DNA of 41,372 nt. Source: Candidatus Nanopelagicales bacterium. Lineage in GTDB: Bacteria; Actinomycetota; Actinomycetes; S36-B12. The stretch lies in assembly GCA_017857175.1 (NCBI GenBank), contig JAFMDS010000015.1, forward strand, positions 1 to 41,372. Reading direction: 5' to 3'. The notes beneath the pieces were generated by a model that worked only from the letters and a program-made list of their open reading frames with translations, ran no database searches and was not told the origin of the DNA. The position numbers and the translations under genes are program-made. This document shows, one piece after another, positions 1 through 41,372 of the stretch (position 1 is the stretch's first letter; every line of letters begins with the position of its first letter).

Positions 1-18
1 CGCTGATAACCTCCACTC

Positions 19-627
19 GTGGAAGCCCGTGAACTCTCTCTCGCCGGAGTGTGGGAGTTCACCCCGATTCTGCGGCCCGATGATCGCGGAGTATTTCTGG
101 AGTCATTTAAATCCACCGTCTTTGAAGCCCATGTTGGTCGCCCGTTCGATCTCAAACAGATGAATATCTCAATGTCACGTGGCGGAACTGTGCGCGGAGT
201 TCATTTTGCCGATGTACCCCCTGGACAGGCCAAGTATGTGCAATGTTTTTCTGGTTCGATCTTGGACATTGTGGTTGACATTCGGGTTGGTTCACCAACC
301 TTCGGCGCTTGTGAAGCCGTTGAGTTGACGGACACTTCACGTTCGGGGCTGTTCATTCCCGAGGGTTTTGGTCATGCTTTTTGCGCACTCTCCGACTCAG
401 TGACCGTTGGCTACCTCTGCTCTGAGGAGTACGCCCCCGCACGGGAACATGGCATCCATCCGCTTGATCCTGAACTCAACTTGCCCTGGCCCGCCATGGC
501 TTCAACGGTGCTCTCACCCAAGGATGCTGATGCCCCAACACTCGCGCAGGCTGTCGCAACAGGTCTCCTCCCTGACTACTCAGCATGTTTGGAGTTTGCT
601 GCGACAATGAATGGCTCCAGCACATGA
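19..627 (+). CDS. dTDP-4-dehydrorhamnose 3,5-epimerase-like protein (RmlC family)
   Basis: A 202-residue cupin of the RmlC family, which epimerises C3 and C5 of a dTDP-4-keto-6-deoxyhexose in deoxysugar synthesis. Visible family signatures are the catalytic His in RGVHF (H62), PEGFGHAF at 114-121 lining the barrel, the Tyr of GYLC (about Y132), and the EHGI...DPELNLPWP segment (143-158) typical of the C-terminal half. Length is slightly above the usual 180-190. The start is GTG at 19, the first in-frame start visible; an earlier start outside the window cannot be excluded. Its stop overlaps the next gene's ATG (ATGA), so the two are probably co-translated. No rmlA, rmlB or rmlD lies in the window, so the true substrate could be another nucleotide 4-keto sugar. 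Confidence 0.85.
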   Translation: MEARELSLAGVWEFTPILRPDDRGVFLESFKSTVFEAHVGRPFDLKQMNISMSRGGTVRGVHFADVPPGQAKYVQCFSGSILDIVVDIRVGSPTFGACEAVELTDTSRSGLFIPEGFGHAFCALSDSVTVGYLCSEEYAPAREHGIHPLDPELNLPWPAMASTVLSPKDADAPTLAQAVATGLLPDYSACLEFAATMNGSST

Positions 628-1331
628 GCCGTGAACTTATTTTCACCGCCACTTACAACGAAGCAAACAACATTGGCCCGTGGATCGAGGGTGTTGCCGC
701 TGCGCGGACCGGAGCGGATATTTTGATTGTCGATGACTCCTCACCCGATGGCACCGGTGAGGTTATTGCTGACTACATGAATGCCTTTCCCAGAGTCACC
801 CTGCATACGCGCCCAGGAAAGTCGGGGCTGAGCAGCGCACACGTTTATGCCATGAATTACGCATTGGACAATGGGTATGACGCCCTCGTCACCATGGACG
901 CCGATGGCTCCCACCAACCTGCACAAATCCCTGCGGTCATTGATGCTCTCTCCAGTGCAGATTTCTGCATAGGTACCCGTACGCGCGGTGGATCACACCA
1001 AGCCGCCTTGCCACGACGGATTCTTAGCCATGGTGCCAACATCACCGCTCGAGTACTCCTGCCCATGGGAATCAGCGAGTACACAACGTCATTTCGGGCC
1101 TTTGACCCAATCGCGCTTCGTGCCATCGTGGCTCACGATTTTTCCGCATCAGGCTATGCCTTTTTCATTGAATGCTTAGAAGTCATGCACCGCGCCGGAG
1201 TCACCATGACCGAGGTGCCCATCGATTTTCTGGATCGTTTTTCAGGGACATCTAAAATTCCAAAGAATCAGATTTATTTGAGCATGCTCGCGTTGACTCG
1301 ATTGTCAGCAAATCGACTGCGCCGACACTGA
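624..1331 (+). CDS. Family 2 glycosyltransferase, dolichol/polyprenyl-phosphate mannosyltransferase-like
   Basis: A 235-residue GT-A glycosyltransferase. Motifs are TYNEANNI (10-17), DDSSPDG (37-43) and MDADGSH (91-97, the metal/nucleotide-binding DxD region), in the order and spacing of DPM1-type enzymes that move a sugar from a nucleotide onto polyprenyl phosphate. There is no C-terminal membrane domain, so it resembles the soluble short DPM1 class. The ATG at 624 is chosen because it overlaps the upstream stop by four bases; an upstream in-frame start at 585 would bury 13 extra residues in the epimerase gene. It ends one base before the convergent secreted-protein gene. A role in making a lipid-linked sugar donor for the surface glycan locus is inferred from the neighbours. 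Confidence 0.85.
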   Translation: MSRELIFTATYNEANNIGPWIEGVAAARTGADILIVDDSSPDGTGEVIADYMNAFPRVTLHTRPGKSGLSSAHVYAMNYALDNGYDALVTMDADGSHQPAQIPAVIDALSSADFCIGTRTRGGSHQAALPRRILSHGANITARVLLPMGISEYTTSFRAFDPIALRAIVAHDFSASGYAFFIECLEVMHRAGVTMTEVPIDFLDRFSGTSKIPKNQIYLSMLALTRLSANRLRRH

Positions 1332-1332
1332 A

Positions 1333-3543
1333 TTAGAAGGTATATCCGCTATCCATGCGAATGTTCGGATAAGACTTTCGATCAACTTCAAGGCTCGGAC
1401 CCGACTTCCATGCTCCAGCCCACCATGCAAGAGCTAGTTGTTGCAAGGCATATTCCTCTTTGCCCAACTTGTAGGAATCCTCGTCATTGCCGGGTGCATA
1501 AATTTGCCCCGAGGTGAAACGTTGCTGCATGCCACGAGTGTCGTAGGCATGCTCGGCAAGGTAGAAACTCGCTTTCGTGTCAGGTGCTGCATAAAGATTG
1601 GCAAAACCATCAACGCCGACAAAGGTTGCTGGCCTGCGTGTGCCCCAACTCTTGCCCATTGGGTAATAAATTTGACCACCTGGTTTGTACACGGTGCCGC
1701 CGGGCGCTGCATAGGGCGGTGACTCGAATTCAATTACGCCCAGTGCTCTGTACACAATGTCCGCATTGAAAAAGAGGGCCTCGGGAACTTTCTGATTGGC
1801 TGAACGCAGTGCTGTTGCCGCCCACCACAAGTGCTGAACATTTTGGGTGTAGTCGGGGTTCACGATTCCATGGTTGGTCACAGTGCCATCTTCATTCGCG
1901 TTAGTTCCCGGCAGACGCAGGTTGACGTTCACACCATTGACAGTTCGATTGTTGGTTAGATCGCCGGGCCGTGCAAAGGCCGCAATTCCCATAGCGATCA
2001 TTGAATCTCGCCACTGTGTTGCATGCGGGTGTTTGGGCATCATGCTGAGAGCAAGTGCTGGAGACAACAGATCCCAACTGACCTCGTCGCTGAAACTGTC
2101 CCCCGAACTTGATTCCTGACCCAATCGGTTTCGGAAATAGCGTGGTCCGCGCTCGGCCGCTGCGTCAGCTTCAGCAACGACCATAGTTGCAACCAACGCT
2201 TGCTCAGCTCGACTGAGTTGTCGCCAAACAAGCCATGCCGCTTGACCTGTGGTCGTGGCCCATAATGCACTTTGCCAAGAATTTCCCCACCCACGACTCG
2301 TTGAGCTCACATGCTGACACGCAATCGAACGGATTTGCCAGCGGGTGTAATCCAATAACTCATTCTTCTTAACGCCTGTGACCTTTGGCTTTTGCAAGGT
2401 TGCCAGCAGTACTGCTGAAGCAAGTGCAGAGTTGGCAGATCGGCGAATTGATTCCTCATCATTGCGCTCTGTTGTTAAGGCATCATTAAAAGGCATTTGC
2501 GCGCGAGATCGAAGGCGTTTAGTCACATCTGAATTGATTGTGTATCCCACACCATCACGCAAAGTTGCCAAAATTTCTTGATTCCCCGCGATATTGCGAT
2601 TTCCTTGTGGAGTGCGTGCTTGGCTCACAGTTCGTGCAAGTTTGATGCCCTTCTTTGTTGCTGACTTTGTTGCTGTTGGGCAACCACCCAAAGTCGTTGC
2701 CTGCGCACCAACGAGTGGCAATGCATCTGCGCTCACGGGGAACGTACGCTGCGTGGTCTTGCGTGACTTTTTGAGGTTCTCCATGAATGTCCACGTCGAA
2801 CTATTGGCGATCATGGCCGGCGTTGCCTTGCCATCGCCGTTCCAGTCACCGGCAACCGCGATTTGCCCCTCCTGGCCAAAAGTAAATGCAATGGTCGCAA
2901 TTTTCGTGTTTGGATCAAAGGTGGTTGAAAAACGTTTTTTTGACAACTTTGGTTTTTGCTGAGCACCGGTAATCAACAACATCCACGTGTTCCCGCGCAC
3001 AACACCAATGTCATCAACACCATTGCCATCCCAATCCCCCGTTACCGGTTGATCTCCTGCTGCACCAAAATTGGCTGTTTTCACATTCCCCGTTGATAGC
3101 TGCCATTGCCACTGGCCGTTGTTGAAAATTCCGAGGTCAGCTTTCCCATCACGATCCATGTTGGCCGTCAATGGAATATCACCAGGCTGTCCGCCAAAGG
3201 TGGCCTTGTCTTGCCAGGTGCCTGACTTGACGGCTGACGTGCTCGTTGACCATTGACCTTCTGCATAGCGCCCTGGAGTGGAGACTCCATCTCCATTCCA
3301 ATCGGCTAATAGGGGAATTCCACCATTTGCCGGCATGGCGATGGTTGCCTTGGAAGTTCCTTGCGGGCCAGGACTCCACACTGTCCAGGTACCACTCACC
3401 GTCGAGCCACTCGCGGGAATGTTATGGGCATCAAGGACTTTCGAATTTTGTGCAACTGCCGGGCTGGTAATGCCCTCTGCCACTAAACCGATAGATCCTG
3501 ACACTAGTGCTGCGCAAACGGCAACGCTGGTGAATTTTTTCAT
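1333..3543 (-). CDS. Secreted protein: FG-GAP/VCBS-type repeats plus large alpha-helical domain, function unknown
   Basis: About 736 residues starting MKKFTSV, with a Sec signal peptide (KK, then a hydrophobic stretch, cleavage near AVA/Q). Residues about 80-270 hold four FG-GAP/VCBS-like blades, each carrying an Asp-rich calcium-loop signature (DWNGDG, NMDRDGKAD, DWDGNGVDD, DWNGDGKAT) and spaced about 45-60 residues. This is a partial beta-propeller, usually an adhesion or glycan-binding scaffold. The rest, from about 290, is Trp/Ala-rich and alpha-helical (for example RGWGNSWQSALWATT), suggesting an alpha/alpha-toroid as in some glycan-processing enzymes; no catalytic motif could be assigned. 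The ATG at 3543 overlaps the upstream stop (ATGA), supporting this start over one four codons earlier. Its place downstream of glycan-assembly genes suggests a surface-glycan function. Confidence 0.75.
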   Translation of the reverse strand: MKKFTSVAVCAALVSGSIGLVAEGITSPAVAQNSKVLDAHNIPASGSTVSGTWTVWSPGPQGTSKATIAMPANGGIPLLADWNGDGVSTPGRYAEGQWSTSTSAVKSGTWQDKATFGGQPGDIPLTANMDRDGKADLGIFNNGQWQWQLSTGNVKTANFGAAGDQPVTGDWDGNGVDDIGVVRGNTWMLLITGAQQKPKLSKKRFSTTFDPNTKIATIAFTFGQEGQIAVAGDWNGDGKATPAMIANSSTWTFMENLKKSRKTTQRTFPVSADALPLVGAQATTLGGCPTATKSATKKGIKLARTVSQARTPQGNRNIAGNQEILATLRDGVGYTINSDVTKRLRSRAQMPFNDALTTERNDEESIRRSANSALASAVLLATLQKPKVTGVKKNELLDYTRWQIRSIACQHVSSTSRGWGNSWQSALWATTTGQAAWLVWRQLSRAEQALVATMVVAEADAAAERGPRYFRNRLGQESSSGDSFSDEVSWDLLSPALALSMMPKHPHATQWRDSMIAMGIAAFARPGDLTNNRTVNGVNVNLRLPGTNANEDGTVTNHGIVNPDYTQNVQHLWWAATALRSANQKVPEALFFNADIVYRALGVIEFESPPYAAPGGTVYKPGGQIYYPMGKSWGTRRPATFVGVDGFANLYAAPDTKASFYLAEHAYDTRGMQQRFTSGQIYAPGNDEDSYKLGKEEYALQQLALAWWAGAWKSGPSLEVDRKSYPNIRMDSGYTF

Positions 3544-5486
3544 CCCAAGGAACACTCAATACACAGTGGACTCGAGGGAATGAGAACCCGACTGGTCATG
3601 ACGCGTGTTGGGTCTTTTGTGGCTGCCCACCCACTGAGAAGTTCCCCGGAAACATCACGGAACCAGAGAACATTTAAGTCAAGTGAACCATCCACTTGCA
3701 GGGCAAAGTTGACGTAATCCAGTGCCGGTTCTTCATAGGGAAAAGGCGGCAGGTTGGCATAGAACTTTTGCTGATTGGTGGAAAGAACTCCTGTCAAAGA
3801 ATTAACCCACAGATTGGGCAGGGTTCCCGACCCGTCCCACATGAAGGGGGTCCAATCAGGGTCCTTCGCCGCTACCTCTGCTGAGCGCAGGATTGCTTCA
3901 CCGATCAAGGTGTTGGCCACACCCTCCTTGCGATCTTTGCTCGCCTGGATTCCAGGCGCCGCAGTGAAACCTGGCGAGAGTTCTGTTTGTGTAGTTCCCA
4001 CATAGCCATAGGCAACGGTGCCAATAAGAATGACGCCAAACGCCACGACCACCTGCTGGGAGAAACGCAGATCGTTCATGATCTTCACCGTGATGACGGC
4101 TACCAGCCCCAACACAATGGGGAAGTAAGCAATCAGTGCGCCATCTAGTGCTTTCAACACGTAATAGGAGGCAATGCGACTCACATTTGATGAGTCAGCA
4201 CCGAGTGCAAATACGCCACCAATCAGTGTGAAAAACACGGGTGGGCCAGCGATCCCGATTGCTGTTAATCGATTATTTTTCGATGTAAAAAAGATGAGAG
4301 CGAGTGCAAGAACAGGCATGGCAAGTGCGAGGGAAATGTTGAATGCGGGCATGCCAACGCCGACAGCACCAATTTCACTATTGAGCTCACCTGCGCTACC
4401 GCCGGGTCGAATAATTGCCTGCGCCTGGGTATAGGCCAGCCAGCCCGCAATCAACCCACTCACTGCCAGCCACGCAAGTGCAATGGATTTTCTCGACAAC
4501 CAAAGGGCGTGAAGGACTACTAATCCCGCAGGAATGAGACCGAGGACAAGTGGAGTCCAGAGGTTGATGGAAACAATCGCGGCACATGGAATGACAAACC
4601 AGCCGATGTACTTCGAGGTATGCGCTGATGTGGTCGAGATATAACTTGCCAGTGCAACAACCGTGACACCCATGATGAAGTTGGAAAAGCCAGCGTTGAA
4701 CATCAGTGGTGGACTTCCGAGAGTCACAAATAGTGCCGCCAAGATGAATCCGAGCGCTCCCGCAAACTTCTTTCCAGTCACCCGTTGAGCAACATCACCT
4801 GCCATCCAAGACAGTGCAGCTATGCAGGCGGCAAATGAAATTGCCTGCCAGGTTATATATGGAAAGAGCAGCCCAATCCGGCTTAGTCCCGCACCACCGA
4901 ATGCGTATTGCCCAATTGACCAAGCGGTTGTGTGCAGGGAGGGATACCACTGGTTGAACGCTTCGCTGCCGTCAATAGTGGGCCAGGTGGTGCTCCCCAC
5001 CGCATAAGTGTTGGAGAAGGTGATGAAATGCCCTTGGTTGTCCCAGCCTGTGAAGAACATGCCACTGAGGGTTTCGTAATCAGTCGTACCGATGTAGGAA
5101 CTCAACAACCAAAATGTTGAGGCCAGGAAAAAACCAAGCATGAAGAAATCAAGTAATCGAACTCGTGGGATCCAAGGAGTGACCCGCAGGCGGGGAATCG
5201 CCCGCATGACCAGAACGAGAATCAATAAACCCACCAGATAGAACCGCGCAGTGTCAGCATTAATGGGAGTTGATCCATTGCGAGGAAAAACAACGGCTAT
5301 CACGGTGAGGCCAACGAGCACCGAGACAATCGCTCGCTCAGAGAGAGTTCTGCCCCATGGGGCTATCGTGCACACGAGCAGCGCGACAGCAATAAACCCA
5401 ACCGGTGGATAAACAAAGAGCAGCGCTATCGCAATAAGTGCTGAGACCACACCCACAATTTCTTGGCGCTTGACCTGATTCATCAT
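3540..5486 (-). CDS. Large polytopic membrane protein (DUF6541-like), probable surface-glycan assembly
   Basis: 648 residues with roughly 12-14 hydrophobic segments (for example VVSALIAIALLFVYPPVGF near the N-terminus) and a soluble C-terminal stretch of about 150 residues after the last membrane span. Size, topology and position beside glycosyltransferase genes resemble the actinobacterial DUF6541 membrane proteins, which look like GT-C glycosyltransferases; that match is from memory and was not searched. A loop with WDNQGHFI after the first membrane block carries acidic residues like those of GT-C enzymes. The start ATG at 5486 overlaps the stop of the upstream DUF4012 gene (ATGA), and its own stop overlaps the next start, so three genes form one translationally coupled unit. 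Confidence 0.7.
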   Translation of the reverse strand: MMNQVKRQEIVGVVSALIAIALLFVYPPVGFIAVALLVCTIAPWGRTLSERAIVSVLVGLTVIAVVFPRNGSTPINADTARFYLVGLLILVLVMRAIPRLRVTPWIPRVRLLDFFMLGFFLASTFWLLSSYIGTTDYETLSGMFFTGWDNQGHFITFSNTYAVGSTTWPTIDGSEAFNQWYPSLHTTAWSIGQYAFGGAGLSRIGLLFPYITWQAISFAACIAALSWMAGDVAQRVTGKKFAGALGFILAALFVTLGSPPLMFNAGFSNFIMGVTVVALASYISTTSAHTSKYIGWFVIPCAAIVSINLWTPLVLGLIPAGLVVLHALWLSRKSIALAWLAVSGLIAGWLAYTQAQAIIRPGGSAGELNSEIGAVGVGMPAFNISLALAMPVLALALIFFTSKNNRLTAIGIAGPPVFFTLIGGVFALGADSSNVSRIASYYVLKALDGALIAYFPIVLGLVAVITVKIMNDLRFSQQVVVAFGVILIGTVAYGYVGTTQTELSPGFTAAPGIQASKDRKEGVANTLIGEAILRSAEVAAKDPDWTPFMWDGSGTLPNLWVNSLTGVLSTNQQKFYANLPPFPYEEPALDYVNFALQVDGSLDLNVLWFRDVSGELLSGWAATKDPTRVMTSRVLIPSSPLCIECSLG

Positions 5487-7435
5487 CGTGTGAAGAGTAT
5501 CTCTGCATTCACCGTTGCCGACTGAACGGCTGACAAAGTCGCGGTGGAATCATTAATTTGAACGCCCGGTTGCTTCGTGGGTGTCCAACCCTCGGGCGCG
5601 GTCACCTGGACGGTGATTGTGGGGGGAACGAACAGGGACTGCGGCTCAGCTTGAATGCGATAACTCAACCTGTTCTCGCTGTTTGTGCTGAACGTACCCG
5701 CAGGGAGTTCATAGGAAATGGAAACCGCACTCTGTCCACCCGGCGGGGTCCAACCCACAAGACGAATCATGCGATGACCGAAGCCGTCATCAACCCAACC
5801 GTCTCCGAGTTGCTGGTGCCCTCGAAATGGACGCACGGTGAAACCGACGGGATAGTTTGCTCTGTAGTCCCGTGCGGCGTCGGGGACATAAAGAACATAT
5901 GCATTCTTGAGCCACATGGTTTCATAGCCCTCGCGCTCAGGTGGTCCCTCGGGGCGGTCAGCGGGTGTGGCGTTCGTCAACGTTAACTGCTGGGTGACGC
6001 GCGCAGAGCCATCCTGTTCCAGATTGACTGTGACCAGAACATTGCGCTGTTGGAATACATCGACCTTGCTTTGATTGCCATTTTGCGTGTACATCGCAGA
6101 CCAGTCGCCTGAATCCGGGTCGGCAACAAAACCCGAGGCCCCTGAATCAAAAGCAAGATTTTCCAGGATGGGATCACGCATCCAGAGTTGGAAATGTCGG
6201 CCGGGGGCCGTACCAGCAATTGCCTGCGCCGCAGGAACAAGATCGCTGCCTGATAGGACTCGGGTCAAGAGTTCATCAAGTAATTTCTGATTTGCATCCT
6301 GGCGTAATTGCCATTGATCAACACCAAAGTCTGCATAGGCATCAACCAAAAGAATCTGGCCGATTTGTTCCCCCGTGACACTGCCGTAGACATCTGATTC
6401 CACCGGACCTGTTGCATCAAGAACTGCCGCAATGGCGGTGAGGTCAATAGCGACAACTCCATCGACTTCGGGGTACGAAGGACCCTCCCAACTTCCACTC
6501 CACGCTTGAGCCATTTCCTGCGCGGAGTACAGGAAGTTCGGGTGGGTGTTCGTCACAACGAATGGATTGTTGCGGGGGTTCTGTGCGAAGAATGGATTCA
6601 GTGCCGGCCCAAACCAGTTGACTTTGGCATTAACCGGAGGAAATAGTTGAGTACTAGTTTGTCCCTTGATGGGGATGTTGATGCGACCATCGTCAAACTC
6701 AATCATGATCAGTGATAGTGGTGCTCCACCACTTGCACGCATCTCTGCTTGATTACCAATCGCAATTAAATAGCGCTTGGCACCATTGGCGCCCAGTGCA
6801 TCGGAAAGAACTGGCGCGATATCTGCCAATGTTCCCACTGCTTGCTGCACCGGATCGAGCTCGCTCAGAGCCTTGTTGACCACACGTTCCAAGGGACCGG
6901 TGGCAAAAGTCCCCGTGATGATGTTTTCCAAATCGGATTTCGCCATGTCGATGGCGTATTTGGCACCGTTAACCTCCGCTGGCAACACATCGAGTCGCGC
7001 CAGATCCACTCGACCATCAGTGAAAATTCGATCGCCGCCATTTTGACCCGATAGATCCCCATAAAGTCCAATTAATTGCCCTGTTGCCATGGAGATATTT
7101 GCCGCTGCATCGACCGAGTTTTGCCAGTTGTCGACAGCGGTCCCCACTCCTGGAACAAATCCCATGAGCCGAACTTGTGATGTATCCACTGACTTGAGCA
7201 TCCACACGGTGGAGTCATCGGCCTGCTGAAACTCAAACTCACCCTCGGTGTATTCACCCGCGAGCAGCCCATCGGCCGCGGACGAGAGGTGCGATTGCAG
7301 CCCCCACCCACCCCACGCCAGAGTTGTAAATGAGGCAATAAGTCCGGCTTGCAGCCAGAAAATGAACCCGCCAACTATCAGGACCAATGCGCCCAAAATC
7401 CCAACTTTGAGTCGGGAATTGGTTGTTGCAGGCAC
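5483..7435 (-). CDS. DUF4012-domain membrane-anchored extracellular protein
   Basis: 650 residues. One N-terminal membrane anchor (about residues 10-30) is followed by a long extracellular part. The central DUF4012 signature is recognisable: a KRYLIAIGNQAEMRASGG stretch near residue 225, followed by TNTHPNFLYSAQEM and a VDGVVAIDLTA segment. This family occurs in actinobacterial and other Gram-positive exopolysaccharide clusters, but its reaction is unknown. The start is a GTG at 7435 without a clear Shine-Dalgarno, 26 bases beyond the upstream gene's stop. It leads the ATGA-coupled trio 7435-1333 and probably shares a transcript with the glycosylphosphotransferase. Confidence 0.8.
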   Translation of the reverse strand: MPATTNSRLKVGILGALVLIVGGFIFWLQAGLIASFTTLAWGGWGLQSHLSSAADGLLAGEYTEGEFEFQQADDSTVWMLKSVDTSQVRLMGFVPGVGTAVDNWQNSVDAAANISMATGQLIGLYGDLSGQNGGDRIFTDGRVDLARLDVLPAEVNGAKYAIDMAKSDLENIITGTFATGPLERVVNKALSELDPVQQAVGTLADIAPVLSDALGANGAKRYLIAIGNQAEMRASGGAPLSLIMIEFDDGRINIPIKGQTSTQLFPPVNAKVNWFGPALNPFFAQNPRNNPFVVTNTHPNFLYSAQEMAQAWSGSWEGPSYPEVDGVVAIDLTAIAAVLDATGPVESDVYGSVTGEQIGQILLVDAYADFGVDQWQLRQDANQKLLDELLTRVLSGSDLVPAAQAIAGTAPGRHFQLWMRDPILENLAFDSGASGFVADPDSGDWSAMYTQNGNQSKVDVFQQRNVLVTVNLEQDGSARVTQQLTLTNATPADRPEGPPEREGYETMWLKNAYVLYVPDAARDYRANYPVGFTVRPFRGHQQLGDGWVDDGFGHRMIRLVGWTPPGGQSAVSISYELPAGTFSTNSENRLSYRIQAEPQSLFVPPTITVQVTAPEGWTPTKQPGVQINDSTATLSAVQSATVNAEILFTR

Positions 7436-7461
7436 TTAGCGAGTATAAGTGCCGCAGGTGG

Positions 7462-9033
7462 TTAGTACGCGCCCTTGCCCGTGAGGACCACTTTGACGGT
7501 TTTTGCCACAATCACTAGGTCGAGGGCCGCTGACCAATGCTCGACATAGTCCAGATCCAGGCGCATACGCTCATCCCAGTCCACGGCCTTGCGCCCTGAG
7601 ACTTGCCAGAGGCCTGTTAGGCCAGGCTTGGTCAGGTGACGGCGGTGGTCTTCATCCCCGAACAGGGGGATTTCATCGAGCAGAACCGGCCGTGGACCCA
7701 CGAGGGACATGCTGCCGCTGATGACGTTGACAATTTGGGGCATTTCATCGATAGACCAGCGCCGCAGGACCCGACCGAAACTGGTAATGCGTGGGTCGTG
7801 TTTATAACGCTCGCCTATTCGCTCATCGGGCATCCCAATGACTTCAGCTCGAACCTGATCGGCCCCGACATGCATGGTTCGGAACTTGGTCACCGTGATG
7901 ACTTCGCCACCGCGGCCAATTCGTTGTTGCTTATAAAACACTGGGCCACGGCTTGAGGCAAAGATCCCTGCGGCGGCAATTAACATGAAGGGCAGGAACA
8001 CGACAAAGAGAATTGCGCCAAAAACTATGTCGATAGCGCGTTTGATTGCCCGTTTGGAACCGGTCAGATGCGGTTCATCTAGGTGAATGAGTGGTAGGTC
8101 TGCTTGCATACGCATTGTGACGCGCGGACCGGCAAAGTCACCGAGTGTTGGTGCAACGAGAAGATCAATGCGCGGGCCCTCAAGGCGCCACGAAAGTTTC
8201 TTAATTACATTCTGGCTCAATGCATGTGATCCGGTGACTGCAACCGTGTCCACGTCGTTGATCTCAATGCGTGCCATGACTTCATCGAGCCACATTTTCA
8301 ATTCTGCTTCATCGCAGCCTTCAACGGGTTCTTCCAAGACATCAACAACAACAAATCCCGCGACAGGGTCGCGATCGAGCATGTCAGAGATTTCTTCTTG
8401 TCGAGCACCATTACCCACAACCATGGTGCGGTGCAAGTAGTTTCCGTATCGACGTTCATGTCGCAACCATGCCCGCAATAACCATCGAGCTATGAGTAAC
8501 AGCGTTAGACCTGCAACAAATGTAATCAACACAAAACCGCGTGAAAGATCTAATTTGAATGCGAATGCCACAATCGCAACGAGTGCGAAGAGTCCGGCGG
8601 ATGCGGTGACAATTCGTTTGAATTCCTCTGAACCAACACCAAGCACCCGGGTGTCATAGGCGCCGCGCACAACGAGTGCGATCACCCATGAAAAGACAAC
8701 GACCAGTGCGAACACAACGTATGTACCGTCAGAGATATTCAGGTTGTAGGGAATTGTCCAGCGGAGTACGAAACCAATGGTGGCGGCTGCAACAACCGCA
8801 ATACTGTCCCAGATCACGGCCCTGCTGGCGTAGACCCGAAGTGGATCACGGCGCTGGTGTGGGCGGTCCCGATGGCGATCGGTGGTAGCCCACCCTTGCT
8901 TTTCATGGGCCTCTAGGGCAATGCGCCGCCATGTTCCTGTGTCACTGATATTTGAGCCGCCAGCCGCGGAGTCAGCCAATTGATCCGCATGCCGTGCGGC
9001 CTCAATCTCCCCTGGCTGAATTTCACTGGACAC
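7462..9033 (-). CDS. Polyprenyl glycosylphosphotransferase (exopolysaccharide-initiating sugar transferase)
   Basis: 523 residues with the WbaP/WcaJ-like architecture: about four membrane helices (73-185), a central nucleotide-binding-like domain (about 200-310), and a C-terminal bacterial sugar transferase domain after a membrane re-entry helix (332-355). Diagnostic motifs are KFRTMH (383-388), DPRITSFGRVLRRWSIDEMPQ-type segment (413-433), SLVGPRP (443-449) and KPGLTGLWQVSGR (469-481). The enzyme transfers a hexose-1-phosphate from a nucleotide sugar to undecaprenyl phosphate at the cytoplasmic face, the first step of lipid-linked glycan assembly. The start is GTG at 9033. It is the first gene of the leftward glycan block. 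The sugar it uses cannot be told from sequence. Confidence 0.9.
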   Translation of the reverse strand: MSSEIQPGEIEAARHADQLADSAAGGSNISDTGTWRRIALEAHEKQGWATTDRHRDRPHQRRDPLRVYASRAVIWDSIAVVAAATIGFVLRWTIPYNLNISDGTYVVFALVVVFSWVIALVVRGAYDTRVLGVGSEEFKRIVTASAGLFALVAIVAFAFKLDLSRGFVLITFVAGLTLLLIARWLLRAWLRHERRYGNYLHRTMVVGNGARQEEISDMLDRDPVAGFVVVDVLEEPVEGCDEAELKMWLDEVMARIEINDVDTVAVTGSHALSQNVIKKLSWRLEGPRIDLLVAPTLGDFAGPRVTMRMQADLPLIHLDEPHLTGSKRAIKRAIDIVFGAILFVVFLPFMLIAAAGIFASSRGPVFYKQQRIGRGGEVITVTKFRTMHVGADQVRAEVIGMPDERIGERYKHDPRITSFGRVLRRWSIDEMPQIVNVISGSMSLVGPRPVLLDEIPLFGDEDHRRHLTKPGLTGLWQVSGRKAVDWDERMRLDLDYVEHWSAALDLVIVAKTVKVVLTGKGAY

Positions 9034-9078
9034 GTCGTCAGGTTACCAGCGCTTGGCTGTGTAGGGGTATTTCTCGGG

Positions 9079-9648
9079 CTAGACCCATAAAACAGCGGTG
9101 TCAAGGGACAAGCGTGGGTTTCGGGGAAAGTTCCCGCCGTCAGCCACATGCCCCAGATTGACCGCATAGAGGGATTTGAAGGCAGTCCCTTCAAAGAATT
9201 CAGCATCAAGGCCTGCTGCATCGAGCCCGGACATGGGGCCAGCGTCCAATCCCACAGCCCGGGCAGCGAGGATGAAGTAGCCGGCCTGCAGGATCCCCAT
9301 TTCTCGTGCTGCCAGTGCTCGTTGTGCAGGATCCAGGAAATTGTTCTTCGCCAGAGGGTTATGTGGCAAGAGCTCGGGTAGGTGCTCATGAAAGTCGGTG
9401 TCATAGGCAAGTAGTGCCACCACTGGGGCCGACTGGGATTTCGCGCGGTTGTAATCGGCCAGGTGGGGGATAAGTCGGGCTTTGCCCTCGGCGGTACGAA
9501 TAAAGAGGATGCGCAGGGCTTGGGCGTTCATTGGTGTGGGGGCGAATTTCATCAACTCGTAGATCTCTGAGAGTTGAGCATCACTCACCGGTTGGTCTGT
9601 GAATGAAAATGCGGTGTGGGCATCGGTGAAGATTGTGCTTTGGTCCAT
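9079..9648 (-). CDS. Nitroreductase-family flavoprotein, RutE/HadB-like (malonic semialdehyde reductase type)
   Basis: 189 residues of the FMN-dependent nitroreductase fold. The RutE-like subgroup is suggested by FTDQPVSDAQLSEIYEL at the N-terminus, the PTPMNAQ flavin loop, VALLAYDTDFHEHLPELLPH in the middle, and AVGLDAGPMSG with the C-terminal NFPRNPRL tail. RutE reduces malonic semialdehyde to 3-hydroxypropionate in uracil degradation, but no other rut gene is present, so a general quinone or aldehyde reductase role is equally possible. It has its own promoter region, with a 14-bp perfect palindrome 19 bases upstream of the ATG, so a dedicated repressor probably controls it. Confidence 0.85.
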   Translation of the reverse strand: MDQSTIFTDAHTAFSFTDQPVSDAQLSEIYELMKFAPTPMNAQALRILFIRTAEGKARLIPHLADYNRAKSQSAPVVALLAYDTDFHEHLPELLPHNPLAKNNFLDPAQRALAAREMGILQAGYFILAARAVGLDAGPMSGLDAAGLDAEFFEGTAFKSLYAVNLGHVADGGNFPRNPRLSLDTAVLWV

Positions 9649-9667
9649 GACCGCACCTTAATAGTTA

Positions 9668-9681
9668 GTTGAATATTCAAC
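9668..9681. promoter_or_regulatory. 14-bp perfect palindrome, probable repressor operator
   Basis: GTTGAATATTCAAC is a perfect dyad in the 157-base gap between the divergent nitroreductase and ParA-like genes, starting 19 bases before the nitroreductase ATG. TTGAA-centred dyads of this kind are typical binding sites of MarR-type regulators, which often control nitroreductases. No MarR gene lies in the window. The position favours control of the leftward nitroreductase rather than the ParA-like gene, whose start is 124 bases away. Confidence 0.55.
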
Positions 9682-9805
9682 AAATCGAGACCGTGGAAAT
9701 ACGGTGTGCACGGGTAGCCACCTTCAGTACCCTTGGGCGAACAAGTACAGTGCCATTGTCGCTTTGCCTGTAAATCTAGCCTCGCATCAACAAAGGGAGT
9801 CCCGT

Positions 9806-10570
9806 ATGACCACTGTCGTTTCTATTCACTCATTCCGTGGGGGCACCGGCAAAAGCAACACGACGTCAAACCTCGCTGCCCAGCTCACGGCAATGGGACA
9901 TCGCGTAGGCGTTGTAGACACAGATATTCAAAGCCCCGGTATCCACGTGCTTTTCGGTTTTTCTGACGATCTCGACAACACTTTAAATGACTATTTGTGG
10001 GGCAAAATCAAAATTGCTGATGCCGCCCACGAAGTCACACACATCATCTCCCAAGACACTCCCGTTGCCGAGGGTGGCGCGCTCTATCTCATTCCATCCA
10101 GTATGAAAGCTGGCGATATCGCACGGGTCCTGCGCGAGGGTTACGACGTTGGCACTCTCAACGATGGCTTCCGTGACTTGGCACGCGATCTCAATCTCGA
10201 CTACCTCCTCATTGACACCCACCCTGGTTTGAACGAAGAAACGTTGCTCTCCATCACGATCAGCGATGTCCTACTCCTTATCCTCCGCCCCGATCGCCAG
10301 GACTTCCAAGGAACCGCCGTGACCGTGGACGTTGCTCGCAAACTACAGGTGCCCAATTTGTTCCTCGTGGTGAACAAGGTTCCATCAAATATTGATACCG
10401 CGGATCTGCGGGAACAAATGAAAACTGCTTATGCTGCCGATGTGGCAGCGATCCTGCCGTTGTCTGAGGAAGTTGTTCAGAATGCTTCAGGTGGTCTGTT
10501 CTCACTCACCAGCCCGGATCATGATTGGTCCGCCCAAATCCGCGAAATTGCCACGGCTGTCACCCAGTAG
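9806..10570 (+). CDS. ParA/MinD-like P-loop ATPase with altered signature lysine (RGGTGKS)
   Basis: 254 residues from the ATG at 9806, which has a strong AAAGGGAG ribosome site (about 9793-9800); an upstream in-frame start at 9704 adds 34 unlikely residues. The N-terminus reads SIHSFRGGTGKSN (6-18): the deviant Walker A of ParA/MinD is KGGxGK(S/T), so the signature lysine that normally reaches across the dimer is Arg here. The rest is family-typical: VDTDIQSPGIHVLFGF (switch I region), LLIDTHPGLNEETL (Walker B region) and LFLVVNKVPS. Such ATPases position or regulate membrane-associated complexes. From memory, very similar FRGGTGKSN proteins occur in cyanobacteria, which was not checked. It is convergent with the GNAT gene, with a one-base gap between stops. 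Confidence 0.85.
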   Translation: MTTVVSIHSFRGGTGKSNTTSNLAAQLTAMGHRVGVVDTDIQSPGIHVLFGFSDDLDNTLNDYLWGKIKIADAAHEVTHIISQDTPVAEGGALYLIPSSMKAGDIARVLREGYDVGTLNDGFRDLARDLNLDYLLIDTHPGLNEETLLSITISDVLLLILRPDRQDFQGTAVTVDVARKLQVPNLFLVVNKVPSNIDTADLREQMKTAYAADVAAILPLSEEVVQNASGGLFSLTSPDHDWSAQIREIATAVTQ

Positions 10571-10571
10571 G

Positions 10572-11213
10572 TCAACCCGTGGCACGTTGCACAACAGCAT
10601 GGTCAGGCGGTAGGTCGTAGTGGTCCAACAAGAATGCGGAAGCACCTTTACGGCCCAACTCGGTCAAACTGTGTGCTGACATGTTGTAACCAACAAGTGT
10701 CATGTCAAAAAACTCTAGAGGTTCATGATCACGCCAATGCATTCCATGAAACGGTTCCGAATAAGTAATAGGAAGGGGTGAAAACCCCCATAATGCCCAG
10801 GACGGAAGTAATGCGGGCTCAGACTCTGCGACAACACCCAAACAAGATGCCCCAAGATCCAATGCAACGAGTTCTACAGCGTGTTCCACCAAAAACTGTG
10901 ACACCTTTGTGCCTCCAAACTCACGGCCCTGAAATTCCGGGGCGACCGCAAGAAAATGAATCAATCCAACTTTGCGATCCCTATTTGAGTGCACCACCAC
11001 GAATCCGGCAGGAATGTCATCAACTAAACAAAGCACTTGGTGCAAAACACATTTCTCTTGCTCCCTTGGAATCCTGGCATTTTCGCGCAGTTCATCCAGT
11101 ACATGTGGATGCTCTGGGAACGCTTGGGCATGTAACACGAGGAGTTCTTCCAAATGTGGAGCATCACTCACTCCTGCAAGTTCGATCACCTTTAAGTTGT
11201 TGCGCACCTGCAC
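10572..11213 (-). CDS. GNAT-family N-acetyltransferase
   Basis: 213 residues. The acetyl-CoA-binding core of the GNAT fold is visible: beta4 'GLIHFLAVAPEFQGREFGGTKV' region (about 100-121) holds the motif A pattern Q-G-x-x-x-G/G, followed by a helix and a further beta strand (ASCLGVVAES). The C-terminal 60 residues are not typical and may shape the acceptor site. The acceptor is unknown. A GTG start at 11213 is taken; a second in-frame GTG lies two codons in, and the short upstream leader shows no good ribosome site. It is divergent from the carrier gene, with 40 bases between starts, and convergent with the ParA-like gene, which suggests these three genes belong together. Confidence 0.8.
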   Translation of the reverse strand: MQVRNNLKVIELAGVSDAPHLEELLVLHAQAFPEHPHVLDELRENARIPREQEKCVLHQVLCLVDDIPAGFVVVHSNRDRKVGLIHFLAVAPEFQGREFGGTKVSQFLVEHAVELVALDLGASCLGVVAESEPALLPSWALWGFSPLPITYSEPFHGMHWRDHEPLEFFDMTLVGYNMSAHSLTELGRKGASAFLLDHYDLPPDHAVVQRATG

Positions 11214-11253
11214 ACACTAGCCCCATTTCTCCATTTCACGACAGGATAAATCC

Positions 11254-12696
11254 ATGAGAGAAGTACCACCGCCCGCAGAGAATGGTGAAGATGACCCCTG
11301 GGGTTTTGTGACAGACCGCGTCAAACGCGATCCAGTTACTCCTGACATTAGTGGAAATGATTCCGCTGCGACTGAATTAACAAAAGGCGCAAGGCTCAAT
11401 GATGCGGGTAGTGAAAGCGCAATGCAGGCATTACGCCGTCGCGCACGTCCACTCGCCATTGCGGCCGCATTGGTCTACCTATTCGGTTTGATGACTGAAG
11501 TTGTCATCGCCAGCAGGTTTGTGTCTGAACTTGGTCCCATCGCTCTGGTCATTATCTACCCCCTCGGTGCCATTGGACTTATTTCAGTAGCACTTGTGCA
11601 AATAAAATGGATCGATCGCATTCCCCGCGCGCGCGCATTCAAATTCGTTACCCTGGGCTACGGCGCCGCCTTTGTTATCGGCCTAATTTTCGTTGCGATT
11701 CCCTCAACAACAGTATGGGGCACGGGTGCCGTTTGGTTGATCGCCGATCAATTGAACTTCTTGCTTCCACTCATTGTCTGGGCGCTTATTGGTGACCTTT
11801 TCAATGCTGGTGAAGGGCGCAAGATTTACCCTTGGATCACTACCTGGCAATACGGGGGCCAACTCATTGGTCTCGCGATCCCCGCACTCGCACCATTACT
11901 CTTCATTCCACTTGGAATTCCTTTGCCATGGCTATTGGTTGTTTGCCCCATTGGAATAGTCGCTCTTGGATTCCTTTTACCGCGGGCCTTGAAGGATCGC
12001 TCCATCAGTCGGGGACATGGACGAGACGAAAGCCTCGGTGAGTCCTTCCGGTCTGCATGGCAGTTTGTTGGTGGTGTTAAAGCGTTTCGCGCCATGTTCG
12101 TTACATCAATATTTGTGTTCATTGCTGGTATGTCACTTGAGGCATCCTTTGTCAGTTCGGCTGACCGAATATTGGGTGATGCAGCCAAACTACAAATTGT
12201 CTATGGCGGAACCCTTGTTGTTGTATTCGCAATCGCAACAACTTTGCACCTTTTCTATACAACCAAACTATTAGAAAAATTCAATATTCCAGGCTCACTC
12301 ATGGTGTTGCCTATTTTCACGATCTCCGCTTCAATCGTGCTAATTGCGGGCCTAGCTTTCGATTTCTTGCCGGTTCTCATCATCGGAATTATCGCCTGGT
12401 GGGTGCCGCGCTGGAGTATCGATGAAGTCGCTCGCCGAGCATCACTAGCACTCGTCCCAGACGAAAAAAGGGCCCGCGTGTCATTCCTGGTTGATCTCGT
12501 GCCTTTCGCATCAGGACTGTTAGTGGCCGGTGGCATAACGTGGATCGTCGCGACCTTAGATCTACCGATCGCCGCCCCCGTTATTGCATTGCCATTTGCC
12601 ATCGTGGCACTGATCGCAGCGCAGATTATGCGAAAGAATTGGCAGGAATCACTCCTTGACCCAAGTTTGCGGCGACGCAAGCGGTTATCTGGGTAA
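11254..12696 (+). CDS. 12-TM carrier, MFS-like, Npt1/ADP-ATP-translocase-type
   Basis: 480 residues: a hydrophilic N-terminal tail of about 65 residues, then about 12 membrane helices. The second half carries features I associate with the Npt1-like branch of MFS proteins: a helix reading LFYTTKLLEKFNIPGSL (related to the LxxRFG pattern), and later SLALVPDEKRARVSFLVDLV followed by a helix, matching the P-E-x-R-A-R-V segment of that branch. In other bacteria these carriers are often fused or adjacent to HEAT repeats, cyclases or cNMP-binding domains, which fits the cNMP-binding gene nearby. The substrate is unknown. It is convergent with the sensor operon, whose last stop is 11 bases away. Confidence 0.65.
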   Translation: MREVPPPAENGEDDPWGFVTDRVKRDPVTPDISGNDSAATELTKGARLNDAGSESAMQALRRRARPLAIAAALVYLFGLMTEVVIASRFVSELGPIALVIIYPLGAIGLISVALVQIKWIDRIPRARAFKFVTLGYGAAFVIGLIFVAIPSTTVWGTGAVWLIADQLNFLLPLIVWALIGDLFNAGEGRKIYPWITTWQYGGQLIGLAIPALAPLLFIPLGIPLPWLLVVCPIGIVALGFLLPRALKDRSISRGHGRDESLGESFRSAWQFVGGVKAFRAMFVTSIFVFIAGMSLEASFVSSADRILGDAAKLQIVYGGTLVVVFAIATTLHLFYTTKLLEKFNIPGSLMVLPIFTISASIVLIAGLAFDFLPVLIIGIIAWWVPRWSIDEVARRASLALVPDEKRARVSFLVDLVPFASGLLVAGGITWIVATLDLPIAAPVIALPFAIVALIAAQIMRKNWQESLLDPSLRRRKRLSG

Positions 12697-12706
12697 CAAG
12701 GAACTA

Positions 12707-13786
12707 CTAGGTAGTTGCCAGACCGTCATCATCTGGCGCTGATTCCTTCATGCGACTACGCATTGTTTGAGCTCGCTCTGCAATTCCTGCAAAGAAGTCT
12801 GACTCAAGGATTTCAGCAACAGCAGCTTCCTTCTTGCTTGAATCAATTTCCACTTTGAGTCGGGTCACTTCCTGCGTCAGTTTCTTCTCACGAGATTGGA
12901 CCTTTTCAACCATCAGTGCAAATCGTTCACCTAAGGTCGCCAGCTCGTCTGGTATCAGTGTGTCTGTCACTGAACTCAAGTCAATGTCGTATTCACCATC
13001 GGCGATACGGGTGGTCACTGCGGTCAGTCGCTTAAGGGGCCGGGTCAGCCACGTGGACACCAGCAACACCAGTGCCAACAGTACGAGATAACTGATAACC
13101 AAGATCGGTACCACAACCGCAATTGCACCCTGACGTGTCTCATCCACATAAGTCAATGGGTAGTCGATGCCGAGTCCGGCAACTACGTCACCAGCCTGAT
13201 TCGTTACCGGCGTGTACGTTGAGATCCATCCACCATTTGTGTCGTAGTAGGGCTCCTCATTAGTTGTAGCCGAAAGACCTGCCGCCATGTTGTTGTAGGT
13301 TGTTTCACCCACGACGTCACTGACCGGCTGGCGATATTGCACGGTGAAGTTTGGGTCTGGATCAAGCGCAGACCACGACGTCAGCCATCGCAAGGTGCCA
13401 TCGTTTGGATCCATGAAATATGTGTAAGGGCTCGACTGTGGAACTATCTCACGAATGTCCATGAGTTCAGTATTCAATCGTTCGTACTCTTCAGCACTAG
13501 GACCAGATTGGAGGAAGGGGTTGTTTGTGTCCGCCTCTGTAACACTCGCCAAAAGTTCTTGCATGGATTCTGCATCCAACTGAATTGCTCCACCCACTGC
13601 AGTTTCCTTCAACTGCTGAACAACTTTCGCCTGTGCTTCATTGGTGACATAAAGAATAATGAAGTAAGCAAGCACACTAAAGATTAATGTGAACGCGAGT
13701 GTAAACGCGGTTACGAGCTTTAGTCTCAGACCTAGTTTGAGTCTTTTTTTGGTTGATTTCGATCCAACGGAACTTTCTTGACTCAC
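12707..13786 (-). CDS. Membrane sensor: extracytoplasmic sensor domain, HAMP, C-terminal coiled-coil motif, no output domain
   Basis: 359 residues. TM1 (about 24-47), an extracytoplasmic sensor domain (48-219; Cache-like, with a YTYFMDPNDG strand and a GWISTYTPVTNQAGDVVAG final strand), TM2 (220-245), HAMP (247-300; TRPLKRLTAVT...IADGEYD), then a coiled coil ending with VEIDSSKKE...VAEILES and about 30 more residues. The protein stops there: no kinase, cyclase, GGDEF or chemotaxis signalling domain. The C-terminal 40 residues match the neighbouring sensor closely. The GTG start at 13786 overlaps the upstream stop (GTGA). It is the last gene of the five-gene coupled operon. It probably signals through protein-protein contact of the shared tail; the ligand is unknown. 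Confidence 0.75.
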   Translation of the reverse strand: MSQESSVGSKSTKKRLKLGLRLKLVTAFTLAFTLIFSVLAYFIILYVTNEAQAKVVQQLKETAVGGAIQLDAESMQELLASVTEADTNNPFLQSGPSAEEYERLNTELMDIREIVPQSSPYTYFMDPNDGTLRWLTSWSALDPDPNFTVQYRQPVSDVVGETTYNNMAAGLSATTNEEPYYDTNGGWISTYTPVTNQAGDVVAGLGIDYPLTYVDETRQGAIAVVVPILVISYLVLLALVLLVSTWLTRPLKRLTAVTTRIADGEYDIDLSSVTDTLIPDELATLGERFALMVEKVQSREKKLTQEVTRLKVEIDSSKKEAAVAEILESDFFAGIAERAQTMRSRMKESAPDDDGLATT

Positions 13787-15198
13787 GTCCGGTCCCCATC
13801 TTCCTTGTGTCGCCTGCGAAACTCTTCCGCCTGGCTCTGGATGTTCCTGAAATACTCCGTGTCAGTGATCTCAGAGACCGCTGTTTCGACTTTACCCTTG
13901 TCAATTTCAACTCGAAGGATCGCCACCTGCTCGCGCAATTTGCGTTCGCGTTCAACGATTTCCACACCAATGTCTCGGAAGGTTCGAGCTAAATCTCCAA
14001 CTTCATCATTTCTTTGCGCTGCGGAATCCAAAATAGTTGGATCAAATTCACCGTTGGCAAGATCCTGAGCAGCTCGAGTAATGCTCGATACCGGCCGAAC
14101 AATACGACGACTGATGATTAAGCCACCTGCAAGTCCAATAATCAGCACGATGAAGCCAACAAGGGCCTGTTGTAACGCGAGTGAAAGCCCTGGAGCATTC
14201 AGCTCGCTCGCGGGGACGGCAGAAACCAATATCCACTCCAGTGGGGTGAACGTGGAAATATTAAGTTCCCACGCTTCCGTTTCTCCATTGCGCAAGGCCA
14301 CATCAACAGACTCCGTGACTAACTCACCATCTTGAGCCGGGGCAATGGCCACAATATTACTGGTCAATGCTCGCCCTTGATCTGAATTGGTAAGTACGGT
14401 CAAATCCCTATTGCTGGGTGAAACCACAACATCGGAATCACGATTCACAATGAAGAAGAAACCGTCATTACTAAACGTAACTTCAGAGAATGAAGCCGCG
14501 AGTACATCTTGAACTGCGACTAGTCGAGCTTGCGCAGCCGCATCAATGTCATCAACGTAAACGCCAGTTCCAATAATCCAGTCCCATGGTTCGTAATGAA
14601 AGACGTATCCGATTTTAGGTTTGGGCTCAGTTTCGTTGAGCCTGACCCACTGGTAATCGATGTATCCACTGCCCTCATTCAAAGCGATGTCCCTGATCTC
14701 TCGAAGGACAAATTTGCCATCGGCATCCTGCATGTCAATGAGATTCTGACCTTGGAACTTGGTGTCCGGGTGCGCGATTGCTGTCATTTCTGTGTTGTAG
14801 GTGAAAAAGTAGTCATCGTTGCCAAATCGGACGTTGCGCAACATGTTTTTTGCACGCTCTTGGGCATTGACCTGAGAAATTTGGCCCGACTCGACAGCTC
14901 CAACAAGTTGATCAAGGCCTGATATCAGGGGCTGACTTACATCTTTCAGTTCTGCCCGCCGCTGTTCCAAGGCAGCTTGACGGACAGCTTCCACATTGTC
15001 ATATTCGACTGAAATCAAAGTTGCAACCGAGGTGTGAATGTTGCTTACAGATTCACTGGACTCATTGAACATTGCTGTTTGCACACTACGAAGAGAGAAG
15101 GCGATCGTAATAACAGCCGACGCACCAAGAAGTACAGCTATCAGCAACGCTAAACGCTGGGATAGCGTGAATCGAGTTCGCCGAGAATCAGTTACCAC
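13783..15198 (-). CDS. Double-Cache membrane sensor with HAMP and shared C-terminal motif, no output domain
   Basis: 471 residues. TM1 (16-36), an sCache_2-type domain (about 60-220) with the diagnostic DDYFFTY, HPDTKFQGQNLIDM.DADG and EPWDWIIGTGVYVDDID elements, a second Cache-like lobe (240-330; DGFFFIVNRDSDVVVSP), TM2 (345-363), HAMP (365-418), and a coiled-coil tail (419-465) with VEIDKGKVE...VSEITDTEYF. sCache_2 domains commonly sense small carboxylates. It resembles a chemoreceptor cut off after HAMP. Its GTG start shares one base with the upstream stop (TAGTG) and its stop overlaps the next gene by four bases, so it sits inside a tightly coupled operon. Partner proteins that read its signal are not identified. 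Confidence 0.8.
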   Translation of the reverse strand: MVTDSRRTRFTLSQRLALLIAVLLGASAVITIAFSLRSVQTAMFNESSESVSNIHTSVATLISVEYDNVEAVRQAALEQRRAELKDVSQPLISGLDQLVGAVESGQISQVNAQERAKNMLRNVRFGNDDYFFTYNTEMTAIAHPDTKFQGQNLIDMQDADGKFVLREIRDIALNEGSGYIDYQWVRLNETEPKPKIGYVFHYEPWDWIIGTGVYVDDIDAAAQARLVAVQDVLAASFSEVTFSNDGFFFIVNRDSDVVVSPSNRDLTVLTNSDQGRALTSNIVAIAPAQDGELVTESVDVALRNGETEAWELNISTFTPLEWILVSAVPASELNAPGLSLALQQALVGFIVLIIGLAGGLIISRRIVRPVSSITRAAQDLANGEFDPTILDSAAQRNDEVGDLARTFRDIGVEIVERERKLREQVAILRVEIDKGKVETAVSEITDTEYFRNIQSQAEEFRRRHKEDGDRT

Positions 15199-17408
15199 TA
15201 CCCCAGACCGCCAATGCGATCCAAGATGTCAGCAGCGCCACTCTTCACCGCGCGCTTTTGCACCACAGAGAGAATGCCATCGGTTTCCCTGACCGCGCCG
15301 TCTTGGCGCAAGAGGTCGAGAGCTTTGCGCAATTCGGTTGGCTGCATCTCTGGAAGTATTTCTTGGAGTTGATCCTGCGACACTGAACCAGCCCTAAGGA
15401 TGGCTGAAACAATCTTGCGTTCCTCTGGAGTGCGGTCCAGCATCCCTGACATGCCCGCAGAGATTGCACCGCGACTCAGGCTCCGCACAACAACATCGTC
15501 AACAGCGGTCGCATCCTCAACCCGCTGTTCCCCCATGGTGAGGCGTAAGTCGCCGCAATGCATACCTGGGGCAAGAACAGCAACCCTTCGGGAGTTTCCT
15601 TCAGCGTCCCTCGTTGCTATTTCCACATGACCCGAAATCACAAAGATCACCCGGTCGGCGGGATCTCCAGCCCGGTAGAGAGGCATACCCGGCTCAAAGC
15701 GCTCCGTGACCAACTTGGCGTAGAGCGATTCTCCTGCGTCATCACCCAAACCGAGAACACTCAGATCCACGTCAGTGGTGAGCAGTCGACTTTCCCAGAG
15801 TCGGGAGTAGGCAGTGTCTGCAACGAGCAACTCCTGGTGAGTCCCCACCTGAGTTCCTCGAGAGTCAACGAATATCAGTCGTGACACATCGTGGGCTACA
15901 TCAACGTCCCTGGCCGTAAGTACAACGATGCCAATTCCTCGTGCTCGAATACTGGCGATCAAAGGTAAGGCAGTATCGCTGTCAGCCAGCGCGAGGATGG
16001 GGCCGATGAAGAGCACCTCAGGAGCGGCAGCAAGAGCACACGCCACCTCTAGTCGCTGCCGTTGGTTGACCGTCAATCGATTCCCCGCAGGGCCAATTTC
16101 TTCAAAACGTCGGTCCACTAACTCAGGTAATCCAACTGCCTCGAGTAGTTCACCCACCTGCTCCTCGGTGATGTCAGCATCCATTGCCCGTAGGAATGAC
16201 ATGGGTGAAGCATTGATGGTGAGTGGCTCAGCTGTGACATGTTGAACATGTGTATTGACATGGGGAAGGCGAAGCAGGTGACCATCGGTGGACATGCGCC
16301 AGTCCGCTGGATCATCACTTCCCGTCAAAATGGAAAGGTATGAGTCAATGTCGATTTCCGGTGTTGCCACGATTCCGATTACTGATCCCGGCTCAACCCC
16401 TAATGCATCCAGTGTGATGTCAGTGCGCAAGTGGCGCAGGTCAACCAACGGTGGTGGAATCTCACTGTCAAGCATGAGTTGATCAATGCGATTGCGACTT
16501 TCCAGGGCCAACTGCAAAGATCTTATCCAGACCGGGAGCGCCTCAAGGCCTTTAACCACAGATTCGATGTACAACAGTGATGCCGCCACTACCGCGATTT
16601 CATCCTCGCCCATTCCCACGGCAATAATGACGACAACAATCAACCCTGCGAGTCCGGCACTATGTGCCCCCGTGATCAGCCGCGTGGATAGGACACCTTG
16701 ACGGTGCCACGCATGGGCAAACTTTTCATTTCTCTTGTGGTACCGGGCTTCCATCCATCGAATTAAATGCAGACCACTGATTGGTTTGGCTGAGGTAACT
16801 GCTTCATCAACCACTTCACCGACACGGGTACGGGCCTCCAAAGCCTCTCTATCGGCTTTGAGCATTGCTCGACCAATGAAATGACGAATAACAATGAACA
16901 AAATGACTGCAATGAACATGGTCAGTCCGGCATTTGGTGCAATCACTGTGAGCAAAGACATGCTGATGATAATTCGAACTATTGATGGAATTCCATAGGC
17001 AAGAGTCTGCTCAAAAGCTTCTGCAACATTGTCCACGTCAGTTGTGTGACGTGCAACAATCGATGAACGCATCAGGCTCACAGATCCCTCTGACTTGCCA
17101 CGCATTAAGCGATCGAATACGCGCTCACGTAACACAGTGCCGCTGGTGATGGTCAAGTCATGTGCTCCGAGGTGGCCCCAGTGGCCAGCAACAAGTTGCA
17201 CGATCACCAGGGTGAGAAGAATCGCCACCGCGTTGGTGCTCCACTCCCCATGATGAAGAATCGATTCGACCTGTAGGGGAACGACAGCCTGCGTCGCCAA
17301 CATCACCACGAGGAGAAAAATTGTCCCAGCGAAGACTCGAGTTGTCCCTCGAAGGTTGACGCGATACCAACGCCACAGTCCGGCGTACGACGAGGATGAA
17401 TGTGCCAT
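15198..17408 (-). CDS. Pseudo-ABC exporter with degenerate nucleotide-binding domain fused to a cNMP-binding-like domain
   Basis: 736 residues. Residues 20-300 form a type-1 ABC-exporter membrane domain with about six helices. Residues 330-545 align to an ABC nucleotide-binding domain, but every catalytic motif is replaced: the Walker A position reads GIVATPEIDIDS (345-356, no GxxGxGKS), the signature is LTVNQ (445-449, not LSGGQ), Walker B/Glu is LFIGPILALAD (466-476, no DE), and the H-loop is LTARD (497-501, no His). ATP hydrolysis is therefore unlikely. Residues 565-650 are a Crp/cNMP-binding-like beta-roll (ERFEPGMPLYRAGDPADRV...ISGHVEI); its phosphate cassette is weak (GDLRLTMGEQRVEDA). 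A winged-helix-like segment (675-715) follows. It overlaps its neighbours by one base on each side. It probably acts as a membrane signalling scaffold. Confidence 0.75.
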   Translation of the reverse strand: MAHSSSSYAGLWRWYRVNLRGTTRVFAGTIFLLVVMLATQAVVPLQVESILHHGEWSTNAVAILLTLVIVQLVAGHWGHLGAHDLTITSGTVLRERVFDRLMRGKSEGSVSLMRSSIVARHTTDVDNVAEAFEQTLAYGIPSIVRIIISMSLLTVIAPNAGLTMFIAVILFIVIRHFIGRAMLKADREALEARTRVGEVVDEAVTSAKPISGLHLIRWMEARYHKRNEKFAHAWHRQGVLSTRLITGAHSAGLAGLIVVVIIAVGMGEDEIAVVAASLLYIESVVKGLEALPVWIRSLQLALESRNRIDQLMLDSEIPPPLVDLRHLRTDITLDALGVEPGSVIGIVATPEIDIDSYLSILTGSDDPADWRMSTDGHLLRLPHVNTHVQHVTAEPLTINASPMSFLRAMDADITEEQVGELLEAVGLPELVDRRFEEIGPAGNRLTVNQRQRLEVACALAAAPEVLFIGPILALADSDTALPLIASIRARGIGIVVLTARDVDVAHDVSRLIFVDSRGTQVGTHQELLVADTAYSRLWESRLLTTDVDLSVLGLGDDAGESLYAKLVTERFEPGMPLYRAGDPADRVIFVISGHVEIATRDAEGNSRRVAVLAPGMHCGDLRLTMGEQRVEDATAVDDVVVRSLSRGAISAGMSGMLDRTPEERKIVSAILRAGSVSQDQLQEILPEMQPTELRKALDLLRQDGAVRETDGILSVVQKRAVKSGAADILDRIGGLG

Positions 17409-18712
17409 TAGCTCAGGTAAATACGAACGGGAATCGTTGTCAGCGTGATTGCTGAGTTAGGTCCGGCTTCCTGACAGTTCTGCAATGGATCACACACTAG
17501 TTGAGAGTTTTCCGGTGTTGTGTAAACCGCTTCGCCCTTCTCAGCCCATGCCACAATCCACTTGGAGTCCGTGGAACTGAAATCGCAGATCACGGCATCA
17601 CCCTCAGTTGCACAGCCATCGAATGATGCACCAACAACCCAGTTGTCCAAGGCAAAGAAACCTTGCTCTGAATCAGATCCCGCAAAAGCTTGGATTCCCA
17701 AAATATCAATCGGACGCAAGCTCCAGATGTACCAATAGGAACGCTCAATGTTGTAGCGGAGGTCATCGATGTAGGTGCGAACAACGAAACCCGCAGCGTT
17801 GGCACCGGTGATTTCCTGCTTGGGAATGTCACCCGGCCCCGCAAGGCCGTAGTTCAACTCGGTATCCCAGAGGGGAAGATCGGGCGCACCCGCGGCAACG
17901 AGTGCCTCCTGTGCCTTCTTGATCAGTAGTCCACGAACTGCGGGGTCACCCAGACCATCAGGGTAAGTATGGATGGCGAAGACATCTACCGGCCAGCCTA
18001 ATTTGCCAAGTTCGGCCAGGTACTCCGGGTAAAACCGATCAAATGCAGCGGTCAGTCGGAGTGTGGGAGACGGTGCGACCACGAGAGCGGTGGGGTCGTT
18101 CTTCTTGATAATGTCGTAGGCGCGCTTGGTCATCTCGGCCATCTCAGCTGGAGTGCCGTTATAGAAATTTTTGAGGTTGACTTCATTCCAAATTTGATAA
18201 GCCTCAAATTGACCCGTGTATTTGGTCGTGACCGTCTCTACCCAATTATCCCAGTCAGCGAGATCCTTGGGGGCGCCAGCAGCTCCGGGCTGCGGGTAGT
18301 CGGTGTCTTTGATCTTTTGTGTCGCCCACTCAGGTGTAGTACCTAAGACGAGCATCACATTGTTCATGCCTTTGGATTGGGCATTGGCCAATGAACCATC
18401 GATGTTGGCCCAGTTGTAAACGCCTTTTTCGGTTTCAATCTGGGACCAAGCCGTGCCGTTATCCCACAGGCGAAGTGCCCCAAAGGGCGCAGAAGCCCAA
18501 GCGCCACCTTCGACACCTTCAATGTGCATACCTATGGTTGCGGGTGGCACCGCATTCTCTGGAACAACAACTGCCGCCTCGGTGGCCGCCTCGGTGGCAG
18601 CGGGTTCACCGCTGCCACCCGAGCACGCACTCAGTACTAATGCACCCGTGACGACTAGAGCGCTGAGCGCTACTGCAGATTTGCTGCTTGTCCTGCGGGT
18701 GTTCCAAACCAT
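17408..18712 (-). CDS. Lipoprotein glycoside hydrolase-like protein, clan GH-A (GH39/GH5-like)
   Basis: 434 residues with a lipoprotein signal peptide (lipobox LSAC, Cys30), then a low-complexity Ala/Glu/Thr linker and a (beta/alpha)8-barrel from about residue 57. Clan GH-A catalytic residues are in place: acid/base Glu177 in QIWNEVNL and nucleophile Glu285 in LWDTELNYG, with HTYPDG (248-253) on strand 6. A roughly 70-residue beta-rich C-terminal tail has a paired-Cys loop (VCDPLQNCQEA). It is predicted to be an outer-surface membrane-anchored glycosidase with unknown substrate. It is paralogous to the gene just upstream. The ATG at 18712 gives a 43-base overlap with that gene, and the stop shares one base with the pseudo-ABC start (TAATG). 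Confidence 0.8.
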   Translation of the reverse strand: MVWNTRRTSSKSAVALSALVVTGALVLSACSGGSGEPAATEAATEAAVVVPENAVPPATIGMHIEGVEGGAWASAPFGALRLWDNGTAWSQIETEKGVYNWANIDGSLANAQSKGMNNVMLVLGTTPEWATQKIKDTDYPQPGAAGAPKDLADWDNWVETVTTKYTGQFEAYQIWNEVNLKNFYNGTPAEMAEMTKRAYDIIKKNDPTALVVAPSPTLRLTAAFDRFYPEYLAELGKLGWPVDVFAIHTYPDGLGDPAVRGLLIKKAQEALVAAGAPDLPLWDTELNYGLAGPGDIPKQEITGANAAGFVVRTYIDDLRYNIERSYWYIWSLRPIDILGIQAFAGSDSEQGFFALDNWVVGASFDGCATEGDAVICDFSSTDSKWIVAWAEKGEAVYTTPENSQLVCDPLQNCQEAGPNSAITLTTIPVRIYLS

Positions 18713-19917
18713 AGTGGCATGTTTCCAATCGTTACTTGAGTTCCTGGTGTCACGGCTGAGCAGTTGTTCAACGCATCACACTGAACAGTTGCATTTGCAG
18801 GAACAGTGTACGTCCCAGAACCTTGTGACACCCAAGCGATGGCCTCAGGGTTGTCGTTATTGCCCAATTGACACACATTGGTCCCGGAGACGGTTCCACA
18901 GGTGTAATAGGAGCCAGCCAGCCACTGATTGACTGTTTGATAGCCAACAGCCCCTGTCGTTCCATCTTGAAGGGTGATGCCAATCAAATTATCTGCTGGA
19001 GCCCAGTAATACCAGTAGCTGCGCTCAACCCCGAGCAAAATGTTGTCCAAATAGGTTTGGGCAACCCATGAGGCAGCCTGCGCTCCCGTGATGCTCTGGC
19101 CCTTGACCTTGCCCGGTCCGCGGATTCCGTAATTGACCTCGGTGTCCCACAGAGCTTTGGATGCCGGAACCTTGGCCTTCTTCATGTCACCTTGAACCTT
19201 CTCGATGTAATCGACCCGAGTACCTGGATTTCCTTTGCCATCTGGATAGGTATGAACCGCGATGACATCGACCGGCCACTTGGCTTTCTTGAGCGCCTTG
19301 AGATAGGCGGGGAAGAAGCGCTTATAAGAACTGGCTAACCGCACCGTGCTGCTGGCGGACACAATCTTGGCTGTTGGGTCATTTTTACGAATAATTTTTG
19401 CCGCTGCCTTGGTGAGGTCAGCCATTTGCTTGGGAGTGCCTGCCCAGAAATTGGTCAGATCGGCTTCGTTCCAGATCTGATAAGACTCGATGCTGTCTCC
19501 GTAACGCTTGGTCACGGCGTTGACCCAACTCTTCCAATCCTTCATTTTCGGCACCGATGCAGCGCCTTTGTTGGGGTAAGTGCCCTGCTTCTTATTCGTC
19601 GCAGCCCATGTTGGCGTACCCCCAAGGACATAAAGAATTTGGACATTTTGGGTATTTGCATTACCAATTGCCGCATCCATGCCATTCCACCAATAAAAAT
19701 TCTTCTTTTGCTCCACCTGACCCCACGTAATACCTGAGTCCCAGAGTCGAATCGACCCATAGGTCACGCCTGGATCTGTGCCGATCGAGATGGTCGGCAC
19801 GTGCATGCCGAAAGTTGGTTCAGGCAGTGGTCCGGCAGCTTGGGCGGCCGGAAGTGCAATAAGCGAACTCCCTGCAACCGCGAGGGAGAGGGCTGCCGCA
19901 ATGATGGATCGACGCAT
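18670..19917 (-). CDS. Secreted glycoside hydrolase-like protein, clan GH-A, paralogue of the next gene
   Basis: 415 residues from the ATG at 19917, preceded by AAAGG about 10 bases upstream and followed by a clear Sec signal peptide (MRRSII..., cleavage after AQA). The same barrel as its neighbour: acid/base Glu151 in QIWNEADL, VHTYPDG (221-227), nucleophile Glu260 in LWDTEVNYG, an aromatic SYWYYWAP strand, and a C-terminal beta-rich tail with a QCDALNNC loop. It is soluble rather than lipid-anchored. It is the first gene of the five-gene operon, and the 82-base leader contains TAGGTT as a possible -10. A longer reading frame to 20064 was not used because it would overlap the methyltransferase gene and add a non-signal N-terminus. 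Confidence 0.8.
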   Translation of the reverse strand: MRRSIIAAALSLAVAGSSLIALPAAQAAGPLPEPTFGMHVPTISIGTDPGVTYGSIRLWDSGITWGQVEQKKNFYWWNGMDAAIGNANTQNVQILYVLGGTPTWAATNKKQGTYPNKGAASVPKMKDWKSWVNAVTKRYGDSIESYQIWNEADLTNFWAGTPKQMADLTKAAAKIIRKNDPTAKIVSASSTVRLASSYKRFFPAYLKALKKAKWPVDVIAVHTYPDGKGNPGTRVDYIEKVQGDMKKAKVPASKALWDTEVNYGIRGPGKVKGQSITGAQAASWVAQTYLDNILLGVERSYWYYWAPADNLIGITLQDGTTGAVGYQTVNQWLAGSYYTCGTVSGTNVCQLGNNDNPEAIAWVSQGSGTYTVPANATVQCDALNNCSAVTPGTQVTIGNMPLWFGTPAGQAANLQ

Positions 19918-19999
19918 AGGACGTGCCTTTCTGAGTGGTCTTGTGGGGGAAGCGTTCACGTAATCCCTCGAACCTAGACCATGACAGGGCAGATTTCCT

Positions 20000-20698
20000 T
20001 TAGCGGCGCCGCAAAATATACAAACTTTGGCCATCTGTTTCCTGGCCGTACTCAAATCGGTCAACCGCCAGACCGCTGGCGTTCACCAGACTCTCGAAAT
20101 ACTGCCGGGAAAATCGGGTGCAATGCAGGCGACCCTTCCATTCCAAGGGGCCATATCCTTGTGGATTTTCATCCCATTCGGGCACATCCTCCTCAACAAA
20201 GCAGGTCACAAAGGCTTTGCCAGTGGGAGTCAGTGTTTGTCCGAGAAGTTCAAGGTATCCGGCGGTATCCGCCGCGTTCATGTGAGAAAAAACAGAATAG
20301 GCATAAAAAACGTCAACACTGTGGGGCTCAGCGCTCAGGGTTCTCTCGGGTGAGCCATCGGGGTTGTAGCGCTCATTACTCACGTCAACAAAAGTGAATC
20401 GATAACCGGGACCGGCCAAGTTGGCTTGGCACCAATCAATGAGTTCACGTTGAACATCAACCCCGTGGTAGTCCCTGATGGATGGGAGGTGTTCTCTGAT
20501 TCCAATGGCTAAACGTCCCGCACCGCAACCCCAGTCCAACACGGACGAATCAGGGGTGAGACCACATAACTTTTCCAAACGCTTGACGTCTTTGACAGCT
20601 GTTCGGATGAATGCTTTGTCATTCTTAAAATGCTTGCCACCCATTCGATACTTCGACGGCGGTAGCGGGGTCTTGGAACCGAAATTAAACAGGGACAC
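20000..20698 (-). CDS. Class I SAM-dependent methyltransferase
   Basis: 232 residues. Motif I VLDWGCGAGRLA (about 53-64), motif II acidic end DYHGVDVQRELIDWC, and a later VDVFYAYSVFSHM strand/post-II segment define a class I Rossmann methyltransferase of the Methyltransf_11/25 type. The basic N-terminus (PPSKYRMGGKHFKNDKAF) resembles those of sugar or small-molecule methyltransferases in glycan clusters. The acceptor is unknown. It is divergent from the GDP-fucose synthase-like gene by 80 bases, suggesting that deoxysugar modification of surface glycans is encoded here. Confidence 0.85.
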   Translation of the reverse strand: MSLFNFGSKTPLPPSKYRMGGKHFKNDKAFIRTAVKDVKRLEKLCGLTPDSSVLDWGCGAGRLAIGIREHLPSIRDYHGVDVQRELIDWCQANLAGPGYRFTFVDVSNERYNPDGSPERTLSAEPHSVDVFYAYSVFSHMNAADTAGYLELLGQTLTPTGKAFVTCFVEEDVPEWDENPQGYGPLEWKGRLHCTRFSRQYFESLVNASGLAVDRFEYGQETDGQSLYILRRR

Positions 20699-20778
20699 AG
20701 GATCAGACTAGTGCGCCATTAGATCAAGGGCCTGCAGCCCTGAGGCATGAAATGATGGTTATGTGAGAGGATCCCGAA

Positions 20779-21717
20779 ATGGCTGATATCGACTGGTCCC
20801 AAACCAAGGTTTATGTAGCGGGGCACCGTGGTTTGGTGGGTTCGGCACTTGTTCGAGCACTAGAAAGTGTCGGTGCCGGTGAAATTATCGGATGGACATC
20901 GGGTGATCTTGATCTGCGCGACCGTGAGGCCACCCTCGATGCCATCAATGAGGCAAAGCCGGATGTGGTTATTGACGCTGCGGCTCGAGTTGGCGGAATC
21001 ATGGCCAACTCCACTTATCCAGTTGATTTTCTCAAAGACAACATGCTCATCCAAACCAACATTATGGATGCAGCACATGCAGCCGATGTCGAACGCTTCC
21101 TTTTCCTTGGATCATCATGTATCTATCCGCGTCATGCAACACAGCCAATCCGCGAATCAAGCCTGATGACCGGACCACTCGAACCAACAAATCAGGCCTA
21201 CGCCATGGCCAAAATTGCCGGCATCTATTACATCGAGGCATTTCGCACTCAATACAACCGTCGATGGATCTCAGCAATGCCAACAAACCTGTATGGCCCG
21301 CGTGACAATTTCAATCTTGAAACATCACATGTGCTTCCCGCTTTCATTCGCAGATTTCATGAAGCCAAAGAGTCCGGTGCATCGAGTGTGACCGTGTGGG
21401 GAACGGGTGCACCCCGCCGCGAGTTCTTGCATGTTGATGATCTTGCTCAAGCCTGCCTAATGCTGCTGGATAATTACGACTCGCACGAAACCATCAACGT
21501 TGGCTGGGGCAATGATTTGCCCATCAAGGAACTCGCAGAGACTGTCGCTGATGTGGTCGGCTTCCATGGTGACATTGAGTGGGACACCACCAAGCCTGAC
21601 GGTATGCCCCGCAAACTCTTGGACACATCTCGCATTAACGCACTCGGATGGGAACCCTCCATCGGTTTGCGCGATGGTTTAACCAGTACGTACAACTGGT
21701 ATCTGGAAAACGTCTAA
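20779..21717 (+). CDS. fcl: GDP-L-fucose synthase (GDP-4-keto-6-deoxymannose 3,5-epimerase/4-reductase)
   Basis: 312 residues of the extended SDR family. NAD(P)-binding AGHRGLVGS (14-22), AARVGGI (68-74), LGSSCIYP (110-117), catalytic Tyr141-xxx-Lys145 in YAMAK, TNLYGPRDNF, and the C-terminal REFLHVDDLA are the WcaG/Fcl signatures; length matches. It converts GDP-4-keto-6-deoxymannose to GDP-L-fucose with NADPH. The partner dehydratase gmd is not in the window. The ATG start has a GAGAGGATC site about 10 bases upstream. The following gene starts 5 bases after its stop. Confidence 0.92.
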   Translation: MADIDWSQTKVYVAGHRGLVGSALVRALESVGAGEIIGWTSGDLDLRDREATLDAINEAKPDVVIDAAARVGGIMANSTYPVDFLKDNMLIQTNIMDAAHAADVERFLFLGSSCIYPRHATQPIRESSLMTGPLEPTNQAYAMAKIAGIYYIEAFRTQYNRRWISAMPTNLYGPRDNFNLETSHVLPAFIRRFHEAKESGASSVTVWGTGAPRREFLHVDDLAQACLMLLDNYDSHETINVGWGNDLPIKELAETVADVVGFHGDIEWDTTKPDGMPRKLLDTSRINALGWEPSIGLRDGLTSTYNWYLENV

Positions 21718-21722
21718 ATCAC

Positions 21723-22085
21723 ATGTCTGAACCCCGACAAGTTTTCCTTCCTGGCCGGCAAGCACTGATTGTGCGTTTGAATGCGCAGGCAGGTAAGCGC
21801 GCGGCACTTCTCGATCTACTCAACACGTACGCAGACGGATTGGCTGAAGAACCAAGGACAGAAATGTACATGGTGTCCGTCGATCCAGATGATGATGATC
21901 TTGTTTGGCTCTATGAAATATTCCAAGACGACGATGCCGAGAATGAACACCGAAAATCACAAGGATTTGCCGACCTCATGCACGCACTGCCCGCATTCCT
22001 AGAAGGATCACCCGCAGTCTTGCGCATGCAACCACTGCGCATGGCATTACAAGAAAAGGTGTTTACCGAGAATTGGACCTTCTAA
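21723..22085 (+). CDS. ABM-domain (antibiotic biosynthesis monooxygenase-like) small protein
   Basis: 120 residues forming one ferredoxin-like ABM domain: ALIVRLNAQAGKRAALLDLL (strand plus helix), VSVDPDDDDLVWLYEIFQDDDA (strands), and an HRKSQGFADLM helix. Such proteins act as small oxygenases or isomerase-like enzymes, or only bind ligands. The ATG at 21723 lies five bases after the fucose synthase stop, so the two are probably on one mRNA, but a functional link is not obvious. The C-terminus ends 16 bases from the convergent reductase gene. Confidence 0.75.
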   Translation: MSEPRQVFLPGRQALIVRLNAQAGKRAALLDLLNTYADGLAEEPRTEMYMVSVDPDDDDLVWLYEIFQDDDAENEHRKSQGFADLMHALPAFLEGSPAVLRMQPLRMALQEKVFTENWTF

Positions 22086-22101
22086 TTATTTGAGGTCCAT
22101 G

Positions 22102-23328
22102 TTAAGAAAATGGTGGGCGTTCGTCTAACTTGATGGAACGACGTCCTGCGAAGTTCCACAGACGCGCTGTGATGTCTTTATCCTCTGGGGTAATCAGGTT
22201 ACCCATTACCCGCAGCGCAACAGTCATGAGAAATTGCGAACGCATTCCGATGGGACCAAATGTTGGTAAAAGTTTTGGCACCGTGATCAGCCCAGCAAGT
22301 CTGCGTGCGATGGAGAATGCGGTGCCGTAATGGGTAAGTAGTTGTTGAGGCCACACGGTCGTGTAATCCATTGCTGGATTAACAATTGTGTTGGCAAACA
22401 GGTTCGCAGCTAGGTGACCTGTTTCCAGGCCATAGTCAATTCCTTCACCATTAAGTGGGTTCACGCATCCTGCTGAATCACCAATAAGAACCCAGTTCGC
22501 CCCTGCAACATTGCTCACCGCGCCACCCATGGGCAACAATGCCGACCACGGTGCACGTACATCACCTTCGAACTCCCAAGTTTCCCGTTGTTGATCCGCG
22601 TAGTGAGTGAGTAGACCGCGCAGGTTCACATCAGCTGGCCGCTTATTCGTTGCGAGTGTGCCAACACCCACATTTACTTCGCCGTCGCCCAATGGGAAAA
22701 CCCACCCGTAACCAGAAAGCAACTCGCCCTGTTCACCGCGCAACTCAAGGTGGCTGGAAATCCAGGGGTCATCACTGCGGTGCGACTTGATGTAGCCACG
22801 AGCAGCAACTCCGTATGCCGTAGACCTGTGCCACGTTCGACCTAGTGCTCGGCCCAATTGTGACTTTGCACCGTCAGCAACGATCAAACGTTTACAGGAA
22901 ATCGTTGTGCCATCAGCAAAAAGAACGCCAGACACTTTGTTGCCCTCCATGACGACGTCCTTGGCACGCATACTCTCAAGGACGCGAGCACCGCTGTCAA
23001 TCGCCACCTGCCGGATGGCTGCATCGAGTTCGAGTCGTGGTGCGGCTCCGCCGTAATTGGGAAGATTGCCACCGGGCCACGGCAAATAGAGTTCTTGGCC
23101 AAAGCCTGCGGCGCGTAAGCCTTTATTGCGCGCCCGTCCTTCTAGCCATGGTGAGAGACCGAGACCGTCTAATTCCGCGATAGCGCGGGGCGTGAGCCCA
23201 TCGCCACAGGGTTTATCCCGAGGAAATTCCTCAGCATCCACCAAGAGAACATCCAGACCATTGCGACCGCACCATGCTGCCGCTGAGGAGCCCGCTGGTC
23301 CTGCGCCAATGACGAGGACGTCGGTCAC
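22102..23328 (-). CDS. Geranylgeranyl reductase-family FAD-dependent oxidoreductase
   Basis: 408 residues from a GTG at 23328 that overlaps the upstream stop (GTGA) and places the dinucleotide motif GAGPAGSSAA at about residues 7-16, as expected; the longer frame to 23424 has a Cys-rich unlikely N-terminus. Other hallmarks are FPRDKPCGDGL (about 35-45), a central VADGAKS segment, and GDSAGCVNPLNGEGIDYGLETG-type FAD motif. In actinobacteria this family reduces isoprenoid double bonds, for instance in menaquinone side chains (MenJ) or lipid precursors. It is encoded in one unit with the EamA transporter upstream. Confidence 0.85.
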   Translation of the reverse strand: MTDVLVIGAGPAGSSAAAWCGRNGLDVLLVDAEEFPRDKPCGDGLTPRAIAELDGLGLSPWLEGRARNKGLRAAGFGQELYLPWPGGNLPNYGGAAPRLELDAAIRQVAIDSGARVLESMRAKDVVMEGNKVSGVLFADGTTISCKRLIVADGAKSQLGRALGRTWHRSTAYGVAARGYIKSHRSDDPWISSHLELRGEQGELLSGYGWVFPLGDGEVNVGVGTLATNKRPADVNLRGLLTHYADQQRETWEFEGDVRAPWSALLPMGGAVSNVAGANWVLIGDSAGCVNPLNGEGIDYGLETGHLAANLFANTIVNPAMDYTTVWPQQLLTHYGTAFSIARRLAGLITVPKLLPTFGPIGMRSQFLMTVALRVMGNLITPEDKDITARLWNFAGRRSIKLDERPPFS

Positions 23329-24254
23329 GATGTTTTGTGCCACGGCCCCATTCTGCCGCTGATCACGCCTTGTGCAATTGCAGCACCGAGGACAATGAGT
23401 AGACCGCCCAAGGGTTGGTTCCAAGTGATGTGTTCATCCAGAAGCAGCGCGCCCACGATGATGGCGACCAGTGGGGTCAGATAGGTCACCGTGCTGGCCG
23501 TTGTTGCATCAGAAGCGATCACCACTTTGAAGCTCAAGACATATGCCAGACCGCTGCCTAAAATCCCGAGAGCGGCAACCGCGAGAAACGGGGCCCACTG
23601 GAATGGTGCATTTGTTACTCCCGTGAATGCGGAGATAGGTGCCGTGATGACTAATCCCCAAATCATCATGCCCATTGCCATGGATACCGGCTTCACGGGT
23701 TCCCGAACACTGGGTCCGGTGAGGTACCTACGGACAAATGGAAATGCGATGCCATAACAGGTGATTGCCGCAATCAGCGCGAGGATGCCAACGACATCGT
23801 TATTGCCACCCATGTGCCATACGCCTACAACAACCAAGACGCCTAGAAAGCCGATGCCCAGTCCAATAATTCGCTGACGAGTTGGTTTTTCTTCGGGGAA
23901 GGCGATCAAAATGGCGAGCAGGGTCATCAAGGGTGTTGCGCCATTAATCACACCCGCGAGGGCTGAGGACACTCGTGTTTCGCCGAAGGCAAAAAGCATC
24001 CAAGGAATGGACACCCACAGCAGCGAGGTGACAAAGAGGTATTTCCAGGACCACTTGGGTGGCAGCGGAGTTTTAGTTATCAGACTCAGAATTACCAATG
24101 TCACAGCACCAAAGGCGATGCGACCAAAGGCCACGCCCACCGGGGTGAACATGTCTAGTCCAATTTTTATGAAGTAGAAAGAAAAACCCCAGATCAAGGC
24201 GAGCACTAAATAGAACGGGAGCCAGCTGCGCCAGTGTGACGGGTTCGAAGTCAA
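23325..24254 (-). CDS. EamA/DMT-superfamily transporter
   Basis: 309 residues with ten membrane helices in two EamA repeats (first near WGFSFYFIKIGL, second near ILGSGLAYVLSFKV). RhaT/YdcZ-like permeases export amino acids or metabolites; the substrate is unknown. A TTG at 24254 is preferred as start because AAAGGA lies 6 bases ahead; an ATG at 24281 (nine codons earlier) has no ribosome site. Its stop overlaps the start of the flavoprotein gene by four bases. Confidence 0.75.
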   Translation of the reverse strand: MTSNPSHWRSWLPFYLVLALIWGFSFYFIKIGLDMFTPVGVAFGRIAFGAVTLVILSLITKTPLPPKWSWKYLFVTSLLWVSIPWMLFAFGETRVSSALAGVINGATPLMTLLAILIAFPEEKPTRQRIIGLGIGFLGVLVVVGVWHMGGNNDVVGILALIAAITCYGIAFPFVRRYLTGPSVREPVKPVSMAMGMMIWGLVITAPISAFTGVTNAPFQWAPFLAVAALGILGSGLAYVLSFKVVIASDATTASTVTYLTPLVAIIVGALLLDEHITWNQPLGGLLIVLGAAIAQGVISGRMGPWHKTS

Positions 24255-24423
24255 TCCATGTCCTTTGTTTAAGCGCAGCATTAGATGGTAGAGCACGGTG
24301 GGGGTCGCCAAGGCTATCGGTGCAGAACCAAACCGGGGCAGTTGCTCCTCTGAGCGATATTGCACCCGTGCAATATTGACGGGTTCACTCCCGCCGTTTC
24401 AAGGCACGTACTACGGTGCGTTT

Positions 24424-25809
24424 GTGACCAATGAAGACTCGTTACTGGCCGCATGTGCAGCAGCACTAGCAGATGGTGATGTTGTCACTGATCCTGATCG
24501 GCTTCCCAGTTACCAACGCGACCGCTCAACGGGAACTCCTGCCGGTCAACCCATTGGCGTAGTTTTCCCGCGGAGCACCGAGCAGGTCTCAGCTGTCATG
24601 AAAGCTGCCCACGAATTGCGTGTTCCTGTTGTCCCGCGTGGCGCAGGCTCTGGACTCTCTGGGGGAAGTAACGCTATTGACGGTTCACTCATTCTGTGTG
24701 TTGAAAAGATGCGCGATGTTCTATTGGTTGATGAAATCAATGGATTCGTTGAAACCCAGCCGGGGATTTTTAATACCGAATTGCGAGAACATGTTGCCAA
24801 GCATGGACTTTGGTATGCACCCGATCCTGCTAGTAAGGATTTCTGCTCCATTGGTGGAAATGTCAACACCAATGCCGGTGGCTTGTGCTGCGTGAAATAT
24901 GGAGTAACCCGCGATGCGGTTCTCGGCCTTGAAGTCGTATTGGCTGATGGTCGCATTACCCAGTTGGGGCGTCGCACCATCAAAGGTGTTGCGGGCTATG
25001 ACTTAACCGCGCTCATGGTTGGTAGCGAAGGCACGCTCGGGATTGTGACCAAGGCCAGACTTCGGCTACGCCCAATTCCGACTCCTGCAGCAACAGCAGT
25101 GGCGGTCTTTGCGGGTATCGCTGAGGCAGGACAGGCGGCCGCGGACATCATGCGGGTGCTCACACCGAGCATGCTCGAAGTCATGGACCGCGTATCAATT
25201 ACAGCCGTGGAGCAATGGCGGCCCATGGGTCTTGACACCACTGCCGAGGCGATTTTGTTGGCTCAGGTGGACACCCCGGGTGATGCAGGGCGCAAAGAAG
25301 TCGAATCATTGCTCGAAATGTGCTCCCGAGCGGGCGCGGTTGAGGTGTATCAATCCGAGGATCCCGCCGAGGCGGAGATGCTCTTGGGCGCTCGTCGCAT
25401 GATTATTCCGGCCCTCGAGGCCCAGGGTGACTGGTTATTGGACGACGTCGCGGTACCGAGATCTGAATTAGCGCGCGCCATGCGTGAATTCGCGGAAATT
25501 GGGCAGCGCAATGACGTACTCATTGCAACATTCGGTCATGCCGGCGACGGAAATCTGCATCCGACAATCGTCACTCCGCGGGGTGATTCGGATGCCGCCG
25601 AACGGGCCATGAAAGCTTTTACGGAGATCCTTGATGTCAGTCTTGCCTGCGGCGGCACTGTCACGGGTGAACACGGGGTTGGCTCCCTCAAGCAATATGA
25701 GCTATTCAGGGAACTTGATGAGCCCGCGCGTGATCTGCATGTACGCATCAAACAAGCATGGGATCCGCTCGGGATTCTCAACCCCGGAAAATCATTGCCC
25801 CGCTGGTAG
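24424..25809 (+). CDS. FAD-linked oxidase, GlcD/D-lactate dehydrogenase type
   Basis: 461 residues from a GTG at 24424; the frame extends to 24298 but the extra N-terminus has no family counterpart. Domains: FAD-binding PCMH (VVPRGAGSGLSGGSNA at about 65-80; NVNTNAGGL..VKYG; GSEGTLGIVT), then the FAD-oxidase C-terminal cap domain with FGHAGDGNLHP and GEHGVGSLK. This is the glycolate/D-lactate dehydrogenase family (VAO-type), oxidising 2-hydroxy acids. The tail (DPLGILNPGKSLP) is typical. No glcE or glcF partner is adjacent, so it may act alone or as an LDH. No ribosome site is evident. Confidence 0.85.
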   Translation: MTNEDSLLAACAAALADGDVVTDPDRLPSYQRDRSTGTPAGQPIGVVFPRSTEQVSAVMKAAHELRVPVVPRGAGSGLSGGSNAIDGSLILCVEKMRDVLLVDEINGFVETQPGIFNTELREHVAKHGLWYAPDPASKDFCSIGGNVNTNAGGLCCVKYGVTRDAVLGLEVVLADGRITQLGRRTIKGVAGYDLTALMVGSEGTLGIVTKARLRLRPIPTPAATAVAVFAGIAEAGQAAADIMRVLTPSMLEVMDRVSITAVEQWRPMGLDTTAEAILLAQVDTPGDAGRKEVESLLEMCSRAGAVEVYQSEDPAEAEMLLGARRMIIPALEAQGDWLLDDVAVPRSELARAMREFAEIGQRNDVLIATFGHAGDGNLHPTIVTPRGDSDAAERAMKAFTEILDVSLACGGTVTGEHGVGSLKQYELFRELDEPARDLHVRIKQAWDPLGILNPGKSLPRW

Positions 25810-25816
25810 TAATAAA

Positions 25817-25832
25817 ATACCCCCTGGGGTAT
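25817..25832. promoter_or_regulatory. Inverted repeat ATACCCC-CT-GGGGTAT, CsoR-family-like operator
   Basis: A perfect 7+7 dyad with a two-base spacer immediately after the FAD oxidase stop. TACCCC/GGGGTA half-sites are the classical shape of CsoR/CstR family operators (copper or persulfide sensing). It overlaps the -10 hexamer of the promoter for the small Cys-rich genes, as expected for a repressor site. The csoR gene itself is not in the window. Assignment to CsoR rather than CstR is inference. Confidence 0.6.
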
Positions 25833-25835
25833 ACT
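25830..25835 (+). promoter_or_regulatory. Probable -10 element (TATACT) of the Cys-rich micro-operon
   Basis: TATACT is close to the bacterial TATAAT consensus and sits 35 bases before the 38-residue gene, leaving room for a leader with an AAAGGAG ribosome site (25857-25863). A convincing -35 is absent, consistent with a weak, repressible promoter. It overlaps the right half of the dyad at 25817-25832. Confidence 0.45.
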
Positions 25836-25869
25836 CGTCACACGTTTTCTGGAAATAAAGGAGATAAAA

Positions 25870-25986
25870 ATGTGTAGTCCTGCACCCTGTAATGCCTGTG
25901 GCAAAGTCACGTGGTCCGGCTGCGGTGAACACGCCAGCGAAGTGATGGCCAGCATCCCCGAACCACAACGCTGCACTTGCCACTAA
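25870..25986 (+). CDS. 38-residue Cys-rich small protein (MCSPAPCNACGK...)
   Basis: A tiny gene with a strong ribosome site (AAAGGAG, 6-base spacing). The product has six Cys (2, 7, 10, 18, 35, 37) and two His (21, 38). The pattern C-x4-C-x2-CGK-x-TW-x-GCG-x-H and a terminal CTCH resemble a widespread short family of uncharacterised proteins that I recall but cannot check. The Cys/His content suggests binding of Cu(I) or Zn(II), or a metal chaperone/buffer. It directly follows the CsoR-like operator, which points to metal- or thiol-responsive expression. No signal peptide, so it is cytoplasmic. Confidence 0.75.
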   Translation: MCSPAPCNACGKVTWSGCGEHASEVMASIPEPQRCTCH

Positions 25987-26016
25987 TTGGCGCATCGTTA
26001 AGTAATACTTGCCCAC

Positions 26017-26142
26017 ATGATGGGTGATCCAGGGCCATGCCCCGCATGTGAACAAAATGATCTGGAACGACGCGGTGGCAAGGATTTTTGCACCAAGTGC
26101 TATTACATCCAGCCATGTTGTGATGGAGGAATTTGTGAGTAA
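26017..26142 (+). CDS. 41-residue Cys-rich small protein, zinc-ribbon-like
   Basis: Seven Cys in 41 residues: CPAC (8-11) and CTKC (25-28) form a classic zinc-ribbon pair, followed by QPCCDGGIC (32-40) with three more Cys. The fold is probably a minimal zinc ribbon with extra metal or redox Cys. It has no clear Shine-Dalgarno; AATACT (26004-26009) lies 7 bases before the ATG, so a leaderless transcript is possible, or it may be read from the upstream promoter. Its 3' end overlaps the glutaredoxin-like gene by eight bases, a strong sign of coupling. Function is not known. Confidence 0.65.
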   Translation: MMGDPGPCPACEQNDLERRGGKDFCTKCYYIQPCCDGGICE

Positions 26143-26395
26143 CCGAGGTCAGATTCTCGTGTACGGGGCTGATTGGTGTGGCGACTGCCTACGAACCAAA
26201 ACACAACTCACCAGCCTTGGCATTGACTTTGATTACCTCGACACCAGCGCTGATAATTCCGAAAGGGAAAATGCAATAGAAATCAGTGGCGTCCCATCAA
26301 TTCCTGTTGTTGTGTTTCCTGATGGAACACATTTTGTTGAACCATCAAATGCTGAAGTTGAAACTAAGTTACGTTCCCTGCAATTGATTAATTAA
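26135..26395 (+). CDS. Glutaredoxin/mycoredoxin-like thiol oxidoreductase (CGDC)
   Basis: 86 residues from a GTG at 26135 with GGAGGA (26125-26130) just upstream; an in-frame ATG at 26123 is the alternative. The thioredoxin-fold active site is WCGDC (Cys15, Cys18) after strand QILVYGAD; a cis-Pro loop SIPVVVFPDG follows. Actinobacteria use mycoredoxins (usually CxYC) with mycothiol to reduce disulfides and metal-bound thiols; this one has CGDC. Overlap with the zinc-ribbon-like gene and position after the CsoR-like operator suggest a shared metal or thiol-stress response. Confidence 0.8.
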   Translation: MSNRGQILVYGADWCGDCLRTKTQLTSLGIDFDYLDTSADNSERENAIEISGVPSIPVVVFPDGTHFVEPSNAEVETKLRSLQLIN

Positions 26396-26418
26396 TCCAC
26401 ATGTGATTGAGTCACATC

Positions 26419-28203
26419 ATGCATTTCGCAAGAATCAAAGTACTGGCTATTTTTACAATCCTTCTCCTCGGAATCGGTTTCACACCCGCATCTGCTGGTG
26501 ACACCGATCTCATGAGTGGCGGAAACCCTCCGGGTGGGTGGACCGTTGCACCCGAGGTTTATTACGAAATGTTTGGTTCCCTCGGCACCAATTCACCACA
26601 GGGCACCGTTGTTTCCGATTCAGGGTTTCGTCCCTACCCGCATGGTTTTCCCATACCTAACTGGGGTGACAGAGAGAGTTTCATCGAATCCCAACTGATC
26701 TATGGCACACCCGGCCGACTCTCACTGCAAAGCCTTCAATCCGGCAAAGTCCAGTCACCGACAACACTCAACTCCTTGAGTTTACGTCGCATGTTCGGTG
26801 ATGGCGTGTGCCGAAATGTGAAGGCAATTGACCCGAAAACGGGATCCTGTGAATTGATTTTTGGCGCCGAACTCCTCGTTGACATGATCGAAACCTCTGC
26901 TGAGGGCGGGCACTGCTTTGGCATGGCGGTTGTCGCTGCTGCCCTGTACAACGGGCAACTACCCGCAAATCAAGTTGGTGCTTCTGGCCTCGGCATTAAC
27001 GCCGCAAACCAAATGGGACAACCAGCAGTTCAATCAATTACTCGACTTTATGGAACTCAACTTTTTGACCCTGCAATCAAGAGTGCATTCATGGCGGATA
27101 AAGCACCTTCAGAAATCTTGCAAACTCTCATCGCAGACCTGCAAGGTGGGACAGTTCCCTATGTTCTCTCGTTCATCGGTAGCGATGGTGGACACGCGGT
27201 AACACCATTTGCGATCCTGGATCGTGGTAATGGTTTATTTGACATTGCGGTCTATGACAACAACTTCCCCATGAGAGCACGCGCCGTCACCGTTGACACA
27301 GTTGCGGAGACATTTACTTACCGGTCATCTCTGAATCCAAGTACGCCCGGTATTGAATGGAGTACTCAAAACGACAGTGTCCTTGGACTGGTTCCCATTG
27401 ATCTAACCCTCAAAACTCAATCGTGTCCCGTATGTCTTGGACCCGATCAAGGAACACTTGTAGCCCTGACATCCATCAATGAGGACAACGATGGGCAAAT
27501 CGGCTTGAGGCTCGTCGGCCAAGATGGTCAACCACTTGATTCAAGTCTTTATTCGGTCAACAGTCCATTAAATCCCCCAGGAGAAGACCAAGTTTCCCAG
27601 CCCATCATCACGGTAAAACCTGGTGTCGAGTTTGGTGTTGTACTAGTAGTGGGGAAACTCGCTAGTGCGCAGCCGATGGAGATTTACGCTATGTCTAATG
27701 GACAGTCGCAATACACACTGATTGATGAGTTGAAAAGCAACAGCATCAACACCTTGGGTGTTGGAAAGGATGGCACGACAATTTTTGTGTCAAGCAAGGT
27801 TTCTTCGCCTCGCATCCTGCAACTCTCGGACCAACCAAAGGCTAGTTTTGACGTCAACGGCCATCCACTACTGCTCCCACCCGAAGTTACCGCTTTTCAG
27901 GAATGGAATTACAAAAAGGACCGAGTTGAATACAGTTCCAACGCAATGAAGTCTCTCGTCTGGAATATTCAAATTGGCGAACTAGACATGAACGGTGCGA
28001 GTGATTTCGTTGGCCTAAAAGTGAAGGTCCCTGCTGGTGGGAAACTCGTTGTTGATTACTCCAGGGTTTCCAAGTCATCCCCACCACAGGCATGGGTGCA
28101 ATCAGCCTCGGGCCAGCGAACGAATATCACCTTGGAACTGGTAACTGAACAACTGATCGATACCTACCGCGACCAACTGTACGAACTCGTTGGACCGAAT
28201 TAG
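26419..28203 (+). CDS. Secreted papain-like cysteine peptidase candidate
   Basis: 594 residues from the ATG at 26419 (a TTG four codons earlier is also possible), with a Sec signal peptide (LAIFTILLLGIGFTPASA). A papain-like triad is plausible: Cys166 in GGHCFGMAV, His259 in GGHAVTPFAI, and Asp/Asn280-281 in VYDNNFP. The order Cys-His-Asp/Asn and the patterns GHCFGM and H-x-V-x-P match secreted C1/C39-like or transglutaminase-like peptidases. After about residue 300 come beta-rich modules without clear motifs. It is likely a cell-surface or exported peptidase; the substrate is unknown. It stands before a Tat sulfatase and another secreted protein. Confidence 0.6.
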   Translation: MHFARIKVLAIFTILLLGIGFTPASAGDTDLMSGGNPPGGWTVAPEVYYEMFGSLGTNSPQGTVVSDSGFRPYPHGFPIPNWGDRESFIESQLIYGTPGRLSLQSLQSGKVQSPTTLNSLSLRRMFGDGVCRNVKAIDPKTGSCELIFGAELLVDMIETSAEGGHCFGMAVVAAALYNGQLPANQVGASGLGINAANQMGQPAVQSITRLYGTQLFDPAIKSAFMADKAPSEILQTLIADLQGGTVPYVLSFIGSDGGHAVTPFAILDRGNGLFDIAVYDNNFPMRARAVTVDTVAETFTYRSSLNPSTPGIEWSTQNDSVLGLVPIDLTLKTQSCPVCLGPDQGTLVALTSINEDNDGQIGLRLVGQDGQPLDSSLYSVNSPLNPPGEDQVSQPIITVKPGVEFGVVLVVGKLASAQPMEIYAMSNGQSQYTLIDELKSNSINTLGVGKDGTTIFVSSKVSSPRILQLSDQPKASFDVNGHPLLLPPEVTAFQEWNYKKDRVEYSSNAMKSLVWNIQIGELDMNGASDFVGLKVKVPAGGKLVVDYSRVSKSSPPQAWVQSASGQRTNITLELVTEQLIDTYRDQLYELVGPN

Positions 28204-28268
28204 GGCAACTAAAGACTTAAGTGATTCACCAGGTATAGCCTTCGCCCAACTACTTGAAAGTGGGCCTC

Positions 28269-30137
28269 ATGTCACCTGAAATTTCACGTCGGGGATTTAT
28301 TGCTGGAACTGCGGCGGGAGCAGTGGCTGCCGGTGTCACTGCATCAACTGGCTCCGCAATGGCTGCGCAATCTGCACCAACGCGCAGAGGAACAGCACGT
28401 GCGGGTGCGCCCAATATCATTCTTATTTTGGTGGACGAAATGCGATTCCCCATGACATTCCCGGCCGGAGTTAAAACTCCCGAACAATTCCTGGAGAAAT
28501 TCATGCCGAATCTCGGCAAACTCTGGAAACGCGGCGTGAAGTTCAGCAACCACTACACCGCCGGCACCGCATGTAGTCCTGCGCGTGCGTGCCTTGTTAC
28601 GGGTCTCTACCCGCATCAGAACTGGTGTCTACAAACTCGCAAAGGAAATCTGCCGGGATCCAATGGCCCAAATGCTCCTGCGCTGCAACGTGATTTTCCC
28701 ACCTATGGAAAGCTCATGCGCCAGGCCGGATACCGCACTCCCTATGTGGGAAAGTGGCATTTGTCCAATGCCCCGGGCGCCGACACTGATCCCAAGGCTC
28801 CTTACTACCTGAGTCAATACGGGTTCGAGGGTTTGACCATGCCCGACCCGATTGGCACCAATGGCCAAGGAACTTATGACGATGGAAACATTGCCAATCA
28901 AGCAATTACTTGGCTTGAGGGTCAAAAGAAGGAGAATGATCCGTTCTGTCTGACTGTGAGTTTTGTGAATCCGCACGATAAGGAATTCTTTTGGAGTGGA
29001 ACGGAAGCAGACCTTTATAAAAATATTTTCACGACCGCAGGTGACACACCGACGGTTTCCTATGACGCGGCACCACCACTGGATGTTCCCAAGGATTACG
29101 GCTATCCAGCTCTCCCACCCAACTGGGAGTCAACAAAGAAGTTGACCGACGATAAACCCGATTATCAAATCATGGCTCGTAACTTCACTGACTTGATGTG
29201 GGGCGGAATTTCCGATGATCCCACTCAGTTAACCGAGTTCACAATGGAGGATTACCCATCATTGCCCGGTGCTGTTCTGGCGAAAGCACCATTTCCTTAT
29301 TGGTCAAAATCACTTGATAGCTACACCCAGGTGCTCAACTTCGTTGACCAACATATTGGTGCTGTCGTTCGGGCAATTCCAGCGGACATCCGTGACAACA
29401 CGGTGATCATCATGACCGCCGATCATGGTGATTACGCCAGTGCTCATGGTTTTGCATCCAACAAAGTTGCGTCCATGTATGAGGAAGCCGTAAATGTTCC
29501 ATTAATTGTGGTGGACCCTCGTGAGCGTTTCACCGGAGATATTGACAAAGTGCGTCACCAGTTGACATCCAGTGTTGACATCCTTCCCATGCTCGCCACG
29601 ATCGCCCATGGCGACCAAGAATGGATGAAAGGTGCCTACGCGGACACCTACGACGAGCGGCTAAACATGTTGCCACTGCTTAAATCATCCAAGGCAAAAG
29701 GTCGAGACCACGTTGTGATGGCATCGGATGAATGGATTCCCAAGTATTACGACTACAACAATTCACCCCGCCACATTCTTGGGATCCGAACCCCTGAGAC
29801 CAAACTCGCCGCGTACTCCTTCTGGAACTCAGCGGGCTTCATGGACCGGAGCAATGTGCAGTTGGAGTCTTATGACTACAAAACAGGTTTGGGTCGGCTC
29901 GAGTTAGACAACCAACATGCTGACTCTGGCAAGGATCAGGAACTTGCCAAGAAGCTTATGGGCAAATACAACATCGCTCAGATGCAGGCACCACTTCCAC
30001 CTAAATACCGAGCAGCACAAGCACGGGGCAAAGCCCAATATCTTGCCTACATTGCTCTGCTTGACAGTTTGAACCCCGATGGGTCAAGCAATATGCAAAG
30101 CCCCGACTGGGTTGGGAACTATCTGCACCTGGGATAA
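28269..30137 (+). CDS. Tat-exported sulfatase (formylglycine-dependent, alkaline phosphatase superfamily)
   Basis: About 622 residues. A twin-arginine signal (SRRGFIAG, then a long hydrophobic Ala-rich stretch) shows export in folded form. Metal-binding Asp in IILILVDEMR, the sulfatase nucleophile motif CSPAR (Cys102, converted to formylglycine), TADHGDY with the second metal site, and an Asp/His-rich middle identify a type I sulfatase. Such enzymes remove sulfate from sulfated polysaccharides or small esters and need a formylglycine-generating enzyme, not in this window. An earlier TTG at 28254 adds five residues; the ATG is preferred. Confidence 0.9.
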   Translation: MSPEISRRGFIAGTAAGAVAAGVTASTGSAMAAQSAPTRRGTARAGAPNIILILVDEMRFPMTFPAGVKTPEQFLEKFMPNLGKLWKRGVKFSNHYTAGTACSPARACLVTGLYPHQNWCLQTRKGNLPGSNGPNAPALQRDFPTYGKLMRQAGYRTPYVGKWHLSNAPGADTDPKAPYYLSQYGFEGLTMPDPIGTNGQGTYDDGNIANQAITWLEGQKKENDPFCLTVSFVNPHDKEFFWSGTEADLYKNIFTTAGDTPTVSYDAAPPLDVPKDYGYPALPPNWESTKKLTDDKPDYQIMARNFTDLMWGGISDDPTQLTEFTMEDYPSLPGAVLAKAPFPYWSKSLDSYTQVLNFVDQHIGAVVRAIPADIRDNTVIIMTADHGDYASAHGFASNKVASMYEEAVNVPLIVVDPRERFTGDIDKVRHQLTSSVDILPMLATIAHGDQEWMKGAYADTYDERLNMLPLLKSSKAKGRDHVVMASDEWIPKYYDYNNSPRHILGIRTPETKLAAYSFWNSAGFMDRSNVQLESYDYKTGLGRLELDNQHADSGKDQELAKKLMGKYNIAQMQAPLPPKYRAAQARGKAQYLAYIALLDSLNPDGSSNMQSPDWVGNYLHLG

Positions 30138-30169
30138 GTACATTCCTAAGACCATGAGAAGGTGCGATC

Positions 30170-31009
30170 ATGAAAAGAATTGCTTCGGCCTTCGTTGGTT
30201 TCGTTCTTCTTGGAGCGGGCGTGGTTTCTGCACCATCAAGCTTTGCTGCTCCTGAACCACCCACAATTCTTAGTGCTTCCTGGGGGCTCAATAACGGCAC
30301 CGGGTGCCCCAATGGCGTCAAGGGACTCGACAACATTCCAACTACTTTTAATTGGTTCATTCAAACGTCATCAATTGACGTCACAGACTTTGTCATCACT
30401 CGTGATGACGGTACGACAACGAATCCGGTGTGCGCGCTGCAATTCCCGCCGAACGAACGCAACGAGCACCAGACGGTCAATCTCATCGGTGACTTCGGCG
30501 ACCCTGCTGGCGTTCGTCCTGTGACAGTGACGGTGGTCGGTGAACTACAAGGTCACCCAATTACCCAAAAGAGGTGGCGAGCGATAGCCCCTGGGCTCTC
30601 CCATTCTGTCGATCAAATTGAGGGTGGGCCATACATGGTGGATTCATGGATGCTCACCAAAGCCGATCTCAAAGGTGATCGCAATCGTTGCACCGTCGGA
30701 AAAAATTCAGCACGTGTTGTGTGGTCGAACGGATTGACCGCCTACCCGGATGGCAGTGAAATTGGAACGTCGGTGGTCAACTCCTACCGAGCCTATTTTG
30801 CACTTCCATCGGGGAAAGTAATTCGCGTGAAACCTTTGGCAGTCGCTGACCTCGCTGATCATTCAAAAACCGCCAACGATGACAACATGCATGACCTGTG
30901 CCTACCTGCGCTACCTAAAGGGGCCGTACTCAACGCCGTCACAATTGGTGCCAATCAAATACAGGATCCAAACGGAGACCCCAATGAGAAGCAGAAGTTG
31001 ACCCGCTGA
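30170..31009 (+). CDS. Secreted protein of unknown function
   Basis: 279 residues with a clear Sec signal peptide (MKRIASAFVGFVLLGAGVVS..., cleavage after SFA/A). The rest is beta-rich, with four Cys (in TGCPNG, NPVCALQ, NRCTVG and HDLCLP) that could form two disulfides. I recognise no family. The ATG at 30170 is 32 bases after the sulfatase stop, so the two may share a transcript. Immediately downstream the reading frame degenerates (see 31010-31214), so the native C-terminus may have been longer. Confidence 0.65.
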   Translation: MKRIASAFVGFVLLGAGVVSAPSSFAAPEPPTILSASWGLNNGTGCPNGVKGLDNIPTTFNWFIQTSSIDVTDFVITRDDGTTTNPVCALQFPPNERNEHQTVNLIGDFGDPAGVRPVTVTVVGELQGHPITQKRWRAIAPGLSHSVDQIEGGPYMVDSWMLTKADLKGDRNRCTVGKNSARVVWSNGLTAYPDGSEIGTSVVNSYRAYFALPSGKVIRVKPLAVADLADHSKTANDDNMHDLCLPALPKGAVLNAVTIGANQIQDPNGDPNEKQKLTR

Positions 31010-31214
31010 GTCTGGCCTGTTGAGTCTGGCCCGATCAAGCAGCGCATCTCTGCGAGATCACAGTAAGTGGAGGTGCGGCTAACCCGACGGCACTGCAAGG
31101 GGTAGTGAATGACACTTTCAACCTCCCAAACAGTCAATGCGCAGGTGTAACCATTGTTCTTCAGTACGGAATAGGCACCTTCAACTCCGGCGGTGGGACA
31201 CCTTGTTTAGCAAC
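31010..31214 (+). other. Possible coding remnant downstream of the secreted-protein gene
   Basis: After the TGA at 31007 the same frame reads on to a second stop (TAA at 31064), and then a different frame encodes a coherent-looking stretch (DTFNLPNSQCAGVTIVL..., up to about 31214) without a credible start. An 11-base direct repeat (TGAGTCTGGCC at 31007-31017 and 31021-31031) sits at the first stop. This looks like a decayed or frameshifted tail of the secreted-protein gene or of a lost neighbour, but could be chance. No other feature is seen here. Confidence 0.3.
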
Positions 31215-31217
31215 AAA

Positions 31218-31255
31218 GAAGGCTCCCCCTCACCAAAGTGTGAGAGGGAGCCTTC
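31218..31255 (-). terminator. Intrinsic terminator, 16-bp stem, probably for tRNA-Leu
   Basis: GAAGGCTCCCCCTCAC pairs with GTGAGAGGGAGCCTTC with one mismatch and a six-base loop. T-rich tracts flank both sides (TTCTTT on the plus strand; TTTGTTG on the minus strand), so it can work in both directions. It lies just downstream of the tRNA on the minus strand and can also end plus-strand transcripts from 30170. Confidence 0.8.
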
Positions 31256-31260
31256 TTCTT

Positions 31261-31347
31261 TGGTGCGCGAGGGGGGAGTTGAACCCCCACACCCTTTCGA
31301 GTACACGGACCTGAACCGTGCGCGTCTGCCTATTCCGCCACTCGCGC
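31261..31347 (-). tRNA. tRNA-Leu (anticodon CAG)
   Basis: 87 bases including an encoded 3' CCA. Acceptor arms GCGCGAG and CTCGCGC pair perfectly, the D-arm region TGGCGGAATAGGCAGACG is typical of Leu, the anticodon loop is TTCAGGT giving CAG, and there is a long class II variable arm and the GGTTCAA T-loop. The anticodon lies at 31311-31313. It sits just upstream of fhaA, as leuT does near fhaA in mycobacteria. Confidence 0.95.
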
Positions 31348-31470
31348 TTTGCCCCTCTGCGGGAGCGAGCCAAGGCTACAGGCTCAAGTCTTTAACAGTG
31401 AAGGGGTCTGGTCCTGCACACACGTATATAGGTGCACGGGAACGGTGCTTCAAGCAAGTAACATCACTAC

Positions 31471-32151
31471 GTGGGTATTTTGGAACGATTCGAGGATTCA
31501 CTCGACCGGATGGTCAGTGGTGCCTTCGCCCGGGCTTTCAAAGCTGAGGTCCAGCCTGTTGAAATTGCTTCGGCCTTGCAGAGGGAAATCGATGATCGCG
31601 CCGCGGTGATTGATCGGGATCGAACAGTGGTGCCCAATATCTTCCATGTTGAACTCTCATCCCACGATTTCCGTCGTTTGGCTGTGTTTAAGGATGCTCT
31701 GTGCACGGAATTGGCCACTTTGGTCAAGGATTACTCGGGAGAACAGCGCTACACCCTCCTCGGAGCTCCCACGGTCACACTGGGTGAGGATGATGCACTT
31801 GAAACTGGGATATTCCGGGTTCGGTCTGAGGCCCGAGCTGAAGTGAGTGCCTCTGGTGGGGGCACACCCGCCGTTGCTGGTCAGGCCCGCTTGGAGGCAG
31901 GTGGTTCGGCCTATCCACTCGTTCGTGCCATTACCCGCTTGGGCCGTGGCACGGATGTTGATATCCGAGTTGAGGACCCTGGCGCTTCACGCAATCACTG
32001 TGAAATTGTTCTGGGCCAAACCGTCTATTTGCGGGACCTCGGCTCCACCAACGGTACATTCCTTGATGGCGAGCGTGTCACAGAAATACCTTTATATGAC
32101 GGAGCCGTTGTTCACATTGGGGCAACAGCCTTGGTTTTCCGGAGCGGATGA
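31471..32151 (+). CDS. fhaA: FhaA-like FHA-domain protein with DUF3662 N-terminus
   Basis: 226 residues. The N-terminal DUF3662 domain (FEDSLDRMVSGAFARAFKAEVQPVEIA...) is diagnostic of FhaA, and residues about 150-226 form an FHA domain (SRNHCEIV, LGSTNGTFLDGERV) that binds phosphothreonine on kinase substrates. In mycobacteria FhaA recognises phosphorylated MviN/MurJ and controls peptidoglycan precursor export. It is shorter than mycobacterial FhaA because the middle linker is brief. GTG start at 31471. First gene of the kinase/cell-wall operon; fhaB follows after 3 bases. Confidence 0.92.
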   Translation: MGILERFEDSLDRMVSGAFARAFKAEVQPVEIASALQREIDDRAAVIDRDRTVVPNIFHVELSSHDFRRLAVFKDALCTELATLVKDYSGEQRYTLLGAPTVTLGEDDALETGIFRVRSEARAEVSASGGGTPAVAGQARLEAGGSAYPLVRAITRLGRGTDVDIRVEDPGASRNHCEIVLGQTVYLRDLGSTNGTFLDGERVTEIPLYDGAVVHIGATALVFRSG

Positions 32152-32154
32152 GTC

Positions 32155-32646
32155 GTGTCTGAGCTCGCGCTCACAATTGTTCGCCTCGCATTCCTTGGTT
32201 TGCTTTGGGCATTCGTGCTCGGCACCGTAATTGTTTTGCGCCGCGACATACGCCAACCAGCCGATGCTTCGACAGCATCGCGCGCGTCCAAAGGTTCAAA
32301 AAAGCGAACACCCAAAGCACCAAAACCCCCTCGAGTTTCGCGTAAACAAAAAGTTCGCGGAACAAAGTTAGTTGTGATCGATGGCCCATTAGTGGGAACT
32401 GTTGTTCCACTCGAAGGTCAACAGGTCACTATCGGGCGGGCGCCGGACTCAACAATCGTCATTGACGATGACTACGCGTCGAGCCGTCACACGCGCATTT
32501 ATGAGTCAGAAGGCTCGTGGGTCGTTGAAGATCTCGGATCAACCAATGGCACCTGGATTGATCGAGTTCGAATCACCACACCAACAGTCTTGCCAGTGGG
32601 AGCACCGCTGCGCATTGGTCGAAGCACGATGCAGATTCAGAAGTAG
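32155..32646 (+). CDS. fhaB: FhaB/FipA-like membrane-anchored FHA protein
   Basis: 163 residues with one N-terminal membrane helix (LALTIVRLAFLGLLWAFVLG...), a basic linker and a C-terminal FHA domain (IGRAPDSTIVIDDDYASSRHTRIY..DLGSTNGTWID). In actinobacteria FhaB/FipA ties FtsZ and FtsQ at the septum and is read by PknB phosphorylation. GTG start three bases after the fhaA stop. Confidence 0.92.
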   Translation: MSELALTIVRLAFLGLLWAFVLGTVIVLRRDIRQPADASTASRASKGSKKRTPKAPKPPRVSRKQKVRGTKLVVIDGPLVGTVVPLEGQQVTIGRAPDSTIVIDDDYASSRHTRIYESEGSWVVEDLGSTNGTWIDRVRITTPTVLPVGAPLRIGRSTMQIQK

Positions 32647-32656
32647 GTGATTCGAC

Positions 32657-34021
32657 ATGGCAGCATCCCTTGGTTTGAGATACGCGGCTAAAAGTGATGT
32701 TGGATTGGTGCGCCAAGGTAATGAGGATTCGGGTTATGTCGGTCCTCGCCTACTCTTGGTTGCTGATGGCATGGGTGGACATGCCGCAGGAGAGCTCGCG
32801 TCATCGCTTGCAATAGCAACAGTTGCTGACCTAGATGTTCATCCGCCAACAAATGCTGATGTTCTCACTTCACTTGCTGAGGCGATTGACAATGTTGGTG
32901 ATGCAATTGGTGAGTTGATCGCAGACGATCCTGATCTCACCGGAATGGGAACGACAATCACGGGTTTGTATTGGTTGGGTGGACGCATTGCTGTTGTTCA
33001 CGTTGGTGATTCACGCGCATACCTCTTTCGCGACAATGAACTCATTCAACTCACACACGACCACACCTATGTCCAAACACTTGTTGACTCAGGTCGTATC
33101 ACTGAAGAAGAAGCATCTGTGCATCCACGTAGATCACTTTTGATGCGCGCACTTGATGGCATGAATCCGGTTGAAGCAGATTTGTCCGTGCGCGAAGCGC
33201 GCTCCGGTGATCGTTTTCTTCTCTGCTCTGATGGCCTTTCGGGGGTGGTTCGAGACACAGAGATCGCAGATCTGTTGAGTACAGGAGAGCCAACTGGTGT
33301 GGTCACACGTTTGGTTGATCTCGCATTGGAGCGCGGCGCACCCGATAACGTCACCGTTGTCGTCGCCGACGTCGTTGAACGACCTGCGGATGAAGAGCTA
33401 CCCCTAACTCCACCAGTCGTTGTCGGTGCAGCGGGCGAACCACGTGTACGCCTTCAGCTGCCTAACACCCGATTCCCTGATGACGCCCAGCCTGATCCTG
33501 ATAGACCCGATGCCCCAGCGCCCATTGACGGTGGACCTGAAACAGCGCCGCAGATATTGATCGATTCTGAACTAATCGTTCCCGCCGCTGAGCAGGCTCG
33601 TTATGACGCCGAAGCTGCCGACATTGCGCGAGCTGACAAGAAAAGTAAGCGCCGCAAAGTAATTGGGGTTGTCGGAGGAATCCTTGTAGTTGCTGCAATC
33701 ACTGCAGGAACCCTTTTTGGGATACAAAGTTGGGTTACCTCGCAGTGGTATGTCTCCATTAATGGCAGCGCTGGGACTGGAACAGTTGCCATCTATAACG
33801 GTGTGCAAGGTTCCTTGGCTGGCATCAAGCTCTCCGGTATCGACACAGACTCTGGACTAATGGTCGGATCCCTGCCACTTTTTGATCAAGAGTTGGTGAG
33901 TAAAGGGATCCCCGCCGCAAGTTACGAAGACGCCCAAAGAATTGTGGCTGAACTCCAGTCCCGTGCTGCCGAATGCCAAGCACTCATCCCGCCACAAGGG
34001 TGCCCGGGGAGTTTGCAGTGA
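32657..34021 (+). CDS. pstP: PP2C Ser/Thr protein phosphatase PstP
   Basis: 454 residues. The N-terminal 240 are a PP2C catalytic domain with metal-site motifs GNEDSG, DGMGGHAAGE (37-46), GDSRAYLF, DGLSG and PDNVTVVVAD, followed by a proline-rich linker, one membrane helix (about 330-352) and a small extracellular C-terminus. It reverses PknB phosphorylation and is encoded within the same operon, the typical actinobacterial arrangement. The following rodA GTG overlaps its stop (GTGA). Confidence 0.93.
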   Translation: MAASLGLRYAAKSDVGLVRQGNEDSGYVGPRLLLVADGMGGHAAGELASSLAIATVADLDVHPPTNADVLTSLAEAIDNVGDAIGELIADDPDLTGMGTTITGLYWLGGRIAVVHVGDSRAYLFRDNELIQLTHDHTYVQTLVDSGRITEEEASVHPRRSLLMRALDGMNPVEADLSVREARSGDRFLLCSDGLSGVVRDTEIADLLSTGEPTGVVTRLVDLALERGAPDNVTVVVADVVERPADEELPLTPPVVVGAAGEPRVRLQLPNTRFPDDAQPDPDRPDAPAPIDGGPETAPQILIDSELIVPAAEQARYDAEAADIARADKKSKRRKVIGVVGGILVVAAITAGTLFGIQSWVTSQWYVSINGSAGTGTVAIYNGVQGSLAGIKLSGIDTDSGLMVGSLPLFDQELVSKGIPAASYEDAQRIVAELQSRAAECQALIPPQGCPGSLQ

Positions 34022-35388
34022 TCAAGAAACGTCGCAATACCGAACTTGCCTTGCTCATTTTCGCGTGGCTGCTCGGGGTACTTGGCACATTACAGGTGGG
34101 TTGGGCCACGGGTGAAGGAACTCCTCCCCGACTATGGATCACCGCTGGTGCTGTTGCGGCTGTCGCACTGGTCATGCATACGGTCGTACGAATACGGGCA
34201 CCCTATGCCGATCCAATCATGTTGCCAGTTGGAACGCTTTTAACAATTCTTGGGCTCATAATGATTTATCGCCTCGACGTTGCTGATGCTCGACGTGCAC
34301 AACTCAATAAATCCCCGATACCCACACCTGATGTCTACTCTCAATTAACCTGGTTCGCTATCGCGGGAATTCTGTTTTGCGCAGTATTTATTTTGCTGCG
34401 TGATCACCGACGCCTGCAGCGCTACACATTCACCTTTGGTCTCATTGGCCTGATTCTCATGGTGCTGCCCCTAGCCCCAATCATTGGAACAACGGTCAAT
34501 GGTGCGACATTGTGGGTGCGATTTGGTGGCCTCCAGTTCCAGCCGGCAGAAATCGCAAAAATCCTTATAACAATCTTCTTCGCGGGCTATCTGGTCAAGA
34601 CCCGAGACTCCCTTGCACTCGTTCGCACCAAGGTATTGGGTGTTGGCCTCCCCAGGCCCAAAGATCTTGGTCCGATTGTGGTTGCCTGGTTCATTTCACT
34701 GGGAGTACTTATTTTTCAGCGTGACCTGGGGACTTCACTTCTGTTCTTTGGTCTATTCGTATCCATGCTTTACATTGCCACGCAGCGCAGGTCGTGGCTG
34801 ATCATTGGATTCGTGTTATTCGTTGGTGGTGCTTATTTTGCCTACTCGAACTTTGCACACGTCGAAGCACGAGTCACCGTGTGGCTTGATCCGTGGACTT
34901 ACTCCGATACAACGGGCTACCAAATCGTTCAATCACTTTATGGCTTGGCAAACGGCGGGATCCTGGGCGCGGGACTCGGTCAAGGGTTCCCGAACCTTGT
35001 TCCATTTGCCAGCACCGACTTCATTGTTTCGGCATTGGGTGAGGAACTTGGTATCACGGGTGTTTTCGCGATTCTCATGCTTTACGCACTCTTGATTGAG
35101 CGTGGTTTCCGAGTTGCAATCACGTGCCGTGATGGCTTTGGCCAACTACTCGCAGCTGGACTTTCCATTACCTTGGCTCTCCAGGTCTTCGTCATTATCG
35201 GTGGAGTCACCGGTCTGATTCCATTGACAGGACTCACAACACCATTTCTGTCCTATGGAGGATCCTCACTCATTGCCAACTGGGTGATCGTGGCCCTCTT
35301 GCTCCGAATCTCTGACCGCTCACGCCGACCTGATACATCGCAAATATCCCCTGACGATGCCATGACTCAGGTGGTCAGTCGTGTCTAG
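34018..35388 (+). CDS. rodA: RodA/FtsW/SpoVE-family SEDS glycosyltransferase
   Basis: 456 residues with about ten membrane helices, including conserved SEDS signatures: LQFQPAEIAKI (helix 5 region), RDLGTSLLFFG, and the terminal PFLSYGGSS. SEDS proteins polymerise lipid II glycan strands. The GTG at 34018 overlaps the pstP stop, and the next gene overlaps this stop by eight bases; a frame extension to 33973 was rejected because it lies inside pstP. It is paired with the class B PBP PbpA for transpeptidation. Confidence 0.93.
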   Translation: MIKKRRNTELALLIFAWLLGVLGTLQVGWATGEGTPPRLWITAGAVAAVALVMHTVVRIRAPYADPIMLPVGTLLTILGLIMIYRLDVADARRAQLNKSPIPTPDVYSQLTWFAIAGILFCAVFILLRDHRRLQRYTFTFGLIGLILMVLPLAPIIGTTVNGATLWVRFGGLQFQPAEIAKILITIFFAGYLVKTRDSLALVRTKVLGVGLPRPKDLGPIVVAWFISLGVLIFQRDLGTSLLFFGLFVSMLYIATQRRSWLIIGFVLFVGGAYFAYSNFAHVEARVTVWLDPWTYSDTTGYQIVQSLYGLANGGILGAGLGQGFPNLVPFASTDFIVSALGEELGITGVFAILMLYALLIERGFRVAITCRDGFGQLLAAGLSITLALQVFVIIGGVTGLIPLTGLTTPFLSYGGSSLIANWVIVALLLRISDRSRRPDTSQISPDDAMTQVVSRV

Positions 35389-36826
35389 ACAGATTCGTCG
35401 GTTGAGTTTCGTCTTTGGGTTGCTCCTTATTGCATTGTTGGTCAATGCGACGCTCATTCAAGTTATTAATGCACGTGACTACCGTGACCGTCCTGGTAAC
35501 CAACGAATTTTGCTGGCCGAGTACGACCGTGAGCGCGGCCCCATTTTGGTTGCATCAGATCCTGTCGCACGTTCGGTCGAAACAGGTAACACGTTGACTT
35601 ACATACGTGAATACAACAACGGACCACTGTATGCACCTGTGACTGGGTTTTACTCCCTTGTTTATGGAGCCACGGGTTTGGAGCGCACCGAAAACCGGAT
35701 ACTCAACGGTAAAGCAGATATTTTCACAGTTGACCGAATTCAGCAGTTGGTCTCGGGGCGACAGCCAGTTGGTGGCGCAGTCACCACCACCATCGATGCT
35801 GCAGCTCAACGTGCCGCTTTCAAGGGCCTCAAAGGTAAACGTGGTGCCGTTGTCGCAATCGAGCCTGCAACGGGACGAATTCTGGCCTCCGTCCAAATGC
35901 CATCCTTCGATCCCAATCGCCTTTCCAGTCACAACCCTGCTGATATTCGCGAGTACTACGCGGAATTAGAAGCCGACCCACAAAAGCCATTGCTCAACCG
36001 TCCTGTTGTGTCCCTCAACCCACCCGGATCAACATTCAAGGTTGTCACCGCCGCCGCTGCATTAGCCTCGGGGCGCTTCACCGCAGATTCGATCTTGCCT
36101 GGTCCAAAGGCGTATCAATTGCCCAACTCCACCAAGAAACTCCGCAATTGGAACGGTCGTGAATGTGGTCCCGGTGGCAAAGTAACGCTCGAACAGGCGC
36201 TGGCTATTTCTTGCAATACCGCGTTTGCGTGGCTGGGCAATGAACTTGGAGCCTCGGCAATTCGAACACAGGCAGATGCCTTTGGTTTTGACCACAGTTT
36301 TGAAATTCCTTTACGTGCGGCAACCTCCTTGTTCCCCGCGGATCCCGATGCGCCGCAAACGGCACTCTCAGCAATTGGTCAGTTTGATGTTCGAGCAACG
36401 GCATTACAAATGGCTATGGTGGCTGCAGCAATAGGGAACAGTGGGCGAACCATGAATCCTTATCTCGTGCAAGAAATTCGTGGGCCCGATCTCTCAATCC
36501 TTCAAACAACAGAGCCCACTCAATACGCCGACGCCATGAAGCCGAGTGATTCCCTTTCGCTAACAGACATGATGGTCAATGTTGTTCAGAATGGAACTGG
36601 ATCAAACGCCCAGATATCTGGCATCAGGGTAGCTGGCAAGACTGGGACCGCTCAAACTGGAAATGACTCGCCATCGGTCGCTTGGTTTATCTCATTTGCC
36701 CCCGCGGCGGCACCCAAGGTTGCGGTTGCTGTTGTGATTGAAGAATCAGGAGCACCTGAGGTCAGCGGTAACGGTTTGGCTGCCCCTATTGCCAAGGCTG
36801 TGATGGAGGCAGTACTCCGGCAATAG
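35381..36826 (+). CDS. pbpA: Penicillin-binding protein PbpA, class B transpeptidase
   Basis: 481 residues with an N-terminal anchor (res 7-28), a dimerisation-like domain, and a transpeptidase domain carrying all three motifs: STFK (Ser217-xx-Lys220), SCN (SxN) and KTGTAQ. It cross-links peptidoglycan in partnership with the SEDS protein upstream, outside the cytoplasmic membrane. GTG start overlapping rodA by 8 bases. Length and order are typical of mycobacterial-type PbpA. Confidence 0.93.
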   Translation: MSRQIRRLSFVFGLLLIALLVNATLIQVINARDYRDRPGNQRILLAEYDRERGPILVASDPVARSVETGNTLTYIREYNNGPLYAPVTGFYSLVYGATGLERTENRILNGKADIFTVDRIQQLVSGRQPVGGAVTTTIDAAAQRAAFKGLKGKRGAVVAIEPATGRILASVQMPSFDPNRLSSHNPADIREYYAELEADPQKPLLNRPVVSLNPPGSTFKVVTAAAALASGRFTADSILPGPKAYQLPNSTKKLRNWNGRECGPGGKVTLEQALAISCNTAFAWLGNELGASAIRTQADAFGFDHSFEIPLRAATSLFPADPDAPQTALSAIGQFDVRATALQMAMVAAAIGNSGRTMNPYLVQEIRGPDLSILQTTEPTQYADAMKPSDSLSLTDMMVNVVQNGTGSNAQISGIRVAGKTGTAQTGNDSPSVAWFISFAPAAAPKVAVAVVIEESGAPEVSGNGLAAPIAKAVMEAVLRQ

Positions 36827-36913
36827 ATCCGAGGCTGTGCTGCGACGATAACGAGTGAAAAGCACGTACTATGCAGGATAAAGATCACGAGTAATAAATA
36901 GTTAGGTGGCAGA

Positions 36914-38737
36914 GTGAACGAGGGTGAGAGCGCACGCATGCTTGGCGACCGCTACGAAATCGGTGAAGTCATCGGTCGTGGCGGCATGGCTGAGGTGCAT
37001 GAAGGGCGTGACCTTCGACTTGGTCGCCGTGTTGCCATCAAGATTTTGCGTCCCGATCTTGCCAAGGATCCTGCCTTCCAGGCTCGGTTCCGCCGTGAGG
37101 CACAAAGCGCTGCATCACTGAATCACCCCAACATTGTTGCGGTCTACGACACCGGCCAAGACACATTGCAGCCTGAAGGCGCTGAGGGTCAACCTGAGGT
37201 TGTTGTTCCATACATCGTCATGGAGTACGTCGATGGAATGACATTGCGGCAACTACTTGCCTCTGGTCGCAGACTTCTTCCCGAGCGGGCACTTGAAATA
37301 ACCGCAGGAATTCTGTCGGCATTGGATTACGCCCACCGCCACGGAATCGTTCACCGAGACATCAAGCCAGCGAACGTCATGCTTACCCGCACGGGAGACG
37401 TCAAAGTCATGGACTTCGGCATTGCTCGAGCAATCAATGATGCAGGTTCAACCATGACTTCGGCGTCAGCTGTCATGGGCACTGCGCAATACCTATCCCC
37501 CGAACAAGCGCGCGGTGAAGTTGTTGATGCTCGGAGCGACCTCTACTCCACGGGTGTTCTACTTTTTGAGTTACTCACGGGACGCCCACCATTCACCGGT
37601 GATTCAGCGGTTGCAATTGCCTACCAACATGTCAGTGAAATGCCGGCATCCCCATCACAGATTGATCCTGGCGTGTCACCTGAGATCGATGCGGTTGTTT
37701 TGCGTGCGTTGGCCAAGCGTGCCGACGATCGTTACCAGAGTGCTAGTGACTTCCGCGCTGATGTTGAGCGGGCAATTGCCGGGTCCCCTGTAACCGCAGC
37801 GGTGCCAACAATCGTTGCTGATCAAACAGCCATGATGACTCCATTGGATGCATCCGGTGTTGAGAATTCTCGGCCTGCGGCAAAGAAGAAGCGCTCCAAG
37901 AACAGCGGGATTTTCTGGGTGTTGAGTTTGATTGCCATTGCGGCGGCAATCATCGGTGCTGTCGCTATTGGTCGTTTCCTCGTGGGTGACCAAGGCGGAA
38001 CTGTTGTCACGGTTCCAAGCCTGGATGGTTTGACCATTGAGCAAGCTCAGGAGACCCTCGCGGAATACGAACTGCGCATTGGTGCTCAAACACCGGAGAT
38101 CTCTGAACGACCTGAAGGCACAATCATTGCGCAGCAGCCTGCTGCGGGTGAATCCATTGAGCAAGGCCAAGCGGTGAACGTCACCGTTTCGACCGGTCGA
38201 GAACAGTCCACTGTTCCACAACTTGTTGGGCTCACAACCTTAGATGACGTCCGAGTCGCTTTAGCCGACTTTGGCTTAGTGCTCGGAGCAATCACAGAAG
38301 AGGACTCCAATCAACCTGCGGGCTACGTCCTCTCACAAGATCCGGGTGAAGGGACTCAGGTCGCTGCAGGCAGTTCGGTCAATATCGCTATTTCATCCGG
38401 TTTGGTTGAAGTGCCCGACGTGACAGGAGCCACTGAGGCTCAAGCGCGCAGTGACCTAGCCCAAGCCGGTTTTGAAGTTCAAGTTGTGGAACAGGAATCA
38501 CTCATCACGCCGCCCGGAACCGTGCTCGCACAATCACCACAGCCCGGAACGCAACTTGTTCGCGGATCATTGGTCACCATCACTGTTGCGACAGCGGCTC
38601 CAACTCCCGAGCCCACACTGGAACCCACGCCTGAGCCCACACCCACTGACACGGTTACCCCTGATCCCACCCCGACGGAGCCTGTTGCCCCCGATCCCAC
38701 GGATATTCCACAACCGTCGGTCTCTGAAGCGCCATAA
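36914..38737 (+). CDS. pknB: PknB-like Ser/Thr protein kinase with three PASTA domains
   Basis: 607 residues: an N-terminal kinase (G-loop GRGGMAEV, VAIK Lys43, HRDIKPAN with Asp149, DFG 167-169, GTAQYLSPEQ activation segment), a membrane helix (about 332-352), three extracellular PASTA domains (about 360-560), and a long proline/threonine/glutamate-rich tail. The PASTA region senses muropeptides or lipid II; the kinase controls growth and division. Mycobacteria have four PASTA repeats and a neighbouring pknA; here there are three and no pknA. AGGTGG lies 4 bases upstream of the GTG. The next gene is trpG on the other strand. Confidence 0.95.
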   Translation: MNEGESARMLGDRYEIGEVIGRGGMAEVHEGRDLRLGRRVAIKILRPDLAKDPAFQARFRREAQSAASLNHPNIVAVYDTGQDTLQPEGAEGQPEVVVPYIVMEYVDGMTLRQLLASGRRLLPERALEITAGILSALDYAHRHGIVHRDIKPANVMLTRTGDVKVMDFGIARAINDAGSTMTSASAVMGTAQYLSPEQARGEVVDARSDLYSTGVLLFELLTGRPPFTGDSAVAIAYQHVSEMPASPSQIDPGVSPEIDAVVLRALAKRADDRYQSASDFRADVERAIAGSPVTAAVPTIVADQTAMMTPLDASGVENSRPAAKKKRSKNSGIFWVLSLIAIAAAIIGAVAIGRFLVGDQGGTVVTVPSLDGLTIEQAQETLAEYELRIGAQTPEISERPEGTIIAQQPAAGESIEQGQAVNVTVSTGREQSTVPQLVGLTTLDDVRVALADFGLVLGAITEEDSNQPAGYVLSQDPGEGTQVAAGSSVNIAISSGLVEVPDVTGATEAQARSDLAQAGFEVQVVEQESLITPPGTVLAQSPQPGTQLVRGSLVTITVATAAPTPEPTLEPTPEPTPTDTVTPDPTPTEPVAPDPTDIPQPSVSEAP

Positions 38738-38759
38738 ATAATTTACCGGTGGTGCTGGT

Positions 38760-39377
38760 TCACACTGTTATTGGCACAATTCCTTTAAGGTTTTCCAGAG
38801 CCTCCGGGTAACCACAGTCAGCCAGCCAATTAGCAAGCATTTCGTGGCCACCTTCAGTTAAGACAGACTCTGGGTGAAATTGAACCCCTTCAATGGGGAG
38901 TTCCCTGTGACGCAAACTCATGATGACACCCGAATCGGTTGTTCCGGTTACTTCAAGGACATCAGGGACAGTGTCAGGGTTGAGTGCAAGTGAGTGATAC
39001 CGCGTTGCCGTGAACTCCGCCGGTAATGTTCGCAAAATACCAACTTGTGTGTGGTGCACCTGAGATGTCTTCCCATGTAGCAATTCCGGGGCGCGATGAA
39101 TTTCCCCACCGAAGGCTTCAGCGATTACCTGATGTCCGAGACACACACCAAAGATCGGGACCCTTCCGTGTGTTTCGCGAACAACGTCAAGACAAATACC
39201 TGCGGTCTGTGGTGACCCTGGTCCAGGTGAGATCAATACACCGTCGTAGTCGAGGCAATCCGCAACAGTGACCTCGTCGTTGCGTTTAACGGTCACATCC
39301 GCGCCAAGTTGCGCCAAGTACTGCACGAGGTTGAACACAAATGAGTCGTAATTGTCGATCACCAGGATTCGAGCCAT
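38760..39377 (-). CDS. trpG: Anthranilate/para-aminobenzoate synthase glutamine amidotransferase subunit
   Basis: 205 residues of class I glutamine amidotransferase: nucleophile Cys79 in GVCLGHQ and the catalytic His-Glu in FHPES. This subunit supplies ammonia to TrpE or PabB for anthranilate or aminodeoxychorismate. It commonly sits beside the pknB-crgA block in actinobacteria. The ATG at 39377 is preferred over a GTG two codons earlier. Whether it serves tryptophan or folate cannot be told; no pabB is in the window. Confidence 0.88.
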   Translation of the reverse strand: MARILVIDNYDSFVFNLVQYLAQLGADVTVKRNDEVTVADCLDYDGVLISPGPGSPQTAGICLDVVRETHGRVPIFGVCLGHQVIAEAFGGEIHRAPELLHGKTSQVHHTQVGILRTLPAEFTATRYHSLALNPDTVPDVLEVTGTTDSGVIMSLRHRELPIEGVQFHPESVLTEGGHEMLANWLADCGYPEALENLKGIVPITV

Positions 39378-39450
39378 GACCACATTGTGGAGTATGGCAG
39401 GCTAGGGTCTGTTAGGCGAGGTTCAAGTAATCGATCAAAGGGAGTCCACG

Positions 39451-39726
39451 GTGCCAGAGTCAAAGCGTCGCAAGAAGGCAGCTTTCACCCCACCCCCATC
39501 CAAGGGTGAGCGCAAAGTGGCCAAGATCGGGTCACCCAATTGGCTTGCCCCCACCATGGTGGGGTGCTTCGTCTTCGGTCTTGCCTATCTCGTCGTCTTC
39601 TACATCGCCGGCCGTGACATCCCCTTCATGAACTCTGTCGGTGGTGACCTGAATGCACTGGTCAATGTCGGCATCGGGTTTGGATTCATCATGGTGGGCT
39701 TCGGGCTCGCCACCCGGTGGAAATAG
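39451..39726 (+). CDS. crgA: Cell division protein CrgA
   Basis: 91 residues with a basic N-terminus, two membrane helices (about 33-52 and 69-88) separated by a short loop, and the family motif PNWLAPTM. CrgA interacts with FtsZ, FtsQ and PBPs at the septum and is found next to the pknB block. AAAGGGAG lies a few bases upstream of the GTG. It is divergent from trpG by 73 bases. Confidence 0.92.
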   Translation: MPESKRRKKAAFTPPPSKGERKVAKIGSPNWLAPTMVGCFVFGLAYLVVFYIAGRDIPFMNSVGGDLNALVNVGIGFGFIMVGFGLATRWK

Positions 39727-39743
39727 GGCTCTTTCCCTCCACC

Positions 39744-39794
39744 TGTGGACAACCTGCGCGTGTTGTCCACAGAGTTATCCCCAGTTGTGGAGAA
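39744..39794. promoter_or_regulatory. Cluster of four DnaA-box-like 9-mers
   Basis: Within 51 bases downstream of crgA lie TGTGGACAA (39744-39752, the reverse complement of TTGTCCACA), TTGTCCACA (39763-39771), TTATCCCCA (39775-39783, one change from TTATCCACA) and TGTGGAGAA (39786-39794, one change, reversed). Two of the four are exact actinobacterial DnaA boxes. The gap is between crgA and a thioesterase gene, not a classical dnaA-dnaN origin, but the gene neighbourhood is origin-proximal. It could be a DnaA-binding regulatory or titration site. Confidence 0.6.
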
Positions 39795-39795
39795 C

Positions 39796-39807
39796 TACAT
39801 GCATGTA
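39796..39807. promoter_or_regulatory. 12-bp palindrome TACATGCATGTA
   Basis: A perfect dyad just right of the DnaA-box cluster, 29 bases before the thioesterase start, so it may be an operator for that gene. No regulator family is evident from its sequence. Confidence 0.3.
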
Positions 39808-39836
39808 AGTTTTAGATTGAGAACAGGAAAATCGCA

Positions 39837-40256
39837 ATGACGCAGACCTCCAGTGCCGCGTGGCCGGGCTACTTGCATCGGGTTCGCTACTCCGAGGTTG
39901 ACCCACAAAGCATTGTGTTCAATTCCCGGTACCTTGAATTTTTTGACGCCGCCATGACGGAGTTCTACCGGGCAATTGGATTCTCCCCCCAAGGCATCGT
40001 TGAGGTCGGTTTTGACCCCGTTCTCATGAAGGTGGAGATTCAATATCACAGTTCAGCAGTGATCGATGATCTACTGCGTATTGGGGTTGAATGCTCCCGA
40101 ATTGGTAACAGCAGCATGGACCTGGATTTCACGGTGAAGCGGGAAGTTGATTCACAACTCATGGCAACAGGAAAAATTACCTATGTCAACATTGACCAGG
40201 TGACCAGGAAATCTGTTGCAATACCCGCAGAAATTAGAGCAGCTCTAAAATCGTAG
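39837..40256 (+). CDS. Hotdog-fold acyl-CoA thioesterase (4HBT/YbgC-like)
   Basis: 139 residues of the hotdog fold. The catalytic Asp pattern is VRYSEVDPQSIVFNSRYLEFFD (around residues 17-38, cf. RYxExDxxG...), with later strands VEIQYHSSAVIDDLL and MDLDFTVKR. These enzymes hydrolyse short- or medium-chain acyl-CoAs. AGGAAAA upstream of the ATG. The 3' end overlaps the thiolase gene on the other strand by 23 bases, so both may concern fatty acyl metabolism. Confidence 0.85.
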   Translation: MTQTSSAAWPGYLHRVRYSEVDPQSIVFNSRYLEFFDAAMTEFYRAIGFSPQGIVEVGFDPVLMKVEIQYHSSAVIDDLLRIGVECSRIGNSSMDLDFTVKREVDSQLMATGKITYVNIDQVTRKSVAIPAEIRAALKS

Positions 40257-41372
40257 CGTTGGCCATTCCGCCACCCTCACACATTGTTTGCAATCCATAC
40301 TTGATGTTATTGCGCTTCATGTGATGCAACATGGTCGTCATAATGCGTGCACCCGATGCACCGAGAGGGTGGCCCAATGCAATTGCTCCACCATTCGGAT
40401 TCATGAGCGCATGGTCTGCACCTGTGTCCTTGAGCCAGGCACCTACAACTGAGGCAAATGCTTCATTGACCTCAAACGTCCCAATGTCACTCAGACTCAG
40501 CCCCGACTTCTTGAGAACCTTTTCAGTTGCCGGAATTGGTCCAGTCAACATGATCACGGGATCAACACCGGCCATCACATTGGTGTGCACCCGTGCAATG
40601 GGTGTGAGCCCCAACTCTTGTGCGCGCTGACTTGTCATCACCAGGAGTGCTGCGGAGCCATCGGAAATTTGCGATGCATTACCAGCGGTCACAACACCCT
40701 CCGGATTAAATGCTGGCTTCAGTGCTGACAGTGACTCAACAGTCGTTGTCGGTCTAATACCTTGATCTGAGTCAACACCATTGATCGCGGTGATCTCCGC
40801 ATCAAAGAGTCCAGCCTGAGCTGCTGCTGCAGCGCGTTGCTGTGACGTGGCAGCGAGTTCATCGAGTCTTTCACGTGACAATCCCCATTGTTCAGCGATC
40901 ATTTCAGCACTGATTCCCTGCGGGACCAAACCTGGGTATTGCCTGATCATTTCGGGGCTAAACGGTCCATCACCACCTGACATGTTGGTGAACATGGGTA
41001 CGCGGGACATGGATTCAACCCCACCTGCAATTACAACATCTGCGTTGCCACTGATGACAGATGCCGCAGCAAATGCAACGGCCTGCTGGCTCGACCCACA
41101 TTGCCGGTCAATGCTGACACCTGGGACATTAACTGGGAAACCTGCCGCTAATGCCGAGTTGCGCGCGACGTTGGCGCTTTGCTCACCCACCTGTCCGACG
41201 CATCCCCAGTAGACATCGTCAATGTCTGCTGGATCGATCCCCACCCGTTCAACCAATGCTTTGAGGGCATGGGCTGACAGATCGACTGGATGGATACCGC
41301 TAAGGGTGCCTTTCTCAGGCTTACCAATTCCAACAGGTGTGCGGACAGATTCAACAATGACGGCATCTCTCA
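40234..41372 (-). CDS. Acetyl-CoA acetyltransferase / 3-ketoacyl-CoA thiolase, 5' end cut by window edge
   Basis: The readable product is about 378 residues. The active-site Cys is in DRQCGSS, the His in GHPLGASG, and the second Cys in CEGGGMANA near the C-terminus. Bases 41371-41372 read TG on the minus strand followed by codons for RDAVIVESVRTPVG, exactly where thiolases start, so the start codon is probably cut by one base at the window edge. It acts in beta-oxidation or ketoacyl synthesis. An internal TTG at 41256 is not the start because 38 upstream codons match the family N-terminus. Confidence 0.88.
   Translation of the reverse strand, partial: RDAVIVESVRTPVGIGKPEKGTLSGIHPVDLSAHALKALVERVGIDPADIDDVYWGCVGQVGEQSANVARNSALAAGFPVNVPGVSIDRQCGSSQQAVAFAAASVISGNADVVIAGGVESMSRVPMFTNMSGGDGPFSPEMIRQYPGLVPQGISAEMIAEQWGLSRERLDELAATSQQRAAAAAQAGLFDAEITAINGVDSDQGIRPTTTVESLSALKPAFNPEGVVTAGNASQISDGSAALLVMTSQRAQELGLTPIARVHTNVMAGVDPVIMLTGPIPATEKVLKKSGLSLSDIGTFEVNEAFASVVGAWLKDTGADHALMNPNGGAIALGHPLGASGARIMTTMLHHMKRNNIKYGLQTMCEGGGMANATILELL

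What the first reader, a model, noticed from the sequence alone, without database searches (positions are those of the whole stretch)
9806..19917. Candidate undescribed signalling module: ParA-like ATPase, GNAT, Npt1-like carrier and a five-gene sensor / pseudo-ABC-cNMP / glycosidase operon
The leftward genes 19917 to 12707 overlap at every junction (43, 1, 1 and 4 bases), so two exported GH-A-like proteins, a catalytically dead ABC-type membrane protein with a cNMP-binding-like domain, and two HAMP sensors lacking outputs are made together. Facing it are a RGGTGKS ParA-like ATPase, a GNAT and a 12-TM carrier. Domain identities follow from family motifs. That they form one system is inference; a plausible model is sensing of extracellular glycans or carboxylates, with the signal passed through protein contacts. 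I have a memory of similar ParA, cNMP-ABC and HAMP genes together in cyanobacteria, but this was not checked.
Basis: partly seen in the sequence, partly recalled or inferred. Interest (0 to 1): 0.88.

Follow-up and report, generated by a model that had tools for sequence, protein, structure and literature searches.

The report
Receptor family signalling through ParA-like ATPase
Bacterial membrane sensors of many kinds end in the same short, previously unnamed tail, and that tail occurs essentially only in genomes that also carry one particular ParA-type ATPase, which points to an undescribed way of passing signals into the cell.

Summary
The genes are real, and the leftward overlaps (43, 1, 1 and 4 bases) are confirmed.

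Main correction: the sensors do not lack outputs. Both end in a conserved tail of about 47 residues with no Pfam or PDB match. The same tail ends proteins with Cache, CHASE2, GAF, PAS, cNMP-binding and other inputs. Over 574 sampled genomes from three groups, tail and close ParA occur together in 57; two have only a divergent ParA, one a weak partial tail hit, 514 neither. In 11 of the 57 the two are not linked. The tail is therefore most likely the docking site for this ParA, which would be the receptors' shared output.

The GH pair is local, not part of the recurrent module. The pseudo-ABC NBD is dead throughout its family; its C-terminus is the module's winged-helix domain. Direct tail-ParA binding and the downstream response are inferred. 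I found no description in the open-access literature searched.

The parts
9806..10570 (+). RGGTGKS ParA/MinD-type ATPase (254 aa); the only close copy in the genome
   Evidence: nearest solved structures archaeal MinD, FlhG, FleN
10572..11213 (-). GNAT-like protein, accessory member found beside ParA in 12 of 80 loci
11254..12696 (+). 12-TM MFS/Npt1-like carrier; in Chloroflexota found only in genomes that have the ParA
12707..13786 (-). HAMP1: single-Cache (CitA-like PDC) membrane receptor with HAMP and C-terminal tail
   Evidence: (pLDDT 86)
12752..12892 (-). conserved 47-residue tail of HAMP1, proposed ParA-docking output
13783..15198 (-). dCache_2/sCache_2-HAMP membrane receptor with the same tail
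13810..13950 (-). conserved 47-residue tail of the dCache-HAMP receptor
15198..17408 (-). pseudo-ABC membrane protein with cNMP-binding-like domain and C-terminal winged helix
15789..16403 (-). degenerate NBD of the pseudo-ABC (no Walker A, Walker B, signature or H-loop)
15462..15704 (-). cNMP-binding-like domain of the pseudo-ABC (residues 569-649)
15201..15425 (-). C-terminal winged-helix domain shared with the small protein next to ParA in other genomes
17408..18712 (-). GH39-like lipoprotein, local companion rather than module core
18670..19917 (-). GH39-like exported protein, local companion rather than module core

Best explanation
The window holds one instance of a widespread, apparently undescribed signalling system. 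Receptors with interchangeable input domains end in a conserved coiled-coil/helix tail, and that tail is their output. The tail docks on a dedicated RGGTGKS ParA/MinD-type ATPase. Ligand binding to the Cache domain shifts the HAMP coiled coil and the tail, which changes the ATP-dependent dimer state of the ParA. The ParA then passes the signal to partners carrying the module's winged-helix domain (here the catalytically dead ABC-cNMP protein) and to the carrier and GNAT. Elsewhere the likely effectors include SpoIIE/RsbW/STAS partner switches or PrsW proteases. Shown: gene content, recurrence, tail conservation, diversity of inputs, genome co-distribution. Inferred: direct tail-ParA binding, ATPase switching, and the effectors.
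For: Tail and close ParA occupy exactly the same 14 of 297 genomes of the window's class. In cyanobacteria, 21 of 22 ParA genomes have the tail and 0 of 114 others do. In Chloroflexota, 22 of 22 have it, against one weak partial hit in 119. Each has Fisher p below 1e-22, uncorrected for kinship. In 11 of the 57 paired genomes no tail lies within 12 kb of a ParA. The tail is found in 106 non-redundant proteins with HAMP, several Cache types, CHASE2, GAF, PAS, Tll0287, cNMP and receiver domains, in most of them at or near the C-terminus. Out-of-sample tests succeeded: Deinococcus and Rhizobium plasmids both carry tail proteins beside the ParA. One CHASE2 protein has seven copies of the tail's DYFxxLQxK motif. 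The ParA is 72-85% identical across families of the class where the pseudo-ABC is mostly 34-47%, as expected of a hub. The model of HAMP1 with 24 relatives (pLDDT 86) shows a Cache sensor and a long HAMP helix continuing into the tail, with a break before a second helix.
Against: No binding, ATPase or phenotype data exist. Known ParA/MinD partners use a charged N-terminal peptide (PMC10241942), whereas here the conserved element is a C-terminal helix. The module's gene set varies even within the genus: in G065 the pseudo-ABC lies alone on another contig. More divergent ParA relatives (35-43%) in SpoIIE/STAS clusters have no tail nearby, so the tail is not the only partner of the wider family. 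Co-distribution could in part reflect a third, unseen partner bound by both.
Confidence: 0.6

Rival explanations
1. The ParA positions the receptors in the cell, as ParC/PpfA position chemoreceptor arrays; the tail is a cargo tag and signalling uses another, unidentified output.
For: Positioning of cargo through partner proteins is the known job of ParA/MinD ATPases, including chemotaxis clusters (PMC10241942). The tail behaves like a cargo tag on many proteins.
Against: Most tail proteins end in the tail and have no other known output domain, so positioning alone leaves them without an output. Soluble cNMP-binding proteins of about 250 aa also carry it. The module genes of the window include no CheA, CheW or MCP domain.
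Confidence: 0.22
2. Tail and ParA do not touch; both bind a third conserved protein, such as the winged-helix protein or a partner-switching regulator.
For: Small winged-helix proteins lie next to ParA, are fused to second ParAs and to the pseudo-ABC, and strong hits in Chloroflexota occur only in ParA genomes.
Against: The winged helix is absent or too diverged to see in many tail-ParA genomes (about half of the 22 Chloroflexota ParA genomes have no strong hit), so it is unlikely to be the obligatory bridge.
Confidence: 0.12
3. The neighbourhood is an accidental cluster of unrelated genes around an orphan ParA; the tail is ordinary HAMP coiled coil.
For: Gene order varies; HAMP and Cache domains are common.
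Against: Near-perfect co-distribution in three groups including unlinked cases, and only one weak partial tail hit in genomes without a ParA of this family.
Confidence: 0.02
4. The window operon is a glycan-sensing and uptake system whose core is the GH pair with a pseudo-transporter.
For: Overlapping genes suggest co-expression of GH39-like proteins, pseudo-ABC and sensors.
Against: No GH gene in the 80 related loci; the pseudo-ABC NBD is dead in all relatives; the Cache domains resemble carboxylate sensors.
Confidence: 0.04

Closest known systems
ParC/ParP and PpfA/TlpT chemoreceptor-array positioning (ParA/MinD ATPase with receptor-associated partner)
   Same: A ParA/MinD ATPase tied to membrane receptors through a short partner element
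   Different: No Che proteins or MCP domain in the module; the tail is C-terminal and helical and is shared by many unrelated inputs
FlhG/FleN and archaeal MinD ATPases
   Same: Nearest solved relatives of the ParA by sequence
   Different: Signature lysine of the P-loop is arginine (RGGTGKS in 77 of 79); different neighbourhood; no C-terminal membrane-targeting helix apparent by eye
SiaABCD / SpoIIE-RsbW-STAS partner switching
   Same: Cache-HAMP sensors; SpoIIE, HATPase and STAS genes occur beside some ParA relatives
   Different: The window's module genes have no SpoIIE, HATPase or STAS domain; the sensors end in the tail instead of PP2C
NTT/Npt1 and NTT-HEAT-cNBD proteins (PMC5381601)
   Same: Carrier family weakly matches TLC; a HEAT-repeat relative occurs in a cyanobacterial locus; cNMP domains recur in the module
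   Different: The window carrier has no HEAT or cNBD and misses the TLC model; no link to ParA appears in the passages of that paper that I read

Membership tests
ParA/MinD ATPases | Deviant Walker A with signature lysine (KGGxGK[ST]) | tested here: inconclusive
   P-loop lysine kept, signature lysine replaced by arginine in 77 of 79; Pfam ParA, AAA_31 and CbiA above cut-off
ParA/MinD ATPases | ATP-dependent sandwich dimer and matrix binding | not testable with these tools
   needs biochemistry
ParABS partition | Adjacent ParB and parS | tested here: not met
   No ParB domain in the module genes nor among the recurrent neighbours examined in 80 loci; parS not searched
ParC/PpfA chemoreceptor positioning | Cognate MCP, CheA, CheW cluster | tested here: not met
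   Module genes have none; MCPsignal not among the top 25 of 45 families in 106 tail proteins
Known A/D ATPase partner proteins | Positively charged disordered N-terminal interaction peptide | tested here: not met
   Conserved element is C-terminal and predicted helical
ABC exporters | Intact Walker A, Walker B, signature, H-loop | tested here: not met
   All degenerate in window and relatives
cNMP receptors | Phosphate-binding cassette that binds cNMP | tested here: inconclusive
   Domain at 1e-15; cassette reads CGD...QR in place of FGE...RxA by eye; binding untested
NTT/Npt1 carriers | TLC model PF03219 above cut-off | tested here: not met
   Window carrier has no TLC hit; one of 14 relatives at 1e-7
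GH39 | PF01229 above cut-off | tested here: met
   32.2 and 30.1 bits against cut-off 26; activity untested
NCBIfam minD_arch / KGGVGR ATPase | Score above curated cut-off | tested here: not met
   83 of 202 bits and 75 of 90 bits

The most novel reading that the evidence does not exclude
A further class of bacterial signal transduction: a generic receptor output tail, joined to at least eight kinds of input domain in at least five phyla, that works through one dedicated ParA-type ATPase switch.
Probability: 0.55. Interest if true: 0.93.

Novelty: categorically new. Interest (0 to 1): 0.84.

Why it matters
Many bacterial sensors are annotated as HAMP or Cache proteins without an output domain. 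A shared tail paired with one ATPase would give many of these a testable pathway. It would also give ParA/MinD ATPases, known for positioning, a direct role in signalling, and it supplies candidate partners for some ParA orphans. The tail and ParA models are ready-made markers for finding the system.

Tried and rejected
A ParA-MFS fusion seemed to exist in G065 (L041), but it is a run of N in the assembly. A single-sequence fold of HAMP1 was poor (pLDDT 47); the aligned one was used. A viral-contig search for the pseudo-ABC found no relative. PADLOC gave only weak ParA hits to a candidate system, so there is no defence assignment. The tail has no PDB relative (best E 2) and no convincing Pfam hit. 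Literature searches for the motif and for ParA with SpoIIE/HAMP/cNMP found nothing relevant; this covers open-access papers only.

Full report
Observation. Pfam supports ParA, GNAT, HAMP, Cache, ABC_membrane, cNMP_binding and GH39 identities; the carrier is a weak MFS match. In this 98%-complete genome the only close ParA and both tailed sensors lie in this 10-kb stretch.

Recurrence. The pseudo-ABC occurs in 11 of 297 genomes of the class, seven genera, and all 11 also have the close ParA. In some genomes ParA lies with the pseudo-ABC and a dCache-HAMP sensor; in others with the carrier, GNAT, HAMP1 and pseudo-ABC; in others with HAMP1, GNAT and carrier only. A scan of GTDB contigs with the ParA alignment gave 526 relatives. 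The best 80 are Actinomycetota, Cyanobacteria and Chloroflexota at 59-85% identity. The ParA-carrier-HAMP trio recurs in Anaerolineae and, with a second, diverged ParA, in Elainella saxicola. The ParA tree places the Actinomycetota rows in one supported group that holds a single Chloroflexi MAG, so this is not one recent transfer.

The tail. Alignment of the two window sensors' relatives showed a common C-terminal stretch, RExxLxxQVxxLxIEIDxxKRxxxVxEITxSDYFxxLQxxAxxxRxR. A model of it finds the tail in 53 of the 80 ParA loci, including soluble cNMP-binding proteins next to adenylate cyclase genes in Chloroflexota and CHASE2 proteins in Cyanobacteria. Because the model was built from ParA neighbours, adjacency is not independent evidence, so whole genomes were searched without regard to ParA. 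Class: tail in 14 of 297, exactly the genomes with the close ParA; a fifteenth genome has only a 43% ParA. Cyanobacteria: 21 of 136, all among 22 ParA genomes; the exception is a divergent ParA. Chloroflexota: 23 of 141, all 22 ParA genomes plus one partial 26-residue hit. Eleven of the 57 paired genomes have no tail within 12 kb of a ParA; in five of these the two lie on one contig 0.66-2 Mb apart, and in six on different contigs. Genomes carry one to seven tail proteins. Two further lineages tested afterwards, Deinococcus and Rhizobium plasmids at 54-56% ParA identity, have tail proteins beside the ParA; in Rhizobium the genes overlap by 4 bases. Some cyanobacterial plasmid ParAs (L242-L244) have no tail within 10 kb; the rest of those genomes was not searched.

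Inputs. Of 106 non-redundant tail proteins, 75 have HAMP, 24 dCache_1, 13 dCache_2, 14 sCache_2, 13 sCache_3_2, 11 GAF, 9 CHASE2, 7 Tll0287-like, 7 cNMP, 7 PAS and 4 receiver domains, with overlaps. This is the pattern of an output module. Seven copies of its second helix motif in one CHASE2 protein suggest a multivalent short binding element.

Structure. The model of HAMP1 made with 24 relatives has pLDDT 86: an extracytoplasmic single-Cache domain resembling CitA (TM about 0.75 by target, Foldseek), two TM helices, HAMP, and a long helix that runs into the tail, breaks at residue 329 and ends in a second helix. The tail itself is at pLDDT about 70 to 90.

Other members. The small winged-helix protein beside ParA is the same domain as the C-terminus of second ParAs, and by weaker scores of the pseudo-ABC. 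In Chloroflexota its strong hits are all in ParA genomes; weaker hits elsewhere look like generic winged helices. The carrier is in 15 of 141 Chloroflexota, all with ParA, and in 14 of 15 within 4 kb of a tail gene, even where the ParA is elsewhere. The pseudo-ABC has lost all catalytic motifs across the family. The GH genes have no counterpart in the related loci and are treated as local.

Mechanism. Shown: conservation, input diversity, co-distribution. From established knowledge: ParA/MinD ATPases form ATP dimers that create a partner-binding site (PMC10241942). Inferred: the tail is that partner element, and ligand-driven HAMP movement controls it. Which response follows is open; neighbours point to partner switching, cAMP and transport in different lineages.

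Limits.

Noticed in passing
window 32657-38737 and L019:2076-9294: The PP2C, FtsW/RodA, PBP, PknB(PASTA) cluster lies about 12 kb from the module in the window. What looks like the same cluster, judged by sequence only, is directly next to ParA in the f10 genomes, suggesting an ancestral position.
   Followed up: partly
L245, L241, L242: Related ParAs (35-58%) sit in a glgX / AGE epimerase / STAS cluster, with SpoIIE in Streptomyces and Deinococcus and RsbW in Streptomyces.
   Followed up: partly
L111, L243, L053: ParA lies beside LanM lanthipeptide synthetase and/or C39-peptidase (NHLP-type) ABC exporter genes in Nostocales and Pseudanabaena, and beside a C39 ABC exporter in an actinobacterium.
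   Followed up: partly
L103:7226-9541: A CHASE2 protein with seven spaced copies of the tail's DYFxxLQxK motif.
   Followed up: partly
L046:8352-9972: In G239 a truncated ParA runs into the remnant of a tail protein, as if the module decayed as a unit or the assembly is broken there.
   Followed up: no
L090, L092, L110, L116, L118, L125: PrsW-type proteases near ParA and the small winged-helix proteins share a C-terminal IW/IFxxLG-like motif with the pseudo-ABC; it may be a second docking motif.
   Followed up: partly
window 5483-9033: DUF4012 protein and an exopolysaccharide glycosylphosphotransferase next to the module.
   Followed up: no
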